64,000 bases of DNA from Magnolia sinica. Lineage: Eukaryota; Streptophyta; Magnoliopsida; Magnoliales; Magnoliaceae. Location of the stretch: NCBI RefSeq assembly GCF_029962835.1, contig NC_080584.1:84534862-84598861 (forward strand), written 5' to 3'. Below, piece after piece: positions 1 to 64,000 of the stretch (within the stretch, counting starts at the first letter, position 1; the number at the start of each line of letters is the position of its first letter). Position numbers and translations under genes: made by a program. Below the pieces are notes generated by a model. That model worked only from the letters and a program-made list of their open reading frames with translations, was not told where the DNA came from and did no database searches.

Positions 1-150
1 TATTATTCTCATTGTTTCTTATGGTGTGATCTACTTGATTATTGAATATACTTAAAATTTAGTATCAACCCCTAAATTGATATGAAAAAACTGATGGACG
101 GTGTGGATAAACCAAGAAATTCAAGATGGGCCCCACATAGTTTACTCAGT
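1..150. repeat. GGGCCCAC-type repeat, right-hand remnant cut by window edge
   Basis: The stretch carries the hallmarks of the family seen many times in this window: a 'ttatggtgtgatctactt' motif, then 'gatggacggtgtggataaa', and a terminal 'gatgggccccacatag'. Only the right part is inside the window, so its left end and full length are unknown. Non-coding. Confidence 0.6.
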
Positions 151-589
151 AGGATAAAATCGTAAAGCTCACGTCAGCTACATAGCTTCTTGAAGAAGCT
201 TATACCTGCTATGTGACTTCTTGAAGAAGCTTCAAGTACTCTCTGCAAAACCGACCCTTGTTCGAAAACCCCCGACCAGATTCGAGCTCTTAACTTCCTC
301 TTCTCTCTTGATGCGGACCACCGCATCGTCCTGTTGATCCGTCAAATCGGTGCTTTGCACGGGGATCACGTTGAGATCATCTGCGATGGATCCAATCTTC
401 CAAGTTCTCTTTTTAAAGCTAAAAAGATAGGATTTTGAAGCATTGTGGTGTTTACAACAGCTTGGGAGAGAGGATCCTAAGAGACCATTTACGGGAATTC
501 GTGCCTTTGATGAGAATTCAAAGTGGGTCTTGAGATGTCGAGGAATTGTTGGGGTGTAATGCTGCTTACAGACGCCATTGCTGATGAAT

Positions 590-592
<3 letters not shown>
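151..592. other. Intergenic; two heat-shock-element-like palindromes, otherwise nothing recognised
   Basis: No gene seen. Two copies of the palindrome TTCTTGAAGAAGCTT lie about 34 bp apart (around 186-201 and 218-234). They resemble heat-shock elements (alternating GAA/TTC), but no gene start follows closely, so a regulatory role is unproven. Confidence 0.4.

Positions 593-665
<73 letters not shown>
593..665. repeat. Compound microsatellite (TG)n(AG)n
   Basis: About 17 TG units run directly into about 19 AG units. The open reading frame across it is simple-sequence artefact. Confidence 0.95.
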
Positions 666-668
<3 letters not shown>

Positions 669-1050
669 GTTGGGTGGGTTTTTTTTTTACTAGTTACTAC
701 ACCCGGTGAAGTCCAGATCGAATCGGATCAGTTCCAAATGGATCAGATTTCGGTTCGGTTTGGTCAGATTTGCTACTTATCTAAATCCGATCCGATTGTC
801 ATTCGGATCTGACTGATCTTACCTGAACCTGACTGATCCAGGCTATCGGTTCTATTCAAATCGGAGTGGATCGGGTCGGATCCACCGAATCGGGTCCATT
901 TTTCCCACCTCTAATTTCCAGAACATCGTTTGAGCTTTAGATAAAGGTAAACCAAAGGTTCATCGGATGGTAATGTGTTAAGAATCTAGAAACCATGAAA
1001 TTAAAATATAGGACAATGGGGTGGAGCTTGAGCCTCTCACCCAAATACGA
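666..1050. repeat. Degenerate CGGATC-rich low-complexity stretch and spacer
   Basis: From about 715 to 905 the sequence repeats variants of GATCGGATC / ATCCGATCC (for example 'atccgatccgattgtc' and 'ggatcgggtcggatcc'). This is typical of a decayed repetitive element. No coding potential is visible. Confidence 0.5.
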
Positions 1051-1410
1051 TGGGGTCCTTACTGTAGGGCACACCTTGATGTATGTATTTTATATCCATT
1101 TTGTTCCAAATCTCGTGTAGACTATCTCGTACGAAGAACGCCTCCTCACCATTAAAAGACTTCGTAGAGTTCACCATATTGTTTATTTGACATTCAACTT
1201 GTTGATAAGGTCACATAAACTTGCATGAGGGAAACAAAATCAAATTTTTTAATGGTGAATAACCACTATTTCCTATGATATGGACCACCGGATATTTAGA
1301 TTTGTTTTATTTTTTAGGTTCATGTTCTAAAATGACATGGAGAAACGTATTGACAGCATGGATATAGAATACATGCATCAAGGTGAGCCACACACCACTG
1401 TAGGATAAAA
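1051..1410. mobile_element. GGGCCCAC-family non-autonomous inverted-repeat element
   Basis: The ends are imperfect inverted repeats. The left has 'caccttgatgtatgta' then 'ttatatccat'; the right ends 'atggatatagaatacatg' then 'catcaaggtgagccaca'. The interior holds the family's usual motifs, 'gttgataaggtcacata' and 'tggaccaccggatat'. No protein is encoded. Boundaries are approximate and no target-site duplication could be fixed. Confidence 0.6.
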
Positions 1411-2269
1411 TAGATGAATAGTTAGGATGCATAAACTAAAGGGACCCACTTGTAGGCACAGAAAACTGAAATGGAAGGTACAGATGCTGTGGTGGAAAAG
1501 TAATCGTAAAAGTGGAGGTGCATGCTGCTCATCATCATTACTGAAAGTGGACGACTTTATTAATGAAAAGCATGCCACTCATCCCTCTTTCCCAACTCAA
1601 AAGAAAAGAATAAAAATATTTATATATATAAAAAGATAAAAATAAATGGAGAGGAAGAAGAGGGACCTCTTCCTTATCATGAGGCTACCCTTTTCGTGCT
1701 TTCGTTTGTCTCCTAAAACCCCTTTAATAGAGTCAGTCAATTGGCCACCAGCCAACATCAGCTTTAGAGAGAGAAAGAGAGAGTTGATAACCTATCATTT
1801 GAAAACCTGAAACCAACCACCTGACTTTCAGTTCTATATTGCTTTAACCGACAAACAAGAAAGAAAGAAATGAGAGAAGGGCAGGTGGTTGAGTGAGAGT
1901 GAGAGTGAAAGTGGTTGAGGAATAGTGTCATGGTTGAAGATTGTTCAACCAATCTGATTTTCCCAGCGTGAATTAGCCAATTCCGGTTCCAAAATTTAGT
2001 CCGCTTAACTGGGTTAATATTCTTGTATCAAGAATCATACACAGCCAATTTCAAATTATAATTTTAGGACGCAATCCCAAATTATAATAAGATCAAAATC
2101 TCAATTATCCTTGTATCTTGTGGTGTGGTCCACTTCAGATTTGGATCTAGATAAATTTTGGTACCCCATTCTAAAATCGGTGGGAGAAAGGGATGGATGG
2201 CGTGTATATAAACGCATCATCAAGGTGGGCGCCACAGTAGGGGTAACACCTCTGCTAAGCTTTTACCGG
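1411..2269. other. Intergenic, nothing recognised
   Basis: AT-rich DNA with short purine/pyrimidine tracts. The short open frames on both strands have no recognisable domain and overlap each other; I see no gene, RNA or named element here. Confidence 0.5.
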
Positions 2270-2803
2270 GGGAAACGGACTAGCTACTCCCCCTGCCACT
2301 AACCGGGTGGCTGGTGGTCGGTGCTTGTGGGCCCCACCATGATGTATGTGTTTCATCCATGCCGTTCATCCATATTTACAGATTATTTTAAGGCTTGGTC
2401 CAAAAATTAGAATATATAAATCTTAAGTGGACCACACCATAGGAAAACAATAGTGATTGGATATCCACCATTAAAATCCTCCTAAGGCCTACTGTATTGT
2501 TTATTTGGCATCCAATCTGTTGATTAGGTCATATAGACCTAGATGAAGGGAAAAAACAAAGATCAGCTTGATCCAAAACTTTTATGCCCCAAAAAGTTTT
2601 TAATGGTCAAAGTTCATTCAAAACTGTTTCCTGTAATGTTGTCCACTTGAGATTGAGATATAACTCATTTTTTGTCTCATTCTATAAAATGATCTAGAAA
2701 AATAGATGGACAACATGGATGAAATACATACATCATGGTGGGGCCCACAAAGCACTGACCATCAGCCAGTGGCTGGTGGCAGGGGAGTAGCCAATCCGTT
2801 TCC
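2270..2803. mobile_element. GGGCCCAC-family element with long terminal inverted repeats (best full copy)
   Basis: Left and right ends are long inverted repeats. The left reads GGAAACGGACTAGCTACTCC and continues through the 'ggtggctggtggtcggtgct' region to 'catgatgtatgtgtttcat'. The right end is its reverse complement with scattered mismatches. The flanks share TTTACC (left tttaccggg, right tttacctag), compatible with a decayed 9-bp Mutator-type duplication. About 530 bp, non-coding. A MULE-type MITE is my best guess at superfamily. Related copies sit at 46590-47065 and 56453-56737. Confidence 0.75.
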
Positions 2804-2837
2804 TTTACCTAGGGTTTTGGCACCCCGGAGTTTGGAC

Positions 2838-3381
2838 GAGGATCTCCTGTGAAAGCCTTTGGCAGGAAGTTCCTGCGCTAGAAACCTAAGTGGGGCCAAA
2901 ACTTAATTGTGGCCAATGTGTTTTTTGTGAGAAATCTATACTGTCCATACATTTTTTTAGATCATTTTCAGGCATGGGGTAAAAAATGAGACGGATCCAA
3001 TACTAAAGTGGGCTGAACATGTGGGGATTCAATGTCCACTGTTGAAATATTCATCGGGCTAAAGAAGTATTGAATCATTGTATCGAATCAATCTAATATT
3101 TATGTTTTCAATTCATCTCAGTAGGAATGATGTTAAGAATGGTATGGATGGCATCTAAAAATAATTGTCAACCCCGTAAAGTTTTCAACAGGAATTTCTT
3201 ACCCACCTTTTCATTTAGTTAAGCCCACTTGAGTATTGGATCCGGATCATTTTTTGCCCCACTTACTGAAATGATTTCAAAAAATGTATGGACGGTATGG
3301 TTTCTCACGAACATTGCAGTGGGCCCCACCTAAGTTTCCAGTGCAGGAACTTCTAAAGAAAGGCTTCCGCAGGAAATCCGC
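2838..3381. mobile_element. Second inverted-repeat MITE subfamily, adjacent to the first
   Basis: The left end reads GAGGATCTCCTGTGAAAGCC then 'ggaagttcctgcgctagaaa'; the right end is the matching inverted repeat ('ttccagtgcaggaactt', 'aggcttccgcaggaaatccg'). Inner arms also match ('ctgtccatacatttttt' against 'aaaatgtatggacggta'). About 545 bp, non-coding. It shares the 'gggccccacctaag' motif style with the neighbouring family but has different outer ends. Confidence 0.7.
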
Positions 3382-4227
3382 ATAGCCATAGTGTGAATCA
3401 ACATTAATCCAAAAGTAGATATGCATGATGTATTTATAGGGGTTTGGATTTAATTACAAAATCAATTTTAATATCTCTAATTAGTGAGATATATAATTTT
3501 TGACATGATAAGTCCCCTTAAATATATGTTTTGCCTGAAAATAATGAAATTCTGAGTCTCGAATGGGCCACAATCACAAGATCATGTTTGATTGACTAAC
3601 CAATGATTTTTAATGGCTGATTTACATGAACAATATTTGGATGGTGCTGGACAATGTTTGGTCAGTGCTATTTACATAGACAATGTTTGGATAGTGCTGA
3701 CCAACATTTGTAGGCCATGTGCCCAATAGAATGATAGTATATAGTAACACATATATTACACCCGCACCTATTGAAATGATTTTAGTTGGATTTCAAACCA
3801 CCTCAAGGAGGGGATTTAAAAGTTGAAACCCCCGTTTACTCATTTACTCTATGGGCCAAACAACTAGGGAATTTGAAACCCCACAGATCCACTCCAATCC
3901 ACGGTGCCAAACGACCCATAAGACAAGTGTTGCTGCAGAGGTTTCCGGTCCTGATAAAGGTAAGAAGTGGGGCCTACGTGGTCCAAAACTTGGGTGGGCC
4001 AGAGAAAACAATCAACAAGGTTACCCTTGATTTTCAACCGGCTGGGCTTGACTGAGATGGAGAAGGGCTTGATTTTTGCTGCGACTGTTCATACATGGTA
4101 AGATAAATGGTAATTCGTATACAGGCTCCCCCACACAAATGAACGGTGGGTATACACTCCCTATGATGTGGCCCACCTGAGTTTTCTTTTGGGCGAGGTG
4201 ATGCATTTGATGGATCATCGCGCCACG
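3382..4227. other. Intergenic; short imperfect repeats only
   Basis: Around 3600-3710 'gacaatgtttggatggtgct' recurs in three imperfect copies. At 4090-4190 a fragment of GGGCCCAC-type sequence ('cctatgatgtggcccacctg') is visible. The 89-aa frame at 3786-4055 has no recognisable domain and lies in repeat-like DNA, so it is not called as a gene. Confidence 0.45.
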
Positions 4228-4390
4228 TCTCTCTCTCTCTCTCTCTCTCTCTCTACTCTAAGCTTCTCCTCTCCCACCCACGCATATACGCACGTCCCTC
4301 ATACACTCTTCCACTATCATACAACCTCCTGTAACTAACAAAAAGCTACCAATCTCTGTCTCAGAAAAATCTCCCTTCACGTACTAAAAA

Positions 4391-4427
<37 letters not shown>
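4228..4427. repeat. Two (CT)n microsatellites upstream of the IST1-like gene
   Basis: CT runs occupy roughly 4228-4254 and 4393-4427. Such pyrimidine runs are common in plant promoters and 5' leaders. Whether the transcript of the downstream IST1-like gene begins here cannot be decided from sequence. Confidence 0.9.
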
Positions 4428-4431
<4 letters not shown>

Positions 4432-5238
4432 ACTTAGTGGATTGATGGGAAATTTCAGTCAAGCAATATTCTTTTCCAAGATCAATAAGCAATAGAAAGA
4501 TTTTTGAAGAAAAGAAAGAAATACTTCATGTGTGCCAGCTAATTGCTCTACCAATCGAGGCATGAAAACTTTTTTTTTTTTTTTAATTCTTTCTTTTTTC
4601 TAAAAACTTCTCTCTGTCTATAGATGATCACGTCTTTAATTTTGAGAAACGGTTTCCACTTGGTTGTTTAGATGGATTGGATGATCTAGACCGTCCATAA
4701 ATATAATAAATGACTCTCCAGTCCAACATGGCCAGCCTTCTCTTCTCACCTTTCTAATTTTTCTTATCACAGTTCTTCCTTTTTAGGAAATTTACCAAAA
4801 TAAAATGTTTTCTAAATTTCGTATTTAAATTTATCTAAAAACACACAAGCCTCATGGATTTATTTCCCCCCACCCACCAAAAAAAAAAGAAAAAAGTAAC
4901 TTTCTTTGCTAATTCAACAAGAGGGCGTAACCGTACAAATATGAAACACTTGCATGAGATCTAAGCTTCCCATATGGCTTGAAAACTTGGACAATTTCAT
5001 TCTTCAGGTGGACCGCTATGTATGAATCAAACTCGATGTTACAGATCTTTTCTAAGCGCACTCTCTTTCTCTCTCTATAGATGATAGATGGATGGGTGCA
5101 TGTCGTCAAGTGAAATGATTTTCATCATCTAACATGAAATCAGTTGCAGTAGCAGCAGAGGAAGACTGATCCATGTTAATAGTGTAAGTAGAGAGTGTTA
5201 GAACACAAACACTTGTTAAAGAAGCCCAAAATCCAATG
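4428..5238 (+). other. Upstream region of the IST1-like gene (promoter/5' leader, undetermined)
   Basis: No coding exon was found. The region holds T-rich and A-rich tracts, another short CT run near 5070, and the dyad-poor leader leading to the start codon. A tRNA-like A-box string (reverse strand, 'cgattggtagagcaatt') lies near 4535-4560 but no B box accompanies it. I cannot place a TATA box or transcription start with confidence. Confidence 0.4.
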
Positions 5239-8200
5239 ATGCTGGATATTCTTTTCGGCTGGCGAAAGGCCTCCAGATGGTACGACAAGGAACTCACTCA
5301 CCCAAATTACTAACATGAAACAATCCAATCTAAAATTGCCCTTGTATTAACTTTTTGTTCTTTTCGCCTTTGTCTCTGTGGCAGCAAGGAGTTGATCAGG
5401 TGTGTCCGTTGCCGTCTCAAGCTGCTGAGGAACAAGAGGGACGCCATCATCAAACACCTACGATCTGATATTGCTCAGCTCCTCGACACTGGCCAGCAGC
5501 AGAGTGCTCTCTTTCGCGTATGTATCATTGATAAAATAGTAAACAAGCCTCTTTCTCTGCAAGCCTTTTGTTGGGTTGGTTAGAAAACTCCAAAATTTCC
5601 TATTTCTACTACACATGACAATGAGAAGATTTTACTGAAATACTTTCATTAGCTTCTCTACACTACGATTTAATTATTTCATCACCAGTTCTATTTTGAG
5701 GTTTCAACTTCAGGATTGGATATGATTACAGAATTGGGAAGGTGGGTTTTAATTGTAGCTACATAACTACGAGTAGGTGTACGCTTGGATAATCAAAACT
5801 CTAGACAATATATGGATGTGTTGGTGGCAAAGGAAGCATGGATCGATCAATCAAGAAATGTTCATTGATCAAAACCATCACAGCAATGATCCAGTAACAT
5901 GGTTTTTATGTAGAGGTGGCCAGTGAGATCTAATGAAAAGAAAAAGGCCAAAAAAAAAAAAAAAAACCTTGCCTTATCTCAGACTAAGAAGCCACTATGT
6001 CTCTGTAACCATCAAACGTGCTGACAGTCCTCTTTAGATAAAAGCCACAGTAGATCTTCTACAATCAATAGCTAAAGCCACTCTAGTGTTGTGTGCAACA
6101 TTCTCTGTCCTGTTATAGTCTTTCTTTAAGTTTTAATTTTTACATAATTAAATTTTCCATCACTTTCCATGTAGTATATAACCTTTTGATCTGCTCAGGG
6201 CATTTTTATTTTTATTTTTTCATCTTTTTCATTGTCTTTATATTTATTTATTTATAACTTGATTATTTCTTCATCTCTATGTTTAAAGTCTCTTGACTGT
6301 ATAAACCTTTACTGCTGTTTTGTAAAGCACACTGAATCCTCCATTCTCTGCAGGTAGAGCAGCTCTTTAAGGATCAGAGCATCCTAGTCGCATATGATCT
6401 ATTGGACCACTTCTGTGAATTCATCATTATAAACCTTCCTTATATTCGGAGACATAGGTATAATTCTTATAAGTTTAGATCCACTTCCTCATAATCGGAG
6501 AAATAACCTTTGCTTAGGAAGCAACATCACTTCCCCCACCCCCATTAGCAAGTTTCACTTTGTTTTATCAATGGCTTGCTCAGCAGGTTGTATCATCTGA
6601 TGTATGTTTTCCAAATTGTTGTTTCAGGGATTGCCCCAATGACATTAAGGAAGCAGTCTCAACTCTAATATTTGCTGCTGCAAGATGTGCAGATTTGCCT
6701 GAGCTTCAAACACTACGGAAGCTATTTGGAGAGCGTTACGGGAATGATTTTGCTGTGGGAGCTGTAGAATTATTTCCTGGGAATCTAGTGAACCGGCAGG
6801 TTGTCAAGTTCAGAAACACCCTTTTCAATGTAGACCTTCCATTTGCATGGTTATCCTTTGGATTCATTATGGCACCTTATTCCCTTTCTTTTTCTTTTTC
6901 TTTTTCTTTTTTTTCTTCTTTTTTTTCATACAGATAACCGAGAAGCTGTGCACAAGGTCAATATCAGATGATGTAAAGCTCGGAATAATAGAAGAAATTG
7001 CTATAGAATACAACATCCAACTGTGGCATCCGGAGATGGGACATGGGTGCGATCTCCCACACCAGAAGGTTCACGTTAACGAAGGATCGGTACGTGTCGT
7101 ATTCAGAATTCTGACTCTCTTTTCTTTTACACCATTTAAACAAGTTTTTGATGTTCTTCTCTCCATGTTCTATGATTACAGGTATATAATAATCCAGATT
7201 GTGTGCAAGGAAAGGAAGTCCTTGAGAAGGACATTCAAGTTGTTTATAGCGACATTCGAAGAACTGACATGCAAGCTTCGAATCATAAAGAGATATTCCA
7301 TTCTTTTCAGAAAAAGCATGGCAGAAAAATTGGTCTTCTGCAAGGGGAGGCAAGATCCCACGATTCATCGTCAAATTGCAAGGAAGGAGAGGCTCATTTT
7401 CAATATCACTCGAGTTTTGAGAATAACAGTAGCTCTGTCTATGCTGCCATAGTTAAAAATCATGCCCCAAATGTAGCTCTAACAATCCATAAAAAAGCAC
7501 AAGATATGGAGAAGCTTAAGAAATCAGGTCCTGGGTCTGTTGGAGAGAGTGATCAAGGAACCCATAGCCCGAGCAGTCCTTCCACTGCCTCTCTGCAGCA
7601 TAAGGTGGAAAGAACAGCAGGAACTGTGATGGAAAGTTCAACACAGTTGCTTGAGAGCATTATAGTTTATCTTGATGATTTGGATGATTTTCACCGCAAG
7701 AGGCAAGAAGGCAATGAATGCAAGGATGGAAAATGTCTCGAGAGAGACACGCATCCGAAGCCACATGAGAGTAAATGTGCGTCCACAAGAAAGCCATTTC
7801 AATCAAGAATTGAACTTGAAAATTTCGTCTCATATGGAGAAGGAAAAGATGCAAACAGTTATGGTAATTGCAGCCAGAAATCCTTAAGAGCCAATAGAGA
7901 AATTCTGTCAGATGTAGTAGATTATGATCAATCAAAGAAGCACACCAAGTTAAGTGGATTGCACGATAAAAGCAGCACTATGGGGCATTCTAGCAAGAAG
8001 AGGAAGTCAGTGGGAAGGAGGCCGAAAAACAGATCCTTATCCGGGCAGAGTCAACGGTATAACAATTGTGTGTACAGTGATCATGAATTGGATGATTTCC
8101 TTGGAACAAACAAGAGCCTTTTCCCAGACATCCCCAACCAACAGCATGACTCTTCCATGCCAGTGGCCTTGAGCATAAATGATAAGGAATGTGCGTTGTA

Positions 8201-9260
8201 TTATGATGAGGAATGTGGCTGTTCTGATATTAGTTCTTTGGGGTTTCAGTGGGACAAAACCAAACCAAGTGGTGTCCTTCTCAGCCATGGATACCATTGT
8301 CATTCTGTGTCAAATTCTGATAATCGAATGTTCATGAGCGGAGAGATCACCCATGCAGATGGAAGGATGGTCAATAAGAAAAAGCACCAATGGCAGATTT
8401 CAAGTGAAGGAAGTAGGACTTATTCATTTAGAGGCCACCATGGGAAAAAGCCTCAGTCATTCCAGCGATCTTATTCTTATGCACAGGAGATAAAGGCTGA
8501 GAAAGTAGAAAACAATCACACGTCCCGTAGATGCAAATACAATAGGAGATTGGATGGAAACAACCGTGATATGGTTACTGACTGTTCTTTGGAGCATCCA
8601 TGTTATTTCCTTGCTAGCGACGAGAAAGATGATTGGGGAAGTCCTTCCAAGGGTAGTGGTGTTGCACTGCAGGCAGGCAAGCATCCTTGTGATTTTCAAC
8701 AAGAGAAAGAGGAGAATAATCATGGTGCTGCAATAAGCTGCGATGAAGCTTCTAGCAGTTTAGCTATCAATAAGGGAAACAGCAAGCAGGAGCTGATTGG
8801 GGTTGCTGTGGATCGGATACAAGGTGCGGATTTGGATTTTGATATGGAGCTGCATACGGACATCCAGGTTAGTACGGATTGCCAAGGATGTAGTAATACA
8901 GCATGTAGTGTTATTATAGCCTCTGAAAGTCATAGGTCTAAAATGCAGATCAAGGAAGCTCAAGGACCATCAGACCATCATGGCAGAAGGGCTTCTTCTT
9001 GTAGCTCCTACTCAAGGGAGATTCCAGTACCAATCGCACGACCAGCTTATCTAAAGGCCATGACAATGCCACCAGAACGGCCCAAGATCACAGCCACACA
9101 CCAAACTCTACGTTCTGCTTCCTTTCAATCTCAGCAGTACAATCGATTAAGTGGCCATGTCCATCCAAAGCTCCCTGACTACGATGACTTGGCGGCCAAA
9201 TTTACAGCTCTCAAGAAGGTGCACTTGCAAACTTCCATCCTGCAAGTTGGCAATGCTTGA
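5239..9260 (+). CDS. ISTL: IST1-like protein (ESCRT-III-associated), six coding exons, 894 aa
   Basis: Coding exons are 5239-5279, 5385-5517, 6354-6457, 6628-6799, 6934-7089 and 7182-9260. All introns are GT-AG and the frame stays open to the TGA at 9260. An ATG immediately before, at 5236, is also in frame. The N-terminus reads MLDILFGWRKASRCKELIR, the usual start of the plant IST1 family. Residues about 1-190 form the Ist1/Vps20-like helical domain, with RCRLKLLRNKR, the DIAQLL segment and DIKEAVSTLIFAAARCADLP as landmarks. The remaining ~690 residues are low-complexity, Ser/His/Lys-rich and presumably disordered, ending near residue 861 in HVHPKLPDYDDLAAKF, a C-terminal motif I recall from large plant ISTL proteins. 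By family knowledge IST1 proteins bind ESCRT-III and VPS4/LIP5 and modulate multivesicular-body sorting. The exact paralogue number is not assignable. The acceptor of exon 5 follows a long T/C tract. It looks functional. Confidence 0.93.
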
Positions 9261-9516
9261 ATAGAAAACAAAGAACTTATTGCAACGGCCATATTTTGTA
9301 AAATGTGATCCATTTTCCCTCTGCTTCTTGTGAGTTGGCCACTGCGCGCCTACACACTGCCTTGCTTTCCTATTCCTTGTCATCATTTCATGAACCTGGT
9401 TTCTTCCTACATATACATATAATCACTCTGCTTGTGTAAAATGTTGTCATAAATAGAATACCTAAGAGAGTAGTTCCTAGGGTGATGCAATTTAGCTAAA
9501 TAACATTTCACCTACA
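9261..9516 (+). other. 3' flank of the IST1-like gene
   Basis: Likely 3' untranslated region and downstream spacer. AT-rich with no further frame; no unambiguous AATAAA signal was identified, although several near-matches exist. Confidence 0.4.
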
Positions 9517-10220
9517 TGTTGTTTGGATGGAATAATACAATGTTTGAATGTGCCCTTTAAATGTTTTTTTCCAGATTTCTATTCCAAATAGAAACTAAAA
9601 TTTCAATTTGAAAAGTGGGTGTGATTCTCATGTTTTTCTCCGCCCACATAATTGACAACAAAAATGCAAGCCATTTGATCAATGGCCACTGATCAAATGG
9701 TTGGATTCATCCAATCAAAGTAGTTCCCAAGAGTTATTATCAATCAAACGTGGGGCCTAAATGATTGATGATCAAGGTTAATGATTCAAACTTCTTTTTT
9801 TTTTTTCCTATCTTCAAACCCTGCAAAAAAATATATATAAAAAAGGAGGTTCTCAAATGAATCAACACAGCCATGTTGTAATTTTATTTTTTATTTTTAA
9901 ATGATATCCACTACCCTTAAAAATGCTCTTATTTCAACATGTTACCAAACATGCTTATTTTAAATAAGAGCTGTTTTCAGATTTGAAAAAGTAATTTTAC
10001 CAAATGAGCTTATTTAAAACAACTGCTGGAACAAAAAGAGGTTATTAGAATAGCTCTTATTTCAAAAGTTCTTATTCCATTAGAGTAGAGATGCCAAACG
10101 AGATAATGCAATGTTTAAACCATCGGAAAAAATAAATAAATCTGATTATATTATACAGTAGACACAATTAACTGCTTTCTCTAAGTATATGTACATTTCC
10201 TCCATCTTTCACATCTCTAC
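9517..10220 (+). repeat. Direct repeat, left copy (partner at 13089-13686)
   Basis: Begins TGTTGTTTGGATGGAATAAT and ends 'ccatctttcacatctctac'. The same ordered sequence recurs about 3.57 kb downstream. The left copy is longer; it contains a stretch (about 9880-10020) absent from the right one. The two could be the terminal repeats of one non-autonomous element of about 4.2 kb or a local duplication. No retroviral-type coding sequence lies between them, so the class is left open. Confidence 0.8.
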
Positions 10221-12419
10221 CTTGTATGAGGAGGACTCCAGGTTTGGTGCTCAGGTTGGGTTGCAAACTGGGTCCTCTTGAGCTTGGGTTGGATTGAGAG
10301 TCTACTTGGGCTCAGGTTGATCTTCAATCCAAATCCACCTGTCCAAGTTTCACCCCTAACGGCAGCTAGATCGAGGGCATGTTGCAATGATCCAAATTGC
10401 CTATATGGACCATGCGGAGTGGGTGGTACCCAAAATCTTCCAAAACCAAAACCAACACCTGCCGACGAACAGTTGAAATAGTAATTCCCACCACCAAAAT
10501 CGTCCAAAGTATATGCAGGTTCCACCCTGATATTTATATGCCATCCAATCTACTTATATGATTTGCCACACTGGGATGAATGGATTCCCTGAAAATCAGG
10601 ATATTCCAAGACTCATCTTGGCCATATATAGTAAATTTAGTATGATTTGACAGTATTCCTTATGGCGTGGCCTTGATTTTAGGATCCATTGTGAAAATTA
10701 GAGAGAGAACAACAGCAGAACATTATTTATAAAAAAAAAAATCAAAAAAATAAAATAAAATAAAATTCTATAGCCACCATCTACATTGAAACAGAGCTAC
10801 CAGCATCAGCCCCAATAAAAGCAGGGTGCATGAATCATCAGCAGGATTCAAACTCAGCAATAGCAGAAACTGACAGAGATGCAACTGGCCAGTTGTGCAG
10901 AGGAAGAAGACGGCCACCAGCAGCATCCAGATGCATGACTCCAAATGCTACATCAATTCACAGCTCTGCACAGCAGCTAGAGAACACCATTGCAGAAAAG
11001 GCATCGCCACAGCTGGGACAAACATGAACCTAAAAATAACAGCAGCTGCTGCCTAAAATGCAGGCAGCAACAGCACACATCTAGCAACTGCTGGATCCAG
11101 CGAACAGAAATAGACTGCATTGGGGATGTTACTGATACCAATCAAAGAGCCCAAAGATTACAAGAAACCAAAATTAGAATGTATTAGACTAATAAAAAAA
11201 AAAAAACAATAAGAGAAATCATAAAGCCAAGGGACAAAACTATATGAGAGAAGAAAGCCACCTATGGTAATTTCTCATTTCAGCCAAATTGAGAATTGTG
11301 AAGGAGATTCACTTGTATCTTTGGAGGGGGTTTATATCTTAATGCCCCAGTTGCAATTTGCTCTCCAAAGATTACAAGTCTTGGAAGATGTTGAGGTGCT
11401 GCTTCTATTTCACAGGAACGCTTTCCCATTTTATGACTGGTGGTGATCTCCAAAGAATGAACTCGCCAGTTTTGCAAGCATTCAGTCCAACTATTTGCCA
11501 GTGATGATTGAAGAAGGCACTTGAGGTGTATTTCAACTTTTGAAACTTAACTGTGACAAATCTTATCTAGAAAGATTCTAATAATCTTCTCAACCTCATC
11601 TGTGTAACCAGCTTCATGTTTGGATCGAGCTAAATTTTAGACAGTTTGATCATCATGGTGGGGCACACCACACAAGTTCCATAATGCGAAAAGGTCATTT
11701 TAGTCATTTTTATCATCCAAAGGATTGTTTTAGGGCTTTAGAAACGTCAATGCCCTTTTTTGTGAAAATCATAAATCTTTCAGAAATTTTTTAGAAGAAG
11801 AAACCTAAAAGTATCATATGAGCTAGATTCTTCCAAACCCGAGTATTTTGTAATTTGTTCCTTCGATGCTTGGTTCAATTGCCAAACTGTTAAAAACTTG
11901 AGCTTTTTCCGACTGTATGCCTCACTTTTAACTCACAATCCTTTCCGTGCGTCCCAAACTTTACTTTCCCAAACTATTATCTTGTTGTACGGATATAGTT
12001 TTAATAGATGAAAATGCCCCTTGATTATAATTTGTATTCCTTTCACTCACACCCAAAAAAAGTCATAACTCATTTGTATGAAAATATCCCTTCTTTCACC
12101 CCCTTTCTTCCTTAAATCTCCATTGATTCTCCATATACTATCATTGTACATCTACCATCTTCCATCTTACTCAGGGTTACGTTCATTCCCTCAAACTAGA
12201 TGCATCGATAAACGTGGAATCTTGAAGGCTTTTCTCCGTAAATCGTGTTTCACTTCAATGCACTCTTCTTCTTCTTCTTCAATACGGATTTCACTGATAC
12301 GACGACTGTGAGAGGTAAGGATGTTTAAAATCTAAAGAATTTATTGAGATCTCAGGCAATTCCACCTAGAAATTCATGAAGCTGACCAAGAAGTCGGCAA
12401 AATACTTGCTCAAATTCAA
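10221..12419. other. Region between the direct repeats; no gene recognised
   Basis: Holds an A-rich tract (10730-10770), a CAG-rich segment (10800-11110), another A run (11190-11206) and T-rich DNA. Open frames of 60-102 aa occur on both strands but show no family resemblance. The segment 11260-11480 has a fairly continuous frame on either strand and may be a decayed gene or element piece that I could not identify. Confidence 0.45.
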
Positions 12420-13080
12420 CGGAACTTGAGCAACCTCATGAATTTCTCAGTCAAATTGCTCGAGTTCTCTGTCAATTTAATGAATTTCTCGTTCAATTTC
12501 ATCGAGTTATCGGTCAATTTCACTAAGTTATCGATCATTTTTATGAAGTTCCCAGTCAATTTCACTCAGTTTGCAGTCAATTTCATGAATTCCTCGCTCA
12601 ATTTCAACGAGTTGTCGCTCAATTTTGATAAGTTGTCGGTCAATTTCGATAAGTTCTTGGTCAATTTCATGAAGTTTTTGGTCAAATTCATAAAGTTCTC
12701 TATCAATTTTATCTAGTTCTCGGTCAATTTCGTGAATTTATCAGTCAATGTTATCTAGTTCTCAGTCAATTTCATGCAGTTATTGGTCAATTTCAAGAAG
12801 TTTGCGGTCAATTTCACGAGGTTTCATGGTCAATTTTACGAAGTTCCCAGTCAATTTAATGAATTTCTCAGTCAATTTTATGAAGTTCTCGCTCAATATC
12901 ACTCAGTTCTCAGTTAATTTCTTGAAGTTCTCGGTCAATTTCCATAAGTACTCTGTCAATTTAGTGAATTTCATTGAGTTCTCGATCAAATTTAATAGCT
13001 TAAAACTCAATTTCACTTAGTTATCAGTCATTTTCATTACGTTCTCGGTCAATTTCATTAAGTTCTCGATCAATTTGGTG
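12420..13080 (+). repeat. 21-bp minisatellite, about 31 copies
   Basis: The unit is about GTCAATTTCATGAAGTTCTC plus one base, repeated with variation across some 650 bp. Because 21 is a multiple of three, long frames translate as a 7-residue repeat (S-V-N-F-M-K-F and variants), which is why it looks protein-like. Frames are broken by stops in the array, there is no start context, and flanking DNA is repetitive, so I treat it as satellite DNA. It ends about eight bases before the right direct-repeat copy. Confidence 0.9.
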
Positions 13081-13088
13081 GTCACTGA

Positions 13089-13686
13089 TGTTGTTTGGAT
13101 GGAATAATACCATGTTTGAATGTGCCCTTTAAATGTTTTTTTTTTTTTAATTTTTTTTCTCCAGATTTCTATTCCAAAAATAAACTAAAATTTCAATTTG
13201 AAAAGTGGGTGTGATTCTCTTGTTTTTCTCCACCCACATAATTGACAACAAAAATGCAAGCCATTTGATCAATGGCCACTGATCAAATGGTTGGATTCAT
13301 CCAATCAAAGTAGTTCCCAAGAGTTATTATCAATCAAACGTGGGGCCTAAATGATTGTTGATCAAGGTTAATGGTCCAAACTTTATTTTTTCTATTTTTA
13401 AACCCTGCAAAAAAATAAATAAAAAGGAGGTTCTTAAATGAATCAACACATAGCCATGTTATAATTTTTTTTAAAATGATATCTACCTAGAACAAAAGGA
13501 GGTTATTAGAGTAGCTCTTATTTCAAAAGCTCTTATTCCGTTATATTAGAGATGCCAAACGAGATAATGCAATGTTTAAACCATTGGGAAAAAAAAAAAA
13601 AAAAAAACTGATTATATCATACAGTAGACACAATTAATTGCTTTCTCTAAGTATACATACATTTCCTCCATCTTTCACATCTCTAC
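13089..13686 (+). repeat. Direct repeat, right copy (partner at 9517-10220)
   Basis: Co-linear with 9517-10220, starting TGTTGTTTGGATGGAATAAT and ending 'ccatctttcacatctctac', with a shorter middle and a longer T run near 13138. Both copies contain the short palindrome-like 'tgatcaatggccactgatca'. Confidence 0.8.
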
Positions 13687-14051
13687 TGTGTATAAGGATG
13701 GCCTCTAAGGTTAAGGTTGACCACTGATCTGGCTGGCCACCTAATAACCATTGACGGTAGTCTAAAAACCGTAGAAAATCAATCTTAGCCATCAAATCCA
13801 TGGTACACTTTGGACAGTTGCAGAAGAAGAAGAGCAATAAATAGCCATCAAATCCACATTGTGTTTTGATGCATGGACACAAGGATCCATGATCCATATA
13901 CTGCTATGCAACATGCACACGTACACGAGGCTGAGGGTTGCACCTGCCATAGTAAAGTTGCCGGAGGGATGTGGAGTAGATAGCGTGAAAGCCTTTGTCC
14001 ATTTTGTAGATAGACATCAGTATTCCAGCATCTCCCTTGGGAGCGGATTAG
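13687..14051. other. Intergenic; dispersed repeat shared with 62870-63010
   Basis: The piece around 13858-13925 ('gttttgatgcatgga', 'atactgctatgcaacatgca') reappears in diverged form near 62880-63005 ('gtttcgatgcatgga', 'atactgccaaacaacatgca'), indicating an unnamed dispersed repeat. No gene. Confidence 0.5.
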
Positions 14052-14305
14052 GTGAGGCCCTTATAATGGGTCCACCTTGACATACGTGTTTTATATCCAT
14101 GCTGTCCATCTGTTTTGCTAGATTATTTTAGGCCATGAGCCCAAAAATGAAACAGATACAAATCTCAAGTGGACCATACCATAGGAAACAATGGTGATTG
14201 ACCATTAAAAACATCTCGTGGGCAACAAAAGTTTGGGCTCATTTTTGGGCTCATCCTCTAAAATTATTTGAACATCAAGGTGGGCCACACAGTAGGAGCC
14301 GCACC
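14052..14305. mobile_element. GGGCCCAC-family short inverted-repeat element
   Basis: Shows the family's left arm ('gggtccaccttgacatacgt', 'tatccatgctgtccat'), the interior 'caagtggaccataccatagg', and a right arm ending 'catcaaggtgggccacaca'. About 250 bp, non-coding, shorter than other copies and probably internally deleted. Confidence 0.6.
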
Positions 14306-15193
14306 ATCTTGGCTGAGGTTGGGTCACACCTAATATGCTCCCCTCGCTTGGGCACCACAATATTCAAATTTTGTGGACAGCCCTGTCCACGTACAGGTCT
14401 GTCTTAAGTGAATGCTTCTGTATCCATCCACCTGGAACTAACATCTTATGCAGTAGAGTTCCTTGGTTAGTCATGACACAGTTGCAAAATAGGATTAGAC
14501 CCGAGTGCCTGTAACCAATGTCCAATATATCTAAACTAGAGAACTGGAATGTTTTGTTTTGGTGCTTTTGTTCCTATAAAAGTAACTTCTGCTTTTTTGT
14601 TTCTAAAATTTCGGTACTTCATGAAAAGAAAAGAAAAGAAAATAAAGTTCAGCTGGTGAAGTGTTCAGGAAATTAGTTCGACAATGGAATGGATCATTTC
14701 GGACAGCTGGTTAAGAGGTTTCCAAAGGAACCAATTCCTTTCAAGTTGGAATGCGGTTCTGCTCAAAGAAGGCAGAGCAGAACCATGGAGCGTTCTGGTT
14801 GGACATGAGGTGGTGTGTAGTGTATGCAATTCACCCATATTAATTTATGTAGCTTCTGTACTCATTGAGTTTTTACTAACTGGGATATAAAGATTTATTG
14901 GTTCTTGTGTTGATTTTCTTTTTTCTCTAGTTTTTTAGTTAATAAAATTCCAACATTTATATATATATATATATTTTAAAAAAAGGAAAGAAAAAATAGA
15001 AAAGAGAAAAGTTGGAAGAAACAAGGAAAAAACTGCAAAGAATTAACATGTGTTGTCAATGATATTCCATATTGATTAATGTGGATAATAGTTTAAACCA
15101 TAGGCGAAAGTCATTCTGGCACAACTTTGCAAGGCTCTCTTTACAAATACACAGGAGGGCAGTAGCCATCAAACTTATTTAGGGAGAACATTC
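14306..15193. other. Intergenic, nothing recognised
   Basis: A/T-rich DNA with a short (AAAAG)n run near 14620-14645 and a TA run near 14960. No domain-bearing frame, RNA gene or named element seen. Confidence 0.45.
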
Positions 15194-15196
15194 TAA

Positions 15197-15496
15197 GGGT
15201 CCGCTTGGATACCACCAAATAAGTTACTTTTTCTACTTACAGCAGTAGCTAAGTGACTTATTTCAGATAAGTTTGGTTTATGATTAGTTATACATAAACA
15301 AAAAATTTCCACTTAAAAGTACTAAATCACTTCAGTTAATTTTTTATAGCTTTTCTACCTTTCATAAGTTGTTGAAGAGAGGCAGCGGGAGAGACGAAAG
15401 AGAGAAGAAGCCAACGCACTTATCTTCTTAATAAGTAGAAACTAAATAAGCTACTGTGGCATAAGTAGCTTATCTTAAGATGATTCAAAAGCCCCC
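15197..15496. mobile_element. Tourist-like (PIF/Harbinger) MITE, copy 1
   Basis: 300 bp bounded by TAA on both sides (15194-15196 and 15497-15499), the usual 3-bp duplication of PIF/Harbinger elements. Ends read GGGTCCGCTTGGAT and the inverse of GGGGGCTTTTGAAT. Interior is rich in 'aataagttac' / 'gtaacttatt' blocks giving a self-complementary fold. Copies occur at 32218-32520 (opposite orientation), 32524-32708 and 16458-16541. Confidence 0.8.
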
Positions 15497-15499
15497 TAA

Positions 15500-16017
15500 A
15501 TGTAGTGGCTCATCCACAAAATTTGTTGTCTATACATACCACAATCTAGATCATCCAAATTATATATGGGCACCTTGCGGATGGAAATGGATGAAAAAGG
15601 AAAAAAACACTGGTTGGATCTAGTCTGGCCCCCTTGAATTTGGACCGATTTCAAGCATCCACTCAATGGCCACTAATTGGAAAACCCACGATTTCAAAAG
15701 ATTGGATTTTTTATTTTTTATTTTATTTTAATGGCAAATTTGAGTGTCGAGCATGCATGTTACATGTACAGTAGAGCCACCACCGTTCAAAAGATGGCAA
15801 TGACTATGTACCATAGTCTTCTCATAAATGACAAACGGAAAGGGACTGAACCACAGAGGTTAAGAAATAAGGACTCAATTTGAAATTCGAGGACAGAGAT
15901 ATCGTGCTTGATCAACCCATTTTAAAAGGATTTGGATAGTCAATTGTGTTAAAATCAATGATACACTCACGGAGAATGGAAGCCTCTTAAACACAGAAAC
16001 ATTAAAAAAATTTAAAA
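15500..16017. other. Intergenic, nothing recognised
   Basis: Short frames without domains. Immediately followed by an ATA trinucleotide run and a G run. Confidence 0.4.
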
Positions 16018-16066
16018 ATAATAATAATAATAATAATAATGATAACTTGGGGGGGGGGGGGGGGGA
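16018..16066. repeat. (ATA/ATT)n followed by an 18-G homopolymer
   Basis: About eight 'aat' units, then 'gataacttg' and a run of about 17-18 G. Poly-G of this length is unusual and could be a G-quadruplex or an assembly-sensitive spot. Confidence 0.9.
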
Positions 16067-16067
16067 G

Positions 16068-16395
16068 TGGCTCATATTGGAGCTGCTCACACCTTAATCT
16101 CCACCAAGCTATGATCCAGACTTTTCATCTAGAGGGTCTCACTGTAAGCACGCCATACTGGAGCTACTAACACCTTCTGCCCCACCAAGCAATGATCCAG
16201 ACTTCTTATCGGCCTCAGTGTAAGTGGGCTATGCTAGAGCTACTCACACCTTATGCCCCACAACAAAGCAATGATCCAGACTTTTCATCTAGAGGGTCTC
16301 ACTTTAAGTGGGTCATACCGGAGCTGCTCACACCTTATGCCCCAACAAGAAATGATCCAGAGGTTTTATCTAGAGGATCTCACTGTAAGTTGGCC
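16068..16395 (+). repeat. Tandem repeat, unit about 75-92 bp, four copies
   Basis: Each unit contains 'gagctgctcacacctta', 'gccccaccaagcaatgatcc', 'agacttttcatctagagg' and 'tctcactgtaagtgggcc'. Copies begin near 16077, 16152, 16237 and 16319. Open frames through it are repeat artefacts. Confidence 0.85.
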
Positions 16396-16457
16396 ACAGG
16401 AATAAATAAATAAATCTCACTGATCAGATATCCCATTGTCTATACAGAGGTCAATTA

Positions 16458-16541
16458 GGGGGTTGTTGGGATTGAAAGTTACCTAAGATAAGCTACACAT
16501 GCCTTAGCATCTTATCTTGATTTCTACTTATAAACTAAAGT
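16458..16541. mobile_element. Tourist-like MITE fragment, interrupted by a CACTA end
   Basis: Starts GGGGGTTGTTGGGATTGAAA after TTA and follows the same order as the element at 32218-32520 for 84 bp, then stops exactly where CACTACAACAAAA begins. This is the signature of a CACTA insertion into an older MITE. The missing MITE half was not found downstream in the window. Confidence 0.7.
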
Positions 16542-16860
16542 CACTACAACAAAACTTTGACCGCCGGTAAAGGCCTTGTCAGTAAAATATTTACCGGCGG
16601 TCAGCGTACCTTTGTAGGCATTTGTGTCGGACGGACCGCTGGTAAAGGCCCAAAAAAGCTTTTACCGATGGTCAGAAAAGTGCCAGTAAAGGCCCTGTCA
16701 GTAAAAGATTTACCAGCGGTCAGCGTACCTTTGCAGGCATTTGTGTTGGGCGCCCTACAAAGTAGGCTTTATCAGCAGTTTGCAGATTTTTACCGGCGCT
16801 TTTATGAAGCACCAGTAAGGGTATCTTGAAGTGCCGCTAAAGGTTGCTTGAGTGATTACA
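16542..16860 (+). mobile_element. CACTA (En/Spm-type) transposon terminus with subterminal repeats
   Basis: Begins CACTACAACAAAACTTTG, a standard CACTA terminal inverted repeat, followed by several direct and inverted copies of a subterminal motif of the type 'accgccggtaaaggcc' / 'tttaccggcggtcagcg' up to about 16840. The element body must lie to the right. No matching right terminus was recognised in the window, so the element is truncated, or its other end has decayed. Confidence 0.85.
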
Positions 16861-17262
16861 GCTCCTGTTTGGATAGGTTTGGTCTAGCAACAAATCTTAG
16901 GTCTGTGATGTGTTGTCTGCCAAATAGCTTCTTATTGGGTTTCTATCACTGAGTCTGCAGAATTTTCTTTATGTACTAGAGTCCTTGGAAATAAAAGAAA
17001 CGAGAAACACAACTCCCAAATAGCTTTTGATTGAGTTCTTCAATACCAAAATTTGCAGAATTTTTTTTCTTTATTTTTTTTTTCCTACATAAATCCAAGA
17101 CTAGAGAAACCCAACTCATATCTAAAGAGATAAAGTCTTGTACGATATGAGAATGCTAAGATATTAGGATTGCTAGCAACCAATAGAAAAGATCTAGCCT
17201 GTCCTTGTTATGGTCATTGTCACTTAGCCACCCACCATGAGTTGAATATTTTCGAGGTGATT
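16861..17262. other. CACTA interior or flank; no gene recognised
   Basis: AT-rich spacer between the CACTA subterminal repeats and the NPF fragment. It contains short internal repeats ('tgccaaatagcttcttattg' near 16919 and 'caaatagcttttgattg' near 17018). It may include intron or 3' untranslated sequence carried with the NPF fragment. Confidence 0.4.
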
Positions 17263-17560
17263 TTATTCACCAAGGAGACCAAGAGAGCTCAAGAATAACC
17301 CAAATGAGTAAGAGCAATAGGTCATGGCTGTTAGAAAGGCTTCCATCCCAACCATTAACTGTTTGTAGAAGAACTCAATGAGGCCCATTGCTGTGAACAT
17401 ATCTAATAACCCAAATATGAGGAACTGTGGTGCAATCCAAAAGATGGAGATTGCTTCTTTGTTTGAGGTTGTAGTCATTTCCCTTCTCTTCTTCTCTACT
17501 AGAGCTGCGGCGACCATGGGAATGAATATTAAAATAATATTTACAATAATAAGTTGAATA
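17263..17560 (-). pseudogene. NPF (NRT1/PTR family) transporter gene fragment
   Basis: On the minus strand the translation reads VAAALVEKKRREM, then ISIFWIAPQFLIFG, LIEFFYKQ and FLTAMTYCSYSFGLFLSS. This matches the C-terminal third of plant NRT1/PTR-family (NPF) proton-coupled nitrate/peptide transporters, covering two late membrane segments. Only about 85-100 of the usual ~580-600 residues are present; the frame then ends at a stop. No other NPF exon is visible, so it is a captured or relict piece. A/T-rich DNA ends the similarity on the upstream side. It lies about 0.7 kb inside the CACTA end at 16542 and on the same strand as the two fragments that follow. Confidence 0.8.
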
Positions 17561-17959
17561 CTTCCAAATACAAAAAAAGAAAAAAAAGAAAAAAAGAAAC
17601 ACTATTGATCTAGCTCTCATTCATCCCTGCCTAAAACCTACAAAACAAAATAGCAAAAAGAAATTAATTGGTATCAAAGTTAGAGATTGGAATTCAACTC
17701 GATATTGCATCCAAATACATATTAAAGCTATAAGTTCAGTACAAATTAGTCAGATGAACATACACATTAAGAAGTTTATAGCTTTTTTAGGATGGTTTAT
17801 TTCTCATTTAATCTGAAATTCGGATTTTAACATCACTTTATGATGGAAAATTTCATCATGCATAAGCTCTTCAGTGGAAAAGATTATTGGCAAAGTTAAG
17901 GGTAATGTTTTGGGTTGGGCATCTTATATAAAAGCAGCAAAGTCTGCTAATCCCCCCTG

Positions 17960-18000
17960 CTCTCTCTCTCACTTTTTTTTTTCTTCTTCTTTCTTTCTTT

Positions 18001-18031
<31 letters not shown>

Positions 18032-18058
18032 CCGCCTTTTGGCAGACATTTTAATAAA

Positions 18059-18104
<46 letters not shown>

Positions 18105-18105
18105 A
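17960..18105. repeat. T-rich tract and (CT)n microsatellite
   Basis: T/C-rich run from about 17970 to 18032 including some 23 consecutive T, then about 20 CT units at 18062-18101. Confidence 0.95.
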
Positions 18106-18169
18106 TTTTTGTTCCCCAGCACGAGGAGCTAACAAAACCTACCATCTAATTGTGCTTAGAGAGGAGTAC

Positions 18170-18729
18170 CTGCAATATGTGTAAGTACAGTTCTGATTAC
18201 ATCTGGATCCTTCAGAATGTTCAACTCCTGGCGTGTCTGTCCAATAATTTCTGCCCATTTCTGCAAATTAGACAACAAGCTTATCAGTAGCAACTTATTG
18301 AGGATTGTACTTGACACTAGTGAAAACCAGGGGAAGGGAACAAATGAAAGAAAAGACGAACTTTGAAGTTCTAACATCAAGCAAATCCCAACACTTGAAA
18401 TCTAATCCAAACAAAATTCAGTGACCTGATTCGGAAGTTCCATCAACCTCTGGAGATACTCATCCCTCTTCTGTGGATCCGTTTCTGCTTGAATCATATG
18501 ACCCACCTGGAAACATGCAAAGCAACAAGTACTCATGACTAGATAGCTGCCTTACCACAAACACATATTCACAAAGAAAATGACAATGCCTAATGCCAAT
18601 GAGCACAAGACTTATGTAATGGCAACATACCGACTCATAAAATGAATGAATCTCGCGTGGCTCAAGATCTATAATTGTTGTAGGGAAGCCAGATAAAAGA
18701 TCAGATACGAATGGTTCACTTTCGCCTAC
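18170..18729 (-). pseudogene. XPO1: Exportin-1 (XPO1/CRM1) gene fragment, three exons
   Basis: Reading the minus strand, exon A is 18631-18729 (VGESEPFVSDLLSG...IHSFYES, 33 aa), exon B 18426-18506 (VGHMIQAETDPQKRDEYLQR..., 27 aa) and exon C 18170-18260 (KWAEIIGQTRQELNILKDPD...). Each is flanked by AG acceptors and GT donors, and order and phases follow the intact gene. They correspond to the HEAT-repeat region around residues 600-690 of the ~1,075-residue nuclear export receptor. Exon C carries an extra base near its 3' end relative to the expected VLNILQ, shifting the frame. No exons before A or after C were found. Retained introns mean DNA-level capture rather than retroposition. Non-functional as an exportin. 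Confidence 0.88.
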
Positions 18730-19447
18730 CTGTAAAATATGACAAGTGAACCAAATCTAAAATTTTGGGTGCAGAACAGGAAATGGACTCTGAGGAAATT
18801 GAATAAAAATATCCAAGTGTGTGGGCAGAAACACAGATCCAATTGTGGTACTTCATTTCATAAGAGAGATTCAAGTATTGAATAGTAAGACACCCAAAGA
18901 TTTGAGATTCAATTGGCATTTTTGGAGAAAGGATCATAAGATTCAAATAGTTTCCCATTCAATTTTAACCGTAATATTCAAATGACAATTCATAAAATTT
19001 TCGAAACAATGCTTACAAGAGTTAGCATGCTTATTTTACCTGAGCTCCAAGCAAAAACACTAGAAAATCTAGTTTTACCCTTCCGTTTTCCAATAGAATG
19101 ACCAACAAATATGTCAAAGTTACTGGAACTTGAAAATAGAAACTTTGTCCAGGTCAGACCTTAATTGTGTTTTCTGTTCTTTCTTAGATGCATTTAAAGG
19201 GATTTCCATCCAAATAACCCACACACGTATAAATGTAAACATTACACAAACACCCAACTTAAGAAATTGTTGTGCAGTCATACCCCAAGGCATCTCATTC
19301 CTAGTCACCAATAAAAATGGCATGCAATGCTAGAGTTTCTCCTTCAGTGTGTGTGCGGGAATTTGAAAGCAGAGATCTCATTTTGGAGGAAGTACTAAGT
19401 CATCCAAAAATAGACATCTCAAAATAAAAGCTGAAGACAGAACTTAC

Positions 19448-19636
19448 TTCTGATTTGGTTTGTAATGATGAGAGGGTGTCAACAATGTCCTTCGGGTTGG
19501 TGTGCTCCCTTGGTTCATATTGCAAACATCAAGAAACAAGTCCAACAAGTACAGTCGCCTCTTCTGTTGAGAAGTTGCCCTCTAAATGGGAATCCATTAA
19601 CATTAGGATGTTTTTGCCCCTTATCATATCAAGAGC
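19448..19636 (-). pseudogene. BSK (brassinosteroid-signalling kinase) exon fragment
   Basis: The minus-strand 189-bp exon is bounded by CAG at its start and GTAAGT at its end. It translates as [20 protein letters not shown], then VGLVS-stop-CLQYEPRE and DIVDTLSSLQTKSE. This is the end of the kinase-like domain and linker before the TPR region of BSK receptor-like cytoplasmic kinases. The stop sits where BSKs have Arg in the ASRCLQYEPRE motif, consistent with a CGA-to-TGA change. No other BSK exon was seen. Third host-gene piece on the minus strand within 2.4 kb. Confidence 0.85.
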
Positions 19637-20092
19637 CTGCACATTGGTAACACACTCTATTGAATACATGAGAGCTTAGTTCATAGTACTCACTGGAGAG
19701 AGAAAAAAAAATGGTTTCTCCAATACAAAACATCAAAATGCAAACTACAGCACATCTTCTAGAAAATTCACAACATTATCTGAATGAACTATGCAATGCT
19801 TGAATTCTAGAAAATATTGCAATAATTAGAAGTTTAAGATTATGCAAAAGGTTGAAACTAGAATAAATTTACAGTTTATCAATTCTCTCAAAATGGGTTT
19901 TATTCCATGACCATGCTGATGAAATACCCATGCTTAGCAATACTTCTGGCCGTGCCCACATATCAACTATATTGAGCAATGCCTATGGCCACGTATAAAA
20001 CCCATTTCAACTAATAAAGATTTGCCACATTTATGTATAGACAAGTACTCTTATCATAGAAACAGACTCAAGTCTGAGAAAATCCATGCTCG
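19637..20092. other. Spacer in the gene-fragment cluster
   Basis: Mostly AT-rich, intron-like DNA, with a short local repeat around 19900-20000 ('ccatgctgatgaaatacccat', 'taaaacccatttcaactaa'). It may be carried intron sequence. No exon recognised. Confidence 0.35.
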
Positions 20093-20296
20093 AAAATCAT
20101 GCTTACCTCAGCGGGCTGGTTGCTCCCTTTTCGAATGGGCTTCTATTGTTATTCCTCTAAAAGATTGTAATGTTCTTTTGTACGGAGCTAACTGACTCGC
20201 TATCTCAGCGGGCTGGTTGCTCCCTTTTCCTCTTTTAATGAAAGTTTCTGTTATCTCTCAAAAATAAAAATAAAAATAAAAAAATCATGCTTACCT
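20093..20296 (+). mobile_element. Short retroposon (LINE 3' end or SINE) with 16-bp target duplication
   Basis: The body at 20109-20280 is flanked by perfect AAAATCATGCTTACCT copies (20093-20108 and 20281-20296). It ends 'tctcaaaaataaaaataaaa', a short poly-A/TAAAA tail, showing plus-strand polarity. Wording such as 'gggctggttgctccctttt' and 'cttttaatgaaagtttctg' resembles plant LINE 3' ends. The first 26 bases recur 97 bp later inside the element. The duplicated target includes CAGGTAAG on the minus strand, a consensus splice donor, so the insertion lies just inside an intron of an unrecognised exon (about 20297-20380). Confidence 0.85.
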
Positions 20297-21171
20297 GAAC
20301 AAACTTAAATTTCAACCAATAGGCATCAATAGCTTCTGTAGCCTCTCACTCTAACCAATCGCTAAGAAATACAGATGTTGACTTTCATATTCAAACCTTT
20401 CTGCAAGCATCTACAAGAAATACAACTAATACATTCAAAGCAGAAAAGCTCCAAACAAACAATGCATTGGCCAACACAAATCATGTGAAACACAAACCTG
20501 ATGGATCGCCTAATAGTGATTTCTTCCACATCCCAAGAGAAGTTAATCAAAAGGTAGACCACTTGAAAGGTGTATGGTGCTCTTATGCTGGAAGCAAATT
20601 CTCACCCTTTGTGAACAGGACGCCCATACTTTATGAGAGAAAAAAAAAACCAGTTGATTGGGCAAACTCAGCTGAATCACATTGAGCTGTACTGCTTCGA
20701 CTCAGTTTTCGAGCTGACTAGACAAGTCTTATTGAGTCCTTAAGTCAGTTGGGCTTGTCAGCAAGTTTCCAAGAGTCCTGGCTCGAAATCTTTTCTATTA
20801 TTGGATATGGCTAAATCTATTAGATTCGGGACTTATCAAGTGGTTTTACTGCTGGGCCCAACACTAGAAAAGGTTTTAAATGGCTTTACTTTAACCATTG
20901 ATGTTTTGTTTTAATAGTTAAACTGTTTTTATTGCACTTGATGATGATATGATGGCCCATATCTTATGGTCTTTTATTTGATTGGCATGGGATATGGATA
21001 TTTGGTGGAGGGCCATGACAGTGAAGGGATTTGATCATGAGTACATGCATAGATAAGGTAGATTCATAGACATCATTCAAATTAGGATACATAGAAGTTT
21101 GTAGGGTGGTGAAGCATCATATTGTATACCCTTGAAACTCTAACCTCCTCCTTATGTGTATATCTCATCTC

Positions 21172-21174
<3 letters not shown>
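20297..21174. other. Intergenic; one exon-like minus-strand stretch
   Basis: On the minus strand DNA upstream of the CAGGTAAG donor reads ATEAIDAYWLKFKFVQ, preceded by a stop. This is exon-like but I cannot name a family. The frame at 20467-20685 shows HIPREVNQKVDHL, faintly like an RNase H tail, but not enough to call. The rest is unremarkable. Confidence 0.3.

Positions 21175-21226
<52 letters not shown>
21175..21226. repeat. (AG)n microsatellite, about 26 units
   Basis: Uninterrupted AG run. Open frames through it are artefacts. Confidence 0.95.
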
Positions 21227-21231
<5 letters not shown>

Positions 21232-24200
21232 GACGTCCCCTCCTTTGGGGCGTTGATAAGAGAGAAGAAAAGAGAGAAAGTAGAGAGGAGCATCCTTCTC
21301 CCTTCCTCATGACATCTCTCATCCACACTTGCATGTGGTAGTCCACCTAGTGGACAACATGCGTCAACCTCGGCTCCTATCAGAGGAATTGACGATGGTT
21401 CTTTGCTCTCCTTCACCTGAGATGGATCGAGGAGAGACCTCTTAAGTTAAGAGGATTGACATCAACATAATCAGGAAAAACTCATCGCGATCAAGGTATG
21501 ATCTAAGCCATTTATTAATGGTTTATGTTCGTAGAAATCTATGTTATCAAAGATGGGAGATCCTAGGGTTAATTAGAACATGGATTTTTGAAAAGAAAAA
21601 AAAAAGTTTAAATTCCATTGCGTTTCCATTAAAATCTAACAGTAATTGCGGGAACCGTTATGTGTTACAGGGTTGTAATGCCCGCTTTGGAAACAATAGC
21701 TCGAAGGGTCTATTACGGGTTCAGTCCGTGTGTGAATGGCCATTACATAAAATTGATGAATTCATGCTGAAATTTATGGATAAGTTTCATGACGGCTGCC
21801 AACCTAATGGAACCCACCTTTCTCTTGGATTAAGACCTGTAATGAGAGCACAAAATTCCCACAGGCTCTATGTAATAGTCTATTACTTTTCCCACCATCC
21901 CAAAAACAAAAAAGTATCTTACACTAAAAAGGCTTGATAGTCTTCACAAATCTTGACAATCTTCAAGCAAAAAAAAAATCTAATAACCTGATTGCTGAAA
22001 CATTAGGGTGAAAAGAACCCAAAAAACTCCAGCTTAACAGGAAATCCCAGCCTAGCTGATGCAAACCGATTTCTGAGAAAAAAAAAAGTAGCAGAAAAAA
22101 TGCTCCTAAAATCTGATTTAAAAAACTTAAAAAGCAGCAACCTAACAACCAACAACCTGTCATAAAATCTGAAGCACCCGTAAGACGCAGCAATGATTCT
22201 CAAGCCAAACTCCAGAGAGAGGGAGGGAGGGAGGGAGTCTCTATCCTAAAGCCACACGGGGATTACTCTCATTAATCATGACTTATTCTAAGACTAATCC
22301 TCAAGAAATGTCTGCATGAGATCTCCATAAGGAGAAAAATTGCAAACTGCAAATTTTGGAGATGTATAGATTTGTAACTCTGTTAGTTCAGTTGTCATTC
22401 TGTGTAAAACTCATGATCTGGTACTTTTAGGGGATCATTTCACTTCCAGCAGGTAATATTTCTCTCGATGCATCCATCTATGCTGTCTGAAGACCCAATT
22501 GTTGCTCATGGTTTATTTCTACCCGGCAGAGGACTGAGTTCCAACCTTTGTTTTTTGGCAGCAGCATGCAATTTGTTTCCAACATTAAATCCCTCTTCTT
22601 TGACCCAAAATAGTCTCTATCCTTTTCTTTTTTATCAGATGCCTCCTACACTTTAAAACTCGGAGAGGAATTTTCTTTTATCATGCAACTTCCTCGAGTG
22701 AGTGCGTGCAGATCTATGTATCGATTGGATGCAACTCTGCAAAATTTGGACATTCGTATGCAGCAGCAACAACTCGAACTGTAAGTTGACTCTTTTCACT
22801 GTCAAGGGTGCATAGATGCATATGTATGGATGTATGAGTAATTTTGTTGTCCTTTCTTTTGAAACTTGTGTTACTCTTTCATGTGTCCATACAGAACAAT
22901 ATGGTGAGTGTGTTACTTCCATACTAGGTGGTGGTGCTGGTAATGCCGGTTCAAGCATGGCTCATGACTTGGGTAAAGTACTCTTAATCCTGTCTGGTCT
23001 TGATGTGATCTCAATATAATTCTGGCATGCAATATTCCTCAGAAGAGCCCCATGCTTGAGGTTCTATTCATCCACTGCCCTTCAGTATTCATGTATTGCT
23101 GATGTTATCATGTTAGTCTCTTGATAGATGATCATACCATAATGATATTATAATGCTTGTGTACATTTTATTTATCTTTGCATGTATGGTGGTTGAGGTT
23201 TGCTTAAGCCCATAATTGTCAAACCCAGCACATCCACATGCAGCCACACATGCCAATGTGGAAGATGGTTTTTAGACTTGGAGACTTGGATCGACTCGTT
23301 CGGTCTCGAGTCAAGTTGCGACTCGCCTGAGTTGGGGGTGTATTGGCCTGGCTTGCTCGAGTCGGGGTGACTCAAGCAGGTGACTCATGGTATCGAACTG
23401 GATCAGGCAGTGCTAGAATGAGTCTTGAAACCATGATGTGGAACATGTTTGAGATCCAAACTTCCTGTCAGGTGGGCCACAATGCTTGGATCTTTTGGTG
23501 CAAAGATCAGGTGGTTTCACTCTTCAGGTTGACCAGTGTACAAGCAAATGGATGTCTAGAAAAGTGTTTTTAGCTGTCCATTTGTCCTGTGCATATTGGC
23601 TTGCCGGAGGAATGAAGGCCCGATTCTTGCACCAGAAGATCTAAACCATGTGGTGCACCTGATGGAAATCTTTCCCTCAGATCTCAGCATGCGTTCACAT
23701 TTGCACATCTGCCTGCTTGTGGTTGGGCAGGGCTCCACACATGTGTGGGCTTGGGAAACTTCACAACTTTTGGTATTATTGGGTAATCTCATCTCATAAA
23801 TGTGTTTATTGGGTTGTTGGTATCATATAGGTCCCATCTCTTAATGTGTGTATGGCTTGATGGTAACATGTGCTTCTATTTTTCCAGGCAGATGCAGAGA
23901 GAAGACTGCTTCAGAAGCTAAAAAGTCTTGGCTACCTCGGACCAAAATCTGGAGGTTATACACCTGCTTAACCATCCACTATAATCATGAGATTGAAAAA
24001 ATTATCATTCAGGGAATAAAAAAAAACCAGAGTTAACAATCACAAGATTGAAATAGAATGATATAAATGTAGGTTGAAGCATTTCTTTCGCTGATTGTCC
24101 AAGAGCTCAATGAAAAAATCATATATTCTGTAGAATTAGCCTTTTGGATTTCTTATGTATGATATTTATAACTAATTACTATGTTATGTTGCTATCTCAT

Positions 24201-24682
24201 GCTGGCTTTGTGAAGGTACTTGGCTGTATAGGGAGGGTGTGCAAATATATTCTGCTAAAGATCAAGGCGCATGTGGATAATACCCCAAATTATTGTCTGT
24301 GGGTAATTGGAGGCAAGAACCCTGATTGAATCATGGCCAATATATTTGTTTTCGGCAAGGAAATCAGAAACTATGCAGGTGGACTTCCATTGTTCTGCCT
24401 TTTTCCATGGTAAATCACTTCCAAGTGTTGTTTTTTAAAGTCCCTACATGAAACAACTGCACTTGAGGTCCGAAGCAACTGCAAGAAAGCCATTGTGTGT
24501 ATCTGATATCACGACATAACTGCCAAACACACCAAAAATCTCATTGTTCACTTTCATCAAACATGCCAACAGCTACAACCATATCAGGGTTCGAAGAGGA
24601 TTCGAATCCAAGACTAGATCCACATGCAGACAACACTAAGAACCATCAGAACTTAACAAACAAACCATAAACCACAAGCCTT
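21227..24682. other. Intergenic, with unidentified exon-like islands
   Basis: No gene could be assigned. Exon-like points on the plus strand are (i) 22711-22782, opening after GTGCAG and closing at GTAAGT, reading IYVSIGCNSAKFGHSYAAA, and (ii) 23888-23974 after TTTTCCAG, reading ADAERRLLQKLKSLGYLGPK before a stop. Neither resembles a family I know. A (GGGA)n run occurs near 22218-22238. Around 23270-23420 there is degenerate 'gactcg' / 'gagtcg' low-complexity DNA. Confidence 0.3.
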
Positions 24683-25018
24683 TCAACTAGAAGAAAAGCC
24701 ATGCAGTAAACCTAAGACACCACCTAGACCAAGAACCACACCAGCTAGCCTTTTGATCATGGATGGCCACCTCCAACCTTGCCACCCAGCACAACAGGTA
24801 CGGAAAGGGGCATAATAGGTTTGAGATGGTGCCCAACGTCCAAAGTGGGGGATCAAACCAAACCCTGGATGTCCAAACCCATGTCCAAGTGGTCCCTTGA
24901 AACCTCCTTTGGGATGGGAGAACTTTGGCTTGTTGGCAATGATTCTTCCTTCATTACTCACAACGAAGGCGACAACAAGGAAGCCAATGATCAACAACAT
25001 CTTGCTAAGCTTCTCCAT
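24683..25018 (-). CDS. Small secreted Gly/His-rich protein, 111 aa
   Basis: Complete single-exon frame from ATG at 25018 to a stop at 24683. Residues about 1-24 (LLIIGFLVVAFVVS core) are a clear secretory signal peptide. The next segment is basic and rich in Gly, His, Pro and Phe (KGPLGHGFGHPGFGLIPHFG) with one Cys pair (TCCAG). The last 25 residues form a hydrophobic Gly/Leu stretch (LAGVVLGLGGVLGLLHG) that could be membrane-active or a lipid-anchor signal. Charge, signal peptide and tail suggest an extracellular or cell-wall peptide. I know no matching family; it could be lineage-specific. The leader upstream contains TTTATTTATTTA-type AT-rich DNA about 60-80 bp before the ATG. Real expression is unproven. 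Confidence 0.6.
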   Translation of the reverse strand: MEKLSKMLLIIGFLVVAFVVSNEGRIIANKPKFSHPKGGFKGPLGHGFGHPGFGLIPHFGRWAPSQTYYAPFRTCCAGWQGWRWPSMIKRLAGVVLGLGGVLGLLHGFSSS

Positions 25019-25514
25019 ATTAGCTTTCTACTCTGCATGATGGACTGTTTTCCTTCCTCATGTCTTAAAAATAATAATAATAAATAAATAAATAAATCTC
25101 CACATGGCGTTCAGTTGTCTTCCATGTTTGGGATGGTGTTTGTAGTGGTGAATATGGATTTTAAGGATCCCCCCCTAACATGAAAGGAGTACTTCATACA
25201 CCCTTCATTGAGCAATGGAATTACATGTGATCGCATTCATTGTCTTGCCGTTTACCTGTACATTTGGAGATCTCTTGCATCTGAGCCGTTGTCTTGCCAT
25301 TCTCGTGTTGTGTTCTTATGTTTTGGTCCGTCTATTTGTTGCATCGTTTGAATGGTTGTTTGATTGAAGGGAAGGGCCTCTGTCGATGGGGTAGCTGGAA
25401 TAACTAAAGCCGACGGTCGTATGGAGGTTTTCCCGATGGCTTTTAGCCGTTCGAGAATCTTGATAACCGCCGCCATGGGCAGGGGTTATTAAACCCTACC
25501 TTTTGGTGTTATCC
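25019..25514 (-). other. Upstream region of the small secreted-protein gene; unassigned 74-aa frame
   Basis: Contains an (AAT/AAAT)n run at 25068-25098. A minus-strand frame at 25252-25476 begins MAAVIKILERLKAIGKTSIR. It has ordinary composition but no family resemblance and abuts a GGGCCCAC-type element, so it is noted, not called. Confidence 0.35.
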
Positions 25515-25795
25515 TTACACTGGGGCCCACCTTGATAATTTGATGTATATCCATACCATCCATTCATTTTTACAGCCCATTTTAGGATGTGGTCCCAAAA
25601 ACTAGGCAGATCCAAATCTCAAATGGACCAGACACTGTTGATTGAATGCCCACCATAACTTTTTTCATAGAAGTTTTGGATCAATCTGAGTTTTGGACAG
25701 ACTTCATTTTTGGCCACGTGTCCTAAAATGACCTCCAAAAAGGAATGAACGGGGTGGATTTCTCTCATACATCACAGTGGGCCCCACGGCCCCCG
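25515..25795. mobile_element. GGGCCCAC-family element
   Basis: Left arm 'actggggcccaccttgata', 'tatccataccatccattcat'; right arm 'aatgaacggggtggatttct' and 'catcacagtgggccccacgg'. The arms are inverted with mismatches. The interior contains the family motifs 'aggcagatccaaatctcaaa' and 'gttttggatcaatctgag'. About 280 bp, non-coding. Confidence 0.65.
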
Positions 25796-25904
25796 CCTGG
25801 CATTTCAACACAGGAAGCAAACTCGCATCCCTTTCTTGCAGGCAAAACCTGACGGAGGGAAATCCCCAAAATTTCTCTCCCCCTTGCCTGCATCTCTCTC
25901 TAAT

Positions 25905-26045
25905 ATGTGGCTCTCTTATATGTGGTGTGGTCCACTTGGAGTTTCGATCTACCTCCTTTTTGGGATCATGACCTAAAACTATATTTTAAAATTAACGGAC
26001 GGAGTGGATAAACCTCATGCATCACGGTGGGCCCCACAGAGCCCC
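25905..26045. mobile_element. GGGCCCAC-family right-half fragment
   Basis: Starts with 'atatgtggtgtggtccactt' and ends 'catcacggtgggccccacag'. Only the right half of the element is present. Confidence 0.55.
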
Positions 26046-26630
26046 TAACATGACCGTTCGTCTTTACCTCCGTGTGAAGGTAGAGCCCGCGACCTACGCC
26101 CAAAAACACGTAGGTCACGCTCAATCTATGCCCAATCCACTCGTTCCCTCTCTCTCGACCCTGCTCTCTCTATTTCTCCCTCTCCCTCTCCCTCTCCCTA
26201 GTGTTTTCTCATTTTAGCACGCGGCTTAAAGCAGGAGCAGCCATTCTAGTTGATTCCTCAGCTGCGAGGTGGTAGCAATGGTAATAGTAGAATGCTGCCT
26301 TTAGGGCCGTTGATTCAAAAGTAGAAGGTTGATAGATTTGAGGATTTTTGAATTTGGAGGTTTTTGGATTTAGGGGTTTCCAGATTTGGGGGTTTTGGGA
26401 TTGATATTGGGAGTGGAGATGGGTTGTAGCGAGTGGGTTACGGGATTTAATGGTGTTGGGGTCTTATGAGAGAATGGAGCAAAGGCTTCTCACGCCTGGA
26501 GACTCTTCAAGTGATAGGTATACTTTTCTTTCCTTGATTTATCTTCACCTTGTATTATTCATGGGTTATGGTTATTTTGTATTGATTATTCAGAAATTTC
26601 AAGAGGCTTTCAATTGAGTTAACAGAGTGG
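26046..26630. other. Intergenic; short CT-rich run and a possible LINE upstream segment
   Basis: A CCCTCT-rich run lies at 26150-26200. From 26230 to 26530 the plus strand has partially open frames with no clear match; given the reverse-transcriptase scrap that follows, it may be degraded element DNA. Confidence 0.35.
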
Positions 26631-26745
26631 CTTGCAAGGGACTTTTGGGAAGAGATCTCGAATGTAATATGAGACAGAGATAAAGCATTGGGGTCTGATG
26701 ATGTCACCATGGATTTCTTCTAAACTTGTTTGGAAGTGATTTGTA
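26631..26745 (+). mobile_element. LINE reverse-transcriptase fragment
   Basis: The plus-strand frame gives TEWLARDFWEEISNVI, stop, DRDKALGSDDVTMDFF, stop, TCLEVI. This parallels the plant LINE (L1-type) ORF2 consensus around 'EWLERPFSEEEI...DKAPGPDGFT', just before the polymerase core. It is short and carries two stops, so it is a dead fragment. Upstream and downstream extents are uncertain. Confidence 0.7.
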
Positions 26746-28123
26746 GCAACAGACGTGCATCATGTTCCTTGTTTTTCTGTATAGATTTTAGAAGTTATAT
26801 GGTGTATAGGGACCGTTTCTGGTGATCCGGACTGTTGATATGATGGGCATTCTTGTGGATGGACCATATGTGGAAAGCCTTGAAGATTGGTAGAGGTGAT
26901 TTCCTTATTTCATGGAGTTCTCTTTAATGAGTTCATAAGAATGCCTAGTAGATGTTTGTGGAAATGCCAAGGAGAGGGCCAGTAGCCCTGGTGTGTACCG
27001 CCTTGATCAAAATTTCTTCTCTTTGAATTTGGTCAGTTTGGATTCGATTGATTTTATTTTATTTTTTGGCTTCATGTCGACTAATTTGCATTATGTGAAT
27101 TTATTGTATTTTTTTTATTTAGTACGTTGGTCAGTTGATTTCTGTTTCTTGTTGGCTATAGCGGATGTTACCATCATTCTCTGTAAGTTGCTATGAATTG
27201 GTCAGCAAATCAGAGTAGTGGGTTGGTTTTGAAGAGTCCCCTGAATTAGATGTGTGGCACGATCTCCAGGCTTTAATGGGAGACATTATCCCACGAACAA
27301 GGTTTGGCAGCAGCTATAAAGAAGGTGGAATTTTCAACTCCAAACAGAACAATCTGAGGTGTTATCTACCAACCATAATTCCATTGTTTGGTTATGAGTG
27401 TTGTCTTTTGTGTAAATGTGAAAAGGTCAACAGTTGAACAGTGAGTCCTGTCTCTCGCGTGGGGGAGTGTGGAATGGTTTTCCTCATTATGAGAGGAAAA
27501 GTTAAGAAAAGGAAACTGATTTCCACCTCATTTTTTATTTTTCAAACAGAAGAGACCATCTCATAAGTGGAGTTCGTATACTTTTGCACAGATTTCCACT
27601 TAAACAAACAGGTGTGTTTGGAAGCTCAACTGAATTGAATCACAATGATTAAGCCCATTCAAGTGGAACTACTCACTGTGAGGAAGTAGCCCACAAATAG
27701 CCATTGCATTCCTTTCAAGTCCAACTTCAATCTTACATGATTGCGATTTTGAGCAAAGAACCTCAAGATGCAAAATGAGGAAGGGTGGCTAAATTTAGCT
27801 GAGGAGCGTTAATTTTCAGTACCCATTATGCTTATGGACCTACTTCTGACTATGTATGTAGGATTCCAATTGTTAATTCCACCATCAGTTGAAATCTATT
27901 GAAATCTGTGTTTGGATGCACTAAGGAATTCTATTACAATAGTCAGTCCCATAAAGTGGAAATGCAATTATCTTGCTTGGCATACATATCAAGGAACTAG
28001 GCTCCATGTAACTATAGTCTGACCACTGCTTCTCATTATTACAATTTGGTCACTCCTTCCGAAACTAGAGATCCAAATGATAATTTATTTAAATTTCATG
28101 TCATGTGCACTATCACATCGCAG
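26746..28123. other. Intergenic, nothing recognised
   Basis: Possibly more decayed LINE DNA up to about 27000. A stretch near 27250-27370 has an exon-like frame (GDIIPRTRFGSSYKEGG) without a family match. Confidence 0.35.
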
Positions 28124-28253
28124 GTTTTTTCCCACGAAAGAAAACCTACGGAGAAATGAAATTGTCAAAGAAGTGCAAGCTACTATGATGAGTATGATTG
28201 AGCAGAGTGAGAAATGTATCAAAATAGGAGAAGCCGGCAATGATGAATCCTGA
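28124..28253 (+). other. Exon-like terminal coding island, unidentified
   Basis: After a good acceptor (CACATCGCAG) a frame runs 42 codons to TGA at 28251-28253: FFPTKENLRRNEIVKEVQAT, MMSMIEQSEKCIKIG, EAGNDES. The charged, helical composition is like a genuine C-terminus, but I recognise no family and no upstream exon could be linked. It may be another host-gene fragment or the last exon of a gene whose other exons I missed. Confidence 0.3.
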
Positions 28254-29246
28254 GTGGTATGAGATTGTTCTTCTTTTTCTGGTCTGTTTCTTTCTCTTTT
28301 CTTCCTTTCTTTGATTTGAGTTTTTTCATATTATTCTTAAATATGTATTTATGTATGTATTTATATGTATCTATGTACATTTTATGCATGCATGTATGTG
28401 TGTGTATGATGCATTCAGAAGGTTTTGGCTGTTGTGGGTATTTGTGAAATCAAATGGATTGTTGGCATTTTTATTGTTTTTATTGATTTAAACTTCAGAT
28501 ACATAATTTATGATTAGTGCCTATTTGGGTTTTTCAAATATTTTTATTTTATTGTTTCATTCTTTTTTCCTTTTTTTCCTTCTCTTTTTTTTTTCTCTCT
28601 CCTTTTCTTTCTCTCTCTCTCTTTTTTTTTTTTTGCATGCAGTTTTTGTGGACTTGCTTTTGATGGATTTTCAGGAAAAAAAAAAAAAATTATTTTTATA
28701 CATTTTAATTTTTTCCTATTGTAGGAGGGAGGCTGTGGGCTGTTTGCATGCTTTCTTGTCATGAAATGTTGAATTCGCTATTAGTTGCATTTAATTTCAT
28801 TTAAGTAGGTTTAAATCTTTAAAAAAATGTTGATTAGTTTCCATCTTCTTACTTATTCAGTTAAATTTCATTTAATTGCTGAATTCGCTATTTGTTTTGT
28901 TAATGAAAGTCAACCGTTTGTTTATTCAGTTTTTCTTTTTCTTTTTGTGAATTGTAATGGTAGTGGAAGTTATCATATGTATATGTTTATTCAAATTGAT
29001 GAATGTCATTGTATGAGTGGAATAGAGAATGCAAGGCAATGACAATAGGAAGAAACCCATCTCTGTTTTTTTGGTGCGAAATGAGGTAAAAGAGCTATGC
29101 AAGCGTTCTTGTGTATTACTATGACCGTTTTTCAGTTTTTGTTCCTTTCGATGCTGCAGATGTATTGGGTGCCGAAATTTTTGTGCTTTTAGAGAAGAGA
29201 AAGATGTGTGTGAGAAGATCGAACAATGTTGGTTTTTAAGGTTTTG

Positions 29247-29298
<52 letters not shown>

Positions 29299-29940
29299 CT
29301 ATTGTAGTGATAAATTGAGATGTTTCCAACCATGCGTTGGCAGAATATTATTGTTAAATTCCTATAATTTGCTATTCCATTCCAGACGAAAATCATCTTA
29401 ACTTGGATCACATGAAAATCATCTTAACTAGGTCCGTATGCATTCCACTTCCTTTGAAGTTTGTCGATTTCTTAATTGGAATTATGTCCAAAATGCTCCT
29501 ATGCTTTCATGAAATTATCCAAAATTTTATGATTGTTTAGAACTTGAGCTGATCTAGACACCCTTCATCAGCTCTTCCCATAACCATAACCAACAAGAAT
29601 CACCAGTATTTTGAGTTAAAATAATCAGGTCCTATGTAACAGTAGTTATTAACGGTGTCTAGTTGCACAAAAATATCATGATATTTGGTTCAACCAAACT
29701 CACCCTAAATTACAATTTAAGGTTCACTTGGATATAAGTGCGTCACTCAAAACAGGTTTAAAAGTAGGAAGAAAAAAGAAGAAAAAAGACATCTTATAGT
29801 GAATGTTGGATTTCAATTAATATTTTGAACTGTTTCTCCTGCTTGAAACATTTTTCAAATTGCTAAAAGAAATCATTTTGTGTTACTTCTAATATAGTTA
29901 TGAGGACTAATGAAAACATTGATTTATGGTACTATTTCAA
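28254..29940. other. Pyrimidine-rich intergenic DNA with (AT)n microsatellite
   Basis: T/C-rich from 28540 to 28640 and A/T simple sequence at 28670-28690. An (AT)n run of about 22 units spans 29250-29296. No gene seen; the 161-aa minus frame across the AT run is an artefact. Confidence 0.6.
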
Positions 29941-29943
29941 CAG

Positions 29944-31129
29944 GGCCAATGCTCAAACAGATAGGCTGTACAACAGAGACATTTATTCATATAGGTAAGT
30001 GACAAACTAATAATAGTTAAAAAGAAGAAGTAGCAAGCAAAGTTATCAAATAATGCTTATGCATGGATTTCTTTTATAGGGTAATCGGAAAATGCATTGT
30101 ACTTTTCTTGGAAATCATGTTTCAGATATTGGATATTCTGCAGTGCACATTCACTGTTTTGTTCTATTCAGAACAAAATGTTGCGAGATTGGATCTTTGA
30201 TTTACTATTTTAACTTTGTACATTTGGTCAAATAAATGCCACCCGCCTTTAGAAGATGGACCCATCAGATGATTCGAGGAAACTCGAGTCGAAGCAAATG
30301 ACATCTTTTCAGTTTATTGTGACCAGCGAGGTCCTTTACTTCCCTCATCTTTGATTGCATTCATATTCATTTAGATGCCAAACAAACACATGCATGCATG
30401 TCTGCATGTTTGTATTCTCCTTTTGCTCTTTATCTATAACAGTAGGTTTAATTTTTTTTCCATGTGGACTTTCATCTAACGATCTGGCAAGTAATGCCAG
30501 TATGCAGAAATGAAAAAAAAAAAAACATTCTCTGTTTCTGAAGAAGTAATAGCAACTCTTTTGCAAAACTGCATTGGTAGGTATTATGAAGGGAGAATTT
30601 CATCAGTATACATGTGGGAAGATAATGAAGACTTTGTGGCTTGCTTCTTAATAAAGAAACGTCAGTTTTTCAACTAAGAATGCATATCCTTTTGTTAAAA
30701 ATATATATATATATATATATTATATGATTGCACTTATTTGTGATGGTTGTTGGGGATGAAGATGGCTCAAAGTCAGGGCATCGCCAAAGAAGCTATTTGC
30801 AAAAAGGTGCATGGGATGCTATTCATGTTATTGAAGTAAGCTCTATTTGCTTGTTGCCTTGTCTATTCTAATTTTGAAGTTCTTATGCATGCATAGTAGT
30901 TCCTTTTCCATGATTATCATGACAGATGATCTTCTTTAATTTTCTTAATAGGTGGGCCCTGAGGAAGAGGGAACAACTCATTACTGCTTAATTAGTATTG
31001 CCGTGCTATCATTGACCACAGACAGATGATCTTCTTTAATTTTCTTAATAGGTGGGCCCTGAGGAAGAGGGAACAACTCAGTACTGCTTAATTATTGTCA
31101 TGCTATCATTGACCACAGACGACAAGTCA
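29944..31129 (+). pseudogene. CPB: F-actin-capping protein subunit beta gene fragment with a duplicated exon
   Basis: Exons in order: 29944-29994 (ends YNRDIYSYR, compare YNRDADSYR of plant CPB, tentative); 30581-about 30660 (YYEGRISSVYMWEDNEDF, VACFLIKK); 30761-30835 (DGSKSGHRQRSYLQKGAWDA, IHVIE); 30952-about 31016 (VGPEEEGTTHYCLI...LSLTTD) and a repeat at 31052-31129 (VGPEEEGTTQYCLI...LSLTTDDKS). The family is the beta subunit of the heterodimeric barbed-end actin capper, about 250 aa. The exon encoding the SPWSNKY region and all C-terminal exons are missing. The donor after LIKK is poor. An exact-length 100-bp tandem duplication (30921-31020 / 31021-31120) doubles one acceptor and exon. 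Introns are retained. Dead fragment. Confidence 0.82.
30699..30721. repeat. (AT)n microsatellite
   Basis: About 11 AT units inside an intron of the capping-protein fragment. Confidence 0.9.
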
Positions 31130-31554
31130 TTAAGATTTCTCATAATTTGGCTGTGTTTTGTACAGGGTCTAAGATACTCTCATGATTTATTCAACTATAA
31201 GTTTTGGGTCAGTAAACTTGTATGCGACCCCCCCCCCCCCCCCCTTCTTTTTAGGTTGATACACAGGTGCTGAGAAATTGTATAAATGTAGTAGAAGTGA
31301 CTCAAAATCAAAACTTTTTCAAGTTGTGAACCTCAGTTTGGATGGATTGTAAATTGAAAATTATTTTCACTTTGATTACCTAATCATGGGATTAGTGGAC
31401 ACTCAATTGACGGTTGAAATGAAGGATATCCGATGGTCATAGTTCATCAAACAAGTGGCCACGAATCAGTGGATAGAAATTTTCAAACAGTATGGGTTCA
31501 GCGCTATGACTTATGCAGATTAGGTCCCAAAAATTTGGACAGTTTAATTTGGGT
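31130..31554. other. Intergenic; 18-C homopolymer at 31228-31245
   Basis: The C run is the second extreme G/C homopolymer in the window. No gene or element identified in the rest. Confidence 0.5.
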
Positions 31555-31622
31555 CAGTACAAGGGATTGAACCCTGGATCACTACATTGTCTCTACCTGT
31601 TCATCTAACAAGTTGGAGTCTT
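31555..31622 (-). mobile_element. tRNA-derived SINE-like fragment
   Basis: On the minus strand the sequence contains 'gaacaggtagagacaatg' and 'gtgatccagggttcaatccc', resembling pol III A-box and B-box (GGTTCAATCC) motifs. The same two blocks in the same order occur at 40718-40800 on the plus strand. It does not fold into a full tRNA. Superfamily and boundaries uncertain. Confidence 0.45.
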
Positions 31623-31754
31623 GTATGAAGCGTATATGTATACTTTCATTGGGATATGTGGACAGTCCAACTATTCTGAGCTGTGTGCAAAAATAACACT
31701 TGCCTGGTGATTCTGATGTCTAAATGATGGACTTGGATTCCCCATTGATGCTGT

Positions 31755-32155
31755 TTGGTGCTGCAAACGCTGTGGCCTGCACCATGATGTATGTGTTTTA
31801 CCCACATCTGTTTTGCCAGCTCATTTTACGGAATGAGCCTACAAACTAGGCAGATCCAAATCTCAGGTAGACCACACCACAGGAAACAGTGGTGATTGAA
31901 CGCGTATCATTAAAAAGTTTCTAGGGCCCACTGTAATGTTTGTTCCTGTTGCATAGATTGCACATACATGGATAAATGGAAAACACAAATATCAGCTTGA
32001 TCCAAGACTTTTATGACCCCAAGAACTTTTTAATGGTGGGCTTTCAATCACCACTGTTTCCTGTGCTGTGGTCTCCTCATGCCCTGAAATGAGCTGGTAA
32101 AATGGATGGATGGGGTAGATAAAATACATACATTATGGTGGGGCCCACAGCTTTT
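31755..32155. mobile_element. GGGCCCAC-family element, near full length
   Basis: Left arm 'gctgtggcctgcaccatgat', 'gtatgtgttttacccacat'; right arm 'ggggtagataaaatacatac' and 'attatggtggggcccacagc', inverted relative to the left. The interior shows 'gatccaaatctcaggtagac' and 'gaaaacacaaatatcagctt'. About 400 bp, non-coding. Confidence 0.7.
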
Positions 32156-32217
32156 TTCAGAATGGACCAGTATGAGGGTGGGTACTAGAGGGATCACTAC
32201 CAAATCCGAGTCCCTAA

Positions 32218-32520
32218 GGGGGCATTTGGATTGTAAGTTACTTAAAGATAAGCTACTCATGTCTGAATATTTTATCTAAGTTTCTACTTATTAAGCACAC
32301 AAGTATGTTTGGTAAACAACATACTTATCAGCTTCTCCTCTCTTTCATCTCTCCTGATGCCTCTCTTCAGTAGCTTATGAAAATATTAACTGAAGTGATT
32401 AAATAACTTGAAGTAAAAAAATTACTTATCACAAATCATAAACCAAACTTATCCGAAATAAGTTACTTATTACTGCTGTAAGTAGAAAAGTAACTTATTT
32501 GGTGGTATCTAAACGGGCCC
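32218..32520. mobile_element. Tourist-like (PIF/Harbinger) MITE, copy 2, reverse orientation to copy 1
   Basis: 303 bp flanked by TAA at 32215-32217 and 32521-32523. Ends GGGGGCATTTGGAT and, inverted, GGGCCCGTTTAGAT. Full-length relative to 15197-15496. Confidence 0.85.
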
Positions 32521-32523
32521 TAA

Positions 32524-32708
32524 GCTTTTTCTACTTACAACAGTAGATAAGTAATTTATTTGAGATAAGTAAGTTTGGTTTATGATCAATTATAAATAGC
32601 TTTTTTATTTAAAGTTACTTAAGCACTTCAATTTAATAAGTAGAAATCAAGATAGCTACTTAAGGCACAAGTAACTCATCTTAAGTAACTTGTGATCCAA
32701 ATGCCCCC
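32524..32708. mobile_element. Tourist-like MITE, truncated copy abutting copy 2
   Basis: Same orientation as 15197-15496 but lacks its first ~35 bp. The right end 'gatccaaatgccccc' is followed by TAA (32709-32711). It starts at the TAA that ends copy 2, so the two lie tail to broken head, suggesting one inserted into, or recombined with, the other. Confidence 0.75.
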
Positions 32709-32711
32709 TAA

Positions 32712-35145
32712 ATGATAGCATATGAAAGGAGATTATTTATGAAAAATTAGTCTAGGCTTATGGTAGTTTTAAAATTGATGACATTTTCGTGAATTCACTA
32801 ATGGAACTCCAACCTCCTAAACTTCCCTTGTTTAGGAGAGCAGATATCATATAAAAGACGGCAATTTTGGAAAGATAGGATCATTGTATGGGTGCAAATG
32901 GGTCAGGACAAAGGGCACCAAGACCCAACCCCTTTAAGAATCGGGTCAGAAATTTGGACCTAGAACCAACCCATTAAAATCCATGCCAGATTTAGGTTAG
33001 AACCAAGTAAAAAATAGCCAACTTAATCAGGCTTGAGTCTTCCTGGACCCTAACCTGGCCCATTTATCACACATATTGGGTATAGAAATTGCAATTAAGT
33101 TTTCATACAAATAATATTTCAAACCATTGTATTATTGTTGGTGGCTAACAATTTTGATGGTTAAAATGTAAAATACCGATCAATGAGTAAAATGAGATGA
33201 TTAAGCTAGATTTGCACCCAAGGTTCTAGATTTTAGACCCAGACCAATAAGTCATCAGGTCAGGTATGATGATCTGACAGATTTGCAGCCCTAATCATGG
33301 GGCTGTTGTTGCACTTCTCTGCATGCATTATTGGACGACTGGACCATTCCACGTGAAACCCAAACAAAGGACATGCATAAACATTGGCTGTTCACATGGA
33401 ACATGGGCACCTAAATGCATCCTGTCTTAACTGTGGGCCTCTTCGCAACTGATTGCAACTGAAAATCACACTGCACTTTTCCCATCTGATACGTGTTCCT
33501 GTTTAGAACACAGGATTAAATGGTATGAAATTAACACCATTATTGCACAATGATTGCATGTTTGGAAATACCATGGGTATTTTGATGGTCAATCCCATGG
33601 TTGGGATCGAAAAAACACGTGGACTGACCAAATGCTTTTCCCTCTCTTATCAAACATGCACAGTTCTAAGAGCAATGTTACAGGGATTTGCCATGCTATG
33701 GCACCATTTGTCCCCTCTGCCATCATTAAATGCGCTATCATAAATGACTGAGGCCAGGTACATGATCTGTGTAAAATCCAATCCATCCATCACTTGTGCC
33801 AGTTCAGGCTTAGGCTTGAGAAAATAACTTGGGCTATACAAAATTCAAGTGGGCCACATAAATGGAATAGTGCGGATAGAATTCGCATCATCAAAACCTC
33901 ATTGGGACCCACAAAAGTTGTAGATCAGGCTGATCTTTGATTCCACACACGCCTGATCTTTGATTCCACACACGCCCCCCCTTTCATCTAAGCTGTACTC
34001 CCCTTTTGAACAGATTGGACGCCATATAAACATAACACTGGACACTAGGGAAGGTTTCGATATTCCCCCTGTTTCTTATGGTGTGGCCTATTAGAGTTCT
34101 GGATTATGGAATCAGGGCCTAATTTGATGTAAAGTCCTAATATGATCTGGCACGTGTGATTGCTGGACTGGATATTTTACACACATTATAGTGGGCCCGA
34201 CATAGACCTATGTTATTCAAATTACCTCCATTGCATCTATTAGCACAGAAGAAGGCATGTGTCAAAAAAAAAAGAAGGGGGTTATAAAATAACCATAGCA
34301 GTAATCCAGTTCTAATTAACGGTTACAAAGTGCAACACCCCTGGAGGTAAACAGGTGAAACACACAACCATCTTGGTCTCTGGTGACTTTTGTGTCCCTG
34401 CTGAACCCGATACAACTTGGGAGAAATGGGAGTTGCATCAGTTTGAACCTACTACCTCCAACTTAGAAACAGATCGTAATACCCCATGCATTATTATTCA
34501 AGTTTAATTGATATGTAGATTGAATCTTGACATCTAACCTAGATATTCTTGAATTGAGTAGCAAATACAATCTATTTTGAAATTTTAGTCTTTGAAGGGA
34601 TATTTTTCTCAGATGACCAAAGCAACACTAATTGCAAATTCTAACCCACAGACTCAATCATTCGCCAATTCAACCATAAAAATAATTTAATAACCTTAGA
34701 TCTCGAAATCCATCCAGTCACATCATGTAGTGAGCCACTCCTCATCATGGTAATCTAACCATCGAATCATCACATCCGTTACACGACCACCCGACAAAGT
34801 GAGCCAATCACATTGTCCTTAAACCTTGCCTAAGTTCTTACCATTGAATCCCAATCTAATCACCACATCTTGAGATACTTCCATCTTAGTGCTCTTAGAG
34901 TATTTTAAACCTTACATGCTTTGAACTTCATAAGTTCACAAGTACTTGACCATTTGAGATTCCGTCCAACCACATCATCCATCCAACCTTGATTTAGTAT
35001 CTTATCCATTCTCTTGACCATTGGACCACTCAATCATAGTAAATCAACCAGTCATTCAATGTTGTCTAGTTGTCTGGTTCTAAAAGTTCACATAGGTTTA
35101 CTAAGGTTTAAACAAAGACTATAAAAGATAAAATACATTACATAC
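32712..35145. other. Intergenic; decayed repeats
   Basis: Around 32880-33290 is low-complexity 'gggtcagg' / 'acccaacccc' DNA. A 19-bp tandem duplication ('tgatctttgattccacaca') lies at 33941-33975. GGGCCCAC-type fragments occur at 33840-33930 and 34080-34210. From 34640 to 35100 the strand is a C/A-rich string of short 'accatcgaatca' phrases. No gene found, nor the missing exons of the S14 fragment that follows. Confidence 0.45.
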
Positions 35146-35398
35146 CAGTGACACGAACCAATGTTTCTCTCCCAGACAAGTCAGTCACATGCTGCAATGA
35201 AACCGAAAGTTATCAGTGACTGAGACTGGGAATGAGGTGAAAAGAAGAAGAAGAAGAAGAAGGGGATAGCACACTCACAGTGAAAGTATCATTGAATGAG
35301 GCATAAACATGGGCTACACCAAAAACATTCTCCCCTTCTCGTACAGTTGGTCCGAGTGTGACATTTTCCTCCTTGGGTTCCCTGGTCTTTCTTCTGGC
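35146..35398 (-). pseudogene. RPS14: Ribosomal protein S14 (uS11) gene fragment, two exons
   Basis: Minus-strand exons are 35279-35398 ([40 protein letters not shown]; 40 codons) and 35146-35191 (HVTDLSGRETLVRVTG), with a TTTTCTACAG acceptor, GTGAGT and GTATGT donors and a GCAG acceptor. This is the N-terminal third of cytosolic uS11 of the 40S subunit, normally about 150 aa. In plant genes the start codon sits on a preceding tiny exon, consistent with entry directly after an acceptor. Downstream exons (GGMKVKADRDESSPYAAM onward) were not found anywhere to the left. The frame is intact as far as it goes, so capture or truncation looks recent, but it cannot make S14. A GAA/TTC trinucleotide run lies in the intron. 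Confidence 0.87.
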
Positions 35399-36339
35399 CT
35401 GTAGAAAACCCCACCATGATTGTTTTTTTTTTTTTCCAAAAAAGATATTAAAATGAGCCATGGAAGATGGGAAACAAAAGGTCTAAAAAGGTAATCACAG
35501 TACTCCAGGCTTCCACTAACTTTCAACTACCAGCCCAAAAATGAATCCTTCAAAGTTCATTTTTTCATGGAAAGAATTATAAACATAGGATTACTTGCAC
35601 TGACATGATAATACACCATGATGATACAAAATCTATAAAAACAAAAGAATGCATCAAAGGCACTATTGCGATTGACAAAAGAAAATTTTCGATATTATAT
35701 AAAAAAAAAAGGTGCTTGCAGAAAGTATAACTCTCAATAATCAGCCAGCACCCAATTTGTTAATTATATATAGAATTCAAAAGAACAACTCAACAAGGGA
35801 AGAAAAGGATTGTGATGAAAAGAAGGGAAAATTCCTGAAGTGCCTGCATCGAGTGCTTTGCAATCCCAAGTCCCCAACACCTTCTCTGATCCCAAACAAA
35901 AGACTATCAACCCAAGTTTTTAAAATAGCTTCATAACTCAGACACGGATATGTGTCAGTCACAGATATCAATGGTGGACGGTATAAAAGATGTAACCTAT
36001 ATAAATACAAATCACAACAGGATAAGTTGTAGAAATACTTATCGAGATAGAACACTAGAATTCTGTAAACAGTGTAAATATTGCCATAAGCATAACAAAA
36101 ATGACACCAAAGGCACTGACAACAACATAGAACATAGTGTGGATAAACAGATGACAAGTTACCAGCTACTGATGCATCATGATGCAACCATTCCATACAA
36201 GATTCCATGATCTAATCCAGATCATTGACTTGACCAGCCTCACCATGGACAACAGATGACCAGCACCACCAAATCCTCTGAATCAGAAGATCTTCCCATC
36301 CAATGTTAAGCATTTTTATTTATTTATTTATTTATAACT
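35399..36339. other. Intergenic, nothing recognised
   Basis: Includes a T run at 35427-35437. A 143-aa minus frame (35777-36208) is Cys/Tyr-rich with no domain and is probably chance. A first exon of the S14 fragment could lie here but cannot be identified. Confidence 0.4.
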
Positions 36340-36670
36340 AACCTTAGCTGTTTCTTCCTTTTTCACTAATCCATTGGACAAATTGAATGCCTAGCATCTT
36401 TTAGCATGATGGATTGAATCAACTGATGTCTTTAGGACCTGATCAATAGGTAGGATGTCAAATAAACATTACAGTGGGACCTAGGAGGTTTTTAACCTTG
36501 GACATTCAATCACTTACTGTTTTCCCATGGTGTATTACACTTAATTAAGATTGAGATCTGCCTCATTTTTTAAATCAAGTATTAAAATAATCTTAAAAAA
36601 TAAATGGATGGTATGGATAAAATATATGAAACATATATGAAACATGGTAAGGCCCATTGAGCATCAACTT
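36340..36670. mobile_element. GGGCCCAC-family right-half fragment
   Basis: Family motifs 'gatgtcaaataaacattaca', 'gatggtatggataaaatata' and 'catggtaaggcccattgagc' are in family order. The left arm is missing. Non-coding. Confidence 0.5.
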
Positions 36671-36724
36671 GTGATTTGGCTATTGGCCAATGTCACTAGC
36701 CAAACTGAAGTAGATCCAACCAGG

Positions 36725-37165
36725 TGGGTGGGATCCCTGATTGTAGAGCCCATCATGATGTATTTACCTCACATCCAAGCCGTCCATCCATATTGAAAGC
36801 TCATTTAGGCATGATCCAAAAAATGAATAAGATCCAAATCTCAAGTGAACCATAGCATGGGAAATACTAGTAATTGCCTATTAAAAACTTCTTATGGGCC
36901 ACAATTTTTTTTGGATTAAGATGATACTTGTGTGCTCTTTTCATCAAAGTCTTTGTAACCTTATCAACAGGTTGGATGGTAAATAAATATTCCAATGAAC
37001 CCCATGAGGTTTTTAATGGTGAGGATTCAGACTGTGGTGTGGTTCACTTGAGATTTAGATTTGCTTCATTTTTTGGATCACACCCAAAAATGAGATTTCA
37101 ATATAGATGGTGTGGATGTAAGGAAAGTATATTAAGATGGCCCCCACAGTCAGGAATCCTAAATT
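36725..37165. mobile_element. GGGCCCAC-family element, full-length type
   Basis: Left end 'atccctgattgtagagccca', 'tcatgatgtatttacctcac'; right end inverted, 'ggtgtggatgtaaggaaagt', 'gcccccacagtcaggaatcc'. About 440 bp. The 134-aa frame crossing its right half is an artefact of this repeat. Confidence 0.65.
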
Positions 37166-38742
37166 GTGCATGTTCCACTCTGACGCAAAAGAGAAAAAAA
37201 AATAATGAGGAGAAAACAAAGAAAAATAAACAAGGGCTAGCGCTTACTTTGTTGGAGCTGAGAGAGACGTTTAGATATCCATCTCCCAAATTCAAAAGGG
37301 ATTGCCGTTGCTTGCAACGAAGTAACATGTGACTTTGTTACCTATAACATTTCTCCCCCAAACACATAATTATTACATTTCTTGAAATCTTACTTTGTTA
37401 CCTATTTCTGCCCCAAATACAAACCGTAACTTTCTTACGTTTTACAGAATCTATACACATCCAAACGGCTCCTTAAAGTGAAATATAAAATGAGAGAGAG
37501 AATCACATAGAAGATCCCAGCCATACTTTGGAATACGGTGGGGATTTCATGATGGTGGGGTCTATCGAGTTTTAGCTGGAAAGGGACAGAGCTACAACAA
37601 TGGGAGAGTTGGAATTGATGATGGTTTTGTTGGATCTGTTTTGCATGGGATTTTGTTACCATCAGGGGCAGTTTGCAGGATGAATAGATTTTTTTACCTT
37701 AATCCCTCAGATAATCTTAACTGTGCGCTTTTTGTTGTGGATGTTTAGGAAGATCTGCACGCTGAATCATGGCCTCCACATGTATCAGAAAATTGACTTT
37801 TAAAGGCATCCATCCTTGGGATTGTACAAGGGAGCAGACAGTGGCTTGTAATATAAAAGAGATGCATGTAGGCATTCTACGGTATTTGGGCCTAAATGTT
37901 GTGAAGTGAACTCCTAGTTTTCAATTTGCACGAGTAGGACCTGTGGTTCATTGATCCAAATAGTTCATATGATAGGCACATCCATCCATCACCAATGGAC
38001 CAAAATTCCTTTTTTCCATCAAGTGATTTCATATATTAATATTTGGGTAAGATCCTGTTAAGGATTCACCACCATTTCAGAAATGGTGGCGACACTTGGC
38101 CTGACTGGGCCCTACGATGTTGGATGTGTGACATCTATTCCATCCATAGAGCAAAAATCCTTGTGTTCACCAATCCGCCCAATAGAATATTCAGATGGGT
38201 AAATTCTGTCTAAAATCTGGAAGGTCATGAGGTGCGGCCCACTTGAATTTAGGATAAGGCTGGTTTTTATGAAAAGGTTGGATGAAAGAGTCACCATGGT
38301 GTACATTATCTCCATCCCCGGTATAATCAATCTTTACACCATCATCCATCTCAATGGATTGAATTGAAATTTCATCAGTTCTATGGGACCTGAGCGCTCT
38401 TCAACTACTTCGGTTGTAGGGACCTTTTTCCAAGCATGTTCATCATCTACAGATGGGGCTAGCATTCGACAAAAAACGTAGTAAGAATATATATCACAAT
38501 CAAATGGAACACATAAAGGTGCATTTGGATTTTGATAAACATGTCAGCTCATTGCCACCCCTAAAAGAAGGGACCGCACTCAGAGATGCATGGGTCTCTC
38601 TGCACGTGAACAACTATAGAGTGTGAGCTCTTTTACCTCACGTGTGCATGGAGATTAGCATTTTCCAGAGATAAGAACCAAAGCAAACAGTGAAGCTTCT
38701 ACGTCAAACATGTCATTGCATTTTAAAGGTGAGATGGCTTAC
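37166..38742. other. Intergenic; GGGCCCAC-type fragments
   Basis: A diverged fragment of the family lies around 38100-38330 ('gtgcggcccacttgaattta', 'caccatggtgtacattatct'). No gene identified. Confidence 0.4.
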
Positions 38743-38975
38743 CTTCATTCAAAATTTCACTACTCTGATACTGTATGGTAGATGTTCCAAGAGGAATAGA
38801 TCTCCCTTCTTCAAGATCCTCATCTTGGTTCTTTCTCTTATTTGTATTGGTCCTCTCGTGCAATACAAACTTGTCGCCCTCCCACACGCATTCTAAGGTA
38901 AGAAAATCTCCACTTGGGGGATGGTATTCGCAACTTGAAATGTTGTATCGAGTGTAGTCAACCATGCTCATAAAC
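38743..38975 (-). other. Exon-like minus-strand frame, unidentified
   Basis: About 75 codons are open and close at a good donor (AATGAAG|GTAAGCC at 38742). Readable parts are DYTRYNISSCEYHPPSGDFL, LECVWEGDKFVLHER, NKRKNQDEDLEEG and TIQYQSSEILNEG. Composition looks like real protein, but I recall no family. A T/A homopolymer stretch (38984-39013) sits where an acceptor would be. It could be a host-gene fragment or an exon of an unrecognised gene. Confidence 0.3.
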
Positions 38976-39076
38976 TTTGTAAAGTGTTTTTTTTTTTTAA
39001 AAAAAAAAAAAACCTGAAATGACTAAGCAAATCTGGCCCGCATCATCCAACCCACAAGGAAACCTAGCAGTAAAAC

Positions 39077-39421
39077 GTAAGCTTTGCTAAGCCCACATGC
39101 ACATGCAGTAAAGCTCATGTACACACCACACATGTGCCAGCATGGCATGCTAGATCTGAGATCCAATCCACCCATCAGAACAGCACCAATATATGATCCA
39201 TTAGCCAAGTGGGCCACAGTTTGCAAAACAAATGTACACCTCTGAAAAAACTTGTTGAAGTTTTGTAACCCATCCACCTGTTTCCAATATTGGGCCCCAC
39301 TTGCAGATTGGACCAGAGGAAATGTGTACCAGGTCAGACCAAGGTGACTGATGGATTAGATGTCACATGTGCAGTGTGTACGTGAGCTTTATAGCACACG
39401 CATGTGCGCTTAGCAAAGGTC
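39077..39421. mobile_element. Inverted-repeat element with probable 7-8-bp target duplication
   Basis: Left end GTAAGCTTTGCTAAGCCCAC continuing 'agctcatgtacacaccaca'. The right end is the inverted match (GACCTTTGCTAAGCGCACAT, 'agctcacgtacacactgca'). GTAAAAC lies on both sides (39070-39076 and 39422-39428), suggesting a hAT-like element. About 345 bp, non-coding. A related fragment starts near 40292. Confidence 0.65.
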
Positions 39422-39428
39422 GTAAAAC

Positions 39429-40717
39429 ATTAACAGCTAAATTACACAATGTTTGATCGACCACCTACTCAGCTCAATAAACTGTAAATGTGGGGCCCAG
39501 AATTTATTGTGGAGTTCTTTGATTTTAGGCGTATACCACAAAAGTGTCCACCATCTGATGACCCTCACTCTCCGATTTGTACCTAATCGAAATGTAGCCT
39601 GCTGGTTGTAATTGCCCATTTTCATCAAACAGATAGGATCATCTGATATGTGAGATTTTGAGGCATGCCCATGAAGTAATGGGGCCCACCAGATCAACAG
39701 CTTAGGATACCAAAAAAGCTGCCCCAACTATACCAATGATGGGTCAAACTGTCAAACAAGAACCATTTCTTTTGACCAGATATTACAAAGCATGATCGAC
39801 TGACTCAAGCATACCTCAATTCCACCCGTGTGAGTTTTACAGATTGCTCCTTTTGAGAGAGGGATGAAACCAAGTTGAACACAGAAACAACATCGAGCAA
39901 CATCCGTTGAAGAATGAAACAGTAAACCAGTTTAAGTAATCAATAAGGAATGAAGGTAAGTTTGAAATATCACACACAAGATCTGGTTCACGTGTAAAAA
40001 TGAGAAGACAATGTCCATATCACAGCAATCTTTTGCGCTCCATCACAGTGGTTTCAGATCGAAAAGACAAAACATCTGCTACAACCTCATAAAATAGCCA
40101 TGGAGTAATCTAAAATACATGAATAGCTACTGAGTAAAGTAGGCCAAGGGTCATGTTTCAACCTCTAAGTCATGGTGGAGATTGAAGGTTAGACAAAAGA
40201 CACAGCGCTAGTTCTGGAAACTTGTCAATAAGCGAGAAAATTACTAGAAAATCATTCAGTTATCTAACTTAAGGAAGAACATGATGGGGAGTTCTGCTAA
40301 GCCCCCACATACCAGCCCAGGAAGGCGGATGTGCCAACACGTGGAACATGTGCAAGATCCAAGCCATTCATCAGGCAGACCCCACTTTGTAGATGCACTG
40401 GCAAGAAAACCGGATCAGTTCCCTCCTCAGTTGGGCACAACATCTGGCCACCTGATGAGTGAACTGGCCAGACTTATGGGCCGGGCATCTAAATGGAGCC
40501 TACTTGTGAGTGGCTGGGAACTCGCACAGGTGGCACATTTTAGCATGCCCACTTCCATGTGGAATAGTGTGAGAACTTGGCAAAACTATATAGCGATGGA
40601 TGTAAAAGCTACAGATCAAGTCAATGTTTTCAGGATTCTAGATATTCCTAATGCTCACAGACCCAATCCCTTGTTTTAAAATGAAAGTTTACGTTTTAAG
40701 TTTTAAAAATAAGTGTA
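39429..40717. other. Intergenic; repeat fragments
   Basis: Includes GGGCCC-type sequence (39490-39690) and a fragment related to the 39077-39421 element (about 40292-40570). The 132-aa frame at 40281-40679 runs through this repeat and shows no domain. Confidence 0.45.
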
Positions 40718-40800
40718 GTGTGTGTGAACCGGTAGAGACTGCAGTGTGTGTGTGTGATCCAGGGTTCAATCCCTGATAGTGTTATCTTTCAAAAAAGAAA
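40718..40800 (+). mobile_element. tRNA-derived SINE-like fragment with A-rich tail
   Basis: Contains 'gtgaaccggtagagactgc', a short TG run, then 'gatccagggttcaatccctg' (B-box-like), and runs into 'tctttcaaaaaagaaa'. Partner of 31555-31622. No intact cloverleaf. Confidence 0.5.
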
Positions 40801-41460
40801 AATGTTTAAATTCTAAAAAAGGGGGGGAAAACCTGTAGTTAGTTTTAATACTACAAGTCTACGAAAGGATCAACAATGTGGAGATGGAAGAAGAATCTCA
40901 CAACAATTGTATCACGTTTGCTCTGGCTTCTATTTCTGTGTTGATGTAATGCAAAGTCGTGTAGCAAATTTCAAGTTTGTACATTGAATTCAGAAGACCA
41001 TTCATTGTCTTTTCCTAGCATGTCAATTTTTCTCTTTCACGTGTTGCCTCTTTGATGAATTTACTAGTCGGAATTTTGGCCAGGAAATTTGAATATTTCT
41101 CCCTTCTTAATGAATATTCTGGATAGCATACATGTGTGACGTGTTCTCACATGTTCTTCTTAGCCCTAAGTTTGGAAAAGTCGAGCAAATGAATTGTAGA
41201 TCCCAACCATTGATCTAACCTAGCCCTTGTAACTTTGGCATGCAACTAGATGGTTAAGACAATGCAACATTGGTCCAAATCCAATGAAATAAAAGGATAG
41301 ATTAATGATACCTAGTGATTGATGAATGGGTTTGAATGTCCTGGTGATTCATCACTAGTCTTTCCATTGGGATGTGGACCATTGTTGTATTTCTCTTCTT
41401 ATAAGACTATCTCTTGGCCATGAATGGAAAGGCGAAGATTTCAGCTGATATTTATGCGCC

Positions 41461-41463
<3 letters not shown>

Positions 41464-41490
<27 letters not shown>
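41464..41490. repeat. (AG)n microsatellite
   Basis: About 13 AG units. Confidence 0.9.
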
Positions 41491-41493
<3 letters not shown>

Positions 41494-44400
41494 ATGTATG
41501 ATTAAAATACGATATGTTTGATTAAATAGGATATTTAGGCCATTTAATGAATTTTCTCTGTTTAATCTTTACCCAAGTGTATAAAGAAAGTATTATAATA
41601 TTCTGACGGTATAACTGTAATTACATACTAATAGGTAACTGTAGTTACGCCATAGATATAGGTACTGTAATTTTCACAATAAGTAGCCAAGAAAAGGAAA
41701 TGTCACATTTGAGGAAAACTGTAGAAAAGGAAAAGGTTTCCATTTCTTTAGGTTTGATAGTGGAAAAGGATATGCCCTTCATAGAGGAAACCTGCGAAAT
41801 CAATTTCCTCAATCCTCCTGTCCATCACAAAAGAGAAACCATCACATATGAGAAAATCGATTTCATTTGCTCAGTTACTTTTGATTTCCACCAATCCAAA
41901 TAGCCTCAAGGAAATGTACAAAATTTAGCCCAAATTGCAGGTGCTTTTATTTGGTCATGCATTCCATATAGGTGGGGACCTACACTTCTGTCATGACATC
42001 TGAGAGAAGTGGAAAAGCAAACGAAAATGACAGATATCGTTGCAAGACATAAAAATGGTGAAGCAATATTCAAAAAGGATCCTGCTGTCTTGGACAGAAA
42101 ATGGTAGAATTATGGGATCCTGATGCAAGAGGACGTGTATAGTGTCCCAATACACGCAATCTGTACAACTGAGGTCCATGGTTCAGTCATTGAGACCGTT
42201 GACCTAATGGGCACAACCATGGATTAACCACATCCCATAAATTTTCAAAGGGGATGATCATAAAAATTTGCAGTGGCACATAAGAAAAGAATCTTCCAAT
42301 TTTAGAGACTTATGGGGCATCCCCATTACCTGTGTGGCTCTTCATACGACAGTCTGGATGATCAACACATGGGCCCCACTTGTATGATCGGGTGCACCAA
42401 GACACACTTCCCGATGCATCAGACACCCATAATTCCTCCGGAAATATAGTAGAAACAAACATGGCATATCATGATGTGTACTGATAATGAGCATAAATTA
42501 CATGAATTTCTTCAAATATGTTTTTCTTCATCTGAAATTAGATTGATAATAAAATAACATAAGTGTTTTGGACAAAATACCAAGCTGAGTAAAGGCCTCT
42601 GTTTGATTTTACATCTTTTATGCATAAGGAATAAAAATATTAAATCAAAAGAAACTTTCTTCTAAATCTCCCCAGGGAAAAGCCAGAAATGTGCCACAGC
42701 TTTCCATATCTAGTCAGGTCCTTTCAGTTTTCAGCAGAAAATGCCATGACCTACGTGAGAAGGAAAAATTATACATTTCAAATGGCAAAGAAAGGATACA
42801 TCGCCGCCCAACATGGGTTCGACCATCTGCAATAGAGGGAGGTAATGTTAGCTTCCTGAGAAGTTGTTGATAATAACAGAATGGAAGAGTCCAACAGGAG
42901 GTCCTAAGGAGAAAAACAATTGGTTTTGACCAATGCATTATAGGTAAAATGGTATGGAACAGTGTGCACCAAGAGTCTGTGAACATGTATCTTGAACTAT
43001 TAACAGGAAACCCATACTTATTTCAAAACCAGAATATTCAAAATGTGTTATTCCCTTATTTTGGGAAGTGGGTGGAGAACCAACACTCAGTTCAACTGTG
43101 AACAGAAGGAGAGCCCATGCATATACAAAATAGAAAAATGCTCCAGTGCTCTCAGAGCACTGAGTTATGATGATTATGGTTGCATCAGTTCACTTAAGAC
43201 GGTTCAATTGACCGATCTGAACTGCCTTTGGAACACATTTTCATGGGCTGCCATGCAAAATTCTCACTGATCGGATGATCCAATCCATCTTTAATTGGCC
43301 CTCTCATCTATAGCCATATTTTCCCAAGCCATGGATGGGATTGTTACAATTGCCTAGCAATGGTGGTTCTTTAGAATCATAGGCAATCAATGATGGTCCC
43401 TAACAAATGTATCATGTTCTTCTTTAGACCTATTTTTATGTAAATGATCTTGAATGTATTTAGGGTCAATGATCAAATGGTTAATATATATGGATATGCG
43501 TGGTCTCTCCAGTCCACAGCCATCTCACTCAACTTGAATAGTCATCGGTAACTTCTTTTCTTTATTTACTTTTATATGCCAATTGTAACTGCATTCATAT
43601 TAATAAAATCTACATTCAGCCTTTAAATTCGAATTTTATAAACCTCACATTTGTTGGCCCTGGCTGATGTGTACTGAGGAGATCCAAGCGTCCATCTCAT
43701 TACTTGAATGAGCGATGCCATCTGCGACCCATTATTTCTAACATTCTCCCACTCATGGGGTACTCATGGTATTGTCGGCTAGTTCACCAGTTAAAGGTTT
43801 GGGTGATGGATGATGCAGACCTCATTGCATCCTGCAATTTGAAAGCATGGTGTATGATAAAAGGTAGGTGAAGATGTATGCGTACATGCATGCATGTGAA
43901 CAATAGACAGAACAAAATGAGCAAAGAGCCTCTTGTATTTACCCATATACAAGCATACGACAAAGGACAAAATCAGGGAGCACGGATGTCATGTGGAACA
44001 TCCCGCTGAGCCCCAAACGTCGAATTGTAGGTTAAGCTTATCATATTAACATCTGTAGTTGATCCAGCCTCGTGCAGAAAATATATATCACATCAAAGAC
44101 AAAAGCACCGAGCTCCAGTTGTTAACAGGCATTTATAAAATAAAAAAGCCCATGCTAAGCATTGAGAGAGGGAATTTAACATTGTACCCTCAAAGTGAGT
44201 GCTAATAGAGAATGTGTGGATTCAAACTGCTGTTGTGCAGCAGTAGTGTGTTCATCATCCATCCTCATTTCAGATTATTCAACAATCACAAGAAAACATT
44301 CCAAACTTGTGTATTAAAACGCATCCACATTTCCAGAACAGATTATTCAACAATCTGCAGATTAAGTCATGAATTTTTAAATGGTGCTGCCCCAGCCAAA

Positions 44401-44640
44401 CTCCCCATCCTAAAGACACCTATCTTTTAATAGACATGCCCGCCCCAGCCAAACTCCCCACTGACAATGCATTCTGCCTAGCTCAGCCTGTGGAGGCTGG
44501 CCTTGGTACTAATGACTGGCATTGTAATATGATGCCTACAAAATCACATGCAGCAATAGCATTGACAATGCATCAGATGCAAACTCCCCTTCAAAGAATA
44601 AATGGTAAAAAATGGTATTATAATAAAATTGAACACCCTA
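41491..44640. other. Intergenic 3' of the PPR gene; nothing firmly recognised
   Basis: Short frames on both strands carry no domain. A minus-strand stretch near 42755-42830 follows a plausible acceptor (CTCTATTGCAG) and another near 42090-42180 is open, but neither gives a recognisable protein. The segment 44380-44465 has a 20-bp local duplication ('gccccagccaaactcccca'). Confidence 0.4.
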
Positions 44641-46497
44641 TCACCAATAATCCATACAAGAACACTCCCCATCCTTAAAATGGTGAAACCTATTCCTATC
44701 CCTCACAACAATCTCCCTATTGAAAACCTTTGAAATCATCTTTGTAGCATCATGGCAATCCCTGCACACCCTAAGGTTCTTCACAATCCTTATGGCCACA
44801 CCTTCATCCAAACTAACCAACCCAAATGAAATGGCTACCTTCTCACTATGCCTATACAAAGCATCCTCCTTCTCCTCTTCTTCTATATCAAACAGGACTT
44901 GCTCTGTATGGGCCACATACCCTGCCAACCTCAACTTCCTATACATCTCTTCCAACATCATCTCAATCTCTCCATATCTTGGGTGTGTTTTACTCCCCAC
45001 AAAGAACTCGTGAATCTCACCACCAACCTCTATAACACTACAGCCAGGCTCTTTCCTCACCCCATTCACCTTCATCAGCTTCCTCACATTGCTGACTCCA
45101 TCCCAGTTCCTAGTATCAGCATACAAATTCGACAGAAGTACATATGCCCCGTCATTTCCACGCTCTAACTCAACAATCTTACTCAATGCAAATTCACCCA
45201 GTTCAAGATTCCTATGAATTCTGCAAGCATTGAGCAAAGCCCCCCATGCACCCACATGAGGCTTGACAGGCATGTTGTTGATGAAGTCGGCCGCTTCCGT
45301 TAACTGTCCAGCTCGACCGTACAAGTCAACCATGCACCCGTAGTGCTCAAGCCTGGGTTCAAGTCCGTACATGTGGCTCATCGAGTCAAAGTATTCACGG
45401 CCCTTGTCAACCAGTCCAGCCACACTGCAGCCGCGAAGAATAGAGATGAAAGTGATTTCGTTTGGTGAAATTCCTTCTTCTTGCATTAGAGAGAATATCT
45501 CAAGGCATCTCTCGCCAGCACCATTCATGGCTAATCCACTCATGACACTGCTCCACGTATAGACATTCCTATCTCTCATCCCCCAAAAGACTTCCATAGC
45601 TCTGGTCATGTGGCCACACTTTGAGTACATGTCTATGAGTGCAGTACCCAGAGTCACTGTCATTTGGAGTCTATTTCTCTCTATGTAGACGTGAGCCCAC
45701 CTGCCCTGATCCAACGCCCCTAAGTGTGCGCATGCCGAAAGGACCAAAACCATCGTTGCCTCGTTGACCTTCACGCCCTCCAATTGCATCAAATTGAACA
45801 AATGCAGGGCCTCCCTCGACTTCCCGCGGTGAGCATACCCTGTGATCATTGCGTTCCATGCGATGGGGTCTCTATGCGGCATTTCATCAAACAGCTCCCG
45901 TGCGAATTCAATATCCCCAGAGCTTGCACAGGCACCCACCATCGCCGTCTGGGTCACCAAATCCGGATGGGCGATCTCCAAAAAGAGCCGTTGGGCAGGG
46001 CCGAAGGAACCCAATTCCGCATACATGTGAATCAGCCCGCTCTGGACATGCGCATCGGCCCCGAAGCCACGACGCATAACAGCGCCATGTACCGCAGGGC
46101 CGGCACCAAGTGAGGAGACCGTGGCGCACGTGCGGACGAGGAAGGTGAAGGTGTAGTTGTCAGGGGGGAGGTTTGATTGGAGGATTTGGCGGTAGAAATG
46201 GAAGCTGTGGTGGGGTGTGGGGCCCTTGGAGTGGGCCCTGATCATGGTGTTTAAGGTGAAAAGGTTAGGTGGGGTTTGGGAATGATGGATGAGGAGTTGA
46301 TGGGAATAGTTAAGGTTTTGAGGGGGTTTCAGGGAAATAGAAGCAATGAATTTCCCAAGGAACAGAGGATTGTTGACAAGGCCGGTTACGAGCATTTGGG
46401 CGTGGATTTGCTTGATTTGATTGAGAGAGTTGCATATTTCTAGGAATTCTATCACTTTTGGGTTTTGTCGGGAAATAATAGATGTTAGAGACGGCAT
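44641..46497 (-). CDS. Pentatricopeptide repeat protein, PLS-DYW class, 618 aa, intronless
   Basis: Single exon, ATG at 46497 to stop at 44641. An N-terminal segment (residues ~14-40, with QIKQIHAQMLVTGL) is followed by P/L/S-type PPR repeats from about 77 to 410 (for example LFTLNTMIRAHSKG, DPIAWNAMITGYAHRGKSRE, NVYTWSSVMSGLAMNG). Then come E and E+ motifs (~415-515, EPGCSVIEVGGEIHEFFVG) and a DYW deaminase domain (~524-618). HSE at 550-552 and CRDCH at 578-582 supply the zinc-site HxE and CxxC, and the protein ends CSCMDYW. The class edits C to U in organelle RNAs; the repeats read RNA and DYW deaminates. From memory it aligns almost end to end with Arabidopsis At5g40405 (about 610 aa). Target transcript unknown. 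All key residues are present, so it looks functional. An organelle transit peptide is expected but not obvious. Confidence 0.96.
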   Translation of the reverse strand: MPSLTSIISRQNPKVIEFLEICNSLNQIKQIHAQMLVTGLVNNPLFLGKFIASISLKPPQNLNYSHQLLIHHSQTPPNLFTLNTMIRAHSKGPTPHHSFHFYRQILQSNLPPDNYTFTFLVRTCATVSSLGAGPAVHGAVMRRGFGADAHVQSGLIHMYAELGSFGPAQRLFLEIAHPDLVTQTAMVGACASSGDIEFARELFDEMPHRDPIAWNAMITGYAHRGKSREALHLFNLMQLEGVKVNEATMVLVLSACAHLGALDQGRWAHVYIERNRLQMTVTLGTALIDMYSKCGHMTRAMEVFWGMRDRNVYTWSSVMSGLAMNGAGERCLEIFSLMQEEGISPNEITFISILRGCSVAGLVDKGREYFDSMSHMYGLEPRLEHYGCMVDLYGRAGQLTEAADFINNMPVKPHVGAWGALLNACRIHRNLELGEFALSKIVELERGNDGAYVLLSNLYADTRNWDGVSNVRKLMKVNGVRKEPGCSVIEVGGEIHEFFVGSKTHPRYGEIEMMLEEMYRKLRLAGYVAHTEQVLFDIEEEEKEDALYRHSEKVAISFGLVSLDEGVAIRIVKNLRVCRDCHDATKMISKVFNREIVVRDRNRFHHFKDGECSCMDYW

Positions 46498-46589
46498 TTT
46501 TCAGAGACGAGAAGAAGAGGAAATGCATTTTATTTTCCTGCCCCTGCATTGAGCTTGCTTGCTCGTTTTCTACTTGCTGCTGCTGTAGC

Positions 46590-47065
46590 TAATGGGGACG
46601 CGGATTGCCTCCTATCCGGGCAGGGCTCTGTGGGGCCCACCGTGATGTAAGTGTTTTATCCACGCCGCTCAACGTTTTTTTCAGATAATTTTAATACATG
46701 AAATAAAAAATTAGGCAGGTCCAAGCCTTAAGTGGACCACACCAAAGGAACCTTCACTGATAATGACAGCCACCGTTGAAACCTTTCTAAGGGCCAATGT
46801 GATGTTTTTTTACCATACAACTTATTGATAAGGTCATGTAGACGTGGATGAAGTGAAAACACAAATATCAGCTTCATCCGAAATCTCTCCGGCTCCCAAG
46901 AAGTTTTTAATGGTGGACGTTCAATCCCTACTTTGTGGTCCACTTAAGCTTTGGACCAGGCTCATTTTTTGGTTCACATATTAAAATTATCTGAAAAAAG
47001 CGTTGAACGACGTGTATCGGTTGACTCTCTTGGTTCTTCAGTGCCTAACCAATGGGACGCAGATT
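46590..47065. mobile_element. GGGCCCAC-family element just upstream of the PPR start
   Basis: Outer ends are GGGGACGCGGATTGCCTCC on the left and, on the right, the inverted match around 'aatgggacgcagattagctg'. Inner arms are 'tggggcccaccgtgatgtaa' and 'aacgacgtgtatcggttgac', then 'cagataattttaat' and its inverse. About 475 bp. It begins less than 100 bp from the PPR start codon, so it may supply promoter or leader sequence to that gene. Confidence 0.7.
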
Positions 47066-47094
47066 AGCTGCTCACGGCTTCAGCAGCAAATTTA

Positions 47095-47260
47095 TCTCGC
47101 AGCTTTAAATTTGCGGTTTTTGGGCTCGGGCCTTAAAATGATATCTCAAAATGGATGGACGGTGTGGATACAACACATGCATCATGGTAGGGCCCACCGA
47201 ACTTGATGACTTCACCTTAATAGGGAGATAGCTACGAAGCCGTTGGTCCCTGACCAATGG
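47095..47260. mobile_element. GGGCCCAC-family right-end fragment
   Basis: Ends 'ggatggacggtgtggataca', 'catcatggtagggcccaccg'. The left half is absent. Confidence 0.55.
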
Positions 47261-47399
47261 GCCGTAAGCTAGGATTGACGGAAAGTTTCAGGCAAACCCG
47301 GGACTGTAACACCCCACCATCCTCCGTAGCCAAATTAAGCCTGGCAGCTGCATTCTTGTGATTGATACGGTGTTATCTAATGATTAAGAAGCTAGGGGC

Positions 47400-47506
47400 T
47401 TAAATTTAATATGAATTGAATCTAAATCACAATTATCATTAAATTGATAAAAATTGAAATCTTCAATTGTATTTGGTAGATTATAATTAAAATGCATTGA
47501 AAGTTT

Positions 47507-47512
<6 letters not shown>
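47400..47512 (+). repeat. Partial unit of the 318-bp tandem array, cut by the TA-flanked insertion
   Basis: The stretch 'ttgaaatcttcaattgtatt', 'tggtagattataattaaaat' corresponds to the last third of the downstream tandem unit. It is separated from the next unit only by the TA runs and the element between them. Confidence 0.65.
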
Positions 47513-47576
<64 letters not shown>

Positions 47577-47916
47577 CTGCGAACCAGTTCGTACCTACTA
47601 CATATGAACTTTTTTGAGAACCCATCATACGTGATGTGGATCCAAAATCTGAACCGTTCATGTGAAGCAGCACCTCGTGAAACCCCCCATGACCAAGTTT
47701 TACTTTGATCTAAAACTTTGATGGGCCATGAAAAATTGAAACAGTTTCCTCCCTTGATCTGCATTTCTCTTTGCTATGGCCCACCAGAATTTTATATCGG
47801 GGTGAGAATTTGTCACAGGAGGTTTCATGGGATTCCGCATCACATGGACCGTTCAGATTAGACACCCATGACACGTGTGCAAAGGTGCGCACGTGCGTAG
47901 GTGCGCAGGGGAGCAT

Positions 47917-47960
<44 letters not shown>
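47513..47960. mobile_element. Micron-like MITE flanked on both sides by (TA)n
   Basis: An (AT)n run (47513-47572), a ~350-bp inverted-repeat element (47573-47920) and a second (AT)n run (47921-47958). The arms pair: left 'gtgatgtggatccaaaatct', 'gaaccgttcatgtgaagc'; right 'gcatcacatggaccgttcag', 'attagacacccatgacacgt'. Elements sitting inside TA microsatellites are known in rice as microns; this is the same arrangement. Non-coding; the frames through it are artefacts. Confidence 0.7.
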
Positions 47961-47963
<3 letters not shown>

Positions 47964-47964
47964 A

Positions 47965-48835
47965 GTAGCTTAAATTCCTGTAATAAGCCTATAGGAATAT
48001 ATTCTTTGGCCAAAAGTGAGGAAATTCCCTCTGATAAGCTACAAACGTGAGAATCACAAATGAATGACTTGCCACCATTTTTTAACCATCCATTTATATG
48101 GCCAACATTTGAATAGTTTAAAGCATACTATTAGTATATGTTAGTTGCTTGGTTTGTTTTTAATTATGTAGGTGTGCCAAAATCAATTATCATAAAATTG
48201 ATACAAATTGAAATCTTCAATTATATTTGGTAAATTATAATTAAAATGCACAGGAATTTTTTTTTCAAAAAAATTTGTATTTAGTAGCTTAAATTGCTAT
48301 AATAAGCCTATAGGAATATATTCTTCGGCCAAAAGTGAGAAAATTCCCTCTGATAAGCTACAAACGTGAGAATCACAAATGAATGACTTGCCACCATTTT
48401 TTAACCATCCATTTATATGGCCAACATTTGAATAGTTTAAAGCATACTATTAGTATATGTTAGTTACTTGGTTTGTTTTTAATTATGCAGTTGTGCCAAA
48501 ATCAATTATTATAAAATTGATACAAATTGAAATCTTCAATTATATTTGGTAAATTATAATTAAAATGCACAGGAATTTTTTTTCAAAAAACTTTGTATTC
48601 AGTAGCTTAAATTGCTGTAATAAGCCTATAGGAATATATTCTTTGGCCAAAAGTGAGGAAATTCCCTCTGATAAGCTACAAACGTGAGAATCACAAATGA
48701 ATGACTTGCCACCATTTTTTAACCATCCATTTATATGGCCAACATTTGAATAATTTAAAGCATACTATTAGTATATGTTAGCTGCTTAGTTTGTTTTCAA
48801 TTTTACATGCGTGTCAAAATCGATATAACGACTCG
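47965..48835 (+). repeat. Tandem repeat, unit 318-319 bp, 2.7 copies plus an upstream partial copy
   Basis: Units start at 47965, 48284 and 48602 with 'gtagcttaaattgctgtaat', continue through 'cctataggaatatattcttt' and 'gataagctacaaacgtgaga', and end 'aattataattaaaatgcaca'. Copies differ by only a few bases. The third stops near 48800 and diverges. No coding potential. Confidence 0.92.
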
Positions 48836-51258
48836 ATATAAACCGATTAACTTTGACCCTAAGCACCAAAATAAGAAGATGCGTCCAAAATATTCTCTTC
48901 CTTAAATCTTCTTGGTAATGGTGAGTAACGGAAGGATAAGAGATTGATTAGAAATGATTATATGGGGGATATTTATAGTTGTTTTGAGTGGCATTTTAGC
49001 ATTTTTAGAAAGTTTAGGGACTAAATAAGCGTCTAAGGGTTATGATTAGTTAAGGACATAGTGTGTTATGTTGCATAATATGGTTGGTTGGAACGAATAG
49101 TAGGAAGCATAATTTTGGGCAAACCTAGGGGATAGGGATCATTTTACCCCAAGTAGGCTTCCAAGACAAAAGTTACTTTTTACCCTCCCCACTTAACCTG
49201 TGAAAAAATTGCGGGATTCCATGTGGCGGGTGGTACATCATGCAACGCCTTCCATGTGAATGGGTCTCAATCAAAACTGGGAACCCATATGAGGTGTCAA
49301 TTCCTCTCTGGTCCCCTTCTTTCTACTTTATTGTAGTCCTCGAGTTAAATGGATTTGGGCTTGATTTAGGCCTTGCATTGGGCTTGAACTTGGGCTTGGG
49401 TTTTGGCTTGATTTTAGGCCTTCGAGTGGGCTCAAATCAACTTATCAACCCTAGGCGAATGTGTCTATAGAATGAATTGAAGAGCCATACGTAAAGGGTA
49501 CTTGATAATGAGTGCATTTGGTATGATAATGGCTATAGCTTTAGTGTTTCTGTTACCAAGAACTTTAAGAGTCCTTGTAAAAGCACAAAACCTAAGAAAG
49601 AAGAAACTCCATACATCCTTTATCCAAAGGTGAGGATGGTAGATCATGGGTGGATCGGGCTCACGTGTGACTTTTTAGTGGCATGTGTGCTCTTGTTAAA
49701 GTATAGGGGAATATATTAGACTGGAGTCACCACTAGCCAGTTACTTTGCTTCCATAGTCGGCTAGACTCTGTAAAAAACATTAGGAAAAAGGATCTGAAA
49801 GTTCTCTACCCTAACATATTTACATTAATTAGTTTTCAAAATAGATTATTCAACAATCTGCAAATTAACTCAGATTATTCAATAATCTGCATATTAAATA
49901 TTGAGGGAATTATATCAAGACTAATACATTATTATAAATTGACATATGCAAATGGATAGCCACAGACAGTTACCATAGAATGTAGTTATAATAAAGGGTC
50001 GATTGGATAATATAGATATTTAAAATTTGAATTGTTGCAACTATCCATTCGGAGATAGTTGTGGTGGTACGTTAATAGATATTACACCATCATCGATAGG
50101 CCGAGGTAACTGTGGCTGGTGAGGGAAGGTTGGTAGTGAACATTATGCAAAGGGACATGAATGTGTGGGCTCAGTTAAGGGATGAGATAGCCACTTGGAT
50201 GTAAAATGAATCACGGCACTTACGTTAACAACAGAAGATTTTTTTGAGGGGATGTAACAAACTTAAATTATTTGTTACCAAGTGTTACTTTTCTTTTCTT
50301 TTTTCCTATGCTATATTTCACTTTCGGCTACCTACCGGACGGATTTCATGTTCCTTTGTTTTGTTATTTTAGATACTAAGCCTGGTGGTACATAGCCATT
50401 ATGTAGGTTTGTTTTTCATTGTTGGAGTATTATGTGTCATTAACTAGTTATTCGAGGATTCAGATACTCTAGGTTAGGGCATCATATACTTCACATGCAT
50501 TTTAATTGTTATTACATGTCATACAATATGATTTGGGTGTCTTATATTATTTCTCCAACGTATCAATCTATACATGAATAAATATAGCTACGTTGTTTCA
50601 CCGTAATTGGAACTCCTAGACTACACCCACTAATTCTTTCTGGTGAAGATGTGTTAGAAAATACCTGTTTTCTTGTAGTGGAAGGTGTGTTAGAAAATTT
50701 ATCTTTCTGGTCCCCTTGTCTTCACCTACCATTGCAAGAAAACAGGTATTTGCCAACGTTTGCAGCTGGACTCATACGACAATGGGGACAATGCTGCAAA
50801 TCATAATTAGTCCCAAGACACTTGGATTGGGCATCAGTAGCTCGTTTAGATGTAATATTCTAAAAAATTTGTGCTCCTGTATATACATAGGTGGTTAAAC
50901 ATATGTACATCCTAATTTGAAATCATATATATATATATATATATATATAGTTCACATGTAAAACTATATTGCATAGACGACATATGCATTGGAGTGGCTC
51001 ACATGATCCTACCCCTAGCATACCATGTATTGGAGGAAGTGATAGTAGCATTTTAGGCCTTTGGAAACACGTGAGGAGCATTGACTTCCATCACAAGACC
51101 ACAATAGTTCCTTTAATCCGAAACATTGGTGCAGCTCCAGAAGATGATAAGGCGAGTTTTTGTAGGGGCTCATTTAAATATTAGGGCATGATTAAAGGGG
51201 CCACCCGAGTCTTTCTTATGGCAAGTCTTCAACAAGAAAATTGTTAGAGTATCACCTT
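48836..51258. other. Intergenic; small inverted CACTA-like palindrome and low-complexity patches
   Basis: Around 49350-49440 is a GGGCTTG-rich run whose translation (LGLALGLNLGLGFG) is low complexity. At 50661-50680 and 50730-50749 an inverted pair ends TTGTAGTG and starts CATTGCAAGAAAAC (see findings). An (AT)n run of about 10 units lies at 50928-50949. No gene recognised. Confidence 0.45.
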
Positions 51259-51561
51259 CTTTTTTTTTTTTTTTTTTTTTTTTGAAAGACGAAAGTATTA
51301 TTGAAGAGGCGCCAAGATGGTGTGCAAAAGCTTACCACCCTTTCAAGCGAAAAAGCAAGATACAATCTTTCAAAGATGCATTACAGAAGCCCATTCGGCT
51401 AGATAAGATCACACCCTACATATGACAAAACAAACATCATTCCCAATGTTGTTGAAGCATCTCCCACTACTTTTCCCCCACACTATCCAAAGAACAGCAA
51501 GAATCACCAGTAGCCACTTCGCCCACACTTGATTTGGAAGATAAACCCCATGGCCTACGTC

Positions 51562-51593
<32 letters not shown>

Positions 51594-51921
51594 CCACCAA
51601 AGTAGGCATTGACAATTTCACCTTGAAAGAATAAAAAATAGAATCCCAAATCCCTTGAGTAAAGGGAAATGAGCAGATGACCAATTGTCTCATCATTGTA
51701 CGTAAAGTGCACATGTTCAGGGTCACAATGCCTCTTTTGCGTAGGTTGTTGATGGTCAAACTCTCTTCCTCTCCACCAGCCATACAAAAGCCACCACTTT
51801 CAAAGGAGCCCCGTGACATCACAACATTGCTGTTGGGGCACAACAGATGAGCAATTGGAACACAACCATCTTATGGAAGGAACCAACCAAGAAGTGACTC
51901 TTTCCATTCATCACACCAAAC
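51259..51921 (-). mobile_element. LINE (L1-type) 3' part, split by the CACTA element
   Basis: On the minus strand the zf-RVT-like tail of LINE ORF2 is readable: FVWLVERKR, LTINNLRKRGIVTLNMCTLC (frames shift), then SFPFTQGIWDSIFYSF and LAVLWIVWGKSSGRCF. The plus-strand T run at 51259-51282 is the element's poly-A tail. An internal A run (51560-51590 on the plus strand) interrupts the frame. The 5'-ward continuation is at 61109-61500. Dead copy. Confidence 0.85.
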
Positions 51922-51954
51922 CACTATGTGAAAAATGAGAAAAAATGACGAATT

Positions 51955-52680
51955 TAGAGACGGTTCTGAACCGTCTCTAAAATTGCTTAGTTTAAAGACG
52001 CTTTAGAGACGGCTGTAAACCGTCTCTAAACTTTTAGATGACCCTTGACCGTCATTATTGTCTTAAAAATTTTAACGTCCACAAATCATTTAAGACGGTC
52101 AAAAACCGTCGTTAACTGCAAATAAAAGACGGCCATTAACCGTCTGAAATAAGAGGGTCTCTGACCGTCTTATATGCTAGCATTTGAGACAGTCAAAGAC
52201 CGTCTATATTAGAGACGGTCATTGGCCGTCTCTTACTGGTAATTTGAAACTGTCAAGGACCGTCTCAATTAGAGACGGTCATTGGCCGTCGTTTCCTGTA
52301 ATCTGGGACTGTCAAAAATATTCTATATTAGGGACGGTTCTTAGCTGTCTCCGTCTGAGACTGTCAAGGACCGTCTCATATGCGGTCATTTGAGATGGTC
52401 CAGGACCATCCATATTACAGATGGTCATTGGCCGTCTTGTATTGGTAATATGAGACTGTCATGGACCGTCTCAATTATAGACGGTCATCAACCGTCTTTT
52501 ACTGTTTTTCTAAGGCAGTCAAAAATAACCTGTATTAGGGACGGTCCTTAGCAGTCTCTATTTGAGACTGTCAAACACTGTCTCTATTAGAGACGGTCCT
52601 TAGCTGTCTTATTATGGTTATTTGAGACTGTCAAAGACTGTCTGCATTAGAGACGGTCCTAAACCGTCTCTAATGCTCAA
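51955..52680. repeat. Left subterminal array of GACGGTC hairpin units
   Basis: About fifteen units, each a short near-perfect dyad such as AGAGACGGTTCTGAACCGTC or 'agacggtcattggccgtct', spaced roughly 35-55 bp. In CACTA elements such subterminal repeats bind TnpA-type protein. Here each unit is itself a hairpin. Confidence 0.9.
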
Positions 52681-52689
52681 GTCAAAAAT

Positions 52690-53405
52690 TAAGAATAAAA
52701 AAATTTATGAATTTCAAAAAAAAAAAAAGTTAAAAAGCTTGGAAAAATAACTAACAATGTTTAAGAAAAAAATTTAGATTTTGAAAAAAAATGTAATTTT
52801 ATAAAAATCTAGATTTTGAAATAAAAATTAAGAACTTTTAATAATGTTGATAATTTTGAAAAAAAAAAAATTTGATAAGAAAATGATATTTTGAAAAAGA
52901 AAAATTAAAAAATTAAACAAAATTATAAAAAAATTGACAAATTGTTTAAAAATATATTTTTTAAAAAAGAAAACTAGATTTTGTATTTTGAAAAGAAAAA
53001 TTAAAAAGTTTATAACAAAAGTGATATTTAAAAAATGATATTTTGAAAAAGAAAATTTAAAAAATTAAACAAAATTGTGAAAAAATTGACAAATTGTAAA
53101 AAAAATATATATTTTAAAAAAGAAAACTAGATTTTTTATTTTGAAAAGAAAAATTAAAAAGTTATATAACAAAAATGATATTTAAAAAATGATATTTTGA
53201 AAAAGAAAATTTAAAAAATTAAACAAAATTGTGAAAAAATTGACAAATTGTAAAAAAAAATATATTTTGAAAAAGAAAACTAGATTTTGTATTTTGACAA
53301 GAAAAATTAAAAAGTTATATAACAAAAGTGATATTTAAAAAATGATATTTTGAAAAAGAAAATTTAAAAAATTAAACAAAATTGTGAAAAAATTGATAAA
53401 TTGTA

Positions 53406-53453
<48 letters not shown>

Positions 53454-53800
53454 AGAAAACTAGATTTTGTATTTTGAAAAGAAAAATTTAAAAGTTATAT
53501 AACAAGATTTCGATAAAAAAAATGATATTTTGAAAAAGAAAATTTAAAAAATTAAACAAATTTGTAAAAAAATTGACAAATTGTAAAAAAAAAAAAAATT
53601 AAAAAAAAAAGAAAACTAGATTTTGTATTTTGACAACAAAAATTAAAAAGTTATATAACAAAAGTGAGATAAAAAAAAATGATATTTTGAAAAAAAAATT
53701 AAGAAATTAAACAAAATTGTGAAAAAATTGAAAAAATGTAAAAAAATATATATTTTAAAAAAGAAAACTAGATTTTGTATTTTGACAAGAAAAATTGAAA
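52690..53800 (+). repeat. AT-rich tandem array, unit about 152 bp, about six copies
   Basis: The phrase 'gaaaactagattttgtattt' recurs near 52968, 53121, 53275, 53455, 53611 and 53763. In between are 'taacaaaagtgatatttaaa' and 'aaattaaacaaaattgtgaa'. Over 85% A+T. An (AT)n run interrupts it at 53408-53448. Confidence 0.85.
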
Positions 53801-54879
53801 AAAAAAAAGGTATCTATACCAAATTGAATGGATGTGGCCTACAATACACAAGATGGGATTAAAAATATGTAAACGTGAAAAGAAAAAAAGAAGAAGAAGA
53901 AGAAGAAGAAGAAGAGTGTTAACTCGAGGTTAAGAAAAAATATACACGTTTAAGAAATAGGAGTGCAAATCAAAGTTCCTCAATACCTTGGTAAAAAAGA
54001 AAATGGTCTAAATTCAATAGTAATATCAGATGGTTGAGATTATCCAATCATTGTGATATTAAAATAAGTGTTCTACCCAACATAATAGATGTGCCCTTCA
54101 ACACAATAGGAGTGCAGACCAAAGGATATTGAAGCATATAGATGTTTAAAAAGAATAATATAAGTTAATGTTCCTCGGGATAGTCAAAAAGAAAATGGTC
54201 TAAATTAATCCAACAGCAATTTCAGACAGTTAAGATCATCCAATCAGTGTGACCTTTAGATAGGTACAGGTATGCCAGGTGCAGGGTGGGTGGGTTGCCA
54301 ACATTAAGAATTGGTACCAAATGCATACATTAGTATAGGTCATTCTCATGTTATCATTTTTCGGCTATTAACTCGTCTCCAAAGCAATGAGATGTAAACT
54401 TGCATAGCTTAGATATAGTTTAAGCTACTTGCTAATTAAAAAGGAACTGGAACATAGTTTAAGCCAAATGGAATCTAAAAAAAAAAAAAAGATGACCGAC
54501 ATCCATCCAATCGTACCAAGTCCACCAATCAGGTGGCAGAGATTGTTCCATGAAAGGCATTCCCAGCTCTCCACCCATCTGTAATCGGCCCCCACATATT
54601 AGCTCCAAGGACTCCAAAAATAGTAAAACACAACACATAAGTCTCACTAGAAACCCTAGAACTTGCAGAAACACAAGACATTGACACAAACAAATTTTTT
54701 TCCAAATAGAATCAAATTAATATCAAAGGTTAGTTTTCAAACACCCACTAGTAGAATCGAACAATCTTTAACAAGAAAACAAAATCAAACCCTACAACCC
54801 CTATAATTCAACATACAACCTCATCAAAACAGCAAAATCCAAAGGTGAAAAAAATCATCATAAGAGTGATTTCATGACC
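53801..54879. other. CACTA interior, unique DNA; (AAG)n microsatellite at 53887-53914
   Basis: No domain-bearing frame. The phrase 'aaaatggtctaaatt' followed by 'cagttaagatcatccaatca'-type text occurs twice (about 54000 and 54190), a weak local duplication. Confidence 0.5.
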
Positions 54880-55075
54880 CACCTGAGATTATTGAGTTCT
54901 TATGATTCAAAATCACATCCTAAATATATGATGGAAAAATATATGGACGATGTCGATATACATAAAATATATCAAGGTGGGCCATACACGGTTAGAGTAA
55001 CACCCATGAAGGAGTTATCTAAATAGTGAAATGGTACTATAAGGTCACCTCATGGGAACTTCCCATGAGGTTAAT
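54880..55075. mobile_element. GGGCCCAC-family fragment inside the CACTA element
   Basis: Runs from 'catgacccacctgagattat' to 'caaggtgggccatacacgg'. It is a short, internally deleted copy. Non-coding. Confidence 0.5.
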
Positions 55076-55120
55076 CTGTGTGCGCCCCACCATGATGTAT
55101 GTAGAACATCAACACCATGC

Positions 55121-55451
55121 ATTTGATGTGTCCCATTTAAGTCCAAAAATCAGTCGTATATAAAACTCAGGTGAGCCATAGCATCTAAAACTATGTGAAG
55201 ACATCCCTAAAACATATAAAAGCATTTAATTGGTGGGGCCCACATGAGTTTTGGATGTGTGTGAAACTTGGGCTGACTCCTCATCCAAGTGGGACACACC
55301 TATATAATGAATGGGCTAGATCTATGAACCACATCTAGGTGGGCCCAATAAATGATTATGAATGTTTTAATGGGAGGGTAACCCTCTCAACTATAGTATG
55401 TGGTGTGGCCCACCTAAGTCATGGATTGACTTTATTTTTAAGCTCGTGGCC
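55121..55451 (+). repeat. Direct duplication, copy 1 (partner 56738-57060)
   Basis: About 330 bp starting 'atttgatgtgtcccatttaa', passing 'aaacatataaaagcattt', and ending 'tttatttttaagctcgtggc'. It is almost identical to the later copy. GGGCCCAC-type content. Confidence 0.9.
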
Positions 55452-55506
55452 TAAAGTCACAGTTTATGATATCCACATCGTTAATCCATTTCTCTAGATC
55501 ATTTTA

Positions 55507-55913
55507 GGGTCCATTTGGACAGGTAGATTGGAAAGGATTGGAAGTTAAATCCCTAGATTGGCAAGGCGTGCCAAACAAACTAGGTGATCTAATCCTGGGA
55601 TATATAGCAATCCCATGGATCTTAAGACAATCTACTGATAACACCATCATTACCTTTAAATCCCATCCAATCCACCCTAATCTAGTCAAATTTGCCTGGG
55701 ACATGTTTGGTTCGAGGGATTGGAAGGGATGGGAAGGTTTAATCTAGGGATTGGCCGAGTGTGCCAAATAGACTTGATATAGCAATCTGGGGAAATATAG
55801 CAATTCCATGGATCTTAAGACAATCCATTGACAACGCCATCATTACCTTGAAATCCATGCCATCCACCCTAAAACCATTCGATCCCTTCCAATCCACCCA
55901 TCTAAATAGGCCC
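55507..55913. mobile_element. Tourist-like (PIF/Harbinger) MITE, dimeric, nested in the CACTA cargo
   Basis: 407 bp flanked by TTA (55504-55506 and 55914-55916). Ends GGGTCCATTTGGACAGGTAG and the inverse of GGGCCTATTTAGATGGGTGG. The interior is two imperfect direct halves of about 205 bp, each containing 'gcaatcccatggatcttaag' or a close variant and 'caccatcattacctt'. A family distinct from the 15197-15496 MITE. Confidence 0.85.
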
Positions 55914-55916
55914 TTA

Positions 55917-56737
55917 GTGGTTGAGTCCACAATTAAAGTATATCTAAAACTCAAGTGGACCATACCACAGAAACAGTGGGAATAATGATTTCCACCGTTG
56001 AAATCTTCCTATGGCCTACAGTGATTTTGATTTGTCATCCAACCTGTTCAATAGATCACAAATACATGGATGAATGGAAAACTAAAATATCAACTTGATC
56101 CAAAACTTTAGTGGCCTCCCAAAAATTTTCAATGGTAGACGTTCAATTTATACTGTTTCCTATAATGTGGTCCACTTCAGATTTTTATAGGCTTCAATTT
56201 TGACCTTACGTAATAAAATTATATGTTAAAATGGATGGATGGAGTGGATAAATTGAATAAATCATAGTGGGCCCCACAGGATGCTTAGGGTATAAGGGGC
56301 CCTATAGGGCCTAAAAATATGTCTTATCTAAGCCGTCTATATATTTTAAAATATTATTATAGGGCATGAAACCAAAAATTATCTAGATCGAAGGCTAAAG
56401 TGGACCATACGGTAGGAAACATGGAGATTAAATCACATGTATTTGCTATGGTCGGGAACAGATTGGCTACTCCCTCTGACACCGGCCAATGGCTTGTGGT
56501 CGGTGCTCTGTGGGGCCCACCATGATGTATGTGTATCATCCATGCCGTCCATCTATTTTTATATATCATTTTATGAGATGATAAAAAAAATGAGTTATAT
56601 CTCAATCTCAAGTGGACCACATTACAGGAAATAGTGTTGAATGAATTTTGACCATTAAAAATGTTTTGGGGGCCATAACAGTTTTTGATCAAGCTGATAT
56701 TTTTTTTTTCCCTTCATCTGGGTCTTATAGCCCTGTC
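55917..56737. mobile_element. GGGCCCAC-family copies, one split by the Tourist-like MITE, one truncated
   Basis: The family text left of the MITE (55380-55503, 'tatggtgtggcccaccta' style) resumes after it at 55917 and continues to about 56285 ('catagtgggccccacagg'). A second copy begins at 56453 with GGGAACAGATTGGCTACTCC, matching the 2270-2803 element, and is cut off near 56737 by the second duplication copy. Confidence 0.6.
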
Positions 56738-57060
56738 ATTTGATGTGTCCCCCTTTAAGTCTAAAAATCAGTCGTATGCAAAACTCAGGTGGGCCGTAGC
56801 ATCTAAAACTATGTGAAGACATCCCTAAAACATATAAAAGCATTTGGTGGGGCCCACATGAGTCTTGGATGTGTATGAAACTTGGTCTGACTCCTCATCC
56901 AAGTGGGACACACATAATGAATGGGCTGGATCTATGAACCACATCTAGGTGGGCCCAATAAATGATTATGAATGTTTTAATGGGAGGGTAACCCTCTCAA
57001 CTATAGTATGTGGTGTGGCCCACCCAAGTCATGGATTGACTTTATTTTTAAGCTTGTGGC
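56738..57060 (+). repeat. Direct duplication, copy 2 (partner 55121-55451)
   Basis: Co-linear with copy 1, slightly shorter because of small gaps ('aaagcatttggtgggg' against 'aaagcatttaattggtgggg'). About 1.6 kb downstream in the same orientation. Confidence 0.9.
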
Positions 57061-57326
57061 CCACCATGGAATGGTGCATCTGACTGACAGGGCAGATCCA
57101 AAGTTCAAGTGGACCCACCATAGAAAAGAGTGGGATAGTGACGCCCACTATTGAAACCTTCTTAGGGCCCGCCGTGATATTTATTTGAGATCCAACCTAT
57201 TTATAAGTTAATACAGACATGGAATAAGGGAAAACATATATATTAGCTTGGTTGAAAACTACATAACATATTAACGATAGAAATTTATTTTTTATTATTT
57301 CTTATGGTGTGGTCCACTTAGACCTT
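57061..57326. other. GGGCCCAC-type remnant leading into the telomere-like array
   Basis: Contains family motifs 'aaagttcaagtggacccacc' and 'ttcttatggtgtggtccact', the latter running directly into the CCTAAA repeats at 57327. Non-coding. Confidence 0.5.
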
Positions 57327-60075
57327 TAAACCCTAAACCCTATTGCTTATAACCTAAACCGAAACCTAAACCTATACCTTAACCTAAACCTATAACCTAT
57401 AACCTAAACCTAAACCTAAACCTAAAACCTAAATGTATTCTCAAATTCCTAAACCTAAACCTACACCTAATCCTAATCTCAACTCCCTAATCTAAACCTA
57501 AACCTAAACTTGAAAACCAGAACCTAAACTCGATCCCGAACCCATACCCGATTTTCTAAACCTAAACCTTAACCTATTCTCAATTTCCTAAGCCTATAGC
57601 TTATAACCTAAACCTAAGCCTAAACCTAAACCTTAACCTAAACCTAAACCTAAACCTGTAACCTATAACATAAACCTAAACCTAAAACCTAAATGTATTC
57701 TCAAATCCTTAAACCTAAACCTACACCTAATCCTAATCTCAACTCCCTAACCTAAACCTAAACCTAAACTTGAAAACCAAAACCTAAACCCGATCCTGAA
57801 CCCGAATCCGATTTCCTAAACCTAAACCTTAACCTATTCTCAATTCCCTAAACCTATTGCTTATAACCTAAATCGAAACCTAAACCTATACCTTAACCTA
57901 AACCTATAACCTATAACCTAAACATAAACCTAAAACCTAAATGTATTCTTAAATCCCTAAACTTAAACCTACACCTAATCCTAATCTCAACTCCCTAACC
58001 TAAACCTAAACCTAAGCTTGAAAACTCAAACATAAACCCGATCCCGAACCCGAACTTGATTTCCTAAACCTAAACCTTAATGTATTCTCAAATCCCTAAA
58101 CCTAAACCTACACCTAATCCTAATCTCAACTCTCTAACCTAAACCTAAACCTAAACTTGAAAACCCAAACCTAAACCTACACCTAATCCTAATCTCAACT
58201 CCCTAACCTAAACCTAAACCTAAACTTGAAACCCCAAACCTAAACCCGATCCTGAACCCAAACCCGATTTCCTAAACCTAAACATTAACCTATTATCAAT
58301 TCCCTAAACCTATATCTTATAACCTAAACCTAAACCTAAACCTAAACCTAAACCTATAATCTATAACCTTAACCTCAACCTCAACCTAAACCTAAACCTG
58401 TAACCTATAACCTAAACCTAAACCTAAAGCCTAAATGTATTCTCAAATCCTTAAACATAAACCTACACCTAATCCTAATCTCAACTCCCTAACCTAAACC
58501 TAAACTTAAACTTGAAAACCAAAACCTAAACCCGATCCCAAACCCGAACCCGATTTCCTAAACCTAAACCTTAACCTATTCTCAATTCCCTAAACATATA
58601 GCTTATAACCTAAACCTAAGCCTAAACCTAAACCTTAACATAAACCTAAACCTAAACCTAAACCTGTAACCTATAACCTAAATCTAAACCTAAAACCTAA
58701 ATGTATTCTTAAATCCCTAAACCTAAACCTACACCTAATCCTAATCTTAACTCCCTAACCTAAACTTAAACCTAAACTTGAAAACCAAAACCTAAACCCG
58801 ATCCCGAGCCTGAACCCGATTTCCTAAACCTAAACCTTAACCTATTCTCAATTACCTAAACCTATTGCTTATAACCTAAACCAAAACCTAAACCTATACC
58901 TTAACCTAAACCTATAACCTATAACCTAAACATAAACCTAAAACCTAATTGTATTCTCAAATCCCAAAACCTAAACCTACACCTAATTCTAATCTCAACT
59001 CCCTAACCTAAACCTAAACCTAAACTTGAAAACTCAAACCTAAACCTGATCCTGAACCCGAACCTGATTTCCTAAACCTAAACCTTAATGTATTCTCAAA
59101 TCCTTAAACCTGAACCTACACCTAATCCTAATCTCAACTCCCTAACCTAAACCTAAACCTAAACTTGAAAACCCAAACCTAAACCCGATCTTAAACCCGA
59201 ACCCGATTTCCTAAACCTAAACCTTAACCTATTCCCAATTCCCTAAACCTATAGCTTATAACCTAAACCTAAACCTAAACCTAAACCTTAACCTAAACCT
59301 AAACCTAAACCAATAACCTATAACCAATCCCTAAATCTAAAATCTAAATGTATTCTCAAATCCCTAAACCTAAACCTAAACCTACACCTAATCCTAATCT
59401 CAACTCCCTAACCTAAACCTAAACTTGAAAACCCAAACCTAAACCCGATGCCGAACCCGAACCCGATTTCCTAAACCTAAACCTTAACCCATTCTCAATT
59501 CCCTAAACCTTAACCTATAACCTAACGTAAACCTAAACCTAAGCTTATAACCTAAACCTAAGCTTAAAACTTAAACCTAAACTTAAAATCGAAATGTATT
59601 ATCAAATCCTTAAACCTAAACCTACACCTAATCCTAATCTCAACTCCCTAACCTAAACTTAAACCTAAACTTGAAAACTCAAACCTAAACCTGATCCCGA
59701 TCCCAAACTCCGACCCGATTTCCTAAACCTAAACCTTAACCTTAACCTATTCTCAATTCCCTAAAGCTATAATCTATATACTATAACTTATAACTAAAAC
59801 CTAAACCTTAACCTAAACCTAAACCTTAACCTAAATTAAAACTTATAACCTAAACCTTAACCTATAATCTAAACTTATCACTTATAACCTAAAACCTAAT
59901 CCTAAACCTAAACCTAAAACCTAAAACCTAAAACCTAAACCTAAACCTATAACCTAAATGTATTATCAAATCCTTAAACCTAGACCTACACCTAATCCTA
60001 ATCTCAACTCCCTAACCTAAACCTAAACCTAAACTTGAAAACCCAAACCTAAACCCGATCCCGAACCCAAACCCA
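57327..60075 (+). repeat. Telomere-like CCTAAA array with higher-order organisation, inside the CACTA element
   Basis: About 2.75 kb of (A)CCTAAA units with CCCTAAA, CCTTAA and CCTATAA variants. Recurrent landmark phrases such as 'acctaatcctaatctcaact', 'aaacttgaaaaccc', 'cccgatcccgaacccga' and 'aatgtattctcaaat' repeat at intervals of mostly 240-280 bp, with some 70-140 bp intervals and one of about 360. So it is a degenerate hexamer array amplified as longer blocks. The plant telomere unit is CCCTAAA; the dominant unit here lacks one C. No coding potential. Confidence 0.93.
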
Positions 60076-60604
60076 ATTGCTGTAATAATGTAGCCCAATC
60101 ACATGGCAAGAAACAAGAATGTATCCCTTTTAACACGCCCCTTTTTATAAAGCTTTAATTTTTGTTGTTGTTTCTATTAACTTGAATTGAAACACTTTTT
60201 TGCATTATTTGCTTGCATTAGTTTTATTTTAAAAAAGTGCCCACTTTTTTGGAAGAAGTTTATGCAATTCTTCATGATTATAAATTATAATGTTTTGTTG
60301 GTTTAATATTTTTTTTTTCAGATGAAAGACACAGAAAATTGTTGCTGATTTTTTTTCTTTTTTTTATTTATGATGTTAAAATTTTATGTATTTATGCGTG
60401 GATGAATGTAATGCGGATAAGATTGTTTGTGTTTGGATGGATGTAGTTTATGTTTGGATGAATGTAGTTTATGTTGGATTTACGTAGTTTGGGTTTAGAT
60501 GGATATGAATGTGAATATAATGAAATATATTATATAACAGGTGTATATCAGGAAGAATACGATGAAATATATTGTAACAGGTGTATATTGATCCTCTCAA
60601 ATTT
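60076..60604. other. CACTA interior, unique DNA
   Basis: T-rich sequence with a local repeat of 'gtttggatgaatgtagttta' near 60430-60490. No protein domain. Confidence 0.45.
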
Positions 60605-61085
60605 TCATAAGGGAGGGTCCATGACAGTCCTTTTTAAGGACGGTTTGTGGCCGTCCTTTGAAGGCTCATAAGAGATGGTCCATGACAGTCCTTTTTAAGG
60701 ACAGTCCATGACCGTCCTTTTAAAGGACGGCCCATAGCCGTCCTTTGAATGCTGATAAGAGATGGTCCATGACTATCCTTTTAAAGGATGGTCCATAGCC
60801 GTCCTTTGAAGGCTTATTAGAGACGGTCTATGACAGTCCTTTTTAAGGACGGTCCATGACTGTCCTTAAAAAGGACTGTCGATGGCTGTCCTTTAAAGGC
60901 TCATAAGAGACGGTCCATGGCCGTCCTTCTTAAGGACGGTCCACGACCGTCCTTTTTTTGTCAATAAAAATGATGGTTTTCGACCGTCCTTTAAGTAATA
61001 CGACACGTTAAAATTTGACAGCCCTTGCGACGGTCCATGACCGTCCTTTTTGGTCATTTGAGACGGTTTTGGACCGTCCTTTTTT
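60605..61085. repeat. Right subterminal array of GACGGTC hairpin units
   Basis: About twelve units of the type AAGGACGGTCCATGACCGTC / 'gacagtccttttta'. The same GACGGTC core as the left array but a different spacer (CCTTTTTAAGG), so the two arrays have diverged in unit sequence. Confidence 0.9.
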
Positions 61086-61108
61086 TTAAATATAGTTTTG
61101 GCATAGTG

Positions 61109-61500
61109 AACTATCAAGCTTCCCAGTGGGCAGACTAACCAACTAAAATCTTTGGGTAAAACCAAATCTTTAATTTCTTATTAGGCAACACAGGGGTGAC
61201 CACAGCCCTAAGGATCCACCACCTGACAAATAGTTCACAACCAATATGTCCTCATCCGCTATTACCTGGGCAAGATGTGGAAACTTGTTCATCAAGGAGG
61301 ACTCCAACACCCAAACATCCTTTCAAAATTTAACTCATGAATTTTGCTTTCATGCTAAAGATTCCTCTCCACACTCTAGATGCTCTATACTAGAAGCATT
61401 TCTTATCCGCTAACCCCTCTCTTCACACCCATATTTGGAGGCAATGGATTTTCTCCAAAGAGAACCTTCCTCTATCCCAAACCGCCATTGCCACTTCCCT
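61109..61500 (-). mobile_element. LINE (L1-type) ORF2 segment, continuation of 51259-51921
   Basis: The minus strand reads GKWQWRFGIEEGSLWRKS then IASKYG, and later VWVLESSLMNKFPHLAQ and VIADEDILVVN. These are the region after the polymerase domain of plant LINE ORF2 (compare LGKWLWRFG...LWRKVI...KYG). Reading crosses several frame changes and stops. Before the CACTA insertion it adjoined 51921. Confidence 0.85.
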
Positions 61501-61599
61501 AGGAGAGTTAAGATCATAATTTTCAAAACTCTTACATTCTTCCTCTCTTGACGATTACGATATTCTTCCTTAATAAAATACCCTGAATTACTACCCTTA

Positions 61600-61880
61600 A
61601 ACTGAGGGAGTGTTGAGCCCTAGAAATTACTCTACTAGTTGCCCTTGGAGATGGCCTCTGAGGATTCAACCCTAATATTAAACACCCTATTATTGGGCTC
61701 TCTCCAGATTGACCACAACATAGTCACCAGCTGCAGGCCCCACATATCTTCTTCCTTTTCCCTCAGCCTCCCATTTCCAAAACTAGAACAATTTTACCAA
61801 GCATCCCGACATGACCAACCTAATAACAAGATAAAGCTAAGAAATTGTACAAAATTGAAGATGCAAAGTTCCACTGGATA
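61600..61880 (-). mobile_element. Second LINE 3'-end fragment
   Basis: The minus strand reads MWGLQLVTMLWSIWREPNNR then VFNIRVESSEAI, which matches the end of LINE ORF2 (LWSIWRERNNRVF). In an intact LINE this lies after, not before, the 61109-61500 segment, so this is a different copy or a rearranged one. Confidence 0.7.
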
Positions 61881-63783
61881 AAACGATTGAGTTACTGATT
61901 CTACGCACATCTGCACATCCATTTATAATCATCATATTCTGCCTCTAGATATGGTTGATGTCAATTAAAATTTTCACTAAAAAAGAACAAGAAACTTAAG
62001 ACAAGGTCAAAATGGTGGCGTTATGGAAGGGATCAAACTGCTTCGCAATACAATATGCGATCCCTAAATACGATTGAGAAATTTGAAAGGAGTATTTTCA
62101 TTCATCAAGCTGTAAAGAGATGGGGCACCTCTCAGTTTTAATTGGTCAAATTTCCCAATATCCATTGAGATACCAACCTTTTTGGCTGATAAATCCTATT
62201 TGGCTCTGATACAGTTATGGGTTTTAGGTTCATTAATGTAGTTATCAGACTCTGCTTGACCCCATGAGTTTCACAACACAGAGATAAACTAAGTTACCTA
62301 AATTGCAAAACCCCCTATGTTTTTCATTTTGAATCACATGATCCTGATTATGAATCATTTCTTATTTTGGTTTGTAGGAAGCCGTTTATTGTGTGTACGC
62401 ATTCCCATACCATAAAATGGAGACCCACAATCCAAGTAATGTTTGACACGACTGCACATGGAATATTTTAGTATATTTTACTATAAAAATATTTATTAGG
62501 AATTTCTATTATTAGTAAACACAATTTTTTTAGTTTAAATAGCTTTTTTTTTAAAATTTTTTTAAACATGATATTTGAGCACAGATGAGCCATATTCGAA
62601 TAAGAATCAACAGAAAACCATGTTGAGTCATACCCAACACAGGTATTCCAAGGGATTGGAGGACCAGGGTATTATTGCAAAAACCTCCAGTGGCAAACAT
62701 TGGCTGTAACACCCAATGCCCCATCTGTAAAAGGTTTTGGATTCTCTGTACAACACTTGCCTTTTAATTTCTTTTCTTCAAGGGGGGCATTTGAATGCCA
62801 GAAAAGCTCACTCAAGACAGAGAGGTCCATGTCCATGCTTTAAATACTTAACATGGACTTCAATGCGTGCTGAGACATTGTGTTTCGATGCATGGATAGA
62901 GGGATCCATGGATGGTCAAATTCTGTGTTTGGATGGCATCCCTTAGAAGTCCCTTTTTCCAACGAGTGTACTGCAGAAACATATACTGCCAAACAACATG
63001 CACGTGTGCAGGGTCCATGCCCTGTAATAATTTTATCCTAGAATGAGAACACGATCGCTCATTGAATCAGGTGTGGTAAATCCTGGTAACTGGGGGGTGG
63101 GGATCTATGTTGGGCAGTCCTGATCATCATAGCATTTACAATTCATCCATAATTCAATAAATCACAAATTTTATATTTCACTTTATGCCATCCACAAGTA
63201 GACCACATCATCATTAGAGGCACCCATGCAATGAGAGTAGATTCGACCTAAGCTGACGATAGAACTAAGTTTTCTCTGATGGTCTTGATTGAAAACTAAT
63301 TCCTTGCCTGCTATTCCAAAATGTCCAAACATTACCACTCATCCAGACCTCACACTGCATGGATGGACCATGCCCCAAAAAATCCTACAAGTGAAGCCTA
63401 ACCTTTTAATTTGCAGCCTGCAAACATAATTCGATTGCGAAGAGGCCCAAGATCAGTGCCAAGGTTCTTGCAATCTGGGTGATTTTTAGCACATGGTCCA
63501 ATCCATAGTGGGGTCCAATGGAACAGTGATATGCAACGCTGGATCGCTAAACAATTGGGCCTGCACATAGAAACTGAGGAAGATATTTTATTGTGGTTAA
63601 CCTTTCTAACCTACAATTTTATAAAAATTTCCCAAACTGTGATGATTTCATTTTCAAACTCAGAAACATCCTTTTGGCTAGACTGTAAGAACAAATTTAA
63701 AATTTATTGGAATAGATTCCAGAAAACTTACTAACATCAGGTCTTCCTCAAAAGTTTTACAAAACAAAGGACAAGGACTTTTA
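61881..63783. other. Intergenic; dispersed repeat near 62870-63010
   Basis: Shares 'gatgcatggatagagggatcc'-type text (diverged) with 13858-13925. Short frames have no domains. The last ~50 bp before 63784 would be the 3' untranslated end of the following gene. Confidence 0.4.
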
Positions 63784-64000
63784 TTATACATCCCCTTGGG
63801 TCTCAGCCTGCACAGTTGCCTGACCATTGGCAACTACCATTTCTTCAACATCAGTGTGGTCCATCCTTTCATCATTGCTATCAACGGCCAACTCACCACC
63901 ATATTCTGTAATATGCATTCCTTCAGTATTATCGATTGTTGGTTTTGGAACTCCTCTTACCGGAGTGACCGCTAATAGCCTGCTAAGACCATCAAATATA
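63784..64000 (-). CDS. C-terminal exon of an unidentified gene, truncated by the window edge
   Basis: A minus-strand frame enters from the right edge and stays open for 71 codons to TAA at 63784-63786: IFDGLSRLLAVTPVRGVPKP, then EGMHITEYGGELAV, DERMDHTDVEEMVVANG and QATVQAETQGDV. The acidic tail and TAA followed by AATAAAAG (a polyadenylation-like signal overlapping the stop) support a genuine gene end. A potential donor (CCGGTAAGA) occurs in the middle, so the last exon might be shorter. I do not recognise the protein; most of it lies outside the window. Confidence 0.6.
   Translation of the reverse strand, partial: IFDGLSRLLAVTPVRGVPKPTIDNTEGMHITEYGGELAVDSNDERMDHTDVEEMVVANGQATVQAETQGDV

Follow-up and report, generated by a model that had tools for sequence, protein, structure and literature searches.

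A probable Pack-CACTA transposon relic with joined fragments of three host genes in Magnolia sinica

The Magnolia locus and described CACTA elements

According to the excerpted description of Tgm-Express1 (Zabala & Vodkin 2007, PMC1947982), this soybean CACTA element of the wp allele holds exon and intron fragments of five unrelated host genes. It measures 5.7 kb, has both ends, lies within a gene and produces spliced transcripts that are chimeric. In the excerpt of PMC8903248, the Pack-CACTA elements known from Arabidopsis, rice and maize are likewise presented as CACTA elements that are non-autonomous and contain coding DNA from the host. As far as the excerpt of PMC8978399 goes, the Chenopodium CACTA elements likewise have their captured pieces in the 5' region.

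Here we describe a locus of Magnolia sinica (GCF_029962835.1, NC_080584.1:84,534,862-84,598,861, forward strand). This whole stretch of 64,000 nt is referred to as the window, and the piece under study covers positions 16,542-21,171 (Table 1). Very probably the region is the left-hand portion of a non-autonomous CACTA transposon, a Pack-CACTA, in which genomic pieces from three host genes are joined together. As such the element is of a known kind, comparable to Tgm-Express1 of soybean: both are CACTA elements with several unrelated host-gene fragments, including exons and introns, in which canonical splice borders are kept. Differences concern the ends and the size. Whereas the excerpt describes Tgm-Express1 with both ends, a right end is missing from the window copy, and its sister copy on C1 extends over 22.8 kb (counting a 5-kb LTR retrotransposon inside it). 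No paper combining CACTA, XPO1, exportin and transposon was found in the literature searched.

Table 1. Features of the Magnolia sinica locus, in window coordinates
Feature	Position	Strand	Basis or remark
Left part of MITE, presumably PIF/Harbinger-like	16453..16541	-	Self-BLAST of window; broken by CACTA insertion
AGT, left copy of presumed 3-bp target-site duplication	16539..16541	+	Sequence
CACTA left terminus and subterminal inverted repeats	16542..16854	+	Motif counts, genomic copies
Element interior	16855..17166	+	Common to C1 copy; partly at C1:51.49 Mb and C19:24.19 Mb
NPF transporter, last-exon piece	17167..17515	-	Cut mid-exon at both ends, frameshifted; 93% to gene at C2:23.95 Mb
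Sequence adjoining NPF piece in many genomic copies	17516..17798	.	Adjoins NPF sequence of at least 69 bp in at least 17 other places
XPO1 (exportin-1) piece	17818..18849	-	Exons 18631-18729, 18426-18506 and 18170-18260 complete, introns kept; parent C12:47.36 Mb
BSK kinase piece	18847..19911	-	One complete exon 19448-19636 with flanking introns; parent C4:81.27 Mb
Remaining block common to C1 copy	19912..20797	.	First part is a repeat with 37 other matches among the matches listed
Truncated LINE-type 3' end with A-rich tail, later insertion	20109..20280	+	Empty site in C1 copy
Exon-like stretch	near 20281-20345	-	Sequence only
End of homology to C1 copy	20798	.	No convincing right CACTA end in 20798-64000

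Left terminus and gene fragments

The window CACTA terminus CACTACAACAAAAC starts at 16542, directly within an older MITE. Self-BLAST of the window shows relatives of this MITE: 16451-16541 matches 32715-32625, 16484-16534 matches 15477-15428, and a complete relative lies at about 15187-15507. The second half of the interrupted MITE is absent from the window in the same comparison. The subterminal motif TTTACCGGCGGTC has 12 matches in the window when up to three mismatches are allowed, against 4.63 expected, and none of 100 shuffles reaches this count; the six matches with at most two mismatches are all located at 16559-16801. Elsewhere in the genome the left end has 29 further matches; 17 of them have a CACTACAA[C/G]AAA terminus 0-130 bp beyond the match, and 12 do not. 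The CACTA terminus with subterminal repeats that the earlier note had placed near the gene fragments is therefore present, with enrichment of the motif and other genomic copies in its support.

The same note had read the fragments as an NPF piece, three XPO1 exons and one BSK exon, all on the minus strand, and Pfam and PDB matches recover every one of them there. For the NPF piece these are Pfam PTR2 (E=1.1e-7) and the PDB chain NRT1/PTR FAMILY 2.10 (E=0.00032). The three XPO1 exon peptides, joined and ended before the frameshift, match exportin-1 (E=2.5e-18), and the BSK exon matches PDB 4i92, kinase At5g41260 (E=8.1e-17), which we take to be a BSK. Alignment to parent genes, as had been proposed, gave a parent for each fragment. 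In the NPF parent on C2 the reading frame of the last exon is full, and exon-like frames lie upstream of it. On C12 the matching XPO1 exons are followed by CRM1_C exons on the same strand, and on C4 the matching exon is followed by further exons that are presumably BSK, judging by their motifs. Retention of splice sites applies to part of the fragments: the XPO1 and BSK exons keep their AG/GT borders, but the NPF piece with its mid-exon cuts has none. At least 17 further places in the genome also contain the NPF piece. An order of capture based on fragment distances was not robust and was dropped.

Copies elsewhere and the missing right end

A candidate Pack-CACTA had been proposed for the NPF, XPO1 and BSK fragments, and this proposal is supported and largely right, the evidence being other copies in the same Magnolia genome. 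We uphold it because a second copy, with its own CACTA terminus and different flanks, contains all three fragments in an identical order. This copy is located at C1:44.577-44.600 Mb and starts with its own CACTACAACAAAAC terminus at 44577230, in unrelated flanking DNA; the flank directly left of the window terminus has no C1 counterpart (E<=1e-8, matches >60 bits). Homology between both copies (85-95%) begins at the CACTA terminus and continues up to window 20797, and the C1 copy spans the XPO1|BSK junction, at about 18841-18849, with 97.9% identity. The block consequently starts at 16542, as described before, but ends at 20797 rather than 20380 by its homology to C1. Other CACTA copies ending before 17260 had been named as an observation that would speak against the proposal; the C1 copy continues through the fragments.

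The shared order and junction also bear on the idea that the three fragments are independent, separate insertions whose unity is only apparent. Three different parents and unequal divergences agree with this idea, yet the C1 copy repeats the order and, for XPO1|BSK, the junction as well, which largely refutes the idea and makes it next to impossible. The common strand of the fragments, used earlier as an argument for capture, has been dropped because it is not significant for three pieces (a chance of one in four) and because the C1 copy contains an HVA22-like exon on the opposite strand.

Gene fragments with introns, several of them in the same orientation, are common in Helitrons, and such an element might have captured the fragments with the adjoining CACTA end as a bystander. 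The excerpts of PMC13317346 and PMC1947982 refer to maize Helitrons that contain gene fragments. However, the homology common to C1 begins at the CACTA terminus, and when 14000-26000 was searched on both strands for CTRR-T preceded by a GC-rich hairpin, the single candidate (14795) fell outside the block. A Helitron is thus highly improbable here.

An ordinary segmental duplication or translocation, as the origin of the second copy, would leave the fragments unmobilised by the CACTA ends. Segmental duplications are common near chromosome ends, where the window is situated, and no CACTA end is present at the right boundary, 20797. Nonetheless, at both sites the shared DNA begins on its left exactly with the terminus, the preceding 3 bp differ (AGT and CTT) and the C1 copy has a right end flanked by CTT, so that we consider such a duplication very improbable.

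This C1 right terminus, CACTACAAGAAAGT (reverse strand) at 44600042, is a plausible right end of the sister copy. It differs from the left terminus in 3 of 14 bases, the family motif sits just inside it, and CTT forms a 3-bp duplication on both sides of the copy. In 9 of 58 other places homology reaches its last base, and between the C1 termini there are no other left-type ends at up to three mismatches. It was chosen among four right-type candidates beyond the shared block, for which the chance of a 3-bp match in one of four is about 6%. The terminal regions of the window and C1 copies are more diverged than the interior (K2P 0.127 against 0.03-0.07); either CpG decay or exchange of ends could account for this.

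In the Chenopodium examples of the excerpt (PMC8978399) the captures lie upstream of transposase domains, whereas six-frame Pfam searches found no such domain in the 13 kb of C1:44587001-44600042 (E<=0.1), nor in window 16501-36399 (E<=1 for part, E<=0.1 for part). Of C1:44577230-44587000, where the retrotransposon lies, the searches covered the part shared with the window, by way of the window sequence.

The window copy is a truncated relic without a right end, and is called so because no acceptable right terminal inverted repeat was found: the best match in 16861-64000 scores no better than shuffled queries. Two right-type matches with up to three mismatches occur in the window, both without adjoining AGT and without the family motif. 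The one at 50680 was rejected as its score does not exceed the shuffled level and its subterminal sequence is different; the one at 61108 is weaker still. AGT is found at the left only. Looking for a right terminus, as suggested earlier, was therefore unsuccessful within the window (to 64000) and gave a plausible one in the C1 copy. Lacking a right end, the window copy is not measurable as an element by itself.

On C10 there are four copies of a rearranged XPO1 and BSK-intron arrangement in a different order. Two 10-kb stretches of C10 contained no left end and no subterminal motif, and one of them a single weak right-type match. The earlier note had regarded the same arrangement without a CACTA end in relatives as contrary evidence. 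The C10 copies are a complication in this respect: the two stretches have no clear CACTA end, the order is rearranged and the NPF piece is absent among the matches listed.

Origin, coding state and later insertions

We infer that a CACTA element would first have acquired part of the NPF gene on C2, after which the NPF-bearing form would have spread. One descendant would later have gained the XPO1 (C12) and BSK (C4) segments as intron-containing DNA, end to end. Transposase acting in trans may then have moved the composite to at least two sites, C1 44.58 Mb and the window site near the C12 end. Afterwards a LINE would have inserted into the window copy and an LTR retrotransposon into the C1 copy, and the window copy would have lost its right end together with the remaining MITE target. 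The locus offers a well-resolved gene capture by a CACTA lineage, with the NPF capture on many copies and two fragments added in a sub-lineage. Cases like this one, with the XPO1|BSK junction and every parent known, can test how CACTA elements acquire DNA.

The captured exons appear to be decaying, with no clear sign of maintained coding. In the window the third XPO1 exon has a 1-bp insertion and the BSK exon a TGA at codon 36; no disabling change is common to the window and C1 copies. Between the copies pN/pS is 0.77 (31 nonsynonymous and 11 synonymous changes, a small sample); against the parents it is 0.57 for the window and 0.37 for C1 (small samples that include the parents' own branches), and these ratios do not prove neutrality. 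The BSK exon and the three XPO1 exons have phase-0 splice borders and run in one direction. There is a slim chance that an ancestral transcript could splice to an in-frame chimera of kinase and exportin fragments, and that a third or later copy elsewhere in the species could still encode such a protein, or give rise to antisense transcripts or small RNAs directed at XPO1 and BSK. The frame of such a chimera may have been open at transposition, because the two copies share no disabling change. Because both copies look like relics, the plant is probably little affected.

For the exon-like stretch in the remaining block and its neighbours there was no Pfam match at E<=5; PDB gave one chance-level match (E=1), and none at E<=5 on a second search. 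The adjacent insertion, presumably a LINE from the structure of its tail, is flanked by 16-bp duplications (20093-20108 and 20281-20296) and is a later event, because the C1 copy has the empty site.

The CACTA end and its sister copy on C1

The window (C12:84534862-84598861) belongs to a 1.84-Gb plant genome; the 84,602,008-base contig extends about 3.1 kb beyond its right edge. A CACTA left end opens with CACTACAACAAAAC at 16542, after which a subterminal ACCGCCGGTAAA-type motif recurs in direct and inverted orientation. On its interior side lie an NPF piece, three exportin-1 (XPO1) exons and one BSK exon, all on the minus strand as the earlier note had described. A genome search with 16542-16860 yields 30 rows, the window itself included; of the 29 others, 17 have a CACTACAA[C/G]AAA terminus at 0-130 bp beyond the matching segment and 12 have none in that interval. 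The terminus interrupts a MITE copy, relatives of which were located by self-BLAST at about 15187-15507 and 32225-32715 (the latter comprising two overlapping or nested copies); the second half of the interrupted copy was not found within the 64-kb window.

Searching with 16542-20380 gave at least 66 matches, a lower bound since 40 of 627 candidates were scored. One match set on C1 (44577305-44585996) covers nearly the full query. Homology extends from CACTACAACAAAAC at C1:44577230 to window position 20797 (C1:44586410) at 85-95% identity, and thus past 17260, before which other CACTA copies should have ended if the fragments did not belong to the element. The flank directly left of the window terminus has no match in the C1 stretch (E<=1e-8, rows above 60 bits); at the same thresholds just 88 bp from 9000-16541 (14089-14176) match, inside the C1 element. 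The three bases preceding the terminus are AGT in the window against CTT on C1. Within its BSK exon the C1 copy has an LTR retrotransposon about 5 kb long (LTR pair 91.8% identical, CTTAT on either side), and it lacks the LINE insertion found in the window, where a 16-bp duplication borders that insertion. Divergence between the copies is 0.127 in the terminal regions, above that of the remainder.

No convincing right CACTA end was found in the window, and the window copy is therefore a left-hand relic. The C1 copy does offer a candidate at 44600042 (CACTACAAGAAAGT on the reverse strand), with the family motif 63-75 bp inside and an adjoining CTT that matches the CTT at the left end. Four right-type candidates lie past the shared block in the 36 kb searched, of which this is one, and the odds of a chance CTT match are therefore near 6%. 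For the last 400 bp of the C1 element, 9 of 58 other genome matches extend to the final base. A Pfam search of C1:44587001-44600042 found no transposase domain; an HVA22-like exon on the plus strand there falls just under Pfam's cut-off (E=1.5e-5).

Parent genes and coding state

Aligning the fragments to their parents, as had been proposed, places these at C2:23.95 Mb (NPF), C12:47.36 Mb (XPO1) and C4:81.27 Mb (BSK). The NPF parent has a complete last-exon frame with exon-like frames upstream, and both cuts of the window piece (17167-17515) lie within that last exon. In the XPO1 parent all three exons are in frame, and beyond them the same strand carries CRM1_C exons at C12:47.381-47.397 Mb; a TAA flagged in one CRM1_C row, and likewise in the corresponding C1 and C17 rows, perhaps lies at an exon border. 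The BSK parent carries the exon without the stop, and judging by their motifs the exons downstream of it are BSK as well. Among 49 matches, the next open one to this exon outside the element is at C2:48.78 Mb (87%). XPO1 and BSK similarities meet at 18841-18849, a junction across which the C1 copy is continuous (97.9%). BSK similarity stops at about 19911; the first part of what follows is a repeat with at least 37 other matches listed.

The claim that most fragments retain splice sites holds for XPO1 and BSK, whose exon borders keep AG and GT in phase 0, but not for the NPF piece, which has none. In the window copy, indels of 1 and 2 bp shift the NPF frame, XPO1 exon 3 has gained 1 bp and the BSK exon contains a TGA. 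In the C1 copy, 4 bp are inserted in NPF, XPO1 exon 2 contains a stop, exon 3 has lost 5 bp and the retrotransposon breaks into the BSK exon. No disabling change common to these two copies was seen.

With a CACTA-ended sister copy and parents for three pieces, the candidate Pack-CACTA is upheld: the window element is a truncated copy with three identified parents, and the sister copy is more complete. The nearest described case found is soybean Tgm-Express1 (PMC1947982), Chenopodium has CACTA elements carrying captured fragments (PMC8978399), and a review sets out capture via pairs of neighbouring elements (PMC13317346). In maize, Pack-CACTA elements that draw on several gene sources are known (PMC8903248). 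The present case is a well-documented one of a kind already known.

Capture order and related loci

Coordinates of features and K2P distances; the path from the copy split to the parent is simple arithmetic on K2P.
Feature	Location	Window-parent	C1-parent	Window-C1	Path
MITE copy interrupted by CACTA terminus (window self-BLAST)	16453-16541
NPF		0.070	0.085	0.060	0.047
XPO1 exon stretch, about 700 bp		0.052	0.061	0.071	0.021
XPO1, further 116 bp		0.103	0.093	0.045	0.075
BSK, about 750 bp		0.051	0.057	0.051	0.029
BSK, further 280 bp		0.040	0.067	0.033	0.037
NPF with CACTA-type left end	window; C1:44.58, C1:51.49, C19:24.19, C7:7.77 Mb
NPF with CACTA-type left end, terminus mutated	C9:70.12 Mb

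Distances over the longer stretches suggest that NPF would be the earliest capture. Since the short XPO1 stretch points the opposite way, distances alone leave the order unsettled. Distribution is the stronger argument: at least 17 other places have at least 69 bp of NPF joined to the same next sequence (17516-17795), with XPO1 and BSK absent among the matches listed, which suggests that NPF was captured first. Among loci whose DNA was examined, a CACTA-type left end adjoins the NPF piece at six.

XPO1 exons and the BSK-intron piece also occur in four copies at C10:11.87-11.97 Mb, in an order different from the window; two of these are 96% alike across 5 kb. At 11.87 and 11.91 Mb the arrangement adjoins an apparent exon that, by motif, we take to be from an AGC-type kinase gene. 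The C10 XPO1 piece is about equally distant from the parent (0.045) and the window (0.050). In the two 10-kb C10 stretches examined neither the left CACTA end nor the subterminal motif was found, and there is one weak right-type match. The C10 arrangement may have arisen by a capture of its own or have been moved secondarily. A further stretch at C10:60.74 Mb has a CACTACAAGAAAAC end at its internal position 1928; the BSK-intron piece (window 19719-19909) lies about 2.8 kb from it in two tandem copies (4768-5159).

Other features of the window

A second CACTA-type end, CACTACAAGAAAACAGG, is present at 50668-50680 (minus strand), and the GACGGTC-type tandem repeats at 52163-52574 and 60605-60955 are similar to those found subterminally in other CACTA families. 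At 30576-30665 (plus strand) lies an exon-like piece of a gene for the F-actin capping protein beta subunit (Pfam E=9.1e-8), perhaps another stray fragment; no further piece of this gene passed in 26401-36399 (Pfam). Telomere-type units resembling AACCTA / CCCTAAAC form a long, degenerate array over 57331-60078, with a GC skew of about -0.8 at 58001-60000; the contig end is about 3 kb from the window. Finally, the window contains an IST1-family gene at about 6518-9260 (plus strand) and, at 44641-46500 (minus strand), a DYW-type PPR gene that looks intact.
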